Positions 1 to 64,000 of a stretch of DNA of 64,000 bases are shown in pieces. The notes under the pieces were generated by a model. That model made no database searches and had not been told where the DNA came from. It saw nothing but the letters and a program-made list of their open reading frames with translations. The translations under genes were made by a program, and so were the position numbers. Every line of letters begins with the position of its first letter. Positions within the stretch are counted from its first letter, which is position 1. The stretch is from NCBI GenBank assembly GCA_003132405.1, contig PKXQ01000057.1:3668-67667 (forward strand), in the 5' to 3' direction. This DNA is from Acidobacteriaceae bacterium (GTDB lineage Bacteria; Acidobacteriota; Terriglobia; Terriglobales; Acidobacteriaceae).

Positions 1-131
1 CATCCTTGCCGGCTGTCCCGAGAGCGTCCTCGCCCTCGGTCTCGGTACAGTCACGGACGCGGAATTAGGACTGTACCCAACTTTCGTAACCCGGCGACTT
101 TCACCTGCCCATAACTTCCCCATCTCACGCG
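1..131. other. Window-edge sequence without a recognised gene
   Basis: One forward frame (from base 2) stays open across this stretch and into the next gene, but its translation matches nothing I recognise. In the frame of the following sulfotransferase there are stop codons at about 66 and 90. It may be the 3' end of an upstream gene or plain intergenic sequence. Confidence 0.3.
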
Positions 132-1229
132 GTGATAAACTTTTCGTTGTTGGCCATCGCGAACTCAAGCATCGCAACCCCCGGCGTCCCAAGCCCCGGC
201 AATCGCAAGCACAGCCCCGTCTTCGTGATGGGCTGCCACCGCTCAGGCACAAATCTCCTCTATGACATGCTTCTGTCAGCCGGAGGTTTCGCCATTTACC
301 GCGGTTCCCTACCCGTCTTTGAAACGCTAATCCCACGCTTCGGATCCATGGAAAGTCGCAACAACCGCGAAAAGCTCCTGCAAACCTGGCTGCGCAGCAA
401 GGGCTTTCGCCGCACTGGCCTCGATGCAGAACCCCTATCATCGCGCATCCTAAACGACTGCCGCAGCGGCGGAGACTTCATCCGCATCGTGATGGACGCC
501 GTCGCCGAACATCAGGGCGTCGCCCGTTGGGCCGCCTACGATCCCGATAACGTCCTCCACGTCGAGCGTTTGAAGGCCAGTATCCCCGACGCGCTTTTCC
601 TCCACATCATCCGCGACGGCCGCGACATCGCTCTCTCGCTCAAAAAAATGGGTGGCTTCAGCCCCCTGCCCTGGGACCGAAGCGAAACCAACAGCCTCGT
701 GGCAACCGCCTTATATTGGGAGTGGATGGTCCGCAACGGTCGCAATCACGGCCGCCGCTTTCCCTCCGACTACCTCGAAATCCACTACGAAGAATTGACC
801 ACGAATCCCCGCGACGTATTGCAGAGAGTCGGCAGCTTCCTCGATCACGATCTCGACTACGATCGCATTCAAAGCACTGGCTTGGGCCGTCTCTCCGAGA
901 CCAATTCCTCCTTCCGCGACGAAGCCGTCGAAAGTAAAGAAAAGCTCAACCCGCTAGGCCGATGGAGGGAACGTCTCGCGCGCACCGACGTAGCCGCCAT
1001 CGAAGCCGCTGTGGGAGAATGTCTCGAGGAAACCGGCTACGCCTTGTCGTTGCCGGAAGCCGAGCGGCGGCCGGGAATGCGCCAGTCGGCAAAGCGAGCG
1101 TTATATCGAAATTATCTCAACACGAAAATGTGGCTGAAGTTGAATACCGCAGCCGGCCGCAAGGTCAACCTGTCGGTCCTTGAACTTGAGAATGAGCCGC
1201 CCGAGTTGGCTCAACCGGCGCGGTCATGA
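132..1229 (+). CDS. Sulfotransferase family protein (paralogue 1)
   Basis: A 365-aa PAPS-dependent sulfotransferase-like protein. The 5'-phosphosulfate-binding loop is seen at about residues 34-41 (GCHRSGTN), and the 3'-phosphate-binding segment is IIRDGRDIALSL near residue 160. These are the two signatures of the Sulfotransfer_1/3 fold. No signal peptide is visible, so it should act in the cytoplasm, possibly sulfating a sugar or lipid-linked precursor; that substrate is inferred from the nearby exopolysaccharide operon. The start is GTG: no ATG lies upstream in frame before stop codons, and the ribosome site is weak. It is followed at once by a paralogue with the same layout, suggesting tandem duplication. 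Confidence 0.8.
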   Translation: MINFSLLAIANSSIATPGVPSPGNRKHSPVFVMGCHRSGTNLLYDMLLSAGGFAIYRGSLPVFETLIPRFGSMESRNNREKLLQTWLRSKGFRRTGLDAEPLSSRILNDCRSGGDFIRIVMDAVAEHQGVARWAAYDPDNVLHVERLKASIPDALFLHIIRDGRDIALSLKKMGGFSPLPWDRSETNSLVATALYWEWMVRNGRNHGRRFPSDYLEIHYEELTTNPRDVLQRVGSFLDHDLDYDRIQSTGLGRLSETNSSFRDEAVESKEKLNPLGRWRERLARTDVAAIEAAVGECLEETGYALSLPEAERRPGMRQSAKRALYRNYLNTKMWLKLNTAAGRKVNLSVLELENEPPELAQPARS

Positions 1230-1248
1230 GAGTTATAAATCCAGCGTC

Positions 1249-2367
1249 ATGAATCCGACTTCAGCAATCACGCCCGCGCAACTCGACGATCCGCAAGCCG
1301 CCGCCAAGCAGGCCAGCAGAGCCCGCTCCAAGGCGCCTGTCTTCGTGCTCGGATGCGGGCGTTCCGGAACCAAGCTCCTCTACCACACCCTTCTTTCCGC
1401 CGGAGGCTTCGCCGTCTATCACGCCGAGAGCAACGCCTTCAATCTGATCGGTCTTCGCTTCGGCAGCCTGAGCAATCCGAAAAACCGTCGCACCCTGCTC
1501 GACCACTGGCTAAACAGCAAACTCTTCTACCGCTCGGGTCTAACCCGCGAAGAGATCGAACCAAAAATTCTAAAAGACTGCCACAACGCCGGCGATTTCC
1601 TGCGCATTCTCATGGAAACCATCGCCCGCAAGCAAGGCGTAGAACGTTGGGCGGAGTCAACGCCGTTGCACCTTCTCTATCTCCCGCTGATCAAAAAGCT
1701 CTTCCCCGACGCGCTGATCGTCGACATCATCCGCGACGGCCGCGACGTAACCGTCTCTCTCAATCGTATCGGCTGGATCAAGCCGCTGCCCTGGGACAAA
1801 AAACGAGCTTTGCTCGTGCCGGCAATTTTTTGGCGTTGGATCGTCAGCAAAGGCCGCAAATACGGCCGCAATATGCCCGGCGACTACATAGAGGTCCACT
1901 TCGAAGACGTAGTCCAGAAGCCGCGCGAAACCTTGGCCCGCCTCGGCGAATTCATCGATCACGACCTCAACTACGACCGCATCCAGCAAAACGCCCAGGG
2001 AACCCTGCGCGATCCCAACTCTTCCTTCCGCGGCGATGGTCAGGAAAAAGAAGCGAATCCAATCGAGCGCTGGAAGGCATTACTTTCGCCAGCCGAAGTC
2101 GCCCAAGTCGAAAGTCTGATCGGCAATCTGCTGCACGAAACGGGATACGAACTAGCCAGCCCCGAAGCCGCCCGTCGCCGCACCTTGCCGATCAGCCTGA
2201 TGAGTTTTCTCTATCCAATCTATTTCGACGTGAAACTTTGGCTGAAGACCTACACTCCCCTCGCCCGTATCGGAGAAATTAACCGCATGGGAATCTCGGC
2301 CCCTCCCGCTCCTACCGACGATGCTCGGCAATCAGGCGATTCAACCGTCTCACCATCGACTCGCTAG
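1249..2367 (+). CDS. Sulfotransferase family protein (paralogue 2)
   Basis: A 372-aa paralogue of the preceding gene. It has the same P-loop-like site (GCGRSGTKLLYHTL, residues about 35-48), the same DIIRDGRDVTVSL 3'-phosphate motif, and shared C-terminal blocks (SSFRGD, NPIERWK, ETGYELASPEA). I start it at ATG 1249, which gives the same distance (about 34 residues) to the binding loop as in paralogue 1. A longer frame from 1180 would overlap the upstream gene by 50 bp. The gap to gene 1 is only 19 bp, so the two are probably co-transcribed. The product likely sulfates a glycan or small molecule; the acceptor is unknown. Confidence 0.8.
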   Translation: MNPTSAITPAQLDDPQAAAKQASRARSKAPVFVLGCGRSGTKLLYHTLLSAGGFAVYHAESNAFNLIGLRFGSLSNPKNRRTLLDHWLNSKLFYRSGLTREEIEPKILKDCHNAGDFLRILMETIARKQGVERWAESTPLHLLYLPLIKKLFPDALIVDIIRDGRDVTVSLNRIGWIKPLPWDKKRALLVPAIFWRWIVSKGRKYGRNMPGDYIEVHFEDVVQKPRETLARLGEFIDHDLNYDRIQQNAQGTLRDPNSSFRGDGQEKEANPIERWKALLSPAEVAQVESLIGNLLHETGYELASPEAARRRTLPISLMSFLYPIYFDVKLWLKTYTPLARIGEINRMGISAPPAPTDDARQSGDSTVSPSTR

Positions 2368-2386
2368 TATTATGTCTCGTAAGTCA

Positions 2387-2432
2387 TTGTCATCCTGAGC
2401 GAAGCGAAGGACCTATGTATTTTGTTTGCGCC
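2387..2432 (+). repeat. Dispersed intergenic repeat, family A (copy 1)
   Basis: Begins TTGTCATCCTGAGCGAAGCG and continues GAAGGACCTATGTATTTTG. Near-identical copies lie at about 20,860, 26,691, 35,741 and, with an internal insertion, 37,354. All are intergenic and in the same orientation. It carries no open frame of its own and is a short interspersed repeat of unknown function. Confidence 0.85.
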
Positions 2433-2499
2433 ACAAGGACCTTTTCCTCCGGGACAAGGATCCTAACAAGTTACGGAAAAAACCGATTTCATCTGTGCT

Positions 2500-2540
2500 T
2501 TTGGGTGGCGCAGCGGTTCACCGCTGCGATAGCAGCTTTA
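2500..2540 (+). repeat. Dispersed hairpin repeat, family B (copy 1)
   Basis: Contains TTGGGTGGCGCAGCGG, then TTCA, then CCGCTGCGAT. The GCAGCGG/CCGCTGC arms form a 7-bp stem with a TTCA loop. Related copies occur at about 21,051, 21,143, 26,884, 27,247 and 32,837, always between genes. Confidence 0.85.
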
Positions 2541-2621
2541 TTTTGGTTATTTTGGCTTCGCCTTTAGGCGCCGAGGTCGCATCCTCCTGCGGCAAACCGC
2601 AACCTACTAGATCGCTTTCAA

Positions 2622-3722
2622 CTATCGGCTCTCCATCAATCCCCGATACACTTCCAACCACTGTCCGCGCACAACTTCCCAAGTGTACTTTTGCGACTCA
2701 ACGTAAGCATTTTCCGCCAGTCTCTGAGCAAGCCCCGGCTCGCGCAGCAACCGAATCACATTCGCCGCCAGCGCCTTCTCATCGCCAACCGGCGAGAGCA
2801 ATCCGGTCCGCTCATGTTCGACGAGATAAGGCATGCACTCCGGCGACGTCGTCACCACCGGCGTGCCCGCTCCGAACGCCTCAATAATCGACACCGGCAT
2901 GTTGTCGAGCCATGACGCATTGATAAAAATATCCGCCTGATCGTAATACTTTCCAATCTCCCCGCGCGACGCCACACCAGTGAAATTCACGCCCTCCAAT
3001 TTCAAATCACCCACCAACTGGCGAATCTCCCCCTCCAGCGGGCCGCTTCCAACCAGATCAAGTCGTGCTTCAGGATACGTCTTTCTTATTTCGGCAAATG
3101 CCCGCACCACCACATCCACGCTGTAGTACTGCGAGAATCCTCGCGTACAAACTAGATGCGGACGAAGCCGATCGCGCCGCCGATAACGAAACTGCGATAG
3201 ATCGACAAGATTAGGAACTACCCCGGCCTGCAAACCAAATTCCCGAAACACATCGACCAAATAGCCGGATGGCACAACTATTTCATCGACGCGCGAAAGC
3301 ACAAACGGCGCCGACCGAAAACGCTTCATGTGATCGCGCGCCTCTCCGCTGTGGTAATGAATCAGCGTCTTCTTAGCGCGCAGCTTCGCAAGAAAAACCG
3401 CCGGAGCGGGAGCCAGCAAAAACGACCAATAAGACGCTGAGAAAATATGAACAACATCCACGTCCCGCAGCCCCCGCCACAGGTCGCGAAAGTACACCGG
3501 CTCGCGAAGAATTGTCCGCAGACCTCGAATGCGCTCGGCCCAAGAAAAGCCCGCCGGCAGCGGAGGATCAACGGCAATGAAACTCATCTCGACATCGGGA
3601 TCGTCCTTCCAAAGTCGCGCCAGCAGGTCAGCCTGCGCCGATTGCCCGCCAACATACTTCAGACTGGCCGCGACGATGGCGACCTTCAGCCGTTTCTTCG
3701 AGCTTCTGTTTTCGGCCGCCAT
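2622..3722 (-). CDS. Glycosyltransferase family 4 (GT-B fold)
   Basis: A 366-aa GT-B glycosyltransferase, last gene of the exopolysaccharide operon. The N-terminal half starts with the nucleotide-fold strand KRLKVAIVAASLKYVGG, followed by VDVVHIFSASY. The C-terminal half has VGSGPLEGEI, the FINASWLDNMPVSIIEAFGAG donor-binding E-x7-E region and the GLLSPVGDEKALA loop typical of GT4. It should add a sugar from a nucleotide donor to the growing repeat unit at the cytoplasmic face. Start at ATG 3722 (MAAENRSS); an upstream start at 3773 is possible. Either way it overlaps the end of the preceding gene, implying translational coupling. Confidence 0.85.
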   Translation of the reverse strand: MAAENRSSKKRLKVAIVAASLKYVGGQSAQADLLARLWKDDPDVEMSFIAVDPPLPAGFSWAERIRGLRTILREPVYFRDLWRGLRDVDVVHIFSASYWSFLLAPAPAVFLAKLRAKKTLIHYHSGEARDHMKRFRSAPFVLSRVDEIVVPSGYLVDVFREFGLQAGVVPNLVDLSQFRYRRRDRLRPHLVCTRGFSQYYSVDVVVRAFAEIRKTYPEARLDLVGSGPLEGEIRQLVGDLKLEGVNFTGVASRGEIGKYYDQADIFINASWLDNMPVSIIEAFGAGTPVVTTSPECMPYLVEHERTGLLSPVGDEKALAANVIRLLREPGLAQRLAENAYVESQKYTWEVVRGQWLEVYRGLMESR

Positions 3723-4951
3723 GTTTCCGGTGAGGTCCTCACGCCTTTCTTTTCGAGCAACTCCAGGTAACACGCTTCATAACGGGCGCGAACATTGTCG
3801 AGACTGAAATTCTCTTCCGCAAACTTGCGCGCATTATTGCCTAGTTCGCGGCGCACGGCAGGCGCGGCTAGCAACCGCTCCACCGCCGCCGCAAATCCCG
3901 CTTCGTCCCCGGCCGACACAAGCTCTCCGCGAGATTCGTTAACCAACTCCACATTCCCGCCGACGCCGTAAGCTACCACCGGCAATCCCGCCGCCATCGC
4001 CTCAAGAAGTACGTTCGACAGGCTCTCGGAATCCGAAGTGAGCACGGCAACGTCAAGCGAAGCCATCACCGCGGGAATATCCCGGCGATCCCCCAGGAAG
4101 ATCACGCGATCGCCAAGCCCCAGAATCTCCGCCTCGCGTTCAAGATCCGCACGCAGCGGCCCGTCCCCCGCCAAAACAAATTCAACCTCCGGCATCCGCT
4201 GGTTAATTAGCTTGGCAATGCGCAAAAATCCCGAATGATTCTTGTAACGCGCATTCATCCGCGCCACCATGCCGGCGCGGAGCTTCCCCTGTCTTCGAGG
4301 CAAGGCCGCGGGCGCAGGCGTAAAAACTTCCGCCGGCAGCGCATTGCCTATTACCACGAGCTTGTCGCGTGACAATCCTTCCTCTGCCAGCCGATCGGCC
4401 GCCGCCCGCGAGTTGCAAATCACCGCGTCGCACCAGCGAAGGACCGCCGCCTGCGCGCGAAATTGCCTCGCAGTCAAAAGATCGCCCAACTGGCGCTGGC
4501 TGCCAATCACCACCGGCACACGCCCAAAGCGCGCCGCCGGTATCAAAGTAAGGTTCGTATAAAAATCGAAAGCATGCGCGACTTGAATCCGCTCACGCCG
4601 CAATTCGCGGCTGAGCCGCAACCGCGTTCGCCAAGATTTCAATCCATACAAATTGCGGCCCAGCCAAAATTCAGGGACCTCCCCAAATTGATTAGCGAAC
4701 GGACCAATCCTCTGAATGCAGCCCAAGTGAACCTGAAATTGCTCGGGGCGAAGATTTTGAGCGAGTACGGAAAACTGCCGCTCCGATCCCCCCGTCTCAA
4801 AACTATTGGTCATGAGAAACAGCCGGATTCGAGAATCGTCATCCCGAGATTCCGCGCCAGTAGCCGACTCCCGGCTGTCCGTGGCGGACGAGGTCACCGC
4901 GTCATTCTCCCGCTGGCGCGGTCGCCATGGTGACGGAGGAGGCTGCGACAT
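3686..4951 (-). CDS. Glycosyltransferase family 4, exosortase-system type
   Basis: A 421-aa GT-B enzyme. The region SRIRLFLMTNSFETGGSERQ is the acceptor-side glycine loop, and VLAGDGPLRADLEREA plus the block SNVLLEAMAAGLPVVA form the donor-binding GT1/GT4 motif near the C-terminus. It resembles the PEP-CTERM/EpsH-associated glycosyltransferases of XrtA loci. The first 45 residues after the chosen ATG at 4951 are low in conservation, so a shorter start nearer 4850 is possible. The chosen start overlaps the end of asnB by about 50 bp and the gene's own end overlaps the next glycosyltransferase, so all three seem translationally coupled. Inferred role: transfer of one sugar of the repeat unit. 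Confidence 0.85.
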   Translation of the reverse strand: MSQPPPSPWRPRQRENDAVTSSATDSRESATGAESRDDDSRIRLFLMTNSFETGGSERQFSVLAQNLRPEQFQVHLGCIQRIGPFANQFGEVPEFWLGRNLYGLKSWRTRLRLSRELRRERIQVAHAFDFYTNLTLIPAARFGRVPVVIGSQRQLGDLLTARQFRAQAAVLRWCDAVICNSRAAADRLAEEGLSRDKLVVIGNALPAEVFTPAPAALPRRQGKLRAGMVARMNARYKNHSGFLRIAKLINQRMPEVEFVLAGDGPLRADLEREAEILGLGDRVIFLGDRRDIPAVMASLDVAVLTSDSESLSNVLLEAMAAGLPVVAYGVGGNVELVNESRGELVSAGDEAGFAAAVERLLAAPAVRRELGNNARKFAEENFSLDNVRARYEACYLELLEKKGVRTSPETWRPKTEARRNG

Positions 4952-6875
4952 GCATCTGCGAATCTGCCGCTGGAAGTGAAAAGAGTCCCGCAGGCTTGGT
5001 GAATTTTTCCAGGAAGTTTCTGTGCCACAACTCAAACATCAGCAACCGCCAAATGCGGCCGGTAAAAACCTTGCCGCCATAGAGATGATCGTTCATCAGC
5101 TTGCGAATGCCTTCGGCCTCGAAATATCCACGTTGCAATGTGCGCGGCTCAAGCAAAATCATGAGCACATCTTTCAACTCATTGCGCATCCAGTGCACCA
5201 GCGGCAACGCGAATCCCTGTTTCGGGCGGTTCAACGCTTCAAGAGGCACTCCCACCCGTTCGGCCAGCTTCCGCAAAATATATTTCTGTGTATTGCCACG
5301 CAACTTCCATTCCGGCGGCAGCCCGGTCACCCACTCAACAAATTCGTGATCGAGAATCGGCACGCGCACTTCCAGCGAATTCAACATGCTCATACGGTCG
5401 ACCTTCGTGAGAATGTCGCCGACCATATAAGTTTTGGTATCCACGTACAGCAGTTCGCTCACCGGATCATCAGCCGGAGCCTGCGCAAAATATCGCATCA
5501 TCACATTTTGCGGATCGTCGCTCCGCCGCAGCACCTGCCGAAAATCATCCGAAAGCAGCGGCCCGTCCCGCTCAAACGCGGGCACAAATGACAATCCATC
5601 CACATAACGTTCGCGCCACGGCAGCGTAACGTTATAGCTGAACTTCCGCCCACTCATCGAACGAGGCATCAGGCGAAACACCTGATTGCGATAAAACCGC
5701 CGCGCCCACTCCGGAATGTGTTCAAAGAAACGCCGATTGGAGTGAATGCGATAACGATCATAGCCGGCAAAAAGCTCGTCGCCGCCGTCGCCCGACAACG
5801 CCACCGTGACATGCTGCCGCGCCATCTGCGAAACGTAGTAAGTCGGCAGCATCGAAGAATCGCCAAAAGGCTCTTCCAGCGAGCTAGTCAGATGTTCCAC
5901 CGTCTCGACAACATTCGGCTCCAGAATCATCTCGCGATGATCGGTGCCAAACTTCTGCGCTACGATGCGGGCGTATTGCGCCTCATTGAAATCGTCCTTC
6001 GTGAAACCAATCGAGAAAGTCTTCACTGGCGCGGAACTCGCACGCGCCATCAAGGCCACGACGGTAGAAGAATCAGTGCCGCCGCTAAGAAACGCACCCA
6101 GCGGAACATCCGAGATCAATCGTATCCGCGTAGCCTCAAGTAGTCGCCGCTCCAGTTCCTCCAGACATTCTTCTTCGCTCTTCGGTCGGTGCGTGTTGTA
6201 GCGCGGCAGATCCCAATACTGCCGAGTCTTAATCTTGCCATTTTCGAATTCCAGCAAGTGCCCCGGTGGTAGCTTTTGAATTCCGGTGAACGCCGTAATC
6301 GGATCGGGAACATACCCGTAATACAGGTATTCGAGAAGCCCCTGAGCATTTACTTCCGCCAGTTCGGGAGCCACCGCCAGAATCGATTTAATCTCCGACG
6401 CGAAATAAAGTTTGTCTTTCAGCAGCGCGTAATGCAATGGCTTCTTGCCCAATCGGTCCCGCGCCAGCACGAGCTTGCGCTTCGTGCGATCGTAAATCGC
6501 AAGGCTGAACATGCCGCGCAATTTCGTGACGCAGTCCGCGCCCATTTCTTCGTAAAGATGAATGATGACTTCGGTATCCGTCTTCGTATAGAAGCGATGG
6601 CCGCGCTTTTCCAACTCCGGGCGAAGTTCTGGGAAGTTGTAGACCTCACCGTTGTATACGATCCAGGCGCTGCGATCTTCGTTGAATACAGGCTGGTGAC
6701 CGCCAGAAAGATCGATGATACTGAGCCGCCGCATCCCGAGCCCCGCGCCATCGGCAACGTAGAGCCCCTCGTCGTCGGGACCGCGGTAGACGATCTGTTC
6801 GCACATGTGGTGCACAAGCGCTTCAGTGATATTGCTCTCGCGAGTTGCGCTCACCACTCCGGCAATTCCACACAT
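4902..6875 (-). CDS. asnB: Asparagine synthase (glutamine-hydrolysing)-like amidotransferase of the exosortase locus
   Basis: A 657-aa class II glutamine amidotransferase. Cys2 (MCGIAGV) is the glutaminase nucleophile and IVYRGPDDEGLY follows; the C-terminal synthetase domain has the pyrophosphate loop LGAFLSGGTDSST and LSGDGGDELFAGYDRY. Ammonia from glutamine would be channelled to an acyl-adenylate. In XrtA/PEP-CTERM loci a member of this family is standard and is thought to amidate a sugar or polymer component rather than make free asparagine; that substrate is inference from context. Only 10 bp separate it from the upstream deacetylase-like gene, and it overlaps the downstream glycosyltransferase. 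Length is normal for the family. Confidence 0.93.
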   Translation of the reverse strand: MCGIAGVVSATRESNITEALVHHMCEQIVYRGPDDEGLYVADGAGLGMRRLSIIDLSGGHQPVFNEDRSAWIVYNGEVYNFPELRPELEKRGHRFYTKTDTEVIIHLYEEMGADCVTKLRGMFSLAIYDRTKRKLVLARDRLGKKPLHYALLKDKLYFASEIKSILAVAPELAEVNAQGLLEYLYYGYVPDPITAFTGIQKLPPGHLLEFENGKIKTRQYWDLPRYNTHRPKSEEECLEELERRLLEATRIRLISDVPLGAFLSGGTDSSTVVALMARASSAPVKTFSIGFTKDDFNEAQYARIVAQKFGTDHREMILEPNVVETVEHLTSSLEEPFGDSSMLPTYYVSQMARQHVTVALSGDGGDELFAGYDRYRIHSNRRFFEHIPEWARRFYRNQVFRLMPRSMSGRKFSYNVTLPWRERYVDGLSFVPAFERDGPLLSDDFRQVLRRSDDPQNVMMRYFAQAPADDPVSELLYVDTKTYMVGDILTKVDRMSMLNSLEVRVPILDHEFVEWVTGLPPEWKLRGNTQKYILRKLAERVGVPLEALNRPKQGFALPLVHWMRNELKDVLMILLEPRTLQRGYFEAEGIRKLMNDHLYGGKVFTGRIWRLLMFELWHRNFLEKFTKPAGLFSLPAADSQMHVAASSVTMATAPAGE

Positions 6876-6885
6876 GGCTTGCTTC

Positions 6886-8061
6886 TTAACCTTTCACAGT
6901 TACCGGAAGAGAATCAGACTTCTCCGCCACAGCGGGCATATCTCGCAGCCGTTTGTAGCGATAGTCGCGATATTCACCAGGATTGCCATCTTTTCCTTCG
7001 CACGCCGCAAGGATGATGTTCGCCATTTCCCGGGCCGACACAAAGTGCAGCGTCTCTTTTCGAGCGCCCGCGCCGCCCACGAGTGCTTCCAGAAATTGCT
7101 GAAATGCGCCGCCAATCACCGCATCCTTCTGCGTCGGATCCATGCTGTGACAATGCAGCTTGATGAACAACCAGTCCGGCCGTCCGGCTACGTGGATTCG
7201 CGCCCGCTTCCAAAGCGCCAGCCGTTCAAGCGTCATCGGATTCGGCGCCGTGATCGCGCCCGTTTCAAACATCGGCCGAAACGCCCGCCAGCTGCGCGCC
7301 AAGTCCGTCAGCAGCGGCCCCTGCACGATCAGTGGAAAAATGCGCGGCGCCCGGCCCGCGGTTAAATCGATCCCGGTCCGATGCGGCGCCGCCTGCTCGA
7401 GCTCCCCACCACACTCATATAGCGAATTGATTTTCGCCGTCTGCGCCGGATGCAGCACTCCGGTCGGCAGCGTGAAATCCGCGTAGCACCCGGTTTCCGC
7501 GAGCACTTGCATTTCAGAATCGACGCCGCAAAAGCGTCCACCCGCGGAATTAGCCAGCGCAAAATTTCCATGCACAAAACAGTAGCGAGGCTGCTCCGAA
7601 CCTTCTTCAAAAGATAAACAGCGATGGCGAAACGCCAAGCGGTCGCGAAACTCCGTCAGCACCCGCCGCGTGTTCTCCGCCGTATCCGCATGCGGAATCC
7701 CATGATGCAGATGGACCTCCGTCTCTCCCCATCCCGAGCGGCAATGCTCAGCCAGAATATCGAGTAAGCCCTCGTCATACTGTTCCGCCGGATAAAAATA
7801 TGTGTGAACAAACGGACGCCCATCGTGGTCGCGCCAGCGCTCCGCTGCTCTCGGATATTCGCGACTCCACCACTCCAAACGCCGTTCCTGCTCTGACCGC
7901 GGAACGCGCTTCTGCCCGCCCGACGGATCGATCGCCGGTTCGAAGTGATCGGCCACCGCCATAATAAGGTGCACCGGTTCGCGCACGGGAGCGCTCAGTG
8001 TGCGCCACGTTCCGCCCGGCAACACTTTTCTGGCGTAAGCAATTTTCTTTCCGAGACTCAT
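6886..8061 (-). CDS. Polysaccharide-deacetylase-like protein of the exopolysaccharide operon
   Basis: A 391-aa protein with possible metal-site segments reminiscent of the NodB/carbohydrate esterase 4 superfamily: an early Asp-His (MAVADHFEPAID), FVHTYFYPAEQYD, then EVHLHHGIPHADTAEN. Similar proteins occur in exosortase-linked polysaccharide loci and are usually annotated only as hypothetical or deacetylase-like, so activity on the polymer is inferred. I use ATG 8061 (MSLGKKIAYARK); a frame from 8154 would add 31 poorly conserved residues. No signal peptide is visible. It sits between the methyltransferase and asnB in the same operon. Confidence 0.6.
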   Translation of the reverse strand: MSLGKKIAYARKVLPGGTWRTLSAPVREPVHLIMAVADHFEPAIDPSGGQKRVPRSEQERRLEWWSREYPRAAERWRDHDGRPFVHTYFYPAEQYDEGLLDILAEHCRSGWGETEVHLHHGIPHADTAENTRRVLTEFRDRLAFRHRCLSFEEGSEQPRYCFVHGNFALANSAGGRFCGVDSEMQVLAETGCYADFTLPTGVLHPAQTAKINSLYECGGELEQAAPHRTGIDLTAGRAPRIFPLIVQGPLLTDLARSWRAFRPMFETGAITAPNPMTLERLALWKRARIHVAGRPDWLFIKLHCHSMDPTQKDAVIGGAFQQFLEALVGGAGARKETLHFVSAREMANIILAACEGKDGNPGEYRDYRYKRLRDMPAVAEKSDSLPVTVKG

Positions 8062-8162
8062 CGTGGGCGCCAGCCAGCACTCTTTACCAGCACTCTTTAC
8101 TATGTGAGGCACGAGTATGTGAGCATGCCTACGCGAAGCATCATCATCGCTCAAGCGATGCG

Positions 8163-9137
8163 CTAAGCCCGCCGCGCCGGCTTGCGTCCCCGCACCGCAA
8201 TCGAAGATTCGCCCACGCGCATGTCTTCCATCCCCATCGCCTCATACCAGCGGAACACCTCTTCGTAGGTGTGCTTCGATTGATACTTCGGAGAATACCA
8301 GTCAAAGGTGTCAAGCAAGCGCGCCTCAGGGTCCTTCTGGCGATTCACCGGAAACACATGATGGACCGCACCCGCCGCTGGACGCCCCACCAGGGGCACA
8401 TGCCGCAACCCGCGTTCGAGATTATAAAAAAACGGCACCGCCACTTTAAGCACGCTATGCAACCTTTCAGGCTCCATCTTGTGCGTGTAGCGCCGCCAGA
8501 AATCGCTGAAGCGATACCACTTGTTATATCCGCTATACAGCCACACCGAAAGAATTCCGCTCGGCTTCAGATACTTGTCCAGAGACTTGACGGCAGCCTG
8601 GCAATCCGGAGTATGGTGCAGCACGCCCACGCTGTAGATGATGTCGAAGCTCTCCGGCGCAAACGGCAGAGCGAAAGCATCCGCCTGGAAAGCCGTAAAT
8701 TCGCGATCCGCGAGATTGATGGCCGCCACTTCCGCAGCCGCGCTCAGGTCGATTCCCACCACCCGCGCTCCCCACCGTGTCGCCACCTCGGCGAATCGCC
8801 CCATCCCGCAACCCACATCAAGCACCAGCTTTCCTTGCAGTTCCTCGGGCCGCAAGCAGGTTTTAATGCGAAAATTCCGGTCCGATTCGCGCACCTCACC
8901 CTGATCAAGCTGCGTCTTCTGATAGCGGTGCCATTGAAAGCCAAAGCTCGCGGCGTAATGCTGCGCGTCCACAAAACGGACGATCCCTTTTACGTTCGGA
9001 TAGGCGCGTTGGCACGCCGGACACACGTAGCCTTGCGCCTGGTCGCTTTCAAGTTTCCCGCCGCAGTTCAGGCAACACAAAATGGCCTGCAAATCAGCGG
9101 ACAGGGGTGACTGCACCTGTTCTTCCGTAATCGGCAT
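8163..9137 (-). CDS. SAM-dependent methyltransferase with N-terminal zinc ribbon
   Basis: A 324-aa class I methyltransferase. The N-terminus has paired cysteines (CCLNCGG and CPACQRAYPN) forming a Trm112-like zinc ribbon, followed by VRFVDAQHYA. The Rossmann core has motif I LVLDVGCGMGRFAEVA, an acidic VVGIDLSAA loop, and the post-motif FDIIYSVGVLHHTPD. This layout is typical of methyltransferases in polysaccharide and lipopolysaccharide loci that act on sugar moieties. The first 44 bp overlap the end of the upstream O-antigen-ligase-like gene, implying coupling. The substrate is unknown; a nucleotide-sugar or lipid-linked sugar is most likely. Confidence 0.85.
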   Translation of the reverse strand: MPITEEQVQSPLSADLQAILCCLNCGGKLESDQAQGYVCPACQRAYPNVKGIVRFVDAQHYAASFGFQWHRYQKTQLDQGEVRESDRNFRIKTCLRPEELQGKLVLDVGCGMGRFAEVATRWGARVVGIDLSAAAEVAAINLADREFTAFQADAFALPFAPESFDIIYSVGVLHHTPDCQAAVKSLDKYLKPSGILSVWLYSGYNKWYRFSDFWRRYTHKMEPERLHSVLKVAVPFFYNLERGLRHVPLVGRPAAGAVHHVFPVNRQKDPEARLLDTFDWYSPKYQSKHTYEEVFRWYEAMGMEDMRVGESSIAVRGRKPARRA

Positions 9138-10443
9138 AAACCTCCAGGAAATGTCGCGGCTTCTTCGGAGGCGGAACCGGCGATGGTCCCGTCTCTCTTT
9201 CTTTCAGCGTCTGCAACAGCGTCGCGGTAAACGCCACGGCAAAATAGGAGAAAAACTGATAGGCCTCCGGCGCAAAGCACGCCCCCACGACGAAACCGAT
9301 CAACGAACTGTGCAGCGCACCCACGAATAGCACCGTATGCTCGTCAAGGTCCGTGGCCTTTCGCATGACTTTAAGATTCTTAAACCCGCAGCGAATAAAC
9401 ATCAGATACACAATCAAGGCCGGGATGCCGCCTTCCACGCCCATCTGCAAATAGGTCATGTGCACTTCGTGCCAGATCAGCGAGTAGGTGAGGAAGTTAT
9501 TGGCGCCGAGTCCGAAGAGAGGATAGTGGACAATGCCGTCAACCGCCCGCTCCATCAGGAACATGCGATCCTGATACGAACCGTAGGCCGATTCGTCAGT
9601 CGTGCTGTCGCCGCCCAGAGCTTGAAAACGGTCATACAGCTTTCCGCCGGCGACCCCAAGCAGCAGCATGCCGGAAAGCAGCACCGCAATGATCAGCCCC
9701 GGGCGTCTGCCCTTGATGCCAAAATGATAGAGGGTGACCGTGCCCGAGATCACTAGATTCAGAAACCCGGCGCGCGAAGCGGTAAGGAACAGCGCCGCCA
9801 GCATGATCAACATCCCCAGCGCCCACAAGCACTTCTTAAACACGTTCTTGCTCGTCACCAGGAAAGCGAGCAGAAACGGCAGCGTCAGCACGATCGCAAA
9901 GGCCAGATCGTTGGGGTTCGAATAAATGCCGCCGATCACACCCTCCAGCCTCGGCTGGTTGTGGCCCTTGATAATCGAGATCAGGCAGATCACGGCAACC
10001 GAAGCGGCCTGAATCTCAATAATGGTCCGCAGACGCTCGAACGAAGTGATCAGCAGGAACGTCAGCATCCAGGCGATCCACACCTTGGAAAAATCGATGG
10101 TGTGGTTGACCGCGCCGCCCTTCCAGATCGGCGACAGGAAGCCGCTGACAAACATGAGGCCGATCAGCAGCAGCAGCAGTTTGCCTTCTTTCGGAACGTC
10201 CTTGAAAGTACGCTTGGTCTTCCCCAGGGCGGTGAACAAACCCCACATCGCGAGGATGGCGGTAACCTTGGCGCACGGGATGTACTTGAGACCGGGAAAC
10301 CAGTCTTCCGGCCGCGCGCAATACACGAAGAAGAATGCGCTGAGCCAGAAAAACCCGGACTTCGTCGGGTCCGCGATTTTCGAAACCCGCCGCCAGGCTG
10401 GCAGTTCCGCCGCGTTAGTTACATTCTCGCCGATAGCCACCAA
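9094..10443 (-). CDS. O-antigen ligase/polymerase-like membrane protein
   Basis: A 449-aa polytopic protein with about ten hydrophobic helices (for example SGFFWLSAFFFVYCARPEDW, AFAIVLTLPFLLAFLV, PGLIIAVLLSGMLLLGVAGG). It has the large periplasmic loop typical of Wzy_C/O-antigen-ligase proteins, containing FGLGANNFLTYSLIWHEVH. The His in WHEVH, preceded by an Asn-rich patch, fits the catalytic loop of this family. Expected role: polymerising or ligating lipid-linked repeat units on the periplasmic side. It lies 28 bp downstream of the glycosylphosphotransferase and overlaps the methyltransferase start. Confidence 0.8.
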   Translation of the reverse strand: MVAIGENVTNAAELPAWRRVSKIADPTKSGFFWLSAFFFVYCARPEDWFPGLKYIPCAKVTAILAMWGLFTALGKTKRTFKDVPKEGKLLLLLIGLMFVSGFLSPIWKGGAVNHTIDFSKVWIAWMLTFLLITSFERLRTIIEIQAASVAVICLISIIKGHNQPRLEGVIGGIYSNPNDLAFAIVLTLPFLLAFLVTSKNVFKKCLWALGMLIMLAALFLTASRAGFLNLVISGTVTLYHFGIKGRRPGLIIAVLLSGMLLLGVAGGKLYDRFQALGGDSTTDESAYGSYQDRMFLMERAVDGIVHYPLFGLGANNFLTYSLIWHEVHMTYLQMGVEGGIPALIVYLMFIRCGFKNLKVMRKATDLDEHTVLFVGALHSSLIGFVVGACFAPEAYQFFSYFAVAFTATLLQTLKERETGPSPVPPPKKPRHFLEVYADYGRTGAVTPVR

Positions 10444-10471
10444 AACCTCTTTCGCTAACTCTCAGTAATTC

Positions 10472-11845
10472 TTATTGCGCGCCCCGCCGCAACAACACCG
10501 TCTTCACCGTCTGAAACATGATCAGCAAGTCGAGCCCGATCGAAGCGTTCTTAATGTAGAACAGATCGTACTGCAGCTTTTCGCGCGCGTCCTCGATCGT
10601 GCTCCCGTACTTGTATTTAATCTGCGCCCATCCGGTAACCCCCGGCCGCACCATATGCCGCACGCCGTAAAACGGTATCTCTTTCGACAGCAGCGCGATG
10701 AATTCCGGCCGCTCCGGCCGTGGGCCGACAAACGCCATATCGCCCTTGAGCACGCACCACATCTGCGGAATCTCATCGAGTCGGGTAGTCCGCAGGATCT
10801 TACCCACGCGCGTCACCCGCGGATCGTTGTTCCCTGCCCACTGTGCCCCGTTCGCCGCCTCCGCGTCCTGCCGCATGGTCCGGAACTTCACCACCTTGAA
10901 AAACTTTCCCGCTTTGCCCACCCGGGTTTGCGTATAGAAAACCGGCCCCTCGGAATCGAGACGAACCGCCAGCATAATCAAGGGCAACAAAGGCAGCGTC
11001 AGGATGAGGCCGATCAGCGAAATGAAAATCGAAACAACGCGACGCACTACGATAAAAATAGTGCTCCGCCGAAAGCCGTCGCCAAAGATCAGCCAACTGT
11101 GATTAAGATTTTCGACCTCGATCTTGCCCGACATTTTTTCCAGCCACGTCGTCGCTTCTTCGATCTTGATTCCCTGCATGCGCAATTCCAGCAGTTCCTG
11201 CATGGGAATCGTTCCGCGACGATCGGGCATGGCCACAATCACCCGATGCACCTTCTGCCGCTGGACAACATCCATCAGATGCGTGCCCACCGACTCGCGC
11301 GTGATCGCACCTTCCAGTTTGCCCGTCCAACTCGCAACCTCGACCCCGGTTTCCGGATTCTGCCGCAAGCCCTGTACCAGCCTCTGCGCGCGCTCTCCCG
11401 TGCCGAGCACATAGACACGCTCGACCAGAATCGGCAACTGCACCAGCCACGCAAACCCAATCCGCCATCCCACCAGCGCCACTGTGAGAATCAGCAACCC
11501 CAGCGCCGACGAACTGCCGCCGAGCAGGTAGTTCGGCCGCACATAGCTGATCGCCGCCATCAGGAAGGCCAGCAATCCCGGCACCATCAGCAACCGGAAA
11601 TAAAGCTCGCCCTTGGTATTCAGCCGCGCCGTGTCATACAGATCGAACCAGTGCGAACAGAGCAATACCACCCCTGTAAATATGAAGAGCTTGACGTATC
11701 CGCCTTCATAGTTGAGTACCAGGTAACTATCTTCCCGAAGTACGAGCACCGCCGCCAGCAAGAACGAGGTCCAAACAATCAGAGCCTCTCCCAACAGCAG
11801 GATGAGCGTGCGAATCGGGTAATAGACATGGAACAGCCGAATCAA
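10472..11845 (-). CDS. Polyprenyl glycosylphosphotransferase (initiating sugar transferase, XrtA type)
   Basis: A 457-aa protein with four to five N-terminal membrane helices (from TLILLLGEALIVWTSFLLAA), a central CoA-binding-like Rossmann segment (VYVLGTGERAQRLVQGL) and a C-terminal bacterial sugar transferase domain. The latter has a further helix, then GPVFYTQTRVGKAGK, KFRTMRQDAE, LDEIPQMWCVLKGDMAFVGPRPERPE and VRPGVTGWAQ. It transfers a sugar-1-phosphate to undecaprenyl phosphate to start repeat-unit synthesis at the inner membrane. Size and layout match the PEP-CTERM-associated subgroup. It follows the tyrosine kinase gene by 17 bp in the same operon. Confidence 0.93.
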   Translation of the reverse strand: MIRLFHVYYPIRTLILLLGEALIVWTSFLLAAVLVLREDSYLVLNYEGGYVKLFIFTGVVLLCSHWFDLYDTARLNTKGELYFRLLMVPGLLAFLMAAISYVRPNYLLGGSSSALGLLILTVALVGWRIGFAWLVQLPILVERVYVLGTGERAQRLVQGLRQNPETGVEVASWTGKLEGAITRESVGTHLMDVVQRQKVHRVIVAMPDRRGTIPMQELLELRMQGIKIEEATTWLEKMSGKIEVENLNHSWLIFGDGFRRSTIFIVVRRVVSIFISLIGLILTLPLLPLIMLAVRLDSEGPVFYTQTRVGKAGKFFKVVKFRTMRQDAEAANGAQWAGNNDPRVTRVGKILRTTRLDEIPQMWCVLKGDMAFVGPRPERPEFIALLSKEIPFYGVRHMVRPGVTGWAQIKYKYGSTIEDAREKLQYDLFYIKNASIGLDLLIMFQTVKTVLLRRGAQ

Positions 11846-11862
11846 TGGGGCCTCGGTTCAAC

Positions 11863-12786
11863 TCAGGCGTGGCTGCTCACGGCCTCGCCATAGTAGTACT
11901 TCGAATGTTGCAGCTTGTCTGCGGGCGCTCCGTTGAGCACCACACCGAGCAGCAGCTTGTCCGGAAATTCCTCGCGCGCGCGCCGCGCCAAATCAGAAGG
12001 CGTGACATTCGATCTCACCACCATCAGAATGCCGTCGCACGAGCCTGCCACCAGAGTCGCGTCCGACACCGGAATCACGGGCGATGTATCCATGATGATC
12101 CAGTCAAATAAGGGCTCCACCCGCTGCAGTAAAAGCTTCAGACGGCCGTTCGCCAGCAGCTCGGGAGCGCTCGAAACGGTCTTACCCGCCGGCAGGAAGA
12201 ATAAATTTTCCATCGGGCCGCGTTGCAACGCGGCGAACTCATCGCATTCGCCGAGCAGGTAATCCGACATTCCCGGCGACTGCGGTGCTCCCAGGTGGCG
12301 ATGCATTCCTGGGTTGCGCAGGTCGGCGTCGATCAGCAGAACGCGCCGCCCATGCTGGCGCACCAGCACCTGAGCCAGATTCGCCGCCACGAACGACTTC
12401 CCTTCCTTCGGCAGCGCGCTCGTTACCAGCAGACGCTTGAGCGGCATCTTTTCGCGGATCTGATAAAGACGCGAGCGCAAAGTGCGAAACTCCTCCGCCC
12501 CAGTGCGACTGTCATCGGCCTGGAAGAAGAGCATGGTGCGCGGATCGGGACTCCACTCTCGCTGCGCGCAGCGCGCAATCAGCGATTCATAATTGAATGC
12601 CGAATTCATCGTCATCGTGGGCATGGCCGGCATGGCCATGGCCCCCGAGGCTTGCATCGAAGGCATGCTTTCGCGCGCTTCATCGCTTTGCGAGGTCGGC
12701 TGCTCGAAGGCGGACTCGACATGCCTCCCCGTGGATGCGGCTCTTTCTTGCTCGGCGCGTTTTAAAGCGTCATGGATACGGCTCAT
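11863..12786 (-). CDS. Capsular polysaccharide tyrosine autokinase (CpsD/BY-kinase, exosortase-locus type)
   Basis: A 307-aa BY-kinase cytoplasmic domain. Walker A is TSALPKEGKSFVAANLA, Walker A' is VLLIDADLRNP and Walker B is WIIMDTSPVIPVSD. The first 75 residues are low-complexity (MSRIHDALKRAEQERA, then a Met/Ala-rich stretch AMAMPAMPTMTMNS). Tyrosines at the C-terminus (KYYYGEAVSSHA) are likely autophosphorylation sites. It partners the Wzz-like protein upstream to control chain length and export. Its ATG overlaps the TGA of the upstream ATPase (ATGA at 12783-12786), so translation is coupled. Confidence 0.92.
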   Translation of the reverse strand: MSRIHDALKRAEQERAASTGRHVESAFEQPTSQSDEARESMPSMQASGAMAMPAMPTMTMNSAFNYESLIARCAQREWSPDPRTMLFFQADDSRTGAEEFRTLRSRLYQIREKMPLKRLLVTSALPKEGKSFVAANLAQVLVRQHGRRVLLIDADLRNPGMHRHLGAPQSPGMSDYLLGECDEFAALQRGPMENLFFLPAGKTVSSAPELLANGRLKLLLQRVEPLFDWIIMDTSPVIPVSDATLVAGSCDGILMVVRSNVTPSDLARRAREEFPDKLLLGVVLNGAPADKLQHSKYYYGEAVSSHA

Positions 12787-13736
12787 AGTTTCCTCTCCTT
12801 GGGGAGGTCCTGTTGTTCAGATTGGCGCAGCCGGTCGGCCAGGGTTGCCAAGGTGCGCAAGGCGTCGACCAGATCAAACTTTTCCGACGGCGGCACCGGC
12901 GCAGTCATGGACGCGGCGGCATTGCCCTCGGCCAAATCGAAATCGCGCGCGACCGAGTCGACCACTTCTACCGCCACCGTCTTCTTCTGATCCACAAAGG
13001 CGCTGACCAGACAGTGCTCGCACACCAGATTGATCACTCGAGGTATCCCCAGCGAATAACGGAAGATTGCCGTAGTCGCGTCGGTGTCAAAAATCGGCTC
13101 GCCATTCGATCCCGCAATCCGCAGCCGCTGCGTGATATATGACTTCGTCTCCTCGAGATTAAAAGGATGCGTCTTGGCGCGCAGCGTCAGCCGCTGCCGC
13201 AGTTGGCGCAACTGTGGCTGTTTCAGCCGCTGTTCCAGTTCCGGCTGTCCCACCAGAACGATCTGCAGCAGCTTTTCAGTGAAGGTCTCGAGATTCGTCA
13301 TCATCCGAATCTCTTCCAGCACTTCATCCGACAGATTCTGCGCCTCGTCGATGACCAGCACTGCCGTCTCCCCGGCCCTATAACGATCGAGCAGCCAGTT
13401 GTAGAGCCGCTGCAGCAGTTCGCTCTTCGACTTGGTGTCGCAGGGAATGCCGAAGTCGGCCATCATATAGTCGAGCAACTGCGGCACATCCATGCGCGAG
13501 TTGAAAATGAAGGCCGTCGCCACCTGTTGCAGCCGCAGCCACTCCATCAACTTATTGATCAGTGTCGTCTTGCCCGTGCCGACCTCGCCTGTCAGCAGCA
13601 CAAAGCCTTTGCGGCTCTGTATGCCATAGGTGAGGCAGGCCAACGCCTCTTCCGTGTGCCGCGTCAAATACAAGTAACGCGGGTCCGGATTGACGTTGAA
13701 CGGGTTGGCGCGAAGTCCAAAAAATTCTTTATACAT
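12783..13736 (-). CDS. AAA ATPase, ExeA/GspA-like, exosortase-locus type
   Basis: A 317-aa AAA+ protein beginning MYKEFFGLRANPFNVNPDP, the signature of GspA/ExeA-like ATPases linked to XrtA loci. Walker A is LLTGEVGTGKTTLINKL (about residue 47), Walker B is AVLVIDEAQNLSDEVLEEI, and sensor/arginine regions are seen at QIVLVGQPELEQRL and RLTLRAKTHPF. It lacks the C-terminal peptidoglycan-binding domain of true ExeA, as usual for this subgroup. Probable role: energising or gating assembly of the export complex; the exact step is not established. It overlaps the kinase gene by 4 bp and lies 18 bp after the Wzz-like gene. Confidence 0.9.
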   Translation of the reverse strand: MYKEFFGLRANPFNVNPDPRYLYLTRHTEEALACLTYGIQSRKGFVLLTGEVGTGKTTLINKLMEWLRLQQVATAFIFNSRMDVPQLLDYMMADFGIPCDTKSKSELLQRLYNWLLDRYRAGETAVLVIDEAQNLSDEVLEEIRMMTNLETFTEKLLQIVLVGQPELEQRLKQPQLRQLRQRLTLRAKTHPFNLEETKSYITQRLRIAGSNGEPIFDTDATTAIFRYSLGIPRVINLVCEHCLVSAFVDQKKTVAVEVVDSVARDFDLAEGNAAASMTAPVPPSEKFDLVDALRTLATLADRLRQSEQQDLPKERKL

Positions 13737-13754
13737 ACGCTAAACTTTCCTGAA

Positions 13755-15344
13755 TCAAACCTCTGCGTGATCGTGGTCCTTGGGCGCCGAATCATTTCTG
13801 CCCCAGAATCGCCGCCTTCCATTGCCGTTGCCGTTAACAGCTTCCTCTTCGTCGTCCTCGCCCAGCCAGGGCACGGAGATCAACAGCGGCAGATCCATAA
13901 CCGCCGCCGCATCGCGTTCCGTGCGGATAGACTTGTCGCTGAATTCCAGGATGATCGCGATCAGCGCGCCCAGCACCAGCCCGACACCGAATCCGGCCGC
14001 CGCCAACAGTGGACGGACCGGAAAACTCGGAGTTTCAGACAGTCCGGCGGTAGCGACAATATGCATCTGCTCGCCTTCCTGCTGGTTTTCCATGCTGGTG
14101 CCGAGACCAGCCGAGCTCCGCTTGGCCAGCAGATCTTTGTAGAAGGCCTGCGCGTTATCGTTGTCCCGAGTCAGCAGCTTGTACTGCTCCTCCACCGTCG
14201 GGCTCATATTAGTGCGGCTCTGATAAACCGTAATCGCATTTTGCAGCTTCTTCTGATCGAGCGTGGCCTGCGCAATCACGTTCTGGTACTGATGAATCTG
14301 CAGACGCAGCTGGCGAATTTCCGGCGGCTCCGAGGCGCTCGCCTTCTCGCTGCTGTCGCTGGCGTCGGCCGAGGCCGCCGCTGCGTTGACTTCTTTCAGC
14401 TTCTTCTGCACCTCGGCAATGTCCGCCTTGGTCTTGATCACATCCGGATAGTCGTCGGTATAGCGAGCCTGCAACTGCATCAGTTGCCCCTGCAACTGCG
14501 TCAACTGCGTTTCCAGAGTCTGCGGGTTAGTACTCGATAGCGAACTCTTCCAGCTGGCGATCTGCTGCGCCAGCATGCTTTCGGTATAGGCCTTATCTTG
14601 TTGCGCGCGGCTCAGTGTCTGCGTAGAAGCATCCAACTGCGAGTTCAGCGACACCAGCATGCGCATATTGTTGTCGACGTCCGTCGGCAACTGACCCATG
14701 TACTGCTTCTTGAAGGCGGCGAGTTTCGCATCCTGATCGTCGAGCGCCCGCTTGGCCTCTTCCACCTGGCGAGTCAGAAAATCGGTGGTGCTCTGCGCCA
14801 CTTCCGAACGGGAACGCAGGTTCTCGTCCACGATCAGCGAGGTTAAGGCGTTGCAGACTTCTTGCGCTCGCACCGGGTCGCTGTCGCTGTAATTGACCGT
14901 AAATCCTGGAAGCGGCTCGTTGCCGGCCGATGGCTTCTTGGTCTTGGCCGTGGGCGAAGAGGCCGCCGCCGCGCTCATCGTCGTGATCACCGGCTCCACC
15001 TGCATGTTCTGCTGGATATTTCCGATGAGCTTTCCCTCATCTTCGGGCTTCACCAGGTTCAGGCTGTGAATCACCGGACGCAGCCGGCTCGGACTCAACA
15101 CCTCCTGGCTCAGCGTCTGTACACGCTGCGCAAAATCGGTTGGGATCACCGACATGACATAGTTGTCCGGCACCTTCTGCCCTTCCACCAGAACCGTCGA
15201 CTGCGACGTATATTTCGGCGGCAGGAGGTAAGAGATCCCGAAGCCCGTCAGCGGAGCCACCAGCGCCGGAATCAGAATAACCTTCAGGCGCCGCCGCAGC
15301 ATTGCCAGGTAATCGTCCATCTGCAGTTCGCGATTTCCACTCAT
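13755..15344 (-). CDS. Polysaccharide chain-length determinant (Wzz/PCP family, XrtA type)
   Basis: A 529-aa polysaccharide co-polymerase. It has an N-terminal Wzz domain with a membrane helix (LKVILIPALVAPLTGFGISY), a long periplasmic coiled-coil (about residues 180-420, rich in Gln, Ala and Lys, e.g. QVEEAKRALDDQDAKLAAFK), a GNVR-like segment and a second helix PLLAAAGFGVGLVLGALIAI before a short cytoplasmic tail. It sets chain length together with the separate tyrosine kinase two genes downstream. ATG 15344 (MSGNRELQ) is preferred; the alternative at 15356 adds four residues. It lies 39 bp after the barrel gene. Confidence 0.9.
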   Translation of the reverse strand: MSGNRELQMDDYLAMLRRRLKVILIPALVAPLTGFGISYLLPPKYTSQSTVLVEGQKVPDNYVMSVIPTDFAQRVQTLSQEVLSPSRLRPVIHSLNLVKPEDEGKLIGNIQQNMQVEPVITTMSAAAASSPTAKTKKPSAGNEPLPGFTVNYSDSDPVRAQEVCNALTSLIVDENLRSRSEVAQSTTDFLTRQVEEAKRALDDQDAKLAAFKKQYMGQLPTDVDNNMRMLVSLNSQLDASTQTLSRAQQDKAYTESMLAQQIASWKSSLSSTNPQTLETQLTQLQGQLMQLQARYTDDYPDVIKTKADIAEVQKKLKEVNAAAASADASDSSEKASASEPPEIRQLRLQIHQYQNVIAQATLDQKKLQNAITVYQSRTNMSPTVEEQYKLLTRDNDNAQAFYKDLLAKRSSAGLGTSMENQQEGEQMHIVATAGLSETPSFPVRPLLAAAGFGVGLVLGALIAIILEFSDKSIRTERDAAAVMDLPLLISVPWLGEDDEEEAVNGNGNGRRRFWGRNDSAPKDHDHAEV

Positions 15345-15383
15345 ACAGTTCACCAATCCGGCCGCTCGGAGCGGCCAAAAAAA

Positions 15384-16838
15384 TTATTCGATACGCGTCG
15401 GCTTGGGATGCCATTCAATGCCAATCGTGCCGACATTACGCTCCGCAATCTTGCCTCTACCGCCAATCCCAAGATTTACTGTTTGATCGAACGCCAGTTC
15501 GCTGAACCGGTAAGCCCCAAAAAATTCATACGAACGTCCCAGATGCTTGCGCAGAATGGCGGAAGCAAACCCATCGTTGAAACTGCCCGCGGTTACTCCT
15601 AACTGTGCATCCTGGAGTTTCGAGTTATAGGTGTAGCCAATATCGCTGTACAGGTCCCACGTTCGTCCGAGAGGGCGCGTATAGCCCAGCCGCGCCGCCT
15701 GCACATTCGCACCCGCGAAATAACCTGATCCCGCCGAAGTGAATTTTTCGTAAGTCGCAATCATCGCCGCATGGCCGATCCGGTAACGCAGCGTCACTCG
15801 CGCGCTCGGTGACCAATGCCCGTAATAGCCATTCGATTCCAGTTCCGTGTATTGCGGACCCACCGAGAGAATCAGGCTCAACCTGCCCGTAATGCTATGG
15901 CTGTAGCGAGCATTGATGACATGGACATAAATCTGCCCGCCCGTATCCTGCGGAAACTGGAGAAGCTGAAACGCGTAGACGATACCAATCTGGTCGTGAC
16001 GATTGATCAGATGGCTGTATCCGCCCTCGATCGTCAGCTGATCGCTGTTAAGCAGACAGGATGTCGGTCCCAGCTCACAATTCGCCGAATCGAAAAAGTG
16101 CGCGTCGCTGAACCCGCCCGCCGCCGTGATCGCCGAGCGCGGAGTGACGGCCTGCACGACGTCGAGAATCGCTGTGTTCTGCAACCGCGGGATCAGTCCA
16201 GCCGCGTCAAAAACTCCGCTGGAAGAATTGTTGATCCCCGGCAATCCGCCTCCCGTCGCCCCGCCTCCCAGACCGATCGTGGTGGCCAGTCCCAGCCCCG
16301 GAGCTCCACCAAACGTGCCGATCTGAAAAGATCCGTCAGGCAGGTAACTAAAAGCATCGCGCAACGCGATCTGGCCGGTTCGCCAGCGCGTGACGGCTTC
16401 CAGGCCAGCCGCTTGCAATTGCCGCACGTCGTAGGGGTCGGCATAGAACGCTCCGCCACCCACGTATTCCAGAAGGAAATCGCTCTTCGGCCAGTATTGC
16501 TGCAGGTCGAGCGCTCCAAGAACACGGCTAATGGATGACACACCGCTGGTGTTCCCAAGCGTGTTCTCGCCGTTCGAGTCCGCTGATTCGCTGACCTGCA
16601 AAGCCGGCGAGATGAAACTGCGGGCCGATGGCCGCAGATCGAGGCTCGGCTCATCCAGGCCCGTGACCGGCGGGTTCTCCGGATTCAGCACCGGCGCCGT
16701 CTGCCCAAAAGCCGGCGCGGGAACCGGTTCACTCTGGGCCGGAGCCTGAGTTTGCGCCTGAGAGGTCGTCTGCCCATACGCGCACACGCTCATCCCCAAA
16801 ACCAGCAACAACAATCGAATTGTCCCTATCCTCGTCAT
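15384..16838 (-). CDS. Outer-membrane beta-barrel protein of the exopolysaccharide locus
   Basis: A 484-aa protein with a signal peptide (IRLLLLVLGMSVCAYGQ) and a Gln/Pro/Ala-rich linker. Alternating hydrophobic strands then run to a C-terminal aromatic/hydrophobic strand, GTIGIEWHPKPTRIE. Glycine-rich loops (GLATTIGLGGGATGGG) and strands such as HDQIGIVYAFQLLQFP and GRTWDLYSDIGYTYNSKL fit an outer-membrane barrel of about 14-18 strands. Exosortase loci usually hold such an uncharacterised barrel next to the Wza-like protein. It may be the outer-membrane polysaccharide channel or a scaffold for it; that is inference. The end of the Wza-like gene is 19 bp upstream. Confidence 0.75.
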   Translation of the reverse strand: MTRIGTIRLLLLVLGMSVCAYGQTTSQAQTQAPAQSEPVPAPAFGQTAPVLNPENPPVTGLDEPSLDLRPSARSFISPALQVSESADSNGENTLGNTSGVSSISRVLGALDLQQYWPKSDFLLEYVGGGAFYADPYDVRQLQAAGLEAVTRWRTGQIALRDAFSYLPDGSFQIGTFGGAPGLGLATTIGLGGGATGGGLPGINNSSSGVFDAAGLIPRLQNTAILDVVQAVTPRSAITAAGGFSDAHFFDSANCELGPTSCLLNSDQLTIEGGYSHLINRHDQIGIVYAFQLLQFPQDTGGQIYVHVINARYSHSITGRLSLILSVGPQYTELESNGYYGHWSPSARVTLRYRIGHAAMIATYEKFTSAGSGYFAGANVQAARLGYTRPLGRTWDLYSDIGYTYNSKLQDAQLGVTAGSFNDGFASAILRKHLGRSYEFFGAYRFSELAFDQTVNLGIGGRGKIAERNVGTIGIEWHPKPTRIE

Positions 16839-16857
16839 CTCTTATAGGACCGTAAAA

Positions 16858-17499
16858 CTACGGGACAACAATCGTATCCCCCGCCTGCAATACATAGTTC
16901 TGCTGCACATCGCCCTTGATCAGCTTGCGGTAGTTCACCGGCAGCTTCTGTTGTTTGCCATTTTCCATGCGCAGAACGTAAATGCCCTTGGTCTTCGCAA
17001 ACTGGTTGATGCCCGCGCTCGACAACGCTTGCAGCACGGTCATATTGGGCAACATCGCCGTAGCCCCCACATGCGAAACCTCGCCCACCAGATAAATCCG
17101 CTTGCTGTTGATCGCGGTCACAACCACCGTAACCCGCGGATCGGCGATATATTTTCTCAGCTTCTCGGTCACCGAATCCGCCAACTGCTGCGGCGTCAAG
17201 CCCGAAGCCTGCACGTCATTAAGTAAAGGCAGCGAGATCTTGCCATCGGGACGCACCGGCAATGTAGCCGTGAGGTCGTTTTCTTTCCATACTGCAATGT
17301 GCAGCACGTCTTCTGGCCCAATGACATACTCAGGCCCGCCCTGGCTATTCGCAGCGGCACTCGTCTGTGCCGGAACCGCCTTGTCAGAGGCCGAATTGGC
17401 CGAACCGGAATTGACCGCGGACTGCGCCGGCGAATCCTGCGCCAGCGCCATGCTGCTAACTAGGAGCAGTGCCGCAGCCGCTTTCCATGCTGATTTCAT
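16858..17499 (-). CDS. Polysaccharide export protein (Wza/OtnA-like, SLBB)
   Basis: A 213-aa periplasmic protein with a signal peptide (MKSAWKAAAALLLVSSMALAQ). A poly_export domain (EYVIGPEDVLHIAVWKENDL, TLPVRPDGKISLPLLNDVQ, TPQQLADSVTEKLRKYI) is followed by one SLBB-type domain (KRIYLVGEVSHVG, VLQALSSAGINQF). It ends QAGDTIVVP, as in short Wza homologues of XrtA systems. It lacks the lipobox cysteine and extra domains of full Wza, so it may only form the periplasmic collar, with the neighbouring barrel as the outer-membrane part. ATG 17499 gives a clean signal peptide; a start at 17517 adds six residues. Confidence 0.92.
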   Translation of the reverse strand: MKSAWKAAAALLLVSSMALAQDSPAQSAVNSGSANSASDKAVPAQTSAAANSQGGPEYVIGPEDVLHIAVWKENDLTATLPVRPDGKISLPLLNDVQASGLTPQQLADSVTEKLRKYIADPRVTVVVTAINSKRIYLVGEVSHVGATAMLPNMTVLQALSSAGINQFAKTKGIYVLRMENGKQQKLPVNYRKLIKGDVQQNYVLQAGDTIVVP

Positions 17500-17527
17500 A
17501 TCTTCGTTTCCTCTCAAAACTCGAGCT

Positions 17528-17635
17528 CAGGTTTCAATGTTTCAAGGTTTCAAGGTTTCAAAATCCTAAAATCCAATCTCTTCATTGCGTTTCGGCCCTT
17601 TGAAACCTTGAAACTCTGAAGCCTTGAAACCTTGT
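17528..17635. repeat. Interrupted inverted repeat of GTTTCAAG units
   Basis: The left part contains three tandem units of TTTCAAGG type (17,530-17,562). The right part contains the reverse complement (TGAAACCTTGAAACTCTGAA and GCCTTGAAACCTTG, 17,598-17,634). The arms could pair over about 23 bases around a 35-base loop. It fills the gap between the regulator and the Wza-like gene and could act as an attenuator or mRNA processing site in the operon. Confidence 0.6.
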
Positions 17636-17636
17636 C

Positions 17637-18569
17637 CTATCCCGCCCCGTACTCTTCGCATCCAATCTGTTTCAACTTATAGAGCAGCGCCTTATAGCTG
17701 ATCTGCAACTCCTGCGCCGCCCGCCGCCGGTTCCAGCGCGTTCGCGTTAGGACCTGCAAAATAATCTCCCGCTCCGCCTCGCGCGAAGCCGCCCGCGCCG
17801 CATCCTTCAGAGAAATTTTTTCGCCATTGCCATTGCGATCGACCCGCCGCATCAGCGAGCGCAATCCGCCCATGGCCAGCGTTTCATCGCCCAGCGCCAC
17901 AATCGCCCGGGCCGCGTCTTTCAGCTCGCGAATGTTTCCCGGCCAGCTGTAATCCAGAAAGAAATTTTGCGTGTCCGCACTGAGCATTGGGACAGCCCGG
18001 CAAAAATCGCGCGCCGCCGCCGAGAGAAACCAGTCCCGCAGAATCGGAATATCCTCTTTACGCTGCCGCAGCGGAGGCAATCGCAGGCACACGCCGCTGA
18101 TCCCATAATAAAGATCCTCGCGAAACCTCCCCGCCTTCACCTCGGGCTCCAGTTCGCGCGAAGTTCCGCAGATGTAGCGCGGCACCTGCCGCTCGGCCGC
18201 GCCGTTCAAACCAATCTGGCGAACCATCTCTTTCTGCGCCGCCGTTGTCAGGTCTCCCACTTCCTGAAGGTAGACGATTCCACCTTCACCCTCGCGCGCC
18301 GCCAGCGTCTCCGCCGCAACCTCGCGCCCCTGATACACCTCAAACGGCTCGGCCGCCCGGTTCGAAAGCCCATGAATGCGCCCCGCCGCCGCCTTCTTGC
18401 CCGAACCATGCTCCGCTACCACCAGCACCGGAACATCGTTCTGCGACAGCTCGCGGATCACCGCTTCCACCGTCCGCATCCCCGCGCTGACACTTTCCAG
18501 CCAGACGCGTGCGCCGCCGTTCGCGGGTGTTCCGCTGCTTGCCAGGATTTCGGTGTTGTCCAGATTCAT
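17637..18569 (-). CDS. Fis-type AAA+ regulator resembling sigma-54 activators but lacking the GAFTGA region
   Basis: A 310-aa protein with the layout of an NtrC-family activator lacking a receiver domain. It has a Walker A-like loop AEHGSGKK (residues 52-59), an arginine-finger segment AGRFREDLYY, LPPLRQRKEDI, the WPGNIREL signature (209-216) and a C-terminal Fis helix-turn-helix (NRRRAAQELQISYKALLYKL). Two key parts are missing. The stretch between strand PFEVYQ and the Walker B-like IVYLQE is only about 20 residues, so the sigma-54-contacting GAFTGA loop is absent, and the Walker B Asp is Gln. It therefore probably binds DNA without driving sigma-54 open-complex formation. First gene of the operon; start ATG 18569. 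Confidence 0.8.
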   Translation of the reverse strand: MNLDNTEILASSGTPANGGARVWLESVSAGMRTVEAVIRELSQNDVPVLVVAEHGSGKKAAAGRIHGLSNRAAEPFEVYQGREVAAETLAAREGEGGIVYLQEVGDLTTAAQKEMVRQIGLNGAAERQVPRYICGTSRELEPEVKAGRFREDLYYGISGVCLRLPPLRQRKEDIPILRDWFLSAAARDFCRAVPMLSADTQNFFLDYSWPGNIRELKDAARAIVALGDETLAMGGLRSLMRRVDRNGNGEKISLKDAARAASREAEREIILQVLTRTRWNRRRAAQELQISYKALLYKLKQIGCEEYGAG

Positions 18570-19179
18570 TCTGCTTCGATCCCGCTTTTCGCGGCCAGGA
18601 CGGGGGGCGTCCTGTCTACACAAGTCTATAGCACACTCATCGCCAATCAAGCCGAAAATGGCACCACCTGCTACAAGAATATCTACCTGTTTTTCAATGA
18701 CTTGCGCAGGATCAGCGCAACTCTGACGTGCCCTACACATTATCACATTGCGAACAAATGGGAAAAAGTTTGCCCACATCTTTGGTAATCTCTGGGGATT
18801 ACTTTCCTCCATTACCAGGCGCAAAGAGTTCGTAACCCTCTGCAATCGCTGAGCAAAATTGGCCTCCTGAAAAAGGAACTCCTCGCCCAAACCCCCACCA
18901 CGCTGTAGGAAAGGCTTTTCCCTTCCACTCCCCGAACGCCCGATGCGCCAAACCGTCCCAGAAGCGTATAGATAGCCGTTGTAGCGCCGCCCTCCCGGCG
19001 GCTGTCCGGCGGGCATCTTGCCCGCCGACTTGACGACAAGGATGCTCCAGCAAGCTACCAGCAAGGATGCAGAAGGTACTTACAAGGGCGACATACGCCA
19101 AACTAGGAACACTGCCCAGCCCCAGAGTTTGCTTGGCTCGCAGCCCGACTTCGCTTATTCTCAACTACAAGCGCGCCGT
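18570..19179. other. Divergent intergenic region between the regulator and exosortase
   Basis: About 600 bp without a convincing gene. An inverted repeat GGTAAT/ATTACC flanks ctctggggattactttcctc (18,785-18,816). The GC-rich dispersed repeat of family D lies at 18,980-19,027. Open frames extend into this region from both flanking genes, but they lack family similarity. Both operon promoters should lie here; I could not place a convincing sigma-70 or sigma-54 pair. Confidence 0.5.
18980..19027. repeat. GC-rich dispersed repeat, family D (copy 1)
   Basis: Starts GTAGCGCCGCCCTCCCGGCG and contains nested inverted repeats (GCCGCC/GGCGGC and GGCGGGC/GCCCGCC). A second copy, differing at a few positions, lies at 31,744-31,792. 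Both are intergenic. Confidence 0.8.
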
Positions 19180-20115
19180 ATGAGCAACTCACTGCAGGTA
19201 GCTCCGCTCCTCTCGACCGTGGAGGGTCGCTTGTCGTCTCGATCGCCCCGTTGGCAATCGCTGGCTGTCCTGCTGCTGATAGCTTGGCTTTACGCCGCGA
19301 TCCTTGCCCGCCTGTTTTTGCAATGGGTCGGTCCTGCCCGCGATCCCAACTTCGAACACGGAATCTTCGTTCCCCTCTTTGCCCTGTTCGTTCTCTGGCA
19401 AGATCGAAAGCGCCTGCAAGCCGTCGCGCCCGCCCCCTCATGGACCGGTCTCCCACTAATCGTCCTCGGCCTCCTCATGCTCATGATCGGAGTGCTCGGT
19501 GCGGAATTGTTTTTCTCGCGAGTATCCTTGCTGATTCTGCTCGCCGGCCTCGTCATTCTCTTTCAGGGTTGGACATCCTTTCGCGCCATCCTCTTCCCCT
19601 GGGCCTTCCTGCTTCTGATGATCCCCATCCCGACCCTCATCCTCCAACAAGTTACTTTCCCGCTCCAGATGCTGTCTGCAAAACTGGCCACTGCATTACT
19701 CGAGCTGGTCCATGTTCCTGTGCTCCGCGAAGGCAACGTCATCGTCCTCGCCTTGATGCCGCTCGACGTGGCCGAGGCCTGCAGCGGCATCCGCTCCCTC
19801 TTGACTCTGGTCACGCTCGCCATCATCTACGGCTACCTTATGGAGACGCGCATCTGGATGCGTGTGCTGCTCGCCATCTCCGCCGTGCCCGTCGCCGTCG
19901 CCGCCAACAGCTTTCGCATTTTCGGCACCGGCCTGCTGGTGCAATACTGGGATCCGGATAAAGCCGAGGGATTTTTCCACACCTTCTCCGGATGGCTGAT
20001 CTATGTAGTCGCACTCATCTTGCTGTTCGCTCTGCATCGCGTGCTGTCGCGCATCTTTGTCGACAAGCGCGCCGTCGCAGCGAGCAATCCTGACTCTAAG
20101 GACGCATCCGCATGA
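19180..20115 (+). CDS. xrtA: Exosortase (XrtA/EpsH-like)
   Basis: A 311-aa polytopic protein with about eight membrane helices. The three catalytic residues of exosortases are visible: Cys201 in the motif EACSGIRSL, Arg246 in NSFRI and His267 in FFHTFSG. Exosortases are transpeptidase-like proteases that process C-terminal PEP-CTERM-type sorting signals at the inner membrane. In many XrtA proteins the EpsI domain is fused to the C-terminus; here it is a separate downstream gene. ATG 19180 (MSNSLQVAPLL) is chosen because upstream residues from a TTG at 19018 arise from the family D repeat. The subtype name is inferred from the linked XrtA-type polysaccharide operon. Confidence 0.93.
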   Translation: MSNSLQVAPLLSTVEGRLSSRSPRWQSLAVLLLIAWLYAAILARLFLQWVGPARDPNFEHGIFVPLFALFVLWQDRKRLQAVAPAPSWTGLPLIVLGLLMLMIGVLGAELFFSRVSLLILLAGLVILFQGWTSFRAILFPWAFLLLMIPIPTLILQQVTFPLQMLSAKLATALLELVHVPVLREGNVIVLALMPLDVAEACSGIRSLLTLVTLAIIYGYLMETRIWMRVLLAISAVPVAVAANSFRIFGTGLLVQYWDPDKAEGFFHTFSGWLIYVVALILLFALHRVLSRIFVDKRAVAASNPDSKDASA

Positions 20116-20774
20116 ACAGAACGAACAAAAGCTCGCTACTTTTTGGGATCGCGGCCATCCTCATGCTGGCGACAGCGCTAGTTCTCCAAGCGCACTCGCG
20201 CAACGAATATTTTCCGCCGCGCACGCTGCTCGCTTCCCTCCCCTCACAGATCGATGGCTGGACTGGAACCGATGACGCGCTCGATCAACAGACTCTCAAC
20301 ATTCTAGGCCCCGGAGAATTCCTAGTCCGCGATTACGTCAACGCCAGCAAGCCCGATGATCCTTGGGTCAATCTCTACATCGCCTATTTCCCCTCGCAAA
20401 AAACCGGCGACACCATCCACTCGCCCAACCACTGTCTCCCCGGTGCGGGATGGGTTCCTATCTCGCGCGAGATCATTCATCTCACCGCTCCCGACGGCTC
20501 CTCGTTTCCCGTCAACCGCTACGTGATTACAAAACTAGGTGAGCGCCAACTGGTGTTGTACTGGTTTCAGGCCCACGGACGCGAGGTAGCCAACGAATAC
20601 TGGGCCAAATATTATTTAGTCTCCGACTCCATCCGCATGAATCGCAGCGACGGCGGCTTGGTCCGCCTCATGACCCCCATGCTCCACGGCGAATCACCCG
20701 CCGCCGCCCAGTCGCGCATGATGAAACTAGGCTCGCACTTCATCCCGCTCCTCGACAACTACATTCCCCGCTGA
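20112..20774 (+). CDS. epsI: EpsI family protein (exosortase-associated)
   Basis: A 220-aa protein with an N-terminal membrane anchor (LLFGIAAILMLATALVLQAH) and an EpsI/DUF3485 domain. The domain includes LPSQIDGWTGTDDAL, the conserved Cys segment HSPNHCLPGAGWVPIS, and LVLYWFQAHGREVANEYWAK. Its ATG overlaps the exosortase TGA (ATGA at 20112-20115), so the two are translationally coupled and probably form one complex. EpsI is required for exopolysaccharide production in methylotrophs, but its chemistry is not known. Confidence 0.92.
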   Translation: MNRTNKSSLLFGIAAILMLATALVLQAHSRNEYFPPRTLLASLPSQIDGWTGTDDALDQQTLNILGPGEFLVRDYVNASKPDDPWVNLYIAYFPSQKTGDTIHSPNHCLPGAGWVPISREIIHLTAPDGSSFPVNRYVITKLGERQLVLYWFQAHGREVANEYWAKYYLVSDSIRMNRSDGGLVRLMTPMLHGESPAAAQSRMMKLGSHFIPLLDNYIPR

Positions 20775-20859
20775 TCCAGCAGAGACCACGCCCTCCTCTA
20801 GTGCTCTGTCTACCAAGTTCGCGTCAAAACTATCATTGCATTGTCATCAAAACTATCGT

Positions 20860-20905
20860 TGTCATCCTGAGCGAAGCGAAGGACCCATGTATTTTGTTTG
20901 CACTA
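20860..20905 (+). repeat. Dispersed intergenic repeat, family A (copy 2)
   Basis: GTCATCCTGAGCGAAGCG followed by AAGGACCCATGTATTTTG. Same orientation as copy 1 and followed here by a similar ACGCTTCAAGTG extension that copy 3 shares. Confidence 0.85.
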
Positions 20906-21050
20906 TCAACACGCTTCAAGTGCGTAATAATGGAGTCGGTTGTTTTGCCGCGAATTTCCGGGACCCGGCACTAGCAGGCTATGGAAAAACTCCATTTTGT
21001 CTTTTGCTTTTGGCTGGCGTTCTTGGCTGGCTGCCTTTGGGCTATCTGCC

Positions 21051-21213
21051 TTTGGGTGGCGCAGCGCTTCAGCGCTGCGATAAGAGCTACGTTTTGACTG
21101 CGCCTTTACAGTTTGCTGAAAAACTCGATTTTTGTCCTTGCTTTTGGGTGGCGCAGCGGTTCACCGCTGCGATAAAAGGCTTCTTTTCAGTACCGGCTTT
21201 AGCCGCTGAGGGA
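21051..21213 (+). repeat. Two family B hairpin repeats (copies 2 and 3)
   Basis: Copy 2 (21,051-21,090) has the stem GCAGCGC-TTCA-GCGCTGC. Copy 3 (21,143-21,213) has GCAGCGG-TTCA-CCGCTGC and extends into CCGGCTTTAGCCGCTGAGG. The compensating C-G/G-C change between the copies preserves the hairpin. Confidence 0.85.
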
Positions 21214-21350
21214 GACTACCGCGCGCCCAACGAGTTTTTCAGCAAACTGTTTAGGCGCTGAGGTCGCATCCTCTACCGGCAACGACTTTTTCGGCAGCCT
21301 GCTAGCGAGAAAGACGCGGCAATCCGCGTGTCCATCTAAAACAATTTCTC

Positions 21351-22952
21351 TCAGGCGTGAATGCGAACTTCAGATTCAGAAATCTGCTTCCGCGCCCGCG
21401 CGAACGCCGCCGGTAAAAAGCGCAGCAGATCCGTAGCCACCAGAGAATTCTCGCCCACCGCTTCACACGCCAGATCCCCCGCCAGCCCGTGCAGATAAAC
21501 CGCTAGCGCCGCCGCCTCAAGCGCCCGCTGCGGAAACTGCGCAAGCAACCCAGCCACAATTCCCGTAAGTATGTCTCCCGTACCGCCCGTTGCCATCCCC
21601 GGATTCCCCGTAGGATTCACCCAAACTGTCCCATCCGGCGCCGCGATCAGCGTCCTATGTCCCTTGAGCACAACAATCAACTCATGCTCGCGCGCAAAGT
21701 CTCGTGCAACTCGCAACCGGTTCGCTTGAACTTCCGCAATGCTCAACCCCGTCAAGCGCGCCATCTCTCCCGGGTGCGGAGTGATCACGGCGACCCGTCC
21801 CGCCCCATTGAGCGTGTCAGTCGCTCCTTCAAAGGCATTCAGCCCGTCGGCATCGATAACCATCGCTTTGTGACGACTCTTCACCACTGTCCGCACAAAT
21901 TCCGCAGTCTCAGAATTACGCGAGATCCCCGGACCGATGGCGAGCGTCTTGCCCTCGATCAGCGCGTCAAACTTGGTTCCAAGCGCTCCGAGCGAGATCG
22001 TGCCATCCTTAGTCTCCGCGAGCGCCTCCGTCATAACTTCCGGATGATAAGCCGCCACCGTCGCCAGCACAGACCTCGGCGTCGCGATCGTCGACAGCCC
22101 CGCCCCCGCCCGCAGCGCCGCAAATCCCGCCATCGCCGCCGCCCCCGCCTTCCCGAGCGAACCTCCTATCACCAGAACGTTTCCGTAGCTGCCCTTATTT
22201 CCTTCCAGCGCCCGCGGTGCCAGCAGTGCAGCAAAATCGGATGGAGTACTAAGCTGAAGTCCCAGCTGTGAAGTAATTCCCTCGACCGGCGACCCAATCC
22301 ACGCAATCACAGTCGGCCCGCCAGTCAACTCCGCAAAAACGTGCGCCGGCCGTGGCGCAGTAAAAGTAACAACGGCGTCGGCGCGCGCCCGATCACTCCT
22401 ACCTCCCGCGCCAGCCGCCCGCATCGCGTCACCCTCGGCGCCCGACGGAATATCCACCGCGACGACAGGCGCGGCAGCCGCATTCATCTTCGCGATCGCC
22501 GCCGCATAAAGCGGACTGACCGGAGGACGAAATCCCGTCCCCAGAATCGCATCCACAATCAAGTCCGCAGAAAAAATCTCCGCCGCGTCCGCCGCATCCA
22601 GCCCACCCGCCTCGCGCACCATCACCGGCGAAACATTTTGCGTGTGCAGACTCGGCAGCATTGCCTTAAACATCGCCGCCGCATCGCCCGTTAATTCTGT
22701 GGGATCGCACAACACCAGAACCCGCACCGAGCGTCCCGCTTCGACCAACTTTCGCGCCGCCACAAATCCATCGCCGCCGTTGTTCCCTTTACCGCAGACC
22801 ACGCCCACGCGCTCAGAGCGCGGATACTCGGAGACAACGAAGCGCGCCACCGCCGAACCGGCGTTCTCCATCAAAGTAGTGGACGGCACTCCGAAGCGCT
22901 CCACCGTCGCGCGATCGATCCCGCGCATTTCCGCCGCACTCACAATTCTCAT
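21351..22952 (-). CDS. nnr: Bifunctional NAD(P)H-hydrate repair enzyme Nnr
   Basis: A 533-aa fusion. The N-terminal YjeF_N epimerase domain (about residues 1-215) has EMRGIDRATVERFG, the GKGNNGGDGFVAAR loop and VVAVDIPSGAEGD. The C-terminal ADP/ATP-dependent dehydratase domain has GNVLVIGGSLGKAGAAAMAG, ITPHPGEMARLTG, VVLKGHRTLIA and NPGMATGGTGDILTGIVAGL. Together they convert the S- and R-epimers of damaged hydrated NAD(P)H back to NAD(P)H. Length and domain order are standard. It appears monocistronic, with repeat-rich DNA downstream. Confidence 0.96.
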   Translation of the reverse strand: MRIVSAAEMRGIDRATVERFGVPSTTLMENAGSAVARFVVSEYPRSERVGVVCGKGNNGGDGFVAARKLVEAGRSVRVLVLCDPTELTGDAAAMFKAMLPSLHTQNVSPVMVREAGGLDAADAAEIFSADLIVDAILGTGFRPPVSPLYAAAIAKMNAAAAPVVAVDIPSGAEGDAMRAAGAGGRSDRARADAVVTFTAPRPAHVFAELTGGPTVIAWIGSPVEGITSQLGLQLSTPSDFAALLAPRALEGNKGSYGNVLVIGGSLGKAGAAAMAGFAALRAGAGLSTIATPRSVLATVAAYHPEVMTEALAETKDGTISLGALGTKFDALIEGKTLAIGPGISRNSETAEFVRTVVKSRHKAMVIDADGLNAFEGATDTLNGAGRVAVITPHPGEMARLTGLSIAEVQANRLRVARDFAREHELIVVLKGHRTLIAAPDGTVWVNPTGNPGMATGGTGDILTGIVAGLLAQFPQRALEAAALAVYLHGLAGDLACEAVGENSLVATDLLRFLPAAFARARKQISESEVRIHA

Positions 22953-23215
22953 AAAGTGATTTTCACACGAGGAGGGTTAGCGAGCCAGTCGCGAAGTAAA
23001 AGTCCGAGCCGCGTGGCCCTGGCTTTTGACCTCGCCGGTACAACCAACACAGAGGGTGTTCCATCCTTCGGGCCCTTTGCGAAGGATGAGATTCTAGGTC
23101 AACCGACGCAAACGTTCGCGCAGCGTGTCAGTTTGAATTAGCCGAAGAATTGCAATGAGCGCTGAAATAAGCGCGGCACCGATGTATGAATTAACACGAC
23201 ACGCGCAACCGCCTG
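22953..23215. other. Intergenic region with no supported gene
   Basis: Contains a block near 23,038-23,100 (ACAACCAACACAGAGGG and the mirrored ATCCTTCGGGCCCTTTGCGAAGGAT, which forms a hairpin) that looks like a repeat-derived element. A 61-codon frame covers it, without a ribosome site or family resemblance. Confidence 0.45.
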
Positions 23216-23497
23216 CTACTTATTTTCATTCCACACGTACAAGAAATTCTCGTCGCTCGCCGTCGCCACGTTCCGTCTGGTTTTGTGAATAGCGCGATTG
23301 AGCGCCGACCGCACTTTCTCCTTGCTCTCCGCCAAGTCCGCCAGCGGCACTTTGAGCGCCGCTCCGTCCTGCAACTTGTCGAGATCGGCCAGAATGCTGG
23401 TCACAATCTGCTTGTGCTTCCCATTCCGGCCCTGGGGAACATCCAGCTGTGCCATGGTCTTAAAATTCATCGAAGATTTGTTATTCCGGGCGCCCAC
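23216..23497 (-). CDS. Small conserved-looking hypothetical protein
   Basis: A 93-aa protein of unknown function. The start is GTG 23,497: a perfect AGGAGG lies at 23,504-23,509 with a 6-base spacer, much better than the ATG nine codons downstream. The protein is basic and helical in the middle (SILADLDKLQDGAALKVPL, ESKEKVRSALNRAIHKTRRN), ending DENFLYVWNENK. This could be a small DNA- or RNA-binding protein, but I recognise no family. The upstream DNA to 23,580 is AT-rich (TATAGCATACCGTAAAAATA) and probably carries its promoter. Confidence 0.7.
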   Translation of the reverse strand: MGARNNKSSMNFKTMAQLDVPQGRNGKHKQIVTSILADLDKLQDGAALKVPLADLAESKEKVRSALNRAIHKTRRNVATASDENFLYVWNENK

Positions 23498-23754
23498 GGC
23501 AAACCTCCTAAACGACACCTTAACGTTAAACAACCGTAACGCAATATAGCATACCGTAAAAATATCGTACAAGAAAAAAATGTAAACCTGAACTGTCGAA
23601 ATCTGGCGTGATCCTGAAGACGGCCAAAACTCACATAAATCCCCGTATTTCAATCCTTGTAAATAGCGCTAAACCGCCCCTATGATTTCCCAAAAGATCT
23701 GACCCGTATCCCTCCCACTCTGCTACTGTTTGAAAATTCGAAGGGAGTACTCGA

Positions 23755-23943
23755 ATGAGAAAAGCAAAGACGCTTTTCGAACAGATCCCGGTCGCCGTCG
23801 TGAAGCAAGCCGTAGAGGATCTCCGGCGAAGGCAGGAGATCGATGATCGAAATCTAGACGATCGAAATCCAAAAGTTGATTTTTCCGTGTCAGCATCGCA
23901 TCCTCGGCAACAGCCGCGATGCAGAACAACAATTTCAAAATGA
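23755..23943 (+). CDS. Small hypothetical protein, coupled to the next gene
   Basis: A 62-aa frame starting ATG 23,755 behind GAAGGGAG (8-base spacing). The N-terminus MRKAKTLFEQIPVAVVKQAV looks like a short helical segment; the C-terminus is Arg/Asp-rich. Its TGA overlaps the ATG of the next small gene (ATGA at 23,940-23,943). No function can be assigned. The ribosome site plus exact overlap support real translation. Confidence 0.55.
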   Translation: MRKAKTLFEQIPVAVVKQAVEDLRRRQEIDDRNLDDRNPKVDFSVSASHPRQQPRCRTTISK

Positions 23944-24218
23944 ACTCGGCCATGAAAACCAACGACGGTTCGAACCAGAGCGAGGAAAGTATGCTGCAAC
24001 AGAACGAGACCGCGAAGTTCAACGCAATTCAGGAAACAATTTTACTTCCCGCAGGAAATACCGCTTCGCCCTCCGCCATTCGCGTCGAAGGCTGGCGAGA
24101 CCTCGCCCGACAGATCCAGGAAGAAACCGATTCCACGAAAATCGTCAATCTGGTGCAACAATTGATCGCCAAATTCGACGAGCAGACTTCCCGCAATCCT
24201 CGAACACGGACGAAATAA
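23940..24218 (+). CDS. Small hypothetical protein
   Basis: A 92-aa acidic, polar protein (MNSAMKTNDGSNQSEES) with a helical C-terminal half (GWRDLARQIQEETDSTKIVN, LVQQLIAKFDEQTS). ATG 23,940 overlaps the stop of the upstream small gene by four bases. No known domain is recognised. The distribution of charged and hydrophobic residues in the last 50 residues suggests an amphipathic helix pair. Confidence 0.6.
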   Translation: MNSAMKTNDGSNQSEESMLQQNETAKFNAIQETILLPAGNTASPSAIRVEGWRDLARQIQEETDSTKIVNLVQQLIAKFDEQTSRNPRTRTK

Positions 24219-24354
24219 ATCGCCTGTCCTTCCTCGCTATCTCTAACACTGCCAGGGTGTTGCGCTACCTTTCTCGTCCTGGCATGTCCTCCTGTTCGGC
24301 ACTAAAGTTACTGGCAATCCAACAGCCCATCCCCCAAAATGCATCTAAAGAGAG

Positions 24355-25797
24355 ATGCCTGTGTCTGTGCAGACAAGTGTGCAGCAAAGACCGATCAAGC
24401 CAGCCGCTCTCTGGCGGCTGAGCCTCCTTCTGCTGCTCTGCGCCTCTGCCCTCCCCCGCGCCCGGGCCGAGGCCACTCTCTTTCTCGAAGAGCCCTACAG
24501 TTACGACGGAGCTCTCGCCGGAACCGGCCATGCCGCCGTCTACCTCGACCGCGTCTGCGCCGAAACGCCCGTCAGATTGCGCCTCTGCCGTCCCGACGAG
24601 ACCGGAGTCGTCCTCAGCCGCTACCATCGTGTCGCAGGATACGACTGGATCGCAATTCCGCTCGTTCCCTACCTCTACGCCGTCGAAAAAGACGAAGACA
24701 TTCCCCTCTTCGCCGACAAGAAAATGGTCGCGTTTCTCCGCGATCGCTACCGTCGCACTTATCTCGAAACGCTCATTCCCGATCTTCCCGATGGCGGCAC
24801 GCCGCCCGGCGACTGGTACGAATTGGTCGGAGCGTCCTACCTCCGCACCATCTACGCCTATCAAATTGAAACCAACGACGCGCTCGATGCCGCGCTCATC
24901 CGCAAGCTCAATAGCGGCCCCAACCACGACCGCTTCAATATCGTGACGGCCAATTGTTCCGACTTCGCGCGAATGATTATCGATTTCTACCATCCCCGCG
25001 CCGTCCATCGCAGCATCGTCGGCGATCTCGGCGTCACCACCCCTAAGCAACTCGCCCGAACTCTTTCGAAATACAGCCGTCATCATCCAGAATTCCACAG
25101 CTCGAGTTTCGCGATTGCGCAAATCCCCGGCACCACTCCGCGCTCCAAGCCCGTCCATGGCGTTACAGAGTGCGGTCTCACCGCCAAGAAATACATGTTG
25201 CCCTTATTCGCGTTGCACCCCTACGTCGCCGGCGCTCTTATCGCCGGATATATAGGGCATGGACGATTCGATCCCTCAAAAAACGCGTTGATTCTCAACG
25301 CCAGCGATGATTTAGACGTGCCCCCAACCCGCGCGGATCGCCGCAATTATCAGAGCCGCTTACAGGAACTGATGCAGAGCGCCACCAGTCTAACCAGCGT
25401 CTCATCGAACCTCGCTACGACCGAGCGCCACTGGGAATCTCGGCTCGCTGCGGCCGAACCCGCCATCGACGCGACGGGAAAACCGGCCATTCAGGTCAGC
25501 ATCGATGGCGAGATCAAAGGCGTAGGCGCGACGCGCGCCAACATTCTGGACTCCACCACGGATCCCGAGTTTGCCATTGGCCTGATCGAGGCACGCCTGC
25601 GTGAAGAATTGAAGCCGGCGATCGTCCGCAAGACGGCGCGCTCCGATGTCGAAAATGATCTGCAGCTTCTGGAACGATTGCTGGCCCAACATGCAAGAGA
25701 ATTGACCAGCGCAGCCGCCGCAGCCAGCGCGGCTTCCAACACCGCCGAGCCCTTGCCCAGCAACGAGTCCACGGCTCAGTCGAATCCCCTACCCTGA
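24355..25797 (+). CDS. Secreted papain-like-fold protein (possible DUF4105/Lnb relative)
   Basis: A 480-aa exported protein. A signal peptide ends near ALPRARA (residues 17-38). Two segments look like an NlpC/P60-type catalytic pair in permuted order: GTGHAAVYLD (His, about residue 58) and NIVTANCSDFARMIIDFYHP (Cys, about residue 202). This order resembles DUF4105/Lnb-type proteins, some of which act in lipoprotein N-acylation, but similarity is too weak to assign that role. After a hydrophobic stretch (MLPLFALHPYVAGALIAGYI) the C-terminal 170 residues form a charged, helical, probably coiled region. ATG 24,355 follows AGAGAG. It seems monocistronic. Confidence 0.6.
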   Translation: MPVSVQTSVQQRPIKPAALWRLSLLLLLCASALPRARAEATLFLEEPYSYDGALAGTGHAAVYLDRVCAETPVRLRLCRPDETGVVLSRYHRVAGYDWIAIPLVPYLYAVEKDEDIPLFADKKMVAFLRDRYRRTYLETLIPDLPDGGTPPGDWYELVGASYLRTIYAYQIETNDALDAALIRKLNSGPNHDRFNIVTANCSDFARMIIDFYHPRAVHRSIVGDLGVTTPKQLARTLSKYSRHHPEFHSSSFAIAQIPGTTPRSKPVHGVTECGLTAKKYMLPLFALHPYVAGALIAGYIGHGRFDPSKNALILNASDDLDVPPTRADRRNYQSRLQELMQSATSLTSVSSNLATTERHWESRLAAAEPAIDATGKPAIQVSIDGEIKGVGATRANILDSTTDPEFAIGLIEARLREELKPAIVRKTARSDVENDLQLLERLLAQHARELTSAAAAASAASNTAEPLPSNESTAQSNPLP

Positions 25798-25930
25798 CCG
25801 CGTCGCCTCTGCCAACCTGTGTCCTCCTTAGATCCTAAGACCTACCGTTAGCTTTTCCTGCCCTTAAGCTTTTCCTGTTCCTTTACAATCGTGATGAACT
25901 TGAAGGAGCCTCGCCCTTGCAAGGCGCGCC
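25798..25930. other. Short intergenic spacer with direct repeat
   Basis: Contains two copies of AGCTTTTCCTG (25,850 and 25,867) ahead of TTTACAATCG. This could include the promoter of the GT2 gene, but nothing firm is seen. Confidence 0.3.
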
Positions 25931-26680
25931 ATGAAACTTTCCGTCGTCATGCCTGTCTATAACGAACGCACCACCCTCCGCGAGGTGGTCTTGAAGGTTC
26001 TCGCCGTTCCGCTCGAGATCGAGTTGATCTGCGTCGACGATGGCTCGCGCGATGGCTCACGCGAAATTCTGGCGGAATTGCAGTCCGAGCATCCCCAAAT
26101 TTGCGTCGCTCTTCAGCCCCAGAATATGGGCAAAGGAGCCGCCTTGCGCCGCGGCATTCAGGAAGCCACTGGCGACTTCGTCATCATTCAGGACGCCGAC
26201 CTGGAATACGATCCCGCAGAATATACGCTGATGATCGAACCCCTGGTGCAAGGCAAGGCCGACGTGGTTTTCGGCTCGCGCTTTCTCGGCAGCGCCCCGC
26301 ATCGTGTCTTGTATTTCTGGCACTCCGTCGGCAACCGCGCTCTCACTCTGCTCTCTAATTGCCTTACCAACATCAATCTTTCCGACATGGAGACCTGCTA
26401 CAAAGTCTTCCGGCGCGAAATCATTCAGTCGATTCCGATCGAGGAGAATCGCTTCGGCTTCGAGCCCGAGATCACCGTGAAAGTCGCGCGCCGCAACCTG
26501 CGCATTTATGAAGTGGGTATCAGCTACTGGGGCCGCACCTACGAAGAGGGCAAGAAAATTGGATGGAAAGACGGCGTCCGCGCCTTATATTGCCTGCTAA
26601 AATATTCGCTCAAAGAGCCCCACACCAGGCCAGCCGTCGAAGCAGTCTCAGCCCCCGACCGCTCCCCCGTCTCGCGCTGA
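25931..26680 (+). CDS. Glycosyltransferase family 2 (dolichol-phosphate-mannose-synthase-like)
   Basis: A 249-aa GT-A enzyme: [19 protein letters not shown] at the N-terminus, the nucleotide-binding [12 protein letters not shown], the metal-binding [11 protein letters not shown] (DXD-like DAD at about residue 95) and [10 protein letters not shown]. It lacks C-terminal membrane helices, like soluble DPM1/GtrB-type catalytic domains. Expected activity is transfer of a hexose from a nucleotide sugar to polyprenyl phosphate. It is not in the main polysaccharide operon, and the neighbouring DNA is repeat-rich, so its pathway is uncertain. Confidence 0.9.
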
Positions 26681-26690
26681 CCAAACCACG

Positions 26691-26758
26691 TTGTCATCCT
26701 GAGCGAAGCGAAGGACCTATGTATTTTGTTTGCACTACCAACGCGCTTCAGGTGAGTA
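26691..26758 (+). repeat. Dispersed intergenic repeat, family A (copy 3)
   Basis: TTGTCATCCTGAGCGAAGCG followed by AAGGACCTATGTATTTTG, then an ACGCGCTTCAGGTGAGTAAT extension shared with copy 2. It directly follows the glycosyltransferase gene. Confidence 0.85.
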
Positions 26759-26766
26759 ATAATCGT

Positions 26767-27123
26767 CGGGTGGCCCACCCTAGAGAAGCGCTTGGTTCCG
26801 TTTGCATCACCCAACTGAGGGTGCCCCATTCTTGCGCGTTCTTGGCGCAAGAGTGGGAGACCGCACCGCCCGCACAATGTGCCCTTGGGTGGCGCAGCGC
26901 TTCAGCGCTGCGATAACAGATTTATTCTGAGACCGGTTTTGTAACCGCTGAGGACGACTGCCGACGGCGGAGATTCCATCTGCAAGATGGCGCCCTAGTT
27001 ATGCCCGCCCTTTTGCCGCACCCGTCCCTTATACGCGCTCGAACCCGACGTAGATTTTCCGGCGCTTTTAACCCCGCTAGTCGTTCCAAAATTCATCGGT
27101 GGATTCGGTTTATCTTTTACCGG
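26767..27123. repeat. Tandem duplication, left copy (repeat plus gene tail)
   Basis: The block matches 27,125-27,484. It comprises family C sequence (CGGGTGGCCCACCC, then CATTCTTGCGCG and GCGCAAGAGTGGGA as inverted repeat), a family B hairpin (26,884-26,956) and a 129-bp tail identical to the end of the downstream gene. The non-coding part has many differences from its partner. Confidence 0.85.
26995..27123 (-). pseudogene. Duplicated 3' fragment of the 126-aa secreted protein gene
   Basis: These 129 bases are identical to 27,356-27,484, the last 43 codons including the stop of the intact gene to the right. There is no start codon or upstream part here; beyond 27,123 the sequence switches to family C repeat. 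It is a non-functional gene tail created by the tandem duplication. Confidence 0.85.
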
Positions 27124-27124
27124 G

Positions 27125-27355
27125 CGGGTGGCCCACCCCTAGGAAGTCTTAGTTTTTCTGCGCCGCCCAACTGAGGGTGCCCCATTCTTGCGCGTTCTTT
27201 GCGCAAGAGTGGGAGGCCACACCGCGCACACAATCCGCCCTTGCTTTTGGGTGATGCAGCGCTTCAGCGCTGCGAGAACAGATTTACCCTGATACCGGCT
27301 TTATAGTCGCTGAGGAGAACTGCCGGCGATGGATACCCATCCGTAAAGATGGCGC
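27125..27355. repeat. Tandem duplication, right copy (families C and B)
   Basis: Second copy of the family C plus family B composite (hairpin GCAGCGC-TTCA-GCGCTGC at about 27,257-27,274). Compared with the left copy it carries numerous substitutions and small indels, whereas the adjacent coding tails are identical. Confidence 0.85.
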
Positions 27356-27736
27356 CTAGTTATGCCCGCCCTTTTGCCGCACCCGTCCCTTATACGCGCT
27401 CGAACCCGACGTAGATTTTCCGGCGCTTTTAACCCCGCTAGTCGTTCCAAAATTCATCGGTGGATTCGGTTTATCTTTTACCGGCTTTAGCGCAGGAGCC
27501 TTCTTGCCGGCCGCTCGCGACGACATAGCTCCTCTGCCACTCTGATGTTCGATACTCTGCAGGCTCTTGGCGTTTTCCGCCGAAGCCGTTCCTGCGCCCG
27601 ACGTTTTGCCTACCGGAGCGCTGCTCTTCGCCGGCTTGTCCTCGTGCGAAGGCTTGACTTTGTACGGCGCTTGCTGCGCAAAACTACTCACGCTGAGACC
27701 CGCCGCTAACACCGCTACTGCCAACGAAAATCGCAT
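27356..27736 (-). CDS. Small secreted basic protein of unknown function
   Basis: A 126-aa protein with a clear signal peptide (MRFSLAVAVLAAGLSVSSFA, then QQAPYK). The mature part is low-complexity and rich in Lys, Ser, Gly and Pro (PSHEDKPAKSSAPVGKTSGA, GTTSGVKSAGKSTSGSSA) with no cysteine. It has no recognisable domain and is probably disordered and periplasmic or surface-associated. Its last 43 codons are duplicated 361 bp downstream. Confidence 0.65.
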   Translation of the reverse strand: MRFSLAVAVLAAGLSVSSFAQQAPYKVKPSHEDKPAKSSAPVGKTSGAGTASAENAKSLQSIEHQSGRGAMSSRAAGKKAPALKPVKDKPNPPMNFGTTSGVKSAGKSTSGSSAYKGRVRQKGGHN

Positions 27737-28104
27737 TTTGCTATTGATCCTCTGCCTGGTCTGCCCACTCTGGTCTGCCCGCTCTGCTCTGATCGGAGTA
27801 ACCTGGGACTACACGCTTAACGTGCACGCGCCCTGCCATCCAAAATCTCCGCCTACCCTATGTTAAACCCCTGGTTACGAAAAAGCACTCGCGAGAACCG
27901 AAAGAACAGCAATGGCTTAGCCCAATCCGCCTCACTTCGTCGAAGTCCAGTCCACATTCCTCGAGTCGTCGCATAAGCAAAGTCTTGCACACTGTTGATC
28001 TCCTTCCGATCATTTTCGATCCTCGAAGAACAAATCTAAAAACGTGACCGAAGTAACTTTAGGGTAAGTCCCCCTTACCCCCTTGGACGCGTCTTACCCG
28101 TTTT
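27737..28104. other. Intergenic region, no gene seen
   Basis: About 370 bp. It should hold the promoter of the 126-aa secreted protein. The stretch TAAGTCCCCCTTACCCCC (28,065-28,082) is a C-rich direct repeat near the end of the next small gene. No open frame with coding character was found. Confidence 0.4.
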
Positions 28105-28302
28105 TTACCAAAGACTTATCGGCGTTGTCGGCCTTTTTACCGTTCGCACTACGTTGTAGCCGACAATCACGCTTCCAGCGTCGACCCGAGGCGCCTGCCA
28201 GGTGAGCGTAACGCTGTGCGGTCGCGCCTTGCATCCGCCCGTGAGGCCGAGGCAAACCATGGCGGCCAACGCCAGCAGACATCGAATCGAACTGCTGCTC
28301 AT
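28105..28302 (-). pseudogene. Lipoprotein-like remnant with a truncated FnIII start
   Basis: A 65-aa frame from ATG 28,302. A lipoprotein signal is visible (LLALAAMVCLGLTGGC), followed by HSVTLTWQAPRVDAGSVIVG, the first two strands of a fibronectin type III domain as seen in acidobacterial surface proteins. The domain then breaks off: the frame ends NVVRTVKRPTTPISLW, while the next frame reads RSANGKKADNADKSLVKNG. That is the expected continuation after GYNVYRSANG. A small deletion near 28,155 therefore seems to have shifted the frame, and the rest of the domain is absent. Confidence 0.5.
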
Positions 28303-28461
28303 GGATTGTGGCCACACCGATGGTTGCCCCACATCTGCCGATTCCGCTAAGTCAATATAGTTGCCTTAGCACTAAACTCTGCTAACTCGAAGAGGACGTT
28401 ACTGGTTCTAGGCGCGCCAAAGGGTTGCATTTTCGTGCAACGGTTGCAAAAAGTATCATTC

Positions 28462-28490
28462 TTGACAGGAGTGTTAATAGAACTTTTAAT
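28462..28490 (+). promoter_or_regulatory. Putative sigma-70 promoter of the VPEGGS-CTERM gene
   Basis: TTGACA at 28,462-28,467 and TTTAAT at 28,485-28,490, 17-bp spacer. It lies about 90 bp upstream of the ATG, leaving an untranslated leader. The inverted motif TTGCATTTTCGTGCAACGG just upstream (28,425-28,445) could be an operator. Confidence 0.55.
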
Positions 28491-28580
28491 GGGAGACGTT
28501 CCACGAATTCATGGGAAGTTGCCGTCCCCCGATACTCCCCCTCCCGAGTGTTTCGCCGAATACTGAATCAACGGAGTATC

Positions 28581-28808
28581 ATGAGCAATCGTAAGAGTAA
28601 GTGGTGGCTGGGAATTATAGTTGTATGTTGCCTTGTCCCCGCAGCATTTGCTGATAAGTGCGATCCACACGATCGGGGTCAGGATAAGCACTGCACGCAC
28701 CAGGTTCCAGAAGGCGGTTCTGCTGCCATCTATCTTCTCGGAGCGGGGCTCACCTGTTTTGAGGCGATGTACCTCCGCTCAAAAACCGCCCAGCCAGCGC
28801 AATCATAA
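28581..28808 (+). CDS. Short secreted protein with C-terminal exosortase sorting signal (VPEGGS-CTERM type)
   Basis: A 75-aa protein from ATG 28,581 behind GGAG (4-base spacer). It has three parts: a signal peptide (WWLGIIVVCCLVPAAFA), a mature segment of only about 20 residues rich in Asp, His and Cys (DKCDPHDRGQDKHCTHQ), and a tripartite C-terminal signal. That signal is VPEGGS, a hydrophobic helix (AAIYLLGAGLTCFEAMYL) and a basic tail (RSKTAQ). This is the layout of PEP-CTERM-like exosortase substrates, although the motif differs from classic VPEP. A promoter and strong terminator bracket it. It lies near the broken second exosortase (about 1.2 kb away) and 8 kb from the intact one. Confidence 0.8.
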   Translation: MSNRKSKWWLGIIVVCCLVPAAFADKCDPHDRGQDKHCTHQVPEGGSAAIYLLGAGLTCFEAMYLRSKTAQPAQS

Positions 28809-28841
28809 ACACTCACACGCCTTTCAGCCGGCAAGAAAATG

Positions 28842-28887
28842 AGCCTACTTTGTCAGCGAACTTGCTCCCAAAGTAGGCTTATTTTTA
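28842..28887 (+). terminator. Rho-independent terminator after the VPEGGS-CTERM gene
   Basis: Perfect 11-bp stem AGCCTACTTTG/CAAAGTAGGCT (28,842-28,852 and 28,869-28,879) with a 16-base loop, followed by TATTTTTAG. The opposite strand has a weaker T-rich run, so it may also stop convergent transcription from wecB. Confidence 0.85.
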
Positions 28888-28910
28888 GTGTTACTTCGCT
28901 CGACCACGCC

Positions 28911-29996
28911 TCACGCGCCCGAAGGCCGCCCGATCACAATATCCGCTATGCGCTCCCCCGTCCTGCCATCCCAAAGCGGCGGCACAGTTCCCTTCTTAGC
29001 ATTGCCAGCTAGCACTCGACCTAACTCCCCCCGCAACTTTTGCGGATCGCGCCCCACCAATACATTCGTGCCCATCGACACCGTGATCGGGCGCTCCGTA
29101 TTCTCGCGCACCGTAAGGCAAGGCACGCCAAGATATGTCGTCTCCTCCTGAATGCCGCCCGAATCCGTGATCACCACCGTCGCCCGCGACTGCATGCCCA
29201 GAAAATCGACATACGGCAGCGGATCAAGCACCCGCAGCTGCCCCGCCTGCAATCCAAAATCGGCAATGCGTTTTCGCGTCCGCGGATGCGCCGGAAAAAT
29301 CACCGCCAGATCCCGATTCACCTCGAGCAGCGACTCCAGTATCCCTTTCAGCGTCGCGCTATCGTCGACGTTCGCCGGGCGATGCAATGTAACTAACGCA
29401 TAACGCTCCGGCAGATCGTTGGTTTTCGTCTGCAGCGTCTTGCGCGCCGCCGGCAACAACCGCACCAGCGAATCGATCATCACATTGCCCACGCGAAAAA
29501 TCTTCTCCTCCGCAATCCCCTCCCGCCGCAGATTCTCGTCCCCATCCTCCGAAGGCGTGAACAGCAAATCCGCCAGTTGATCCGTCACCAGCCGGTTAAT
29601 CTCCTCCGGCATCGTGCGATCGAACGATCGCAGCCCCGCCTCAACATGACCGACTCGAACCCCCAGCTTGGCGCACACCAGCGCCGTCGCAACCGTCGAA
29701 TTCACGTCGCCATATACCAGCACCAGGTCCGGCTGTCGTTCGACCACAACCGGTTCCAGCCGCATCATAATCTCCGCCGTCTGCTTCGCATGGCTACCCG
29801 ACCCCACCGCCAAATTCACATCCGGCGCCGGTATGCCCAGTTGCTCGAAAAAAATATCCGACATATTCACGTCGTAGTGCTGCCCCGTATGCACCAGCGT
29901 CTGCTCGACATTCTTCCGCCCCTTCAGCGCAGTCAGCACCGGAGCCACCTTCATGAAATTAGGCCGCGCGCCAACAATATGAAATATCTTCACCAC
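28911..29996 (-). CDS. wecB: UDP-N-acetylglucosamine 2-epimerase (non-hydrolysing)
   Basis: A 361-aa GT-B-fold epimerase that interconverts UDP-GlcNAc and UDP-ManNAc. It starts MVKIFHIVGARPNFMKVAPV and has VHTGQHYDVNMSD, VYGDVNSTVA, VGHVEAGLRSFDRTMPEEIN, ITDSGGIQEETTYLGVPCLT and TERPITVSMGTN. Those include the catalytic Asp/Glu/His residues of the family. UDP-ManNAc would feed a surface polysaccharide. It is 30 bp downstream of the broken exosortase gene on the same strand, so the two probably formed an operon. Confidence 0.95.
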   Translation of the reverse strand: MVKIFHIVGARPNFMKVAPVLTALKGRKNVEQTLVHTGQHYDVNMSDIFFEQLGIPAPDVNLAVGSGSHAKQTAEIMMRLEPVVVERQPDLVLVYGDVNSTVATALVCAKLGVRVGHVEAGLRSFDRTMPEEINRLVTDQLADLLFTPSEDGDENLRREGIAEEKIFRVGNVMIDSLVRLLPAARKTLQTKTNDLPERYALVTLHRPANVDDSATLKGILESLLEVNRDLAVIFPAHPRTRKRIADFGLQAGQLRVLDPLPYVDFLGMQSRATVVITDSGGIQEETTYLGVPCLTVRENTERPITVSMGTNVLVGRDPQKLRGELGRVLAGNAKKGTVPPLWDGRTGERIADIVIGRPSGA

Positions 29997-30026
29997 ATCT
30001 CCAGTGCCACCGACAATCAGCTTAAT

Positions 30027-30913
30027 CTACTCAGGCAACGGCAAAGGATGCTGCCGCCGCATTTGCGACTCCGTCCGTCGCAAAATCCACAGCACCATCA
30101 CCACAGCCGCCACCGAAATAGCAAAAAAAACAATTCCCCCATTGTGATGGAACTTGCCATTGAGAAAGCCAGGATCCACGCGGGTTCCAAGCTCGCCGAT
30201 CGTAAAAATGCGCAGCCCATTCTTCGCTACCGACAACGGAATCGCCGCCGCGACCAGCACCACCTTCCGCCACCATGAACGCAGAAACAGATGCGCCAAA
30301 ACCAGCGTAGTGACGATCAGCATCAGGCTAGACCGAATACTGCTGCACTCGCGCGCCACTTCGATCTCCAGCCCCGGAATTGTCAACACGATTCCATCCT
30401 GCGCCACCGGAACCCAGCCGTCCGAAACATGAGCCTCGCCGCCACCGCCGACTGCTGTTGCAAAAATTCGACGATCCATTTCAAAACAAAGTCAGGGATA
30501 GGAACCATCAGGAAAAGAAAGCAAAGCGGAAACAGAAATTGTCGAAAAGTTCTAACTCCAAAACAGAGAAGAACGCCGCCAATCCACCATGTGACCAGCG
30601 CAAGCATGGCAAGTGTCAGTCGAATGTCTTCGCGAGCAGCGATCGTCCCCCATCTCGCACAGCCGCCAATCAGCAACGCCACCACAAAAAGAGCCAAGCC
30701 CGCGCCGTAACTAGGCCGGCCATCGATTCGCGGTGTCTTAGAATCCAGGTAAATCAGCCCAGCGCTCAGAGGAACAATCAGAAGGATGTGAGTATAAGCA
30801 TCGTTAGCCAGCGCCAATCCCAACGTCGTAGCCAGCGGACGCCACCACAAAACAATCGACGCCACGCACAAGAATACGAAAGCCAGAATTTGAGTTCGTC
30901 GCGTCGTGATCAT
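30027..30913 (-). pseudogene. Second exosortase, split by a single-base frameshift
   Basis: The 5' half (from ATG 30,913; MITTRRTQILAFVFLCVASI) encodes the N-terminal helices up to FLQQQSAVAARLMFRTAG, then drifts out of frame and stops at 30,383. The 3' half in the next frame continues VPVAQDGIVLTIPGLEIEVA and carries all three catalytic motifs: Cys in ECSSIRSS, Arg in KNGLRI and His in FHHNGG. Restoring one G to the GGG run at 30,413-30,415 (CCC on the plus strand) rejoins the conserved segment exactly and gives about 295 aa. It is a recent pseudogene or a sequencing error. Lower similarity to the first exosortase suggests another subtype. Confidence 0.85.
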
Positions 30914-30995
30914 GATTTCCGCATCCCAGGTCTTAATCTAACATTCGCGGATAGGCCGCTCGTGAACCGGAGATCCAAGTTTCGAGCAGGCTGCA

Positions 30996-31409
30996 TTAGC
31001 TGCTTTTAAAAGGATTGAAGATCCGCACGTCCAACTGTCTGAAGTCCCGTTCGTTTCGAGTCGCAACAATCAAGCGATGCACCCGCGCGGTCGCGGCAAT
31101 CATCGCATCTTCCAGCAACTGATCGGGCTTCCGGTCCATAATCCGGCCCCATTCCCGAAAGCACGGCGTATCCATCGGAAGAATCTGATAAGAACCAGCC
31201 AATTGATCCGCCCACTGCGCGATCTCCCCCGCTTTCACCGGATCCTGATGCCGCGTCCGCTCAATTCCCGCTTGCAGTTCTCCCATCGTGACCGCCGAGA
31301 GAAACAATTGCTCGTCCTCCAGATCGCTCAGCCAGCCGACCACCGCGCCATGCGGATGAGGCCTGCGAAGCTCGGAAACAACATTGGTATCGAGCAGGTA
31401 TCGATTCAC
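30996..31409 (-). CDS. vapC: VapC-like PIN-domain toxin
   Basis: A 137-aa PIN-domain ribonuclease. Conserved acidic residues are seen at YLLDTNVVSELRRP (Asp7), the TMGELQAGI Glu, and LLEDAMIAATARVH and IVATRNERDF at the C-terminal side. Toxins of this type cleave tRNA or rRNA. The start is GTG 31,409, overlapping the antitoxin TGA (GTGA), so translation is coupled. Length is typical of the FitB/VapC group. Confidence 0.92.
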   Translation of the reverse strand: MNRYLLDTNVVSELRRPHPHGAVVGWLSDLEDEQLFLSAVTMGELQAGIERTRHQDPVKAGEIAQWADQLAGSYQILPMDTPCFREWGRIMDRKPDQLLEDAMIAATARVHRLIVATRNERDFRQLDVRIFNPFKSS

Positions 31410-31663
31410 TTAAACTCCACTGCCGCGCGCCGCCGCAATGTCCGGTTCCCAGCGAGCAAATTCTCAAACCGCGCTTCCGGAGCCAGCAACACATCCTTTA
31501 GGCCCGGCCGGGCAGCCCTTTGCAGCCGATGCCATTCCTCGATCGGCACCAGAACGGCCGTCTCAATTCCGCGACGCGTAACTACCTGCGGTCCCTTCTT
31601 AATGGTCGCATTCAATAACTCGCTGAAACGCGCCTTTGCGTCCTGCACCTGCCATGAAGCCAA
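31406..31663 (-). CDS. Phd/YefM-type antitoxin
   Basis: An 85-aa antitoxin. The N-terminal DNA-binding fold is WQVQDAKARFSELLNATIKK followed by GPQVVTRRGIETAVLVPIEE, typical of Phd_YefM; the C-terminal tail should wrap the toxin. The start is TTG 31,663 with AGGAGG at 31,671-31,676 and a 7-base spacer, which rules out a later start. It should autorepress through the palindrome at 31,700-31,721. Confidence 0.9.
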   Translation of the reverse strand: MASWQVQDAKARFSELLNATIKKGPQVVTRRGIETAVLVPIEEWHRLQRAARPGLKDVLLAPEARFENLLAGNRTLRRRAAVEFK

Positions 31664-31699
31664 GTTTTCACCTCCTAGTGATAGTGATAATGATAGTAC

Positions 31700-31721
31700 T
31701 GACTAGTCATCTAGCTAGTCA
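31700..31721. promoter_or_regulatory. Palindromic operator candidate of the toxin-antitoxin operon
   Basis: TGACTAG (31,700-31,706) and CTAGTCA (31,715-31,721) are perfect inverted repeats 8 bases apart, 37 bp upstream of the antitoxin start and next to an AT-rich stretch (TATCATTATCACTATCAC on the coding strand). This is the position expected for antitoxin autoregulation. Confidence 0.7.
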
Positions 31722-31743
31722 ATATAACTTGAGGCTTAACTGA

Positions 31744-31792
31744 TGTAGCGCCGCCGTCCCGGCGGCTGTCCGGCGGGCGTCCCGCCCGCCGA
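31744..31792. repeat. GC-rich dispersed repeat, family D (copy 2)
   Basis: GTAGCGCCGCCGTCCCGGCG and onward, matching 18,980-19,027 with few changes and containing the same nested inverted repeats. Confidence 0.8.
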
Positions 31793-31953
31793 GCAGAATG
31801 CGACGACGCCACAGCACCACCACGAAGAATCCCGGCGCGGAAACATGCGCCAGACTAGACACTACTCAAGACTGAAGTCACTTGACTTCACCTCTTTTTC
31901 TGGGAGAATCCACCTTAGGTAACCTCAATAAATATTTCCCTCGGAGGGTTGGC

Positions 31954-32745
31954 GTGCTCAAGTCGATACTGTCGATCGTGCTGTCTGTGCTGATGGCTGC
32001 CGCGCCATTATTTGCGGCTCCCGCCGACCAAACTGCCGGAGAAGTCAAAGCTCTCATTCCCGCCGCCTCGCGCAATGCGCAATCGGTGAAAGTAAAAGAC
32101 AGCCTCGCCTGGAACGATCTGCTCCAAACCGATGCCCAGGGCCGCCTCCGCGCCGGCCTCACCGACGGCTCCATTCTCAGCCTCGGCTCCAACAGCGAAC
32201 TCAAAGTCGTGCAGCACGATGCCACCTCGCAACAGACTTCCATGGAATTGAACTACGGCAAGCTGCGCAACCAGGTCGTCAAGATCACCAAACCCGACGG
32301 CAAGTATGAAGTCAAAACTCCGAACGCCGTCATCGGAGTAATCGGAACCGACTTCTACGTCGGCTACGCCAACAATCAAACCACCGTCATCTGTTACGTC
32401 GGCAAAGTTGCGGTCACCCCCGGCGCCGGAGCCAAAGTGCTGCAGAGCGACAACGCCGCCCCCGGTTCTACCAACGCCGTAACTCTCACCGCCGGCCAAA
32501 TGGTCGTCATCGGCCCCGATGTTCCGCCCGGAGGCTACCTGGCAAGTTCCACTCCGACCGCCGTAGCCACAGCAAGCATTCAAGATACGAATGTGCCGAA
32601 CGAACCAATAACCGTAGGCAAAGTCGCAACCCACACCGTGCGCAATGTGCTCATCGGCGTGGGCGTAGCCGCTGGCGTGGGCATAGGCTTAGGAGTCGCC
32701 GAGACCAGAGGCGGCACCGCCCCCAGCCAAGGCCCGGCCAAGTAA
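31954..32745 (+). CDS. FecR-domain exported protein
   Basis: A 263-aa protein starting at GTG 31,954, preceded by GGAGGG with a 5-base spacer. It has a signal peptide (LKSILSIVLSVLMAAAPLFA). The FecR domain (about residues 40-150) includes VKVKDSLAWNDLLQTDAQGR, LTDGSILSLGSNSELKV and KTPNAVIGVIGTDFYVGY. The C-terminus has a hydrophobic glycine-rich segment (NVLIGVGVAAGVGIGLGVAE) that could be a membrane anchor. It may be a periplasmic sensor or scaffold rather than an anti-sigma factor, since no ECF sigma gene is adjacent. The CHASE2 cyclase follows 225 bp downstream, a pairing often seen. Confidence 0.85.
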   Translation: MLKSILSIVLSVLMAAAPLFAAPADQTAGEVKALIPAASRNAQSVKVKDSLAWNDLLQTDAQGRLRAGLTDGSILSLGSNSELKVVQHDATSQQTSMELNYGKLRNQVVKITKPDGKYEVKTPNAVIGVIGTDFYVGYANNQTTVICYVGKVAVTPGAGAKVLQSDNAAPGSTNAVTLTAGQMVVIGPDVPPGGYLASSTPTAVATASIQDTNVPNEPITVGKVATHTVRNVLIGVGVAAGVGIGLGVAETRGGTAPSQGPAK

Positions 32746-32836
32746 CACTACGAAATTGCAAGTAGTGGCTCGGTTTGAACCAGTTTTGAAAGGACACGGC
32801 TTCATAGTTTGCTGAGAAGCTTGACTTTGCCTTTGC

Positions 32837-32905
32837 TTTTGGGTGGCGCAGCGGTTTACCGCTGCGATAATCGGCTTGTTTTCATCTCGGCTTTAGCCGC
32901 TGAGG
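32837..32905 (+). repeat. Dispersed hairpin repeat, family B (copy 6)
   Basis: TTTTGGGTGGCGCAGCGG, TTTA loop and CCGCTGCGATAA, then CGGCTTTAGCCGCTGAGG (a second small hairpin). It lies between the FecR and cyclase genes. Confidence 0.85.
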
Positions 32906-32970
32906 GAATGCACCTTCCCAAGCCACTACGAAATTGTCCGTACAATCGCCACTCACTCGCGGGGACATGA

Positions 32971-35322
32971 TTGCCTTTCCGAGTCGCAGCCCAATGGCTT
33001 TCGCAGCAGTCCCACGCCGCCATCGCTATAGCTGTCACGGCCGCTGGCCTCGCCCTCTTCGCCTATTCCGGAATCGGCGGCAATCAGCGCGCCGGCTTCC
33101 TCTTTCTACAGGATGTCGAGCAGCGCACCCTCGATCTTCGCTTCGCCACTCGCGGCAAGCGCCCCTCCGACCCTCGCATCGTCATCGTCGGCATCGACGA
33201 TAAAACCCTCCAAACCATCGGCTCCTACCCCCTGCCGCGCAGCAACTACGCCCAGCTCGTCCGCCAACTAAAACAAGCCGGAGCCCGCGTAGTCGCCTTC
33301 GACGTAACCTTCCCCACCGCCTCCAGCAGCGAAGCCCTCGACGTCTTAGCGCGCCTCCGCGCCGAAATAGCAACCTCCGCGCCCTCGCAAAATAAAGCTC
33401 TCCAAAATAAACTCCACCAACTCGAGCAACAATCCGACGTCGACGCCCAATTCGCCGCCGCTCTTAAAGACGCCGGCAACGTCGTCCTCGGCCATCTTTT
33501 CCTGAGTGCCGAGCGCTCCAAGTTCACCGACCCCAAGCTAGCCGAAGCCTATTTCAACATCGCCTGGGCCAAGGCCTTCCCACAGGTCCTAAAAGTGAAA
33601 GAAGGCAACCACGATTTCGATCTAAGCCAAGCCTGGATCCAAGCCCGCGGCCCCGTAGCCGCCGGAGTCGAAGCCAATCTCCCCAAGCTAGCCGAAGCCG
33701 CCGCCTCCTACGGTTTCTTCAACATCGCTCCCGACGCCGACGGCACCATCCGCCGCGCCCTCTTCATCATTCGCTATCAGGATCAGGATTTCTTCCCCTC
33801 CCTCGCCCTCCAGGCCCTCCGTCAATACGAAAACATCCCCGACCAGCAAATCGCCGCCTACATCGCCTCCGACGGCCTAGAGCGCATTCAATTCGGCGCC
33901 CACGAACTCCATCCCTGGCAAAACGGCAGCGCCCTCATCAACTACGTCGGCCCCTTTCACTCCTACAAGCACTACTCCATGGTCGACGTCCTCCGCGGCG
34001 CCGTCCCCGCCGACGCCTTCCGCGACAAAATCGTTTTCGTCGGAGGCACAGCCCTCGGCATAGGCGACCTGCGCAACACTCCCTTCGAAAAGCAAGGCTC
34101 CGGCTACATGGGAGTCGAAATCCACGCCAACATCCTCGACAACCTCCTCCACAGCGCCGAGCCGTCCCGCACCTTCCTCATCCGCGGCTTCCGCGAAGAG
34201 ATCGTCGACATCGCCACCATCATTTTTTTCGGCCTCGGCCTCGGACTCTGGTTCGGCCACTCGCACCGCCCTCTCTTCGCCACCATCACCGTAGTCGTCG
34301 CCCTGGCCGCATTCTTCGCCTTCATCTACTACGGCTTCGCCCACTGGGGACGCTGGTACAGCTTCGTAGTCCCCGCCGCAACGCTAGTAGCCTCCTACGC
34401 ATCCATCACCAGCTTTCGCGTAATCCATGAAGAGCGCGAAAAACGCAAAATCCGCAAAACCTTCTCGCAATATCTATCTCCTGGCGTAATCGCCCTCATA
34501 GAAAAAGATCCGCAAAAATATATTCGTCCCGGCGGAGAAGTAAAAAATCTCACCGTAATGTTCAGCGACATCCGTGACTTCACCTCGCTCTCCGAAGGCC
34601 TCACGCCCGACGAGCTAGTTCATCTCCTCAACGAGTACCTGGGCGCCATGACCGACATCCTCTTCAGCAACCTCGGCACCCTCGACAAATACATCGGAGA
34701 CGCCATCATGGCCTTCTGGGGCTCTCCCTACCCGCAGCAGGATCACGCCCACTGCGCCTGCCGCTGCGCCCTCGAAATGGTCAAGGGTCTAGACAAACTC
34801 AACCGCAAGTGGGAAGCCGAAGGCCGCCGCCCCATCGCCATCGGCATCGGCCTCAACACCGGCCCCGTCAACGTAGGCAACATGGGCTCCGACAAGCGCC
34901 TAGCCTGGACCGTCATGGGAGACAACGTCAATCTAGCCTCCCGCCTCGAAGGCATGACCAAGCAATACCGCAGCCGAGTCATCATCAGCGAAGGCACCTA
35001 CAACCAAGTGTCCGACCAGTTCGTGGCCCGAGAAGTCGACCGCATCCGCGTAAAAGGCAAGAAACAGCCCGTAGTAATCTACGAACTCCTGGCCCCCATC
35101 AGCGAGCGCGGAGCCTACGCCGATCTCCTGACCAAATTCAACGCAGCCCTCAACGTATACCGCAGCCAGAATTGGCAAGAAGCCGCCGCAATGTTCGGCG
35201 ACCTCCTCCGCACCTATCCCAACGACGGCCCCACCCAAGTCCTACTGCAGCGCTGCCTGGAATTCATAGAAGAATCCCCAGAAGCCAACTGGGACGGCGT
35301 CTACGTAATGAAATCGAAGTGA
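32971..35322 (+). CDS. CHASE2-domain adenylate/guanylate cyclase
   Basis: A 783-aa membrane sensor. After one N-terminal helix (AAIAIAVTAAGLALFAYSGI) comes a periplasmic CHASE2 domain (about residues 45-400; TLDLRFATRGKRPSDPRIVI, VVAFDVTFPTA, INYVGPFHSY, GVEIHANILDNLL). Then come three helices and a class III cyclase domain (VKNLTVMFSDIRDFTSLSEG, YLGAMTDILFSNLGTLDKYI, GDAIMAFWGSP, IGIGLNTGPVNVGN). The metal-binding Asp pair and KYIGDA motif are intact, so it should make cAMP or cGMP. A short TPR-like C-terminus follows. The start is TTG 32,971 after GGGG; no in-frame ATG fits. It may feed the cyclic-nucleotide-binding redox protein encoded at 46.9-49.1 kb, which is speculative. Confidence 0.92.
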   Translation: MPFRVAAQWLSQQSHAAIAIAVTAAGLALFAYSGIGGNQRAGFLFLQDVEQRTLDLRFATRGKRPSDPRIVIVGIDDKTLQTIGSYPLPRSNYAQLVRQLKQAGARVVAFDVTFPTASSSEALDVLARLRAEIATSAPSQNKALQNKLHQLEQQSDVDAQFAAALKDAGNVVLGHLFLSAERSKFTDPKLAEAYFNIAWAKAFPQVLKVKEGNHDFDLSQAWIQARGPVAAGVEANLPKLAEAAASYGFFNIAPDADGTIRRALFIIRYQDQDFFPSLALQALRQYENIPDQQIAAYIASDGLERIQFGAHELHPWQNGSALINYVGPFHSYKHYSMVDVLRGAVPADAFRDKIVFVGGTALGIGDLRNTPFEKQGSGYMGVEIHANILDNLLHSAEPSRTFLIRGFREEIVDIATIIFFGLGLGLWFGHSHRPLFATITVVVALAAFFAFIYYGFAHWGRWYSFVVPAATLVASYASITSFRVIHEEREKRKIRKTFSQYLSPGVIALIEKDPQKYIRPGGEVKNLTVMFSDIRDFTSLSEGLTPDELVHLLNEYLGAMTDILFSNLGTLDKYIGDAIMAFWGSPYPQQDHAHCACRCALEMVKGLDKLNRKWEAEGRRPIAIGIGLNTGPVNVGNMGSDKRLAWTVMGDNVNLASRLEGMTKQYRSRVIISEGTYNQVSDQFVAREVDRIRVKGKKQPVVIYELLAPISERGAYADLLTKFNAALNVYRSQNWQEAAAMFGDLLRTYPNDGPTQVLLQRCLEFIEESPEANWDGVYVMKSK

Positions 35323-35350
35323 GGTTCGTACCAGGTGAGGTTCGTATCAG

Positions 35351-35405
35351 GGTATCGCTTCAGCGATACCGCAAGCCGGTCGAAAACAGATGCCCCTTTA
35401 GGGGC
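35351..35405 (+). repeat. Twin hairpin element downstream of the cyclase
   Basis: GGTATCGC-TTCA-GCGATACC (35,351-35,370) is a perfect 8-bp stem with a TTCA loop, and GCCCC-TTTA-GGGGC (35,392-35,405) forms a second stem. Loop sequence and design match the family B hairpins. It may slow exonucleases or act as a weak terminator for the cyclase mRNA. Confidence 0.65.
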
Positions 35406-35740
35406 TGCGCGGCGAAATCCGAGATTCTCAGCAAGAACTGCAAGCCTCGCCAAAATCCTGTCAAGCCCCCATCCCACCGATTTTCCCCGCAACCCCATCA
35501 CGACATTAAGAAAATAAACTCCCAAACCGTGTCGGGACACCCCACCCCAAATTGATATACTAGAACTATAGGGAACAAATCAGATTTAGGTCTCCTTGTA
35601 ATCCTGAGAGGCTGTGACTTTCTTGTGTGGAGCGGACACCCCTGTCCGCTGCCTTTGCCTTACGGTCCGGCGTCCCCGTTCCAGCACGACCTAGCGGCAA
35701 AGAAATTTATTCCGCACTCCGGAGGGCTCCCCCAAAAGAA

Positions 35741-35779
35741 TTGTCATCCTGAGCAACGCGAAGGACCTATGCAGTTTGC
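35741..35779 (+). repeat. Dispersed intergenic repeat, family A (copy 4)
   Basis: TTGTCATCCTGAGCAACGCG followed by AAGGACCTATGCAGTTTG, with a few changes from the other copies. Confidence 0.8.
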
Positions 35780-35810
35780 CGCGTGCCCCAGTCATTCGCC
35801 CTTTGTCGCG

Positions 35811-35956
35811 CCTAACTCCTTATTTCACAATATTTTACGTATAGGCCATTTAGAATCAAAGATCTGGCGAGAATTTCCGCCTACGACAATGATTCTAAAG
35901 ACCGGGGTATTATTTTTTCGCGGGATCGCCGGCGAGAAGGACCGCTGCAAAAACTC
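35811..35956 (+). repeat. Family E repeat (copy 1, complete)
   Basis: Runs from CCTAACTCCTTATTTCACAA through TTTAGAATCAAAGATCTGG, TTTCCGCCTACGACAATGATT and TTTTTTCGCGGGATCGCCGG to GCTGCAAAAACTC. The right part recurs at 37,265-37,350, and the whole unit, split by the IS1595-type element, recurs at 37,457-37,533 plus 39,708-39,765. Confidence 0.8.
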
Positions 35957-36468
35957 TAATCATCACGCACCACATTGGCTCACGTAATGGTGTGAGCGCT
36001 CATGCGTTCGTGTCCGATCCTCGTCAGCGTACCGATGGCCGCTATCAGGTCACGTCCGACCAATACAACGGTTATCTAGGGGCGATGCGCGAGCACTTCG
36101 GACAGAATGTCGATTTCGGGCAGCTTCACAAAATCTATGGCCGCATCAGCACTGACGGATGGTACGGCGGCGGTCAGGTTATCGGAGCGGTCCCACACGT
36201 CAAAATCGGCAGACCTGAATGGAGTCGGATTTCAACCTCGCACGTTGAGCGCACGAATTTGAGTGTGCGAATGCACCTTCGCAGATTTACGAGATTGACG
36301 AACGCTCATAGCAAGACGCTGGCAAATATGCAGGCGGCGGTGACTCTTTATGTCGCATGGTACAATTTTGTTAGAACACAGAAGAGTCTTAACGCGACCC
36401 CTGCTATGAAAGCAGGCATTACGGACCGTGTGTGGACCGTGCAAGACTCGGTTCAGACAACCATGTAA
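35950..36468 (+). pseudogene. IS1-like transposase, C-terminal fragment
   Basis: The readable part from GTG 35,992 gives 158 aa matching the C-terminal half of IS1-type DDE transposases: DPRQRTDGRYQVTSDQYNGY, GQLHKIYGR, RISTSHVERTNLSVRMHLRR and FTRLTNAHSKTLANMQAAVT, then VAWYNFVRTQKSLNATPAMK. The same frame continues upstream only to about 35,950, where it runs into a family E repeat. The zinc-binding N-terminus and first catalytic Asp are missing, so it cannot be active. No terminal inverted repeats were found. Confidence 0.85.
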
Positions 36469-36576
36469 ACACTAGCAATCTTGTAGGCTTTCTTCGGTTC
36501 CTGACGTACGTTCGCAAAAGGGCGAACCCTTCCGTCACTGGCAAACATCTCGATATGTGCTAGCATCCTAAGTCTT

Positions 36577-36795
36577 ATGGTAAACAGGGTAAAATCCGAT
36601 TTCCTCTTCGCCGACCCATCCTTTGTGTCCGGCGCAGCCCGCCTCTTCGATTGGTGGGGGTTGTACGATACGTACAACGTGAGCCGTAATGGTCAGGAAG
36701 CCGATGCTAAGGCCATGTTTTCGGACTGGCGCATTGTAGGGCAGGATCTTGACGATGCGATGGTGGAATTTGAGTCCGCCTACGCGGTAAAATAG
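36577..36795 (+). CDS. Small hypothetical protein in the insertion zone
   Basis: A 72-aa frame (MVNRVKSDFLFADPSFVSGA, then ARLFDWWGLYDTYNVS and a C-terminus VGQDLDDAMVEFESAYAVK). It has balanced composition and an amphipathic C-terminal helix, suggesting a real protein, but no family is recognised. The ribosome site is weak. It is 10 bp upstream of the DUF2335 gene, so the two may be co-transcribed. It came with the block flanked by family E repeats. Confidence 0.6.
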   Translation: MVNRVKSDFLFADPSFVSGAARLFDWWGLYDTYNVSRNGQEADAKAMFSDWRIVGQDLDDAMVEFESAYAVK

Positions 36796-36805
36796 CTCAC
36801 TCATC

Positions 36806-37237
36806 GTGAGCCGAAAACACCGCAATCGTGGTATGCCCCAACCACCCAACACCGCTCTTATCCAAACTGCGATGCGTCAGTGGTCAGGTCCGCTTCCTCA
36901 ACCAGAAGCCCTAGAACGATACAATCTAATCGTCCCTACAGCGGCCGAACGAATAATCAAAATGGCTGAAACTCAACACGATCATCGTATCGCCATAGAG
37001 AAAAACGTTGTTGATTCGAACATATCGAATCAAAAACTAGGAACGATCTTAGGCTTCATTGTCGCCATGACAGCCATTCTTGGTGGGATATTCCTCGCCT
37101 ATGAGGGGAAAGAAACATCTGGGATTGCTACCATCATCACTGCGTTGGTTGGATTGGCAGGCGTGTTCGTATACGGGAAAATGGAACAGAAGAAAGAACT
37201 CGCCAACAAAACGCAAGCTTTAGTTAAAACCGGATAA
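36806..37237 (+). CDS. DUF2335-family membrane protein
   Basis: A 143-aa protein. The N-terminal half has the DUF2335 signature (WSGPLPQPEALERYNLIVPT, AAERIIKMAETQHDHRIAIE). Two membrane helices follow (LGTILGFIVAMTAILGGIFL and ATIITALVGLAGVFVYGKM) with a short charged tail. DUF2335 proteins are small membrane proteins of unknown function, often found on accessory DNA. The start is GTG 36,806; ATG 36,833 is an alternative. It follows the small hypothetical gene closely. Confidence 0.82.
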   Translation: MSRKHRNRGMPQPPNTALIQTAMRQWSGPLPQPEALERYNLIVPTAAERIIKMAETQHDHRIAIEKNVVDSNISNQKLGTILGFIVAMTAILGGIFLAYEGKETSGIATIITALVGLAGVFVYGKMEQKKELANKTQALVKTG

Positions 37238-37264
37238 CCCATCAACGCACTATTAGGACAGTAC

Positions 37265-37350
37265 CGGAATTTCCTCCTACGATGATTCTAAAGGACCGAG
37301 GACAATTTTTTTCGCGAGCGCGTCGGCGAGAAGGGGCTGCAGAAAACTCA
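37265..37350 (+). repeat. Family E repeat (copy 2, right part only)
   Basis: CGGAATTTCCTCCTACGATG followed by ATTCTAAAGGACCGAGG and TTTTTTTCGCGAGCG, matching 35,872-35,956. With copy 1 it flanks the block 35,950-37,264 as direct repeats. Confidence 0.8.
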
Positions 37351-37353
37351 ACG

Positions 37354-37412
37354 TGTCATCCTGAGCGGGGCCGAGCCGTTAGCGAAGCGAATGGCTCAGC
37401 GGAGTCGAAGGA
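37354..37412 (+). repeat. Dispersed intergenic repeat, family A (copy 5, expanded)
   Basis: GTCATCCTGAGCGGGGCCGA, then GCGAAGCGAATGGCTCAGCG and GAGTCGAAGGACCC. This is a longer variant of family A with about 20 extra bases between the two conserved halves. Confidence 0.75.
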
Positions 37413-37456
37413 CCCCTACCCGCACCTCGATCTCGAAGTGGGAAGCGTATCGAACG

Positions 37457-37533
37457 ACCCTAACTCCTTAGTTCACAATATTTTGCTTATAACCAATTTA
37501 GAATCAAAGATCTGGCGGGAATTTCCGCCTAAA
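37457..37533 (+). repeat. Family E repeat (copy 3, left part, interrupted by the IS)
   Basis: CCCTAACTCCTTAGTTCACA to TTTCCGCCTAAA matches 35,810-35,885. Its continuation resumes at 39,708 on the far side of the inserted element. Confidence 0.8.
37526..37533. repeat. Target-site duplication, left copy
   Basis: CGCCTAAA immediately left of the left terminal inverted repeat; the identical octamer lies at 39,708-39,715. Eight bases is the duplication length known for the IS1595 family. Confidence 0.92.
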
Positions 37534-37559
37534 GGCAATAAACTAGTTGACACACATGT
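37534..37559 (+). repeat. Left terminal inverted repeat of the IS1595-type element
   Basis: 26 bases starting GGCAATAAACTAGTTGACAC and ending ACATGT, identical to the reverse complement of 39,682-39,707. Confidence 0.95.
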
Positions 37560-37583
37560 AGAATAAAAGCGCCGTGACAGGGT

Positions 37584-38294
37584 TTAGTTCTCCCAATTTA
37601 CATGATTTACCGCGATGGCCACCTTACGAATTCTTTGATTCTTGATTTCTATGACATCGCGGCCATTGAACGGACCGGAAAGGTGCTCTCCGGGATAAAA
37701 CACAAGTTCGCAGCGAACCTCGAATAGATTACGGTAATCATCTTGGTAGGTGGCTTTTATCGGGATTGAAAACTCGTATAGTTTACGGTTTTTGATCGCG
37801 TTCCATGCCTCGTAAAATACATTGAAGATATCCAACTCCGACAGCTTGCCCGTCGGATCATTGATATAAAAGGGAACGATGCTGTCGTGGTTTCCACCGG
37901 GACTGATCGGGGGTGGGTAACACCGGAAGGCAACGCGATAACCTCCAATGGAGAAATCGTCGATACAAGCAAGGTTTGCCGGTGATTTTTTACTCCGGTT
38001 GATAAGGTCGAAGCATGCACGATCTTTTGACACAGTTTTTCCGCGAAGATCGCAAAACTTTATTTCGATTTGCGGATCGGAAGTTTCGACACTCGCGTCT
38101 GGTTTCTGATTTTCTGTGCCGTCAAGTACGCCACCGTCTGGCAAGTTATCTCCTTGCGTTTTGGGCTTCTTGAAATCCAGCCTTTTGCCGAGATAGAAAA
38201 GTGTGGCACAGGCAACGGCGGCAATGACGGTTATCGCCAGGAAATAATATACTGAGAGATGGCGGAGATGGCTTAATTCCGAAAGCCCAAACAA
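37584..38294 (-). CDS. Membrane-anchored passenger protein of the IS element, unknown function
   Basis: A 236-aa protein. It has a short N-terminus, one membrane helix (YYFLAITVIAAVACATLFYL), then a basic stop-transfer (GKRLDFKKPK), a polar linker and a beta-rich soluble domain (about residues 75-236; IEIKFCDLRGKTVSKDRACF, GGYRVAFRCYPPPISPGGNH, SIPIKATYQDDYRNLFEVRC). No catalytic motif or family is recognised. It lies wholly inside the IS terminal repeats, 25 bp from the left end, so it moves with the element. Such non-transposase cargo is known in some IS1595 subgroups, but this protein is not one I know. Confidence 0.75.
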   Translation of the reverse strand: MFGLSELSHLRHLSVYYFLAITVIAAVACATLFYLGKRLDFKKPKTQGDNLPDGGVLDGTENQKPDASVETSDPQIEIKFCDLRGKTVSKDRACFDLINRSKKSPANLACIDDFSIGGYRVAFRCYPPPISPGGNHDSIVPFYINDPTGKLSELDIFNVFYEAWNAIKNRKLYEFSIPIKATYQDDYRNLFEVRCELVFYPGEHLSGPFNGRDVIEIKNQRIRKVAIAVNHVNWEN

Positions 38295-38471
38295 TCGCCG
38301 TTCCAGTCGCTATCAGGCCGCTCACGATGCATCCCCACTCTGATACTGCCGTCCGATTCCATTTCATGTGCGCCCCTCTTTCGCGGGACGCACCCCTGTG
38401 CTAGATTGGAGCCGTCCCTAGCTTTTGCAATTCGGGAGGGTTCGATTCGTGGTCGAACCTTCCTATACCTT

Positions 38472-38624
38472 ATGAAGCAACCTGAATACATCGAAGGCCC
38501 GGAAGCACTCAATAACTTCAAACGGCTTGCGACCGCGATCCTACAGGCTCCAGCGACAAAGAAAAAAACGCAGATTAGGAAACCTCCTTCCGTAAGGAAG
38601 CTGAAGAAATCCGACAGGGACTAG
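38472..38624 (+). CDS. Small IS1595-associated passenger protein
   Basis: A 50-aa protein from ATG 38,472: MKQPEYIEGPEALNNFKRLA, ILQAPATKKKTQIRK and a basic tail. The core EGPEALxNF with a Lys-rich end recalls short proteins found beside IS1595-type transposases. Its stop overlaps the transposase stop tail-to-tail at 38,621-38,624 (CTAG). Role unknown; DNA binding is plausible from the charge. Confidence 0.65.
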   Translation: MKQPEYIEGPEALNNFKRLATAILQAPATKKKTQIRKPPSVRKLKKSDRD

Positions 38625-39658
38625 AACGGGACCTGCATCTCCCCCGTCCCTGTCGGCGGGTGATGTGGCGAGTCACTCTTGCCTGTAAGATCGCTATAGG
38701 TCAGGCGACGGCCAAGGACGTTAGCCATAGCAGCCGCGAAACGGTCGGAGTCGTTCAGCTTGCGGACGCCATCCTTGCGATGATTGAAACGAAACACCTG
38801 TTCGTCAACGTAGCGAGACAGATGAAAAGGTTCTACAGCAACGTAGGTTCCCTTGAGAGAGCGCTTTAATAGGCTCCAGAAGTTCTCCATCCCATTGACA
38901 TGGACTTGGCCGCGAACATACGTCTCAGTCTTGTTGACCACGTCGTGCACGAATCTGCGCTGCATCCCGTTGTCGTAGGCGACAGCGTTATCGGTGTAGA
39001 CTTTGCTGCCAAACTTTACATTCTTGAGAATCTCGTTTTGCAGAACTTCTCGTGTCACGTTCGGAACAACAGCAGCGCGTACCTTGCGAAGGTTGCGGTC
39101 GAGAATACCTTGCACAATAGTCTTACCAGTGGCCGCTCCGACAAATCCTTCCTCAGCGGCGAACCGAACACGGCGCGCGCGGTGCATGTTCTTTACCTTC
39201 CCGCCGACGAAAGTCTCATCCACTTCCACTTCGTTTCCTTCGCCGCCGATCTTGGTAGGACCGAAAGAGCGGTTCTTCATAACTTCGCGAATCCGTTGAA
39301 GCATGAACCATGCCGTCGTTTGCGTCACTCCAATAGCGCGTCCAAGTTCGTGAGAACTGATTCCGTTCTTGGCATTCGCCAGCAGCCAAAACGCCGTCAT
39401 CCACTTGTCGAGAGTGATCGGAGAATCTTCCATGATCGTTTTCACTTTGAGAGTGAACTGTCGCTTGCAGGCATAGCAGAACCACAGCTTGCGGGTTTTA
39501 ATGAACGAGTTCTTAGCGGCAGAGCAACGAGGGCAGATTACGTTGCCATCCGGCCAGCGCAGTTTCTTCGCAAACTCGAAGCAGCGGTCAGGATCGGCGA
39601 AGTAGGTAATCGCCTCTTGCAGCGTTTTCGGCTCTGGAATGCGCTTAGTGGCGTCCAT
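38621..39658 (-). CDS. tnp: IS1595-family transposase
   Basis: A 345-aa transposase. The N-terminal zinc ribbon has paired cysteines (VICPRCSAAKNSF, LWFCYACKRQF); then MEDSPITLDKWMTAFWLLAN and the helix-turn-helix-like GISSHELGRAIGVTQTTAWF. The ISXO2-like DDE domain (VEVDETFVGGK, VYTDNAVAYD, HVNGMENFWSLLKRSLKGTY) shows catalytic Asp residues followed by the family's HVNGMENFWS motif. It appears full length with no disruption. The start ATG 39,658 is 24 bp inside the right terminal repeat. Confidence 0.95.
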   Translation of the reverse strand: MDATKRIPEPKTLQEAITYFADPDRCFEFAKKLRWPDGNVICPRCSAAKNSFIKTRKLWFCYACKRQFTLKVKTIMEDSPITLDKWMTAFWLLANAKNGISSHELGRAIGVTQTTAWFMLQRIREVMKNRSFGPTKIGGEGNEVEVDETFVGGKVKNMHRARRVRFAAEEGFVGAATGKTIVQGILDRNLRKVRAAVVPNVTREVLQNEILKNVKFGSKVYTDNAVAYDNGMQRRFVHDVVNKTETYVRGQVHVNGMENFWSLLKRSLKGTYVAVEPFHLSRYVDEQVFRFNHRKDGVRKLNDSDRFAAAMANVLGRRLTYSDLTGKSDSPHHPPTGTGEMQVPF

Positions 39659-39681
39659 GCAACAAACGATACCATAAGCTC

Positions 39682-39707
39682 ACATGTGTGTCAACTAGTT
39701 TATTGCC
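39682..39707 (-). repeat. Right terminal inverted repeat of the IS1595-type element
   Basis: Perfect 26-bp reverse complement of the left end, followed at once by the second CGCCTAAA at 39,708-39,715 and the continuation of family E repeat copy 3 to about 39,765. Confidence 0.95.
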
Positions 39708-39769
39708 CGCCTAAAGTATTGATTCTAATAGAGACCAGGGTACATTTTTTCTCGGGCAGCCACCCACCC

Positions 39770-40816
39770 CTATCCAGCCCCCACCCCCGCCTCCCCCCGC
39801 GCCCCCCGTATATCCTTAACATCCCCCATCACAATAATCGCCGCCCCCGCCCGCACCACCAAACTATCCGGAGGATTCACCCACAACTTACCCCCTCCCG
39901 CCCCCGCCCCATGCTTCAGCGCCAGCACCAGCAGATTATGCTTCGAGTGCATCTTTAAATCGCTAAGGTGCTTCCCCTCCCACGGAGAAGCCGCCTCAAT
40001 CTCAATCTCCTCCACCCGCAGCGTCTGCGACTGATCCTTCAACATCAGGTCGAGAAACCCCACCACCTGCGGCCGTATCAACTCACTCGCCATTCTCAGC
40101 CCGCCAATATGGCTAGGCGAGACCGTCGACCGCGCGCCCGCCCGCAACATCCGCTCAGAAAATTTCTGCTCCGCCGCCCGCGCCACAATCCTCAAATTTG
40201 GAAACGCCTGGTGCGCAATCACCGTCACCACCAGATTGTCCTTGTCCTCAGGAAGCGCGGTAATCATCCCCTTAGCATGCTCGATGCCCGCCTTGCCCAG
40301 AACTTCCTCCTCCGTAGCGTCGCCGATCACATACAGCATGTCGCGAAAAAGATCAGCATGAGTCTCGCCCAACTTCTTGATCGACTCTTCCCGCACATCG
40401 ATGACGACATAATGCGTCGCCGTGCGATGCATCTCCTCGGCCACATAACGCCCCGTGTCGCCCATCCCGCAGACAATGTAGTGCCCTCTCAGTTCGCCGA
40501 TTCGCTTCTGCATTCTGCGTCTCCAAAACGGATTCGTCGCCTCAATCTCTACCAGGAACGCCGCCACCACCGAAAACACATACACCGTCACCGCGACCCC
40601 AAACAGCACCACTCCCATGTTGAAGACGCGCAGCGCCGGATTATGCGCCGTCTCCACAATCTCGCCATAGCCCACTCCGGCCAGCGTGATCACGGCCATG
40701 TACAGCGCTTGCAGAAAAGTGACAGAAGGCCCGCCCAGCAAGCGGTAGCCAGCCACGCTAATCGTAAGCAGACTCAGGAATAGAATCGCCGCCGAAATCA
40801 GCCGCCGTCGCAGCAT
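39770..40816 (-). CDS. Two-helix potassium channel with RCK (TrkA-N/TrkA-C) domains
   Basis: A 348-aa channel subunit. It has a first helix (ISAAILFLSLLTISVAGYRL), a pore loop with selectivity filter GVGYGE (variant of TVGYGD) and a second helix (VFNMGVVLFGVAVTVYVFSV). A cytosolic Rossmann RCK domain follows (GHYIVCGMGDTGRYVAEEM, VVIDVREES, VIGDATEEEVL). The C-terminal TrkA-C-like part is VEEIEIEAASPWEGKHLSDL to VVRAGAAIIVMG. It is a ligand-gated K+ channel of MthK type. Its ATG (40,814-40,816) overlaps the stop of the upstream glucosidase gene in the motif TGATG, so translation is coupled. Confidence 0.93.
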   Translation of the reverse strand: MLRRRLISAAILFLSLLTISVAGYRLLGGPSVTFLQALYMAVITLAGVGYGEIVETAHNPALRVFNMGVVLFGVAVTVYVFSVVAAFLVEIEATNPFWRRRMQKRIGELRGHYIVCGMGDTGRYVAEEMHRTATHYVVIDVREESIKKLGETHADLFRDMLYVIGDATEEEVLGKAGIEHAKGMITALPEDKDNLVVTVIAHQAFPNLRIVARAAEQKFSERMLRAGARSTVSPSHIGGLRMASELIRPQVVGFLDLMLKDQSQTLRVEEIEIEAASPWEGKHLSDLKMHSKHNLLVLALKHGAGAGGGKLWVNPPDSLVVRAGAAIIVMGDVKDIRGARGEAGVGAG

Positions 40817-43521
40817 CAGCGGCGCCACTCGTCGATCAGATTGGCCACGATGCCCGTCCACCCCGTCTGATGGCTAGCGCCCAGCCCTTGCCCCGTGTCG
40901 CCGTGGTAGTACTCATTGAAGAGCAAACAGTCCCGCCAGTGCGGGTCTTCCTGAAACTTGCGATACGGCCCAAAGCACGGCCGCCGCCCCGCGTCATCCC
41001 GACGAAACAGCCCAATCATCCGATCCGCAATCTCCTCCGCCATAGCCAACGGAGTAATCGGCTTGCCGCCACTCCCCGCCGTCCGAACCGCAAAATCCGC
41101 CCCCAGCCCGCGGCTGAATTTCAATAGCGATCGAATCAACAAATACGTAGTCGGAAACCAAAGCGGCCCGCGCCAGTTCGAATTCCCTCCCTTGATGCGC
41201 ACGCTCGATTCCCCCGGCTCATACCCAACACACTCCCCTCCAAAACAAAACGGATGCTGCTCATGATATTTCGACAAGCTCCGAATCCCGTGCGGGGCAA
41301 GGAATTCCGCCGGGTCCCACACATATTGCAAAATGCGAGCGAACTGCTCCGAATCCGCAATCGACAACACATACCGCTGCCCATCCGCCGAGTAGCAAGC
41401 ATTCCCCACCAGATCAGGACGATTCTTAATGAACCACTCAACATTCCCAAGAAACTCCGGATGCGGATCGAGATCCGCCCGCTCAATCACCTCCACCGCA
41501 TAAAGCGGAATCAGCCCCACCATCGACCGCAGCCGAAATTTATTGAAGTCCCCATTCGGCAGCCGCAGCACGTCATAGAAAAATCCGTCCTGCTCATCCC
41601 AAAGCTGATAATTGCGCCCGCCCATCTTCTTCATCGCCGCGCCAACATAAATGAAGTGCTCAAAAAATTTGGTAGCGAGCAACTCGTAAGCCTTGTCGTA
41701 ATTCGCCAGTTCCAGCGCGGCTCGCATCAGATAAAGACAAAAAAATCCCATCCATCCCGTAGCGTCCGACTGCTCAAGAATCGCGCCCCCCGGAAGCTTC
41801 TCGCTGCGATCGACAACCGTAATATTGTCCAGCCCCAGAAACCCGCCCTCAAAAACATTGTTGCCCGTGCTGTCGACGCGATTCACCCACCACGCAAAGT
41901 TCATCAGCAACTTGTGCAGACACTTCTCCAGAAAAGCCGTGTCCCCCTTGCCCGTGCGCACCTTTTCGTTCTGATAAACGCGCCACACCGCCCACGCATG
42001 CACCGGCGGATTGAGATCGGAAAACTCCCACTCATAAGCCGGAATCTGCCCGTTCGGATGCTGAAATTGCTCAAACAACATCGCCAAAAGATTGTCCTTA
42101 GCAAATTCCGGATCGACCAGCGAAAGCGTAGTGCACTGAAAAGCCAGGTCCCACGAGGCAAACCAGGGAAACTCCCACTTGTCGGGAATGGTCAGCACCC
42201 GCATCGAGTTGAGATGCCGCCAATGTTTGTTGCGAATATTCTTGTGCCCCTCCGGCGGAGGAACGCTGTCGCCCTCCAGCCAGCGCTCGACATCAAAAAG
42301 ATAAATCTGCTTCCCCCACAACATCCCCGCAAAAGCCCGCCGCTGAATCAGCTTCTCTTCCTCAGTCGCCTTAGGAGGATGAATCGTTTGATAAAATTCA
42401 TCGGCCTCCCGCTTTCGTTTTTCAATGACCGCATCGACGTCGCGCAACGGCTCCTCCATCTGTCGATCCGTCAAGCGCAACCGCAACACAATCGAACCGC
42501 CGGCCGCCACTTCCGAGCGATAGTGCACACAAGCCTTCGTCCCGATTCGCTCCGGATTCACGCAATCCTCGCCGTTCACCACATAACGATGAAACGCGTC
42601 TTTCACATAAGGCGACCGGCTAGTCGCCGCCGCCCCATAGAGGCGCGAAGCATTCGTCTCGTTGTCGGTAAACAGCAACTCCCCGCCCGTGGCCGCATAC
42701 AAGTAGCGCGGCCCAAGCGCATATTGCAGTTGAATATTTTGCAGCGGCTTGGCCGTGGAATCATCGGCCACGAGCATCAAATGCTGCTTCGCAGACGCTC
42801 GCTCAGCCGCTTGCCCTCCGGGCTGAATAGTAGGCTTTCCGCTAGGTGGATCAGTCCAACTCCAGGTATTGCGAAACCAAAGATGCGGCAACACATGAAG
42901 CGCGGCCGCGGCCGGTCCGCGATTGAATGCCTCTATGCGTATGCAGACATCTTCCGGCGATTCTTTCGCGTACTCGATAAAAATATCGAAGTAGCGATCG
43001 TCGTCAAAGATGCCCGTATCAAGCAACTCAAACTCGGCTCCCGCCCCACGCCGGCGGCTCTCTTCGATCAGTTGGTGATATGGATATTCCCGCTGCGGAT
43101 ACTTGTAGAGCATCCGCATGTAGCTGTGCGTGGGAGTGTTGTCGAGATGGAACCAATACTCCTTCGCATCCTCGCCGTGATTCCCCTCATTGCACGAGAG
43201 CCCAAACATGCGCTCTTTCAGAATCGGATCACGGCCATTCCAAAACGCCAACGCAAACACCAGCAACTGATAACGATCGCAGATTCCCGCGATGCCATCT
43301 TCGCCCCACCGATAAGCCTTGCTGCGCGCGTGATCGTGCGGCAAGAAATCCCACGCATTGCCGTCAGCGCTGTAATCTTCGCGCACGCTTCCCCATGAGC
43401 GATCGCTAACGTAAGGCCCCCACTTGCGCCAAGGCGGCACCGGGCCCGCGCCGATTTCGGCGAGCCGCGCATGCTCCTTTGTAGGGGCGGAATTAGGAAG
43501 GGAGTTTTTATTAGCGGCCAT
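40816..43521 (-). CDS. GH63-like glucosidase (MGH1-type, cytoplasmic)
   Basis: A 901-aa (alpha/alpha)6 glycosidase. Features typical of bacterial GH63-like proteins are [20 protein letters not shown] at the N-terminus, [20 protein letters not shown], the [20 protein letters not shown] catalytic-domain entry, [20 protein letters not shown] and [18 protein letters not shown]. Candidate catalytic acids lie in ASWDLAF and near the C-terminal half. No signal peptide, so it is likely cytosolic, acting on alpha-glucosides such as glucosylglycerate or mannosylglycerate-type solutes; the substrate is inferred from the family. It lies 33 bp after the cytochrome gene and overlaps the K+ channel gene. 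That context would fit osmotic adaptation. Confidence 0.88.
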
Positions 43522-43554
43522 CTTATCGACCCACGATCTTACCGACCCATGATC

Positions 43555-44898
43555 TTATCGACCAACAACCTCGCTGACCTTCTGCATCTGCGCCGCAAAC
43601 CGCGGAGCCGAATAAGCCGACGGATCCTGCAATTGCGCAAACAGCCCGTCAATCGCCGCGCGCAACTCACCGCCATTAGCCGGCTTCGCATTAAGGTTGT
43701 ACGCGCGGAACAGCGAATCCAGAGTCATGGCAGCCTGCTCCGCCGTGCGTTCATCCTCAACCGAGATCGCCGCTCCATCGCGAGCAATCCGCCGCATCAA
43801 ACGCAACGTCATCGCCGAATCGTAACCCTGCGCATCGACTTGCTTGACCAACGCGTCCGCCAATGCCGACGCCCGCGTCGCCGACGCCCCAATTTGCTCC
43901 CGCTTGCCATTCAGGTCATTCATCAGCCTCGCCAGCTGGGCGATCTCGTCGTCGAATTGTTTGGCAGTGTCCGGACTGATCTCCTGCACAAGATCGCGGA
44001 ACACAACCACGCGCGATTCATTCCACGGAGGATTGCCCGGGCGCCGGCCAGCGTAACCCCGCTTCTCCCGCCAGCTATCCTCGGGTCGGGTCAGACTGTG
44101 ATGACAGGCAAAACAATCCAGCTCAGCATACTCCGGCCATACCGGGCCATTCGCGCGCCGCGCCAATCGATTGAGCGATTCGCGCAGTTGCACCGCCTGC
44201 CCGACGCCCCACGCCTGCACTTGACGCCAAGGATTACCCTGCTCCGGCATCTTCCAATGTGCCGGCATTACAAGGGTAAACAGCCCCAGCTCAAAAGTCA
44301 GATCAGGATGCCCCGCGGCGATCATCTCGTGACCGACAAATTTTTCCGCCGTGCCGAGATGGCAGGTAAGGCATTTTGCGCTGCGATTCTCCAGATTGCG
44401 CGTGTCATACATCCCCAATTGAACCGACTTCTCGTGCGGCCAATCTTTCGTCGTATGCGGACCAAGCCAGCCCGATGCAGGACCGTGACAGTTTTCGCAG
44501 CTCACTCCATCCGCCAGTTCAAACGTCTCCGCCTGCTGCTCGGGAGGTACGTAGAGCGCGTGACAGGCCAGGCATTTCGGCGATTTCGCCGGCGCTCCAG
44601 TATTCAGAATCGCGCCGATGCGCTGCGAAACCTCATTCTGCAACACGCTGAAAGCTCGCGCGTGCTTGTCTTGCGCGATCCAAATCGTGTACTCATTCTG
44701 AAAAATTCGTGTCGTAGTCTTAGGCTGCACGCTGCCATGGCAACTGCTCGCCGCGCATCCGCCAGGGCCGTTGTATTTCCCGGTCGCGACATTTTTCTCC
44801 GAATAAAGGCCACGCACTCCACTGGTCGGCGTCTGCGCGTAGCTCGAGGCGAGCATCGCGAGCACAAGCCAGCCAGCTGCTACCAATGCCATTCGCAT
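43555..44898 (-). CDS. Periplasmic multiheme cytochrome c (five haem motifs)
   Basis: A 447-aa exported cytochrome with a signal peptide (ALVAAGWLVLAMLASSYA). Four CXXCH motifs are seen (CLACH, CENCH, CLTCH, CFACH) plus one expanded CX4CH (CAASSCH), so up to five c-type haems. The last 150 residues are helical and haem-free. The arrangement recalls the cytochrome c554/NrfB-like family. It is divergently transcribed from the NuoEF-like operon across a 225-bp region and likely receives electrons in the periplasm. Downstream on the same strand are the glucosidase and channel genes, which may simply share a transcript. Confidence 0.88.
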   Translation of the reverse strand: MRMALVAAGWLVLAMLASSYAQTPTSGVRGLYSEKNVATGKYNGPGGCAASSCHGSVQPKTTTRIFQNEYTIWIAQDKHARAFSVLQNEVSQRIGAILNTGAPAKSPKCLACHALYVPPEQQAETFELADGVSCENCHGPASGWLGPHTTKDWPHEKSVQLGMYDTRNLENRSAKCLTCHLGTAEKFVGHEMIAAGHPDLTFELGLFTLVMPAHWKMPEQGNPWRQVQAWGVGQAVQLRESLNRLARRANGPVWPEYAELDCFACHHSLTRPEDSWREKRGYAGRRPGNPPWNESRVVVFRDLVQEISPDTAKQFDDEIAQLARLMNDLNGKREQIGASATRASALADALVKQVDAQGYDSAMTLRLMRRIARDGAAISVEDERTAEQAAMTLDSLFRAYNLNAKPANGGELRAAIDGLFAQLQDPSAYSAPRFAAQMQKVSEVVGR

Positions 44899-45022
44899 TT
44901 CGCCATTCTCTCACCACAAGAATGCGCTGGACGCGATTTCATCAGCCGATTGTTTACACGACGAATTCCCCCATCAACTGCGGCGGAGCGCTCGATCAAT
45001 ACTTGGCGGGATACTATTGGTC

Positions 45023-45064
45023 CATTCCTTCGCAAATGGAATGCACTTTGCTATAGCATTTGCG
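45023..45064. promoter_or_regulatory. Interleaved inverted repeats in the divergent redox promoter
   Basis: CATTCC (45,023-45,028) and GGAATG (45,038-45,043) form one palindrome with a 9-base spacer. CGCAAATG (45,031-45,038) and CATTTGCG (45,057-45,064) form a second with an 18-base spacer. They lie 60-100 bp upstream of the NuoEF-like start and about 125-175 bp from the cytochrome start, a suitable place for a shared regulator. Confidence 0.55.
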
Positions 45065-45123
45065 CCCTCGTCGTCTTAAGGTAAACAAGATTCGCTCACC
45101 TCTTAAACGGAGCCTCTGGAGTC

Positions 45124-46782
45124 GTGTTTGAAGAACTAAGGGCCATCCAACGAGATTTCGGGTACCTACCCGCCGACCGCCTCACGACGCTTGCCGCGAA
45201 AATTAATATCCCCCTAAGCCAAATTCACGCAGTAGCCAGCTTTTATCCGCACTTCCACCTGAGCCCTCCGCCGCGTGTTGACGTGCGTGTGTGTGCCGAC
45301 ATGAGTTGCCACCTCCGCGGAGGTGACCAGGTCCGCTCCGCTCTCGACTCCGCTTTTCAAGGAGCCGACGCAAAAAAGGTTTGCATTCGCGATGTCTCCT
45401 GTCTCGGCAGATGCGATCAGGCCCCGGCGATCATGGTGAATAACAATATTCATTCCCACGTGACAGGGCGCGAAGCCGTCGCGATGATACAAGATGTGCT
45501 CGCAGGCAAACCTTTTCCTGATCGAGGCCATAGCGCAGTACGCATGGCAGTAGCCTCCGATCCTTATAACGGAACAGGCGACTACGCGGTGTTGCGCCGC
45601 TTGGTTGAAACGCGAAACTGGCAGGAGATCATCTCAACCCTGAAAGCCGCCGGCTTGCGCGGCATGGGCGGAGCCGGCTTTCCCACTTCGAGTAAGTGGG
45701 AGTTAGTGCGCAATGCGCCCAGTTACCCGAAATACATCGTCTGTAACGCCGATGAAAGCGAACCCGGCACCATAAAAGACCGCGGCATCATGGAGAATGT
45801 TCCCTATCTGGTAATTGAGGGCATGATCACAGCCGGCCTGGTTACCGGAGCGCAAAAAGGGATCTTGTATATCCGCCACGAATACGAAGAGCCTAAAGAT
45901 ATTCTGCAGCACGAGATCGATCGCTGCTACCAGGAGGGCCTGCTGGGATCGCGAATTCTCGGTAGCGACTTGGCTTTTGATCTGGAAATATTCGTCAGCC
46001 CCGGCGGCTACATCTGCGGCGAGGAGAGTGCTCTGCTCGAGGCCATCGAAGGCAAACGCGCCGAACCCCGAAACAAGCCTCCCTTCCCCGTAACCAACGG
46101 TCTGTGGAACCAGCCCACCGTCATCAATAACGTAGAAACTTTTTGTTTGGCAACCGTGATCCTGGCGCGCGGCGCCGACTGGTATAAGGCGCAAGGCAAG
46201 AATGGTTCGGTAGGAATGAAGTTTGTTGGCGTCAGCGGCGATGTAAATCGCCCCGGTATTTTCGAAGTTCCGATGGGCACGACTTACGACGAACTAATCC
46301 ACGAAAATGCCGGCGGCATTTCTAGCGGAGGGAACTTACTCGCGTTCGCACCCTCCGGACCTTCTTCGGGATATCTACCAGCCTCTTTAGCTAATCTGCC
46401 GCTGGACTGGAACGCGGTCGCGGCGGCCGGCTCGATGGTCGGCTCTGGAGCAATCGTCGTCTGCGCCGAAGGCAGATGTATGTTAGACATGGCGCTCAAT
46501 GCTACTCGTTTCTACCGCAACGAATCCTGCGGTAAGTGCGTGCCCTGCCGCGTGGGCTCTCAAAAACTGGTCGAAATGCTAAAAGGCTGGACCGCGGGAG
46601 TTAGTAACACAGACGACATGCAGCTTCTGGCGGAGCTTTCAACCGCCATGAAGCAGGCATCCATCTGCGGACTCGGGCAGGTGGTACCAGTGCCCATTGC
46701 GTCGGTAATAAAACATTTTCCTAGCACAGTAGAAGAGCACATTGTTAATCACCGCTGTCCGGAAGGCGTTTGCTTCGGTTAG
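45124..46782 (+). CDS. NuoE-NuoF fusion: NADH-oxidising flavoprotein with 2Fe-2S and 4Fe-4S clusters
   Basis: A 552-aa fusion. Residues 1-130 are a NuoE-like thioredoxin-fold domain with Cys57, Cys62, Cys93 and Cys97 (CADMSC...CLGRC), binding a 2Fe-2S cluster. Residues 150-552 are NuoF-like: FMN/NADH site GLRGMGGAGFPTSSKWELVR and CNADESEPGTIKDR, GGYICGEESALLEAIEG, an SLBB segment, and the 4Fe-4S site SCGKCVPCRVGS plus ICGLGQ. This is the electron-input module of Complex I, hydrogenases and formate dehydrogenases, but none of those catalytic partners is adjacent. The start is GTG 45,124 after GGAGCC/GGAG. It should oxidise NADH in the cytoplasm and pass electrons to the next gene product. Confidence 0.93.
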   Translation: MFEELRAIQRDFGYLPADRLTTLAAKINIPLSQIHAVASFYPHFHLSPPPRVDVRVCADMSCHLRGGDQVRSALDSAFQGADAKKVCIRDVSCLGRCDQAPAIMVNNNIHSHVTGREAVAMIQDVLAGKPFPDRGHSAVRMAVASDPYNGTGDYAVLRRLVETRNWQEIISTLKAAGLRGMGGAGFPTSSKWELVRNAPSYPKYIVCNADESEPGTIKDRGIMENVPYLVIEGMITAGLVTGAQKGILYIRHEYEEPKDILQHEIDRCYQEGLLGSRILGSDLAFDLEIFVSPGGYICGEESALLEAIEGKRAEPRNKPPFPVTNGLWNQPTVINNVETFCLATVILARGADWYKAQGKNGSVGMKFVGVSGDVNRPGIFEVPMGTTYDELIHENAGGISSGGNLLAFAPSGPSSGYLPASLANLPLDWNAVAAAGSMVGSGAIVVCAEGRCMLDMALNATRFYRNESCGKCVPCRVGSQKLVEMLKGWTAGVSNTDDMQLLAELSTAMKQASICGLGQVVPVPIASVIKHFPSTVEEHIVNHRCPEGVCFG

Positions 46783-46874
46783 CTGTAGCCAGAATCATGA
46801 GTTATTCAGTTATATGCTAACAACTCGCATACTCGTAAGTTAATCCGTAGTTATAACAAGTGAGTTAAGTAATC

Positions 46875-49055
46875 ATGCCGCCCGACGCAATCGTAGAGAG
46901 ACCGGCCCGTCCAAATAACGTGCAACTGACGATCGACGGAACGCCCGTTTCCGTCCCGCAGGGCACGACTATTTTTGACGCCGCCCGTGCCCATGGCATT
47001 TCCATCCCTACGCTTTGTCATCAGCAGAACGAAAATCCCGTAGGCGTATGCCGAGTTTGCGTAGTCGACGTCGGCCAAAGAGTTTACGCCGCATCATGTG
47101 TCCGTCAAGCCGAACCAGGCATGACCGTCAAAACGAACACCGAACCTGTAGTCGGCGTTCGCAAAACTCTGGTCGAACTGTTGATGTCCGATCATCCTTC
47201 TCCCTGCGCGCGACAGCAGCATTCCGGGGATTGCGAATTGGAGCGCCTAGCCGCGCAAGCTGGACTAGGACAATCGCGCTTTCCGACCCGCACGACGCCA
47301 CGCGGACACGACGATTCTTCGTTAGCCATTCAGGTCGATCACGAATCTTGCATCCTCTGCGACCGCTGCATTCGCGGCTGTGATGACATCCGCAACAACT
47401 GGGTGCTGGCGCGGCGCGGCAAGGGATATCAGGCGGGCATCGCCTTCGATAACAACCTGCCGATGGGGGAATCTTCCTGCGTTTCCTGCGGCGAGTGTAT
47501 GGTCTCGTGCCCCACCGGAGCATTGACCAATCGTGGCGTCGTCAAGAGCCATCTTGAAGGCGATACCGTCGATCCAACTTTTCTTACCGGCCTGCCAGTT
47601 TTTGAGAATGTTTCCGGAACATTTCTCGGCCTCAACCGGAATGCGATCGTAGAGAGGAGGTTTAAGGCGGGAGAGATTATTTGTCGCGAAGGAGAATTTG
47701 GCGCTACCGCTTTCTATATCGTCGACGGCATGGCGGAGGTTTATCTCGCCAGCCCGATTGCTCACGTTAAGACCGAGGGAGGCGCTCGAGGTTTCCTGAG
47801 CAAACTTACCAGCCTGCTTACCTCGCGGGATGAAGACGGGCGCAACGAGGAAAGCACTCGATCTTATATACCTATCGATGCTTCCGTCGATCTCCCTTAT
47901 CGGAGCCCGATCGCCGAGTTAGGTCCCGGCGAACTGTTCGGGGAAATGACCTGCATGAGTTACTATCCCCGTTCGGCCACCGTGCGCGCGAAGACGGATT
48001 GCACTATGCTCGAGATGCTGCGTAACGTTCTCGATATTATGCAGCGTAACAAGACATTCCGCGAGCAACTTGACCGCACTTATAAGAAGCGCGCGCTCGA
48101 TTCACATCTGCGCAGCGTTCCTGTTCTTGCTCCACTAACTGCGGACTTCATCGACCATCTGCGGGAGCACGTCGAGTTACTGCGTTTTCAACCGGGCCAG
48201 GTTATCTGTTCCCAGGGTGAAGTCGCTGACAGCTTTTACCTCGTGCGGCTCGGCTTCGTGAAAGTGTCCCAGCATCGTCCGGGTGGAGACATTGTCCAGG
48301 CGTATCTGGCGCGAGGCTCGTATTTCGGCGAAATGGCCTTTCTCACGGGCACCCCGCGCATGGCCACGTGCACCGCGCTCGACCACGTTGAGGTGGTACG
48401 CATTCCGGGAGACGACTTCCAACTCATGCTCGACCGCTTCCCCGACATCCGGCGGAAGTTGGAAACGGAATCAGCCGAGCATGTCGAACAGAACAGGCAA
48501 AGAGACGCGCAGGTTGCAGATGTCTCCATGGATCAATTCCTCAGTCAGGGCCTCATGGAAGCGCAGAGTTTGCTCATTCTTGACCTGGATCGTTGCACCC
48601 GCTGCGACCAATGCGTGCGCGCCTGCGCCGATGCCCATGACGGAGTGAGTCGGTTGATTCGTGAAGGCCTCCGCTTCGACCGTTATCTGGTCGCGACCTC
48701 ATGCCGCCAATGCCGCGATCCCCTCTGCATGGTGGGTTGCCCAGTGGGATCGATTCGCCGCCGCAATTCTCTCGAAGTGATCATTGAGGACTGGTGCATT
48801 GGTTGCGGCCAGTGCGCCAATAATTGTCCGTACGGAAACATCAATATGCATCCCTTCCCTGTCGAGATCGACGATCTGTTGCATCCGGGAAGAACCGTCG
48901 CCAGTGTGAAGGTGAAAGCGACATCCTGCGATCTTTGTTTGGGTCACGCAGAACCGAGTTGTGTGTACGCGTGCCCGCATGATGCCGCACATCGCGTAAA
49001 CCCGCCGGAATTTTTCGGCGGCTTGCTCAAGCGACAGAAGATAGCGAAACAGTAG
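46875..49055 (+). CDS. Giant iron-sulfur protein with two internal cyclic-nucleotide-binding domains
   Basis: A 726-aa protein of unusual layout. Residues 15-100: plant-type 2Fe-2S ferredoxin (Cys48, 59, 62, 75). Residues 105-125: NuoG-like His/Cys motif (HPSPC...C). Residues 155-215: two 4Fe-4S motifs (CILCDRCIRGC, CVSCGECMVSCP). Residues 250-400 and 420-545: two cyclic-nucleotide-binding beta-rolls (FKAGEIICREGEFGATAFYI, GELFGEMTCMSYYPRSATV; FQPGQVICSQGEVADSFYLV, GSYFGEMAFLTGTPRMATCT). Residues 570-715: DmsB-like ferredoxin with four further cysteine clusters (CTRCDQCVRAC, CRQCRDPLCMVGC, CIGCGQCANNC, CDLC...CVYAC). It probably wires NADH electrons from the NuoEF-like protein to the membrane subunit, gated by a nucleotide or other ligand. 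Confidence 0.9.
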   Translation: MPPDAIVERPARPNNVQLTIDGTPVSVPQGTTIFDAARAHGISIPTLCHQQNENPVGVCRVCVVDVGQRVYAASCVRQAEPGMTVKTNTEPVVGVRKTLVELLMSDHPSPCARQQHSGDCELERLAAQAGLGQSRFPTRTTPRGHDDSSLAIQVDHESCILCDRCIRGCDDIRNNWVLARRGKGYQAGIAFDNNLPMGESSCVSCGECMVSCPTGALTNRGVVKSHLEGDTVDPTFLTGLPVFENVSGTFLGLNRNAIVERRFKAGEIICREGEFGATAFYIVDGMAEVYLASPIAHVKTEGGARGFLSKLTSLLTSRDEDGRNEESTRSYIPIDASVDLPYRSPIAELGPGELFGEMTCMSYYPRSATVRAKTDCTMLEMLRNVLDIMQRNKTFREQLDRTYKKRALDSHLRSVPVLAPLTADFIDHLREHVELLRFQPGQVICSQGEVADSFYLVRLGFVKVSQHRPGGDIVQAYLARGSYFGEMAFLTGTPRMATCTALDHVEVVRIPGDDFQLMLDRFPDIRRKLETESAEHVEQNRQRDAQVADVSMDQFLSQGLMEAQSLLILDLDRCTRCDQCVRACADAHDGVSRLIREGLRFDRYLVATSCRQCRDPLCMVGCPVGSIRRRNSLEVIIEDWCIGCGQCANNCPYGNINMHPFPVEIDDLLHPGRTVASVKVKATSCDLCLGHAEPSCVYACPHDAAHRVNPPEFFGGLLKRQKIAKQ

Positions 49056-49089
49056 TTAATAACTCGTATAAGTAGCGAGATAAAGACCA

Positions 49090-50010
49090 TTGCGCATCGA
49101 TCAGACACATCGAACGTGGTTCATAGGCACTATGGCCGGAGTGTTAGTCGCTGCAGTAATCTATGTTCCCTACACCCTCACTTCGCCGGAGGGAGCGAAC
49201 GGCGGCACCGCTGTCGGCCTGGTTTATGGGAGTCTCGCCTCCGCCTGCATGCTCTTCGCGGGGCTGCTGGGAGCGCGCAAGAAGGTTCCTATCTGGCGCA
49301 TAGGTCGCGCACAGACCTGGATGCGCGGCCATCTTTGGTTGGGCTTCGTTAGTTTTCCGTTAATACTCTTCCACTCCGGCTTCCGCTTCGGCATCGGACT
49401 TACTAGGGCTTTGATGTGGCTATTAGTGGTGGTATTTGCTAGCGGAATCGTAGGAGCAATACTGCAACATTTTATGCCGCGACTTACTACCGAGCGGATT
49501 CCTCTTGAAACTATTTATGAACAAATCGGACGAGTGCGTTTGCAACTTGTCGCCGAAGCCCAGACCGTGATCGACGAAGTTTCTGCTGCGCTAGCCGGAA
49601 ATGTTTCGCAAGCCACCGCACAACAGCGTGCTGCATCGGCGAGCGCCGGCACCATGGGCGGCGTCACCGTCGCATCCGGCTTGCAGGTGGATGAAGGGGC
49701 CAGCGCCCAGCTTCAGGAGTTTTTTCGCCGCGAGATGCAGCCCTATGTCGCGAATGGCGGATCGCGGGGCATGCCGCTCGCCGATCGCAGTCGCTCGCAA
49801 AGCATGTTCCAGCAACTGCGTTTGCTGTTGCCGCCAAATCTGCATCCCGCGATCGAGGACCTAGAAAACATTTGCGAAGAGAAACGCGAACTCGACCGGC
49901 AAGTGCAGTATCACCGCATTCTGCACGGCTGGTTGCTTGTGCATATCCCTGCTTCCTACGCCCTCCTGTTGCTGGGCGCAGTGCACGCTGTAATGGCGCT
50001 GCGCTACTGA
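49090..50010 (+). CDS. Membrane subunit with cytochrome-b-like histidines
   Basis: A 306-aa inner-membrane protein. Helices are seen at WFIGTMAGVLVAAVIYVPYT, VGLVYGSLASACMLFAGLLG, HLWLGFVSFPLILFHSGFRF, ALMWLLVVVFASGIVGAILQ and, at the C-terminus, WLLVHIPASYALLLLGAVHA. Paired histidines in helices 3 and 5 (RGHLW...FHSGF; HRILHGW...VHIP...VHA) could ligate two b-type haems across the membrane. A 140-residue soluble insert lies between helices 4 and 5. The start is TTG 49,090; ATG 49,131 is an alternative but would trim helix 1. Likely the quinone or electron-transfer membrane link of this cluster. Gap to the decaheme gene is 9 bp. Confidence 0.75.
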   Translation: MRIDQTHRTWFIGTMAGVLVAAVIYVPYTLTSPEGANGGTAVGLVYGSLASACMLFAGLLGARKKVPIWRIGRAQTWMRGHLWLGFVSFPLILFHSGFRFGIGLTRALMWLLVVVFASGIVGAILQHFMPRLTTERIPLETIYEQIGRVRLQLVAEAQTVIDEVSAALAGNVSQATAQQRAASASAGTMGGVTVASGLQVDEGASAQLQEFFRREMQPYVANGGSRGMPLADRSRSQSMFQQLRLLLPPNLHPAIEDLENICEEKRELDRQVQYHRILHGWLLVHIPASYALLLLGAVHAVMALRY

Positions 50011-50019
50011 GAGAGGACA

Positions 50020-51399
50020 ATGGCGCGGCGCATACGCACAACCAAGAATCTCGCCAAGCGGATGGACTTGCAGTATTTCAAGAAGCCCCATCCCTTACGC
50101 AGATGGCGGCACTGGTTGTCCATTCTGGTCCCACTCGTTGCTATCGGATGGTTCGCGCTCCAGCGCGCCAACAGCCAGAAGATCTACAGCAGCGGACCGC
50201 TCTCGGCGGCACACGCCGTGTTAGGAAAGCAATGCAACATCTGCCATGTAACTAAGCTCGGGTTCTTTCGCGCCGCAGTTAGTGATGATGCCTGTGCAAA
50301 ATGCCACGACGCTCCCGCGCATCATCCCGACAAAGTTACTCATAAAGTAAGTTGCGCTTCGTGCCACGTAGAGCATCGAGCTTCCCCTCGATTGGCGAGC
50401 ACAGATGATTCAAGTTGTACCCAGTGTCATGCCAACTTACTAACTAGGAGCGGCAGCTCGCAGTTTGAGCGCGTCGTGAAAGATTTCGACAAACAGCATC
50501 CGGAGTTTGCAGCGTTACGTCCTGGCGGCACTGATCCGGGCCAGATCAAGCTAAATCACTACGCGCACCTGCGTCCCAATCTCGCCGGACCGTCGGGTCC
50601 GGTGCAAATGGATTGTCAGGACTGCCACCGGCTGACGGCCATGAACAGTAGCTGGCCATATTCCATCCCTGACTCGGCGCCTAAGCCTCTTCCCGTTGCA
50701 GGCCGCACGGATGCGGACATGAGACATCCTCGCTCTCGCGATTACATGTCGCCGATTCTCTACGTCAGTCAATGCGCCGGATGTCACGTGAAAGACCTGC
50801 AGTTCGACAAGCGCTTCGATCAAGCTGCGCCGCATGACAAGCCAGAAGCTGTTCAGGCATTTTTGGTTCAGAAATACAGCGATTACTTCGCGACGCATCC
50901 GCGAGCGCTCTCTGAAGCAGTAGCTCCGGAGCGGATTTTGCCCGGCGCGACTATCTCGGTCAACATGAATCTGCCGCTACCGGTTCCGCGCACCCGCCAG
51001 GAATGGATCGATCAGCAAGTCATGCTGGCCGATCGATTGTTATTCGACAAAGGCTGCAAACTCTGCCACGTAATGATTGAAGGTAACGGGTCACTGCCAA
51101 CGGTTACGAAGTCCTCGATTCCGTCGCGTTGGTTCCTCCACGCCGAATTCAGCCACGACTCCCATCGCTTATTAACCTGCACGGCGTGTCACGACCGGAC
51201 TCCCGAAAGCCGCCAAACCGCCGACATCCTGCTTCCCAGCATCGCATCCTGCCGCAGTTGCCACGAGGACAACGGGCCGCAACACGATGCCGCCAGCGGT
51301 CGCTGTTCCGAGTGCCACGCCTACCACGATTGGATCAAAGAACAGCCTAGCAAGGGGAACTTCACCATCCCAGAATTGCGAGCCGCCGCGTTCAGGTAG
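50020..51399 (+). CDS. Membrane-anchored decaheme cytochrome c
   Basis: A 459-aa cytochrome with a single N-terminal helix (HWLSILVPLVAIGWFALQRA) and exactly ten CXXCH motifs: CNICH, CAKCH, CASCH, CTQCH, CQDCH, CAGCH, CKLCH, CTACH, CRSCH and CSECH. The anchor implies attachment to the inner membrane facing the periplasm, as in NapC/CymA-like or MtrA-like relays, though the haem count matches MtrA. It is the last gene of the plus-strand operon and ends 8 bp from the convergent LVIVD cytochrome gene. It should take electrons from the membrane subunit. Confidence 0.92.
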   Translation: MARRIRTTKNLAKRMDLQYFKKPHPLRRWRHWLSILVPLVAIGWFALQRANSQKIYSSGPLSAAHAVLGKQCNICHVTKLGFFRAAVSDDACAKCHDAPAHHPDKVTHKVSCASCHVEHRASPRLASTDDSSCTQCHANLLTRSGSSQFERVVKDFDKQHPEFAALRPGGTDPGQIKLNHYAHLRPNLAGPSGPVQMDCQDCHRLTAMNSSWPYSIPDSAPKPLPVAGRTDADMRHPRSRDYMSPILYVSQCAGCHVKDLQFDKRFDQAAPHDKPEAVQAFLVQKYSDYFATHPRALSEAVAPERILPGATISVNMNLPLPVPRTRQEWIDQQVMLADRLLFDKGCKLCHVMIEGNGSLPTVTKSSIPSRWFLHAEFSHDSHRLLTCTACHDRTPESRQTADILLPSIASCRSCHEDNGPQHDAASGRCSECHAYHDWIKEQPSKGNFTIPELRAAAFR

Positions 51400-51407
51400 C
51401 TTCCGGA

Positions 51408-54400
51408 TCAGCGCGTGGGCCCCGGTGGACTATCCGTAACCGTGTAGAGTTGCCCATCGCGGAGATACATGCGCTGCATTTCCTGCTGATTGAATGGGCG
51501 CGCGCCGCGCCGTCCGAGCACCGCTACTTGATTGCCGCTTTCATCAACTGCGCGATCCCGATCGATGCCCTTCGATACAGCTAGCGCCGGACCACGCGTG
51601 TGGTGAGTCGCGATCAGCTTGGGAGTGGGGCGCGGGCTGAATCCAGAGAAGTTGGGATTGTCGGTGGGCGAAAATAACTGAACAACGCGCAGTCCGTTCT
51701 TGCCATCGGCCACGTAGGCGAACAGTTCCGATGAGACCATGCCGAGTTTGGCGTCGTTCACGTCATTCAGGGCGCCGTCGGCGTTGAAGATCTGATCGAG
51801 CTTTGGCTGCTCGGGATGTTCAACGTCCACAATAGCCAATCCCTGCTTGCCCGCAGAAACGTACGCGTAGGTGCGCGCAACGTACACATTACGCGCATCG
51901 GCCAGTGGAACCTGCGCCCCCGGAACCGGCACCGGCCGGTCGAGATGAGTTATATCCAGAACCTTGAGTCCTTGACCATCTACCACGAAGGCGTAACGGA
52001 ACTGCACTGCGATTCCTCGCGGCTCGACAAGAAAAGGCGCGCCAACCTGCGCCACTAGTTCGGGCTTAAGTGGATTGTCGAGACTCACCACGGCCAAGCC
52101 TGCATCGCAAAGAATGTAGGCATAAGTCCCTGCGATTGCGATCTTGCGTGCTCCCTTGAGCGCACCATTGGGATTGAAAGCCAAAGCACGTTTAAGAAAA
52201 TTATTGCTGGGATCGCCGTCGAGCAACGTGCCGACCCCAGGACTCTGACCCTTAAGATTGGGATCGCCAATTACGACTAAACCTTCTTCCTTGTCCGCGA
52301 CAAAGAGAAACCCATAGATGAGATGAATCGGCTGTTCTTCATTTTCCGGCCGGTGCGTGCGCAACGGATCGACACCGAGGGTCGTCGGAGTAGCCACAGC
52401 CATCGCATATTTTGTGGGCACATAAAAGCGCTGCCCCAGCGGTGAAACCGGCGCAGTAATCGTGCGTTGAGAAATATCTTTGTCGTCGACATTCGCAATG
52501 TCATAAACACGCAGGCCGCCCCTTCCCATCGCCGCGTAAAGATATTCGCCCCGCGCCTGCACATCCAGAACATCCGACCCGCCGTGCCCGTACGCTTCTT
52601 TCAGTTCACGATTGTTTTTTACGTGCTTGCTGTAGTCGTCTGGATACGCGAGCTTTTGCAGATCACTTCCGATGACTGCGGGAGGCTCGTCATGAACGGT
52701 CACCGCAACGGCTTCGTATCCGTGGCTTCCCGTCGCCACGTAAACGTAGCGGCCCATAAAGTTCATAAAGTTTGTGCCGAGCAGGAGTAACTGCGTCAAC
52801 CAGGCATTGTTGTCGCCGGCCGTCGAGACATGACAATCAGTGCAACCCTTAGTCTCACGCGCGCGCACCGTATGCGGCACGAAGGTGCTGAACGCCTGCC
52901 CGCTGAAACCTTCGGCGGAAATCGTCTGCTGTTGGTAATAAATCCAGTCGCGATTGTTGTTCTGCGAACTAACCAACACAGCACATGCCGACCGCACCGG
53001 GGCGACCCGATGACCTGTGACTGTGCCATCAATGGCAAGACTAAACACATCGTCGCGCAGCACCTGAAAGTTGTAGGAGGTCCAATTGCGCGTCGTCAGC
53101 CCTTCGTTGTGCAGCATCGGCATCTTCTGATTCGCCGTCATCGAAAGATGGCAGCCATAACAAGTCGGAGCCCATGAACTATGGCATGCATAACACGTCA
53201 TCCGGCTATTCTGGTGCGCCAGTTGCGATGGATCCCCATTCGCGCTTCCCCACGTGCTTCCATCCTTCTGAATCGTCTTAGCGAGCCGCGATTTCTCGCT
53301 GTAATGCGCATTCCCAGGAGTAATCGAATCGATAACCTGCACCACTTCCCACTGCCGATCTTTTTCCAGCATCGAACGCTGAAACAGCCGATCTCCCTCC
53401 CAATAGAAACGCCGCCCGCCCCAAGGCGTGCGCAATCGATCAAGCGCAGTTCCACCGTTAGGCGCGGCGATGCCCGAGGTCCGCAGCGTCGCTCGTTGCT
53501 CGATCGTGCCGTGACAATCCACGCAGTCGACCTCGATCGCGTTCCGGGTCTCTCCATACAATTTTCCATTGCCGTGACTGTCCTGCTCAAAGTGGCAATC
53601 GATGCAATGCATTCCCTTTTCCAGATGAATATCTTTCAGGTGCACAGCCTTCGTGAATTTGTCCGGATCATCGAACGAAACCTGCTTATCTTCCGCATCG
53701 AGAAGATTGCCTTGGCGATCATGCTTGAAGACCGCGCGAAAAATCCATCCGTGACTATGAAAGTCGGCAAACTGTGTATTCTTGAGGCTCTTATTAAATT
53801 CCGGCGTCCCCGTCTTTTCGAGGAAATCCACATCGGACCATAAACCGCGAATTGCAGCCCGCTCTGGATTGCGCGTCTGAATCTCCTGCTGTTCCTTCGC
53901 ACTCGGATATCGTTGCTCCTTCGGATACATCTTGTCGCCGTCGATCTCGTTATCCCACCAGGTGTAGCCAAAATAAGTTGCCACCATGTTGGTGCCAGGA
54001 TGAATGTGGCAAACAATGCACTGGCTCGACGGAATGGATCGGGTGAACTCGTGGCGAATCGGATGGCCGGGCTCATTCCTCGGGATGGTCGGATCGGCAG
54101 TTGCGCTCTGCCCCAAATTTCCCGCTGCCGAATAATGTCCAGAATGTTCGGCCGAACGATCGTTGGCGTAGATCACGTGACAAGCGCTGCATCCGCTGGC
54201 GCGATAATCACCGGGTTGATCGTTGGTTCCCGGAAACGACAGCAGAGGATCGAGCAAGCGCGTTTTTTGCAAGCCGAGCACAGTAGGGTCTGTGCGCAAT
54301 AGCGTGCCAAAGCCGCGCTCGCCGAGTTTGACATCTGGCTTTCCCGGTTGTTCGTCAAGGCTAGGTATCCCGACTTCAGGTTTTTTTTCACCACCGCGCT

Positions 54401-55178
54401 CGAAAACTCGCAACACATTGCCCGGCTGCGAGACCTCCCACCGCTCGATCGGTTCGAGGTAAGGGAGAATGCCTTTAGTGCGCGTCTCTTCCGCAGTCGG
54501 CGGCGGAAAGGTTTGCAATCTCTGCGGCTTTCCATCCGCGGTATAGCTCTCGCCAAAGAAAGGATTCTTCAGCGGCACCGCGCCGTTGTTATAAAGCGCC
54601 GCGCCCCACAGCATCGCGCCGTGCGTCATCATGCTAGTCCGCACGCGCTGCACCTCTGCACCATGACAACCGGACCGGCCACAAGTTTGCTCGGCAACTC
54701 GCAAATCGCCAGGGTTTACAAACTTGACGTAATCCGCGTCTTCCTTCAACCACTGCGTATAAGCGCGAACCGGGTTGGCCGACGATCGAGCATTCTCCGC
54801 AAACCGAGGCCGCGGATGAGCCTGTCCGATCAATTCCTGATATTGCGGCGACGCTTGCGCAACGCCCGTCGGCAGCACGATCTGCGGATTTCCCCCATGG
54901 CAGTCAGTACAACCCACACGCACGGTTCCGGTGGTGTGCATGGTCGCGCTGTCCATGGTATTATGGCAACTTACGCAACCCGCCGATTTCCCCTGCGCTT
55001 CGTCGAGCGAGTCTCCAAGGCCCGGCGAGCTTGGCTCAGCATTGGCTTGTGCCGACGATCCCGCATCACGTTCTGACGCCGAAGTTCTGGCCAAAACATC
55101 AAACACCGCCGACGCCGCGCAGATAATCGCCGTCACGAGCAAGACTTGCGCGAAGCGTCGACCCGAACAAATACGCAT
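51408..55178 (-). CDS. Large decaheme cytochrome with C-terminal LVIVD beta-propeller
   Basis: A 1256-aa exported protein with an N-terminal signal/anchor ([19 protein letters not shown]). The first 800 residues contain nine CXXCH motifs (CVSCH, CTDCH, CSACH, CIVCH, CIDCH, CVDCH, CYACH, CYGCH, CTDCH) and one CX4CH (CGRSGCH), ten haem sites in all. The last 430 residues are LVIVD-type repeats, e.g. [54 protein letters not shown], predicted to form a beta-propeller. The protein could sit at the outer membrane or cell surface with the propeller as a docking or substrate domain. It is 10 bp downstream of the barrel gene in the same operon. Confidence 0.9.
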
Positions 55179-55187
55179 AGCATTAGT

Positions 55188-57359
55188 TCAAAACGTCAGC
55201 CGAATGGTGGTGAAGCCGGAGATTAACACGCGTTTGTTGAAGATTTCCTCAAACCCTGCGCCCGGAAGCAAGTTTGATACTCCCGCCGTAATCACAATGT
55301 TCTCGGTCAATGGCGGACGATACTGCACCCCCATTCCGCTATCCGTTCCAATACTGTGCCGAATTCCCGGTTGTGCCAGCACGATTTGCAATGGCTCCGT
55401 GCGATCAAATCTCAGGTAGTTTGCATTCACGAAAGCGCGCAGCTTGGGAGTCACATTAAAATCGGCGCCCGCATTGAATACATAAGCCCCAGGGTTCACA
55501 AAGTTCGCCTGCCCTTCCTCCTTATTAGTACGCAAGCTCACCAGCAAGCTGCCCGGATTCGCGAGCGCAATTCCCGTGCCCGTCAGTCGAATGCCTTGCT
55601 GATCGAAGAAGCTGAACGCTCCACCGGCGAAATTCGTTTCATCCACAATCGTATCGAAACCGCGAGCGCTCGAACTGCGGCCGCCTCCAAGCGCATCCGA
55701 CTGATTGCTCGGATCCCCCGATGCGTAAAAAAACGACGACCGGAATCGCACCCAATCTTTATCCACCGACAATTCCAGCGCCGCCATTCTCCCATCGATG
55801 TCGATGCGGCGTCCCGCAATCGGATTGAGCGTGTCATGGCCCAGCGCCTGATAAAACGCATGGCTAACATTCAGGCGGCCAATGTGGCCGTTGCTGGCCC
55901 AACCAAGATAGTAGGCATGAATACCGTGCGGCTCAATTAGCCCGACAGGCGCAGGACGCACCAGAAATCCATTGTCGTCATAGTGAATTGAGGGATCGTC
56001 GCGGTTGTAATGAAAACTGAATTCCGTGGTATAGCCCTTGGCAAAGAAATCCTGTATGTACACATTCCCCACGTAAACCTGTTGATGACGCGGCTCAAAA
56101 GTATTCAATCCGCTGTTCGTGTTCTTCTCCAGAAAATAAAACCATGCCAAGTTGTAGTTAATGCGGTTCGAACGCAGATTGCCGAAGATGCGAACGCCAG
56201 GCTGCTCCTCAGCAAAAATAAAGCCGCGAAAATCGCTGACAAATTGCTGAATGCCCGCCCGTACGGAAACGAAATCAAAATTCGGGCTAAGGTCGTGCAG
56301 TTTGGCCTCGACAAATCCCTCCTGCAAACCGGCATGCGTGTCGAAGCGATTGGTCCCGTCGCGGACGTCAACATTAACCAGCCCGCGCTCGCGCGTTTGC
56401 AGAAAATTGAGATTGAATTCCGGCGTGAAACGTATGCGGAAATCAATGGGCCGAAAACTAGTGTCGCCTTCGAAGAGATCAAAAGAGAGCCGAAAACTCT
56501 GCGAGGCAAACGCCTGCTCGCCGCGGCCAAAGAAGTTAGAGCTGCCTCCTTGCTCAGCCGATACACCGCTCGGCACTGGCAAGCGACGCACATCCAACCC
56601 TGTGATGCTGGTCCCCGTGAAATTAAAGAACCATCGCTGTCCCCACTTTGTACCAAAAATCGGCTCGTCTCCCTTGAGGCGGCTGCGATTGAACGGATCG
56701 TACCAATGGCCCTTCGTATAGGGAAACTCTCCGCCCTTGCCATAGCGATCCCACGCCGGCAGCGGAACATTCCAGCGGTCGGGATCTTTCGCAAAATTTG
56801 CGGAGTCCGGCGGAAGTTGCTCAGGAGAGATCCCAAGCGGCCCCGGAGAAGACGGCGTTTCGCCAGTTCGCAATCCGGGATACGTACTAGCCGGCACAGG
56901 TGGACTCACTTGTGACGAAACCGCAGCGCCCGGCACTCCAGACGGTCCTTTAGTCGCCGAGGTCGCGCCAGCAATCGGCTCCAACTCCAGATCCTCCACC
57001 TCCGCGTCCTTGATTTCGAGACCGGATAAACCGAGCGCCTCAAATCCTTCCTTCTCCGCCTTGAGTTCGTAGCTCCCAGGCGTAAGGTCAGTGAAGCGGA
57101 AAATGCCCTCAGCATCCGTAGTTTTTTCGCGAACCACAGCACCAGCTCGAAGTAAAGTAATTCTGACTCCCGGAATGCCCAAGTGACTCCGCCGATCTCT
57201 CACCGTTCCTTGCAGCGATGTAGTGTTGATGGGCTCGTGGCCTGGGATTCGTTGCGTTTGCCCCAACACCGTAACTTGAAGCGCAACCAGACACAGAAGC
57301 ACCGATCGAGAAGTCCACGCCTTCATCACCGGTAACATTCTCGCCAGGTCAATCCTCAT
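55188..57359 (-). CDS. Outer-membrane beta-barrel with N-terminal carboxypeptidase-regulatory-like domain
   Basis: A 723-aa protein with a signal peptide (SRSVLLCLVALQVTVLG). A CarboxypepD_reg-like Ig domain lies at about residues 48-125 (TSLQGTVRDRRSHLGIPGVR, TTDAEGIFRFTDLTPGSYEL). A Ser/Pro-rich linker follows, then a long barrel of alternating strands ending FNKRVLISGFTTIRLTF, with terminal aromatic Phe. No TonB box or plug is evident, so it looks like a porin-type conduit. ATG 57,359 is used; TTG 57,365 and ATG 57,326 are alternatives. It is the first gene of the operon with the 1256-aa decaheme cytochrome, which suggests a porin-cytochrome pair. Confidence 0.8.
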   Translation of the reverse strand: MRIDLARMLPVMKAWTSRSVLLCLVALQVTVLGQTQRIPGHEPINTTSLQGTVRDRRSHLGIPGVRITLLRAGAVVREKTTDAEGIFRFTDLTPGSYELKAEKEGFEALGLSGLEIKDAEVEDLELEPIAGATSATKGPSGVPGAAVSSQVSPPVPASTYPGLRTGETPSSPGPLGISPEQLPPDSANFAKDPDRWNVPLPAWDRYGKGGEFPYTKGHWYDPFNRSRLKGDEPIFGTKWGQRWFFNFTGTSITGLDVRRLPVPSGVSAEQGGSSNFFGRGEQAFASQSFRLSFDLFEGDTSFRPIDFRIRFTPEFNLNFLQTRERGLVNVDVRDGTNRFDTHAGLQEGFVEAKLHDLSPNFDFVSVRAGIQQFVSDFRGFIFAEEQPGVRIFGNLRSNRINYNLAWFYFLEKNTNSGLNTFEPRHQQVYVGNVYIQDFFAKGYTTEFSFHYNRDDPSIHYDDNGFLVRPAPVGLIEPHGIHAYYLGWASNGHIGRLNVSHAFYQALGHDTLNPIAGRRIDIDGRMAALELSVDKDWVRFRSSFFYASGDPSNQSDALGGGRSSSARGFDTIVDETNFAGGAFSFFDQQGIRLTGTGIALANPGSLLVSLRTNKEEGQANFVNPGAYVFNAGADFNVTPKLRAFVNANYLRFDRTEPLQIVLAQPGIRHSIGTDSGMGVQYRPPLTENIVITAGVSNLLPGAGFEEIFNKRVLISGFTTIRLTF

Positions 57360-57441
57360 CGCCAAATGGAGTTGCTTCTGATAGCCCGCATCAGATCGGG
57401 CCTAACACCTATCACAACCACAACTCGGGAGCAAGCCTTGC

Positions 57442-57469
57442 TTGACTTTGCATCGCTCACCGTCATAAT
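57442..57469 (+). promoter_or_regulatory. Putative sigma-70 promoter of the GlcG-like lipoprotein gene
   Basis: TTGACT (57,442-57,447) and CATAAT (57,464-57,469) with a 16-bp spacer, 45 bp upstream of the ATG at 57,514, in the divergent region shared with the barrel gene. Confidence 0.5.
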
Positions 57470-57513
57470 GAATCATCGCGAAAACATTAAGACACTATTA
57501 TGAACACGAGGCT

Positions 57514-59103
57514 ATGAAGACCAGAACGGAAAATCATTTTCCTGTGAGGCTTTCTGCATTCTCTCTCATGCTTTGTGCGACAGCGCTGTTCTCGATATCC
57601 TGCGGCAGCGGATCTTCCTCGACGAGTTCGCCTGACCCTCCACCACCCGCAGCAACGCCGCTCAGCATCACAGACGTAACTAACGTGGTTCAAAACGCCG
57701 TAACGTCGGTGAATGCTCCCATGGTAGTCGCGGTTGCCGACCGCGCCGGAAATATTCTCGCCGTATTTGAAACGCCGGGAGCCCCAACCATCGCGACAGG
57801 AAATTTTGGTCAGACAGTGCCAGCCGATGAACTAGCCGTCAGCCTCGCGCGTACGGCAGCCTTGTTTAGCAATGATCAGGCTCCGCTTTCTTCCCGCACC
57901 GTCCGCTTCATCAGCGGCGTTCATTTTCCACCCGGAGTCGCCGGCACTCCCAACGGTGATCTCTACGGCATAGAAAATACCAATCGCGGCTGCACGCTAA
58001 GCACAAACTACCTCCCCGGTCACGGATTGAATCCCTCTCTGTCGATCGATGGTTCCAGCTTCGGCCTCGGCATCATTACGGGCAAAGCCGACACCAACGA
58101 CAGCAATCCGCTGGCAGTCAATCCCGGCGGCGTGCCTTTGTTCAATGGCGGAGCAGTCGGCGGCGTGGGCGTCGTCAGCACATCTCCGGCGATCGCCGAA
58201 TACGCTGCCTATTCGGGCGCGATGAATTCAGGTTTGCTGCCTACACCGGCTCAGCTTCCGCCGCCAGGCGTCGTCATCGTCGGCGGAGTCGCGTTGCCTT
58301 TCGTCGCTCAAACAACGCAACCGGCGGGCACTTCGCCCGGTACCTTCGCGGGCTCGTACAGTGTCCCCGCAACGACCGGCACGCTTCCGCCCGAAGGATA
58401 CCTGGTCGGTCCAAATGCAGGCACGGCGCTCTCGCAGAATGACGTCAGTGAAATCATTGCGAATGCCGTAGCAACCGCGAACCTAACGCGAGCCGTCATT
58501 CGCCTGCCCCCAGGCTCGCGCACAAAAATGACGATCGCCGTCTCCGATCTCGACGGCACGCTTCTCGGCCTCTATCGCATGCACGATGGAACGGTATTCA
58601 GCGCCGACGTGGCGGCCACGAAAGCCCGCAACGTGATCTGGTTCAGCACGACCGGAGTGCGGGATTTGCCCGGCATTCCAACGAGCACGGCAGTCACGAA
58701 TCGCACCGTAGGCTTCGGAACCCAGCCCATGTTCCCCCCCGGCATCGACGGCTCTGGCGCGGGGCCATTTTTTCCTCTATATCTTTACGACATCGCCAAC
58801 CCTTGCACGCAGGGATCGGAAGGCGGCTCCGCGAACACAAACAACATGAGCGGAGTCGTCTTTTTCCCCGGCAGCCTGCCCCTCTATCAAAATGGCGTTC
58901 TGGTCGGCGGCTTGGGCGTTAGCGGAGACGGCGTCGATGAAGATGACTTCGTCACTGCGGGAGCAGTGAATGCCGCCTGCGGATCGGGCGGCCCCTGTGG
59001 TATTCCTGATTTTCAGGCGCCCGTAAATATCCGCGCCGATCAAGTCGTGATCGACAACGTGCGCCTGCCCTACCTGAAGTTCCCGCGAAATCCAACCGAG
59101 TGA
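57514..59103 (+). CDS. Lipoprotein with duplicated GlcG/HbpS-like haem-binding domain
   Basis: A 529-aa lipoprotein. The signal ends LMLCATALFSISCGSGSSS (lipobox Cys about residue 30). Two GlcG/HbpS-like (DUF336-type) domains follow. The first is at about residues 50-250 (ITDVTNVVQNAVTSVNAPMV, VAVADRAGNILAVFETPG). The second is at about residues 310-510 (LSQNDVSEIIANAVATANLT, TIAVSDLDGTLLGLYRMHDG). Each ends in a glycine-rich GGVGVVS/GGLGVSGDG strand. This fold binds haem or cobalamin-like tetrapyrroles in some members. Being next to a large cytochrome cluster, haem capture or delivery at the surface is a possible role. Its stop abuts the start of a decayed gene. Confidence 0.8.
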   Translation: MKTRTENHFPVRLSAFSLMLCATALFSISCGSGSSSTSSPDPPPPAATPLSITDVTNVVQNAVTSVNAPMVVAVADRAGNILAVFETPGAPTIATGNFGQTVPADELAVSLARTAALFSNDQAPLSSRTVRFISGVHFPPGVAGTPNGDLYGIENTNRGCTLSTNYLPGHGLNPSLSIDGSSFGLGIITGKADTNDSNPLAVNPGGVPLFNGGAVGGVGVVSTSPAIAEYAAYSGAMNSGLLPTPAQLPPPGVVIVGGVALPFVAQTTQPAGTSPGTFAGSYSVPATTGTLPPEGYLVGPNAGTALSQNDVSEIIANAVATANLTRAVIRLPPGSRTKMTIAVSDLDGTLLGLYRMHDGTVFSADVAATKARNVIWFSTTGVRDLPGIPTSTAVTNRTVGFGTQPMFPPGIDGSGAGPFFPLYLYDIANPCTQGSEGGSANTNNMSGVVFFPGSLPLYQNGVLVGGLGVSGDGVDEDDFVTAGAVNAACGSGGPCGIPDFQAPVNIRADQVVIDNVRLPYLKFPRNPTE

Positions 59104-60124
59104 GCCAGCAGGCCAGAGCACGAGCTTGACCACAACCTTCGCGCCGTAGTCCGGCGACGGCCTTCCTGGAAGCGTCTCTCTTGAATATTCCCGAACCTTC
59201 GGAAGACGCCACTCGAACACGGTCACCGTTTTTCTCGCGGGCATAGGAACAGTTGCCGGTCAACTTGTCGCCAGTCCCACCAGCCTTGCCTTCGGCAGCG
59301 TCCAAGTCGGCAACAGCACAAACTTGTCCGAGACCCCCACCAACACCGGCGGATCCACCCTCACTATCTCCTCCGCTACTCCGAGTCGCACCGGATTCTC
59401 CATCAGCGGCCTGACTCTCCCCCTCAATCTCAACGCCAATCAAAGCGTGACTTTCACCGCAACCTTTACCCCGACCGCCGCCGGCGCAGCCAGCGGCAGC
59501 TTGTCCGTCGTCTCCACCGCATCCAACTCCCCGCTCGCCATCCCGCTCTCCGGCACCGGAACCACCGCCGGAACCTTGGCCGTCTCTCCCACCACCTTCG
59601 CCTTCGGCAACGTCAACGTCGGATCCAGCTCCGCCCTCGGCGCCAGCCTCATCGCCAGCGGCGCCGCCGTCACCATCAATTCCGCCAGCAGCAACAGCAG
59701 CGAATTTGTCCTCTCCGGAATCTCCTTCCCCATCACCATTCCCGCCGGCCAATCCTCCACCTTCACCGCAACCTTCACGCCCCAATCCAGCGGAGCCGCC
59801 TCGGCCTCACTCTCATTCACCAGCAACGCCTCCAACTCGCCCGCCGCTCAATCCCTGACCGGCACCGGCGTAACCGCAACTCAGCACATCGTCGACCTCT
59901 CCTGGACCGCATCTTCCGGCGCCATCGGCTATAACATCTATCGCGGCACCGTCTCGGGCGGCCCCTACACCATGATCAACTCGTCGCTCGACAGCACCAC
60001 CGCCTACACCGACAGCACCGTGGTCTCCGGCACTACCTACTACTACGTAGCCACAGCAGTCAATTCCAGTTCCGAAGAAAGCGGCTACTCCAATCAAGCC
60101 ACCGCCGTGATTCCGACGCCATGA
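59102..60124 (+). pseudogene. Decayed choice-of-anchor D / FnIII surface-protein gene
   Basis: From base 59,324 an open frame of 266 codons encodes one partial and one complete choice-of-anchor D Ig-like domain (TLAVSPTTFAFGNVNVGSSS, AGQSSTFTATFTPQSSGAAS) and a C-terminal fibronectin type III domain (VDLSWTASSGAIGYNIYRGT). The same frame is readable upstream to 59,102: PAGQSTSLTTTFAP, then TAG at 59,147 where Ala/Gln is expected, then SGDGLPGSVSLE and LVASPTSLAFGSVQVGNST. So an earlier domain is present but carries a stop, and the signal peptide and 5' end are lost at the junction with the GlcG-like gene. The downstream part may still be translated from TTG 59,324, but it lacks an export signal. 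Confidence 0.75.
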
Positions 60125-60152
60125 GCGTGCTCGCAATTTGTAAGAGAGATGG

Positions 60153-62768
60153 CTACCAGGAGAGTGTCACGACTTTTTCGACATAGCCAGCGCCCGATGG
60201 AAACTGCACTCTAAGCTGACTGGAATCACTCGATAGCTCCGCGCCATCGACTTGCAAATGAATCTTCGAACTGTTCAGCCGAACGAATAAAACCTGAGAG
60301 CTATTTGCCGGAGCCGACAATCGCAGCCGCAAAGAGCGTGTAGACTCCCGCTGATCGATGACTTTCATCTGAGCAGTAACCGCTCCCGCTTCGGGCAAGC
60401 CGTGGGTCACGCCGACTTCAACCGCGGGCAGAGGAGTACGTATCTCTCCGTTTCCAGCCGCCGCGATTGTTGCGCGTGAGCTCAGCCTTATAGCTCTCGA
60501 TCCCTCGCCGGTGAGGCGAATGGAAAGCATCGAGCCGTCGCGCCTTATCTCTATGCCAACGCGGCGCTCGCCGATCGGAACATTCAGAATTTTTGCCTCG
60601 CTCCACTGCGCCGGCAACTTCGGAGTAACAATAAGCTCCCTTTCAGCGGCGTTCCATTCCAATCCAAACATGCCGCGCACGGCCGGCGTGACCACCATCG
60701 CCGAAGACCATAGCTGGTGCGAAGTGCTGCGGCCCATCCATCGAAAGAATTCGCCGGAAAGCAGCTCGGTGACCGCACCCAAATTTTGTGCCCACGTGAG
60801 ATCCGCATTTTGCATCAAGTGCGCATACCCTGACAGACTGCGCCCGTTACGATATTCGGAAAGCGAAACCCATCCCGTGAAGAGTGGCCACACACTGCCC
60901 TGGTGATAGCTGATGGGATCGTAGAAGCTCACACTGGGGCTCAAATCGCGCGTTCCCCAATCGGTCGAGAATTCATTCGATGCCCATCGGTTCAGCATTC
61001 CGCTGGGGCGTGTCAGATTGAAGCTTCCGTCCCATGCTGCGACGGCCGGATAGATCGTGGGGCTCGCGTCCAAAGTTCCATCGGCATTTCGGCTGAAGGC
61101 GTAAAAATTCGCATCGGGCAGAAAGTACTCTTTTTCCAGTTGCTCGGCGATGTGGTGAGCGCGCTTCTGGGCATCTTCAGCTAGTGGCAAATTTCCAGTT
61201 GCCTTGGCGAGGTTGGCGAATGCCGAACTTGCCTGCTGATCAAGGGCAGCGAGATAGATCTCCTGATGTGGCATGCCCGGAGGCCAGGATTCCACCCATC
61301 CCGATCCCGCGATGTTTTCGTAGATTCCATCACCGTCGGAATCGTGCGACCGCTCAAACTCCCACGCTTTTTGGAAGGCATCCCAGTGCTTCTTGAGAAA
61401 CGCGGTATCGCCGCTAATCTGAAAATAGTCGTTGGCGGCCATGATGAAGAGCGGAGTTGCGTCTGCGGATGCAAATTCATACGGCAGGCTTTTCCAATCC
61501 ACAAGTCCAGCCGTCTGCGACCATTCGTGAATAATTTGCCCCTGCGGACTTTGACGCCGCGACAGAAATTCCAATTGATCGCGGGTCAACTGTAAATCGC
61601 CATAAGCATTGACCGCGTAAAGACTCCACAGCGAGTCGCGGCCGAAATACCAGCCAAAGCCTGGCCGCGCGGAATCATCGGAGCTGTCGAATCCCGCGAC
61701 CAGAGCGGTTTCCTTATGACCAGGAGTTGTCTCTACCTTTAATTGATCGATCGAAACTTCCGCCCAGCTGAAGGCGTCGTCGAATTGTTTGTCCGGAGTT
61801 TCGATGCGGAGATGGTCCGACAAGAAATTCTTGTAGTAGGTCGCCGTCTCCTCGTACAGCGATTGCAATGAGCGTCCGAGACCAGCCAGCCTGCCCGCGA
61901 GCGCCGCGTTGCTTGATTCTGCGACCGAATCTCCGGTCGTCATCAGCAACGGAAAGAGTTTATTGCCGTCGCGGGCGGGATCGAAGTGCAAGACAAACTG
62001 CAGCGGATATGTTTTGGCTCGCTCCTGGTAAGGCGCCGTGATGCCAGCCTCTGCTCCCGGCATTTGGAGGGCTGCGGCATGATCGGGAAAATTTAAATGC
62101 AACACATAAAATCCGCTGGCCGCTGCCTCCCCTTTTATCCATTCCGGAGACGGGCGATCATCCGATGAAGCGGGCCACATGAGCTTCATATCGGGCGTGA
62201 ATTGAAACGTGAGCGTAAGCGGGCGCACTGCCTCGATTTCGAAAAATGCCAGGACCCCGGCCCCGTCGGGTGCATTGTGCGGTGCAAACAGAACCTCGCG
62301 GACAGTGAAATTCGCGTGAGCAAAAGTGATGGTCGTGTGATCGGGCCAGACCTCAATTTCCGCGGCGTGCTCGTTCACGTCGATCGGCACCTCATAATCT
62401 TGCATCTCCGCGTTAATGCGCAGGTTGCTGAAAATTTTCCAGGGGAATATCCACGCCTCAAAGGATCCGTCTTGCCTGCCAAGAATCGCACCGCGCGGGC
62501 CGACGACGGTAAAAGGCTTTGTTGGAACCGCCTCGCGCACGATCTTGAGAGGCACAGTTTCGTCAAAGGGAAATTTCGCCAAAACAGATGATTGATCGTT
62601 TGTCTGGCCGGTCATAGCGTGGCCGTTCATCGTCTGGCCCCTCATGGTCTGGCCGTTTTTCGTCTGGGCAATTTTCGCCTGGCTGATCGACTGCGATTCC
62701 GCGGTAAGTATGCCGGACAGAAGCAGAGCCAGCGCCAGCCAACTTCGACGAGGGAAATCCAGCTTCAT
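60153..62768 (-). CDS. Secreted (alpha/alpha)6 glycosidase, glycogen-debranching/MGH1-like
   Basis: An 871-aa exported enzyme. A signal peptide (FPRRSWLALALLLSGILTA) is followed by five-residue repeats of QTMNG type (residues about 27-53). After a beta-sandwich N-domain, a six-hairpin catalytic domain begins near residue 330 (FSWAEVSIDQLKVETTPGHK, FGWYFGRDSLWSLYAVNAYG, HEWSQTAGLVDW, SDGDGIYENIAGSGWVESWP). The GRDSLW and DGDGIYEN segments are typical of the amylo-alpha-1,6-glucosidase/MGH1 group. A beta-rich C-domain follows. ATG 62,768 gives the best signal peptide. It lies 39 bp downstream of the trehalase gene on the same strand, suggesting joint use of extracellular glucosides. Confidence 0.85.
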   Translation of the reverse strand: MKLDFPRRSWLALALLLSGILTAESQSISQAKIAQTKNGQTMRGQTMNGHAMTGQTNDQSSVLAKFPFDETVPLKIVREAVPTKPFTVVGPRGAILGRQDGSFEAWIFPWKIFSNLRINAEMQDYEVPIDVNEHAAEIEVWPDHTTITFAHANFTVREVLFAPHNAPDGAGVLAFFEIEAVRPLTLTFQFTPDMKLMWPASSDDRPSPEWIKGEAAASGFYVLHLNFPDHAAALQMPGAEAGITAPYQERAKTYPLQFVLHFDPARDGNKLFPLLMTTGDSVAESSNAALAGRLAGLGRSLQSLYEETATYYKNFLSDHLRIETPDKQFDDAFSWAEVSIDQLKVETTPGHKETALVAGFDSSDDSARPGFGWYFGRDSLWSLYAVNAYGDLQLTRDQLEFLSRRQSPQGQIIHEWSQTAGLVDWKSLPYEFASADATPLFIMAANDYFQISGDTAFLKKHWDAFQKAWEFERSHDSDGDGIYENIAGSGWVESWPPGMPHQEIYLAALDQQASSAFANLAKATGNLPLAEDAQKRAHHIAEQLEKEYFLPDANFYAFSRNADGTLDASPTIYPAVAAWDGSFNLTRPSGMLNRWASNEFSTDWGTRDLSPSVSFYDPISYHQGSVWPLFTGWVSLSEYRNGRSLSGYAHLMQNADLTWAQNLGAVTELLSGEFFRWMGRSTSHQLWSSAMVVTPAVRGMFGLEWNAAERELIVTPKLPAQWSEAKILNVPIGERRVGIEIRRDGSMLSIRLTGEGSRAIRLSSRATIAAAGNGEIRTPLPAVEVGVTHGLPEAGAVTAQMKVIDQRESTRSLRLRLSAPANSSQVLFVRLNSSKIHLQVDGAELSSDSSQLRVQFPSGAGYVEKVVTLSW
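62602..62691. repeat. 15-bp tandem repeats inside the glycosidase gene
   Basis: Six 15-base units related to GTCTGGCCGTTCATC, at 62,602, 62,617, 62,632, 62,647, 62,662 and 62,677. They encode five-residue units (QTMNG, QTMRG, QTKNG, HAMTG and weaker ones) just after the signal peptide. Expansion or contraction keeps the frame. Confidence 0.85.
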
Positions 62769-62807
62769 GAACTCTCCAAACAAAATGCTCGATGCGGGAT
62801 GGATCGA

Positions 62808-64000
62808 CTAGGGAAGAGCGGCCTTCGGCGAAACCGCTTTCGCCACGTCGACGCTTTTTCCCGGCGGCAGCGCATGCAGCAGTTCTACAAACGCCGCATT
62901 GGTCCAGCCAAATCCGATTACGTTCGCTGTATAGCCGGCCGTCACATGAGTATCTGAAGATCGACTCACAACGTTGTACTTCTCGTGAATTGTTCCATCA
63001 CGTTCGAAGTCTTCTAACACCATCGAGAGAAATTCCGCGGAGACACGGTCTGCTTCCTCATTGTGCCCATAGCGGCGCATCCCCTCCACCGCCAGCAACT
63101 GAATGGGCGCCCAACCAAAAGGATAATCCCACTGCACATGCGTTTCCCGCACGCTCATGGCGATGCCGCCTGCTCTCTCGAAGGCGCCCAGATTTTTCAC
63201 GACAGCGCCAGCTTGGGCCTCGGTAGCCAGTCCAGCCCACAGTGGATAAAAGGTTGTGGCATAGCGATAAGTGGATCGTTGTTGTAGATCAAAGTTGTAA
63301 TCGAAGAAGAGTCCCTGTTGCTCATCCCACAAATACTTCTGCATCGACTGCTTGCGGTCCTCCGCCATGCGGCCCCACTCGGCGGCTTCAGCATCCTTGC
63401 CCAAAATGCGGCTCATTTCTTCCAGGTCGCGTTCCGTTTTGAAAAGAAGACTATTCAAGCACACCGGAGCATAGTGCTGGGTAGCGGCGCCGTACGGACC
63501 GAATCGGAAGGAGATGTCGAATCCAGATTCGCGCATGGAGCGGTCGCCTTTGTAGTAGTCCGGAGTCAGCTTTATGCGTCGCGCCGTTTCGCAGGGCGAA
63601 ACGGTAGATGATTCGGGCTGCGCGCCATCACCGCACACTTCCACCGAGTAAGGAGATCCCGATGCTCTCCCACCCGGAACATCCGCGGCCTCACTTTCAT
63701 AGGGCGGGATCGTGGAGTGAAAAAGAAAGTAAGCCGCTACTTGGCGATAGATATCGTTTTCATCCTGCAAGGCCTCCATTGCGGGCCCCTCGCCAAAATC
63801 GTAATACCGGGAAAGGCCGGTAGAGGCAGCCAGATGCGGAGCTTGCGTCCACATGGCATGATCGCGCTTCACATAAGAGTAGGCCGTCTCCATCCATGCC
63901 CGGTCGTCCTGAGCTGCCGCTTTTTGCGCCTCGTGAACAGCCATCACCATGGAGCTCAAAAACGGCGGTTGGGAGCGGGTTAGATAATAAGTGCGATTGG
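62808..64000 (-). CDS. treA: Alpha,alpha-trehalase (GH37), 5' end beyond the window
   Basis: At least 397 residues of a GH37 trehalase; the frame is open to the window edge. The edge segment reads NRTYYLTRSQPPFLSSMVMA, a conserved trehalase block. Further hallmarks are ESGFDISFRFG, CLNSLLFKTERDLEEM, the second signature VQWDYPFGWAPIQLLAVEG, and IHEKYNV...GFGWTNAAFVELL. It hydrolyses trehalose to two glucose molecules; periplasmic export is likely from the family and the secreted neighbour, but the N-terminus is not visible. It precedes the secreted glycosidase gene by 39 bp and is probably the first gene of that pair. Confidence 0.95.
   Translation of the reverse strand, partial: NRTYYLTRSQPPFLSSMVMAVHEAQKAAAQDDRAWMETAYSYVKRDHAMWTQAPHLAASTGLSRYYDFGEGPAMEALQDENDIYRQVAAYFLFHSTIPPYESEAADVPGGRASGSPYSVEVCGDGAQPESSTVSPCETARRIKLTPDYYKGDRSMRESGFDISFRFGPYGAATQHYAPVCLNSLLFKTERDLEEMSRILGKDAEAAEWGRMAEDRKQSMQKYLWDEQQGLFFDYNFDLQQRSTYRYATTFYPLWAGLATEAQAGAVVKNLGAFERAGGIAMSVRETHVQWDYPFGWAPIQLLAVEGMRRYGHNEEADRVSAEFLSMVLEDFERDGTIHEKYNVVSRSSDTHVTAGYTANVIGFGWTNAAFVELLHALPPGKSVDVAKAVSPKAALP

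Follow-up and report, generated by a model that had tools for sequence, protein, structure and literature searches.

Introduction

Does the cluster of cytochrome, iron-sulfur and membrane-protein genes found in a 64,000-nucleotide window (the whole stretch of DNA analysed) from an Acidobacteriaceae bacterium, a member of a phylum abundant in soils and peat, form one line carrying electrons from NADH across both membranes, and how would such a line be controlled? Known extracellular electron transfer lines are controlled mainly through gene expression. Published accounts describe them as drawing on quinol (PMC6295460), and many multiheme cytochromes of Acidobacteriota are described as having unknown substrates (PMC8100337). 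We lean towards reading the cluster as an electron export line that spans the envelope, takes its electrons from NADH and is gated by a cyclic nucleotide. If true, the switching of an NADH-fed line through cyclic-nucleotide binding would amount to a new principle; spanning two membranes, such a line would be a bacterial counterpart of the regulated NADPH oxidases.

Gene content of the cluster

All seven open reading frames of the cluster are present in the ORF list of the window (Table 1), adjacent to one another as a preliminary description had stated, with the barrel operon convergent with the other operon and the pentaheme gene divergent from the NuoE-NuoF fusion (NuoEF). That description had the seven genes right and overlooked two cyclic-nucleotide-binding (CNB) domains, two H-x13-H pairs and a nearby cyclase. 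Here, the iron-sulfur protein is called the relay or switch protein, and the 1256-aa LVIVD protein the propeller cytochrome. The barrel ORF starts at a TTG at 57365 in the ORF list, and an in-frame ATG at 57359 marks the end given earlier. Among the Pfam matches of the seven proteins there is, again as described, no molybdopterin, hydrogenase or nitrite-reductase catalytic subunit, which rules out a hidden catalytic reductase among those matches. Additionally, an Rfam scan of the window returned nothing at gathering score, and a promoter and terminator scan gave signals at or below chance.

Table 1. Features of the cluster and its neighbours, with positions in the window
Feature	Position	Strand	Length and matches
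CHASE2 sensor - class III adenylate/guanylate cyclase	32971..35322	+	783 aa
C554-type multiheme cytochrome c ("pentaheme")	43555..44898	-	447 aa; PF13435 (E 5.6e-11)
NuoE-NuoF fusion	45124..46782	+	552 aa; PF01257, PF01512, PF10531, PF10589
Switch/relay iron-sulfur protein	46875..49055	+	726 aa; PF13510, PF10588, PF00027, Fer4 families
Membrane protein	49090..50010	+	306 aa; H81-x13-H95 and H285-x13-H299
Decaheme cytochrome c	50020..51399	+	459 aa; PF14522 (8.3e-14), PF14537 (2.6e-11)
Decaheme propeller cytochrome, C-terminal LVIVD repeats	51408..55178	-	1256 aa; PF08309 (1.4e-20)
Proposed outer-membrane beta-barrel	55188..57365	-	725 aa; N-terminal CarboxypepD_reg domain
HbpS-like lipoprotein-like protein	57514..59103	+	529 aa; PF03928 (1.9e-18)

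Conservation and joint occurrence

Across Acidobacteriota the gene set is conserved, and three Rokubacteria records (L121, L124 and L130) have it too, rearranged yet still together. The relay protein and the propeller cytochrome served as homology baits for picking loci, bait presence thus being given by construction, and 20 of 146 loci were removed as duplicate or near-identical (identical 80-residue centre of one protein), a step that also took out a handful of closely related, yet distinct, genomes, L112 among them. The same neighbourhood, which the preliminary description had proposed to look for, recurs in other genomes. Each of 42 unique stretches longer than 21 kb that were picked through the iron-sulfur gene also contains NuoEF, the membrane protein and the decaheme cytochrome, and 39 contain the pentaheme; the propeller cytochrome is found in 29 of these stretches, the barrel in 24 and the full set of seven genes in 23. 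Fourteen long stretches have no local propeller cytochrome, and 11 of those genomes carry one elsewhere; the genomes of L102, L133, L138 and L135 have none.

Equally important is the distribution of the inner and outer genes among related genomes, since the earlier reading was to fall if the two never co-occurred. That pattern is refuted: the relay protein (E<=1e-60) and the propeller cytochrome (E<=1e-40) share exactly 27 of 200 genomes, and the other 173 have neither (Fisher 5e-34). The 27 include genomes where the genes sit on different contigs or more than 40 kb apart (G012, G115, G076), and within the window's genus the two share the same 8 of 24 genomes. Because the two distributions across the 200 genomes are identical, functional coupling of the inner and outer parts is supported at the level of gene content; together with the rearranged, co-located gene orders, the same finding rules out chance adjacency of two operons. 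In a phylum-wide sample of 386 genomes, the relay protein occurs in 23, the propeller cytochrome in 41 and both in 15, leaving 8 with the inner gene only and 26 with the outer gene only at the thresholds used; these single-part genomes speak against a strict seven-gene unit. Of 20 outer-only genomes examined, 9 have a distant relay protein adjoining and 11 have none in the stretch.

Predicted NADH input and the relay protein

The NuoE-NuoF fusion combines, by Pfam, the FMN/NADH-binding 51K fold with the NuoE [2Fe-2S] and NuoF [4Fe-4S] parts, and the relay protein joins a HoxU/NuoG-like N-terminus, tandem cyclic-nucleotide-binding domains and a C-terminal four-cluster ferredoxin. NuoEF and the HoxU-like N-terminus are gained and lost together, with both present at 84 of 106 unique relay loci, neither at 20, and 2 mismatches that sit on short contigs. 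The NuoE, NuoF and HoxU/NuoG-like parts are homologous to those of HoxEFU, the complex I N-module and group A [FeFe] hydrogenase modules, whereas here a single polypeptide joins the HoxU-like part to tandem CNB domains and to a further ferredoxin. Because the NuoEF-type module and the NuoG/HoxU-type ferredoxin are matched by Pfam and NCBIfam below equivalogue cut-offs, they are, judged by these scores, a homologous module and not a complex I subunit set. The NuoG-type site of the relay protein reads HPSPCARQQHSGDCELE and lacks one canonical Cys of the motif.

Six other genomes have, in place of NuoEF, an FAD/NAD(P)H oxidoreductase domain that is unrelated to it and is fused to a tandem-CNB relay protein (Pfam was run on four of the six fusions), and the fusion adjoins the membrane protein, decaheme, barrel and propeller cytochrome; in G444 and G521, the FAD/NAD(P)H domain is fused to an FHA-octaheme-ferredoxin protein. 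The NADH input put forward in the preliminary description is thereby supported, more broadly as an NAD(P)H input predicted from the NuoEF module and from its exchange for an unrelated FAD/NAD(P)H domain in relatives. Furthermore, the chain is modular in its gene content, because the 20 loci without NuoEF also lack the matching N-terminal domain and because the outer pair of barrel and propeller cytochrome is also combined with several different inner modules or has none nearby.

The same anatomy would serve for flow in the reverse direction, with electrons taken up from an outside donor (Fe(II) or another cell) and used to reduce NAD+, and MtoAB-type conduits are known for electron uptake. We regard this as highly improbable: by established bioenergetics, a simple two-heme wire would have to move electrons strongly uphill, from potentials like that of Fe(II) to NAD+ and in opposition to the membrane potential, and the cluster has no reverse-driving proton pump. 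No hydrogenase, quinone or proton-pumping subunit occurs among the Pfam matches of the seven proteins and two tested neighbours.

Cyclic-nucleotide-binding domains and a linked cyclase

The two CNB domains of the relay protein are matched by PF00027 in three stretches (2.8e-39), and the tandem domain at residues 342-521 resembles the PKA regulatory subunit 3of1 (E 8e-28). The phosphate-binding cassette, sought as GE ... R.A[TS], accompanies the CNB domain in the relay protein, so that cyclic-nucleotide binding is predicted. Cassettes were counted with the partial relay proteins of L166, L170, L172 and L195 left out; among 86 NuoEF-type relay proteins, the strict motif occurs twice in 73, once in 12 and not at all in 1. 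Some relay proteins without the input domain are fragments, and 10 of 17 have no intact cassette; gating, as predicted from the cassettes, is for this reason not universal among relay proteins.

The proposed source of the nucleotide is a CHASE2-cyclase (CHASE2 at 39-422, E 3.3e-64; Guanylate_cyc at 524-704, E 4.2e-28) encoded 8 kb from the cluster. Linkage was assessed in 25 genomes, namely G541, G530 and 23 of the 27 that carry the system, with the window's own genome searched separately and G064, G109 and G115 left out. In 15 of the 25, against 0.41 expected, a cyclase domain is encoded no more than 15 kb away, on either flank of the cluster, and 10 have none within that distance. Of the 27 genomes that carry the system, 22 have the cyclase family (E<=1e-40, paralogues included), against 36 of the 173 that lack the system; in the window's genus the corresponding counts are 7 of 8 and 0 of 16. 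The CNB domains could instead be structural or bind another ligand, the cyclase being a neighbour of unrelated use and the line ungated, as the degenerate cassettes of the input-less relay proteins, the unlinked cyclases and the cyclases of genomes without the system would suggest. This is nevertheless rather unlikely given the retention of two strict cassettes in most NuoEF-type relay proteins, the excess of linked cyclases on either flank and the sharp division within the genus. In addition, regulation recurs in other forms, judged by domain content: FHA domains are carried by the decaheme of L170 and by the relay protein of L055, whose locus also holds a protein kinase gene.

The proposed inner-membrane step

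The membrane protein, for which cytochrome-b-like histidines were reported earlier, has four His that are invariant in 74 of 74 aligned members. They form two H-x13-H pairs, and all of 100 unique free-standing homologues have two such pairs. NADPH-oxidase/ferric-reductase cores likewise hold two stacked hemes between paired transmembrane histidines of H-x13-H spacing, and the membrane protein is proposed to be a two-heme-b transmembrane wire. The likeness to that superfamily extends to a predicted pyridine-nucleotide input and external regulation, while the cluster differs in having a separate iron-sulfur relay as input and c-type cytochromes as output. The two H-x13-H-type pairs of the membrane protein lie in its predicted membrane helices. 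Ferric_reduct (PF01794) matches among the 74 members are weak, the best being 4.5e-4, and at the family cut-off PF01794 was not reported for the window's own protein. The third helix (79-99) was below threshold in a hydropathy scan (19-residue mean >=1.6) and was assigned by eye. A search of solved structures yielded no useful relative.

Cytochrome b561 has quinone-reactive members, and weak matches among the 74 proteins comprise cytochrome-b561 in 14, DUF4405 in 39 and ferric-reductase in 13. The b561-like matches, together with a weak match between the decaheme cytochrome and the QrcA protein of menaquinone reductase (28.6 bits, the cut-off being 180), would suit a chain in which the membrane protein trades electrons with the quinone pool, as an energy-conserving NADH/quinol branch of CymA/CbcL/ImcH type; inner-membrane entry proteins of known conduits are described as quinol oxidases (PMC6295460). 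Such a quinone-linked chain is nonetheless judged improbable, given that a complete NADH module lies upstream, that the relay output ferredoxin is fused to the membrane protein as one polypeptide in four genomes (L161, L163, L164, L165), and that a heme-to-heme path needs no more than the two H-x13-H pairs. No CymA-type NapC/NirT quinol-oxidising entry is matched by Pfam in the seven proteins at E<=0.01.

Proposed periplasmic and outer-membrane components

The pentaheme count is confirmed as four CxxCH and one CX4CH motif behind a hydrophobic, signal-peptide-like start, and this C554-type protein is a proposed periplasmic carrier. The 459-aa decaheme cytochrome, described earlier as membrane-anchored, has ten CxxCH motifs, all invariant in 27 of 27 aligned orthologues, and weakly matches several c7/HAO-type cytochromes of solved structure; it is proposed to face the periplasm, perhaps through an N-terminal anchor, which was below the hydropathy threshold and was recognised by eye.

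As the preliminary description held, the propeller cytochrome unites ten heme motifs (nine CxxCH and one CX4CH) with LVIVD repeats; it is a proposed outer-membrane or surface cytochrome. PF13620 occurs in 23 of 23 barrel orthologues, all of which end in a C-terminal F, and the Alginate_exp barrel family in 2 of 23. The strand pattern of the barrel (26 segments against 21.2 +/- 2.4 in shuffles, maximum 27) is weakly above chance; its solved-structure match is limited to the small N-terminal domain, and its putative signal peptide, below the hydropathy threshold, was assigned by eye. At all 67 unique loci that are not truncated on the relevant side, barrel and propeller cytochrome share a strand, with a gap below 300 bp in 63. 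The four genomes with the relay-membrane protein fusion also carry an N-terminal tetraheme fusion on the barrel, which is indirectly in keeping with a cytochrome that may sit within the barrel.

Mtr/Pcc conduits (MtrCAB, OmcB-type) likewise pair multiheme cytochromes with an outer-membrane barrel for a proposed envelope crossing, and the cluster differs from them by its direct NADH module, propeller cytochrome and cyclic-nucleotide-binding relay. MtrB_PioB (PF11854) gave no match at E<=1 among 23 barrel orthologues, is absent from the window's genome and occurs in one of 10 other genomes (G530), elsewhere, and MtrB membership is accordingly rejected. The Geobacter extHIJKLMNOPQS cluster groups a porin with several cytochromes, one of b type, and with an iron-sulfur protein; its published description includes a bc-type cytochrome b, a rhodanese and a Rieske protein and names no gene of NuoEF, CNB or LVIVD type (PMC5877670). 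Propeller residues 515-786 resemble ExtM 258-504, and Ext membership is rejected at cut-off (ExtM 89/800, ExtN 39.4/200, ExtO 39.2/200 bits). Clusters of multiheme cytochromes and beta-barrels with a proposed role in metal-oxide reduction are described in marine Acidobacteriota and Thermoanaerobaculum aquaticum; the likeness in phylum, cytochromes and associated barrel is by description, not sequence comparison, and as described they have no NADH module or cyclic-nucleotide switch (PMC8528874). Among the papers listed by searches of open-access PMC literature, none was recognised as describing the present cluster, and an NADH-to-surface relay with a built-in cAMP/cGMP-type switch was not found described for bacterial electron export.

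The partial resemblance to ExtM, the ext cluster being linked in its description to selenite/tellurite reduction (PMC5877670), the size of 1256 aa, the one unusual CX4CH heme site and the LVIVD repeats would also fit a propeller cytochrome that acts on one specific substrate as its terminal reductase (or oxidase), either at the outer membrane or beyond it, passed or anchored by the barrel, and no general wire. We consider this distinctly unlikely, as no known catalytic family is matched, a solved-structure search found no relative at E<=0.01, and the varied inner modules of the outer pair suit a generic outer module.

Proposed mechanism

The favoured export line draws on observed gene content, conservation, joint occurrence, domains, invariant ligands, cyclase linkage, module swaps and fusions, to which the model adds, by inference, direction, order, gating, quinone bypass, location and acceptor. 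NuoEF would oxidise NADH and pass electrons into the HoxU-like N-terminus of the relay protein, whose two CNB domains sit between the input clusters and the four-cluster output ferredoxin; nucleotide from the nearby CHASE2-cyclase, once bound, would open (or close) this path. The two H-x13-H pairs would hold two b hemes, over which electrons would then cross the inner membrane much as they do in NADPH oxidases and ferric reductases, probably with no quinone involved. On the far side, the decaheme and pentaheme cytochromes would hand them on to the propeller cytochrome at the barrel, and from there they would reach an outside acceptor, perhaps Fe(III)/Mn(IV), humic substances or another cell. 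Because electrons would leave along the membrane potential, with no energy conserved at that step, the line should serve as a regulated redox valve or as an assimilatory/respiratory metal reductase.

More tentatively, and with some doubt, the cluster may represent a first class of second-messenger-gated wires, in which nucleotide from the CHASE2-cyclase would directly switch a ferredoxin relay that sends NAD(P)H electrons, bypassing quinones, through a NOX-like two-heme core and a barrel-propeller pair to the cell exterior. Other Acidobacteriota would then have adapted this chassis to at least three ways of NAD(P)H input and to control of the FHA/kinase type. The model predicts nucleotide binding and NADH-driven, quinone-free reduction of c hemes, both within reach of single-protein biochemistry. 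Beside the barrel, the HbpS-like protein is a recurrent neighbour, found at 41 of the 106 unique relay-protein loci.

Gene content of the window

The genome carrying the window is a 5.7-Mb draft in 158 contigs, 88.8% complete, and all seven genes claimed in the preliminary description are present where it placed them, with 25 heme sites across the cluster. Family searches assigned the 447-aa cytochrome to the C554 type, found both NuoE and NuoF domain types in a single protein (NuoEF), identified the decaheme cytochrome, detected LVIVD repeats in the 1256-aa propeller cytochrome and placed a CarboxypepD_reg domain ahead of the proposed barrel in the barrel protein; the 306-aa membrane protein had no Pfam match at E<=0.01. 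The 726-aa iron-sulfur protein, here called the relay protein, combines a HoxU/NuoG-like N-terminus, cyclic-nucleotide-binding (CNB) matches over three stretches and several ferredoxin domains, and its nearest named record is from an Acidobacteria MAG (85% identity). Its NuoG/HoxU-type N5-like site (residues ~109-125) reads HPSPCARQQHSGDCELE, with one canonical Cys absent, a form retained in the aligned orthologues possessing that part.

Coordinates of the cluster and neighbouring features in the window
Feature	Position	Strand	Remarks
CHASE2-sensor class III cyclase	32971-35322		8.2 kb from the C554 gene
IS1595-like transposase	38621-39658		between cyclase and cluster; by eye, zinc-ribbon/DDE look
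K+ channel/TrkA-N gene and large sugar-hydrolase-like gene	39770-43521		flank the cluster
Seven-gene cluster	43555-57359
Relay protein gene	46875-49055	+
HbpS-like, lipoprotein-like protein	57514-59103

Co-occurrence and organization of the seven genes

The preliminary description would have been undermined had inner and outer genes never co-occurred; the relay protein (E<=1e-60) and the propeller cytochrome (E<=1e-40) were each detected in 27 of 200 genomes, the window's own included, and the two lists are identical (Fisher p 5e-34, kinship ignored). Within the window's genus both genes occur in 8 genomes and neither in the other 16 of 24, so the effect of kinship is limited. The two genes lie on separate contigs in two genomes (G012, G115) and more than 40 kb apart in a third (G076). 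Judged by gene content and distribution, the seven parts belong together.

A scan of the collection confirmed 267 relay-protein relatives, and the best 80 of these, which were kept, are nearly all from Acidobacteriota, the others being from Rokubacteria (3 records), Methylomirabilota, Rhodanobacteraceae and Actinobacteria (1 each). The Rhodanobacteraceae and Actinobacteria MAG loci (L129, L135) may reflect transfer or mis-binning. Removal of 20 duplicates from 146 loci left unique loci with the relay protein in 106 and the propeller cytochrome in 81. Among the 42 unique relay loci longer than 21 kb, NuoEF, the membrane protein and the decaheme are each present in all 42, the C554 cytochrome in 39, the propeller cytochrome in 29, the barrel in 24 and the complete set in 23. 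Fourteen long stretches lack the propeller cytochrome, which lies elsewhere in 11 of these genomes and is absent, also outside the relay stretch, from the genomes of L102, L133 and L138. Gene order varies with the parts still together, both in Rokubacteria (L121, L124, L130), where C554-propeller-barrel is divergent from NuoEF-relay, and in L066, L067, L072, L087 and L110. In 67 loci the barrel gene is a same-strand neighbour of the propeller cytochrome gene; the remaining 14 stretches end less than 2.5 kb out on the barrel side.

Proposed NAD(P)H input

NuoEF and the HoxU-like N-terminus of the relay protein travel together, with both found in 84 loci, neither in 20 and the N-terminus alone in 2 (L135, L136), both short contigs. 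In six other genomes (L231-L236) an FAD/NAD(P)H oxidoreductase domain takes the place of the HoxU-like N-terminus on the relay protein; the four that were scanned matched Pyr_redox_3 with E values from 3e-34 to 7e-42. G444 and G521 carry a domain of this type fused to an FHA-octaheme-ferredoxin protein. This placement of unrelated pyridine-nucleotide dehydrogenases at the same position makes the strongest case for NAD(P)H as the electron donor. A relay protein without an NADH module occurs in L054 (genome G097), where about 1.4 kb that includes a recombinase gene separates the C554 gene from the start of a membrane-bound hydrogenase-like/complex I-like gene run, recognized by eye.

Proposed transmembrane wire

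Two H-x13-H pairs are the signature of the NADPH-oxidase/ferric-reductase core. Four histidines of the membrane protein, H81, H95, H285 and H299, are unchanged in every one of 74 sequences, and both pairs recur in all 100 unique free-standing homologues. Its likeness to that core lies in ligand pattern but not in family membership, because the 74 gave low-scoring matches to several families (DUF4405 in 39, cytochrome b561 in 14, Ferric_reduct in 13). Relay and membrane proteins are fused as one polypeptide in L161, L163, L164 and L165. A quinone-linked branch at this stage is a possible alternative.

Outer pair

A sample of 386 genomes drawn across the phylum contained 23 with the relay protein and 41 with the propeller cytochrome, 15 genomes having both; two of the eight relay-only genomes (G433, G455) match solely the HoxU-like part. 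Loci were fetched from 20 of the 26 propeller-only genomes, and the barrel adjoins the propeller cytochrome in 19, the exception (L174) being a short contig. A distant CNB-ferredoxin relay accompanies the pair in nine (L161, L163-L166, L170-L173); the other 11 have no relay in the stretch, some carrying other multiheme genes. By this gene neighbourhood, therefore, the outer pair of propeller cytochrome and barrel is a module that would work with more than one inner partner. In L162, L167, L168 and L176 the adjoining multiheme genes have 4 to 9 CxxCH, with no relay in the stretch, and the pair likewise stands without a relay in its stretch in L159 (G289), G316 and G356, which are Chloracidobacterium-like genomes of 3.7 Mb in two contigs.

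Barrel identity is proposed from a C-terminal Phe in 23 of 23 orthologues, Alginate_exp matches in 2 of 23 and a tetraheme fusion: in four genomes (L161, L163-L165) four CxxCH motifs stand in place of the usual N-terminal domain, and in L161 this part scored as a class III cytochrome. Strand count gave a weak signal. The cluster would work like the Mtr, Pcc and Ext conduits but falls outside them in the membership tests made on it. For marine Acidobacteriota and Thermoanaerobaculum, a role in metal reduction has been suggested for a barrel-multiheme cluster (PMC8528874), which may share the outer pair. A substrate-specific outer reductase is also possible at this end.

Proposed cyclic-nucleotide switch

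By alignment, the tandem CNB region of the relay protein resembles the regulatory subunit of cAMP-dependent protein kinase (3of1, E 8e-28). The strict phosphate-binding cassette motif (GE ... R.A[TS]) occurs in two copies in 73 of 86 NuoEF-type relay proteins, one in 12 and none in 1; among 17 relay proteins without an input domain, a few of them fragments, the counts are 4, 3 and 10, so the site is not retained everywhere.

Of two class III cyclase genes in the genome, one lies inside the window. A cyclase domain is present in all 25 genomes searched, and 15 of them have one no more than 15 kb from the relay or propeller gene, against 0.41 expected by random placement. The full-length cyclase protein (E<=1e-40, paralogues counted) was found in 22 of the 27 genomes that have the relay-propeller system and in 36 of the 173 that lack it; within the window's genus the counts are 7 of 8 and 0 of 16, respectively.

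In another lineage (L170) FHA domains are carried on the decaheme, and in L055 they are on the relay protein, with a Ser/Thr kinase gene in the same locus. L197 (G171), like L055, combines an FHA relay protein with such a kinase gene; phosphorylation control of these relays is possible.

Proposed mechanism and flanking genes

NADH has a potential of about -0.32 V, and transfer to an outer acceptor is downhill. In the two-heme wire, as in NADPH oxidase, charge would move with the membrane potential, and this transmembrane step would conserve no energy, so that a gate is expected, which the CNB domains of the relay protein could supply. An ungated line is possible as well. Searches of the open PMC literature gave no description of the NADH-CNB-wire combination; if it is real, gating by a cyclic nucleotide would itself be of a new kind.

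The K+ channel/TrkA-N gene and the sugar-hydrolase-like gene, presumably GH63, remain beside the cluster in many relatives, and a link is possible. Of 106 unique loci with the relay protein, 41 have the HbpS-like protein next to the cluster, distant lineages included.
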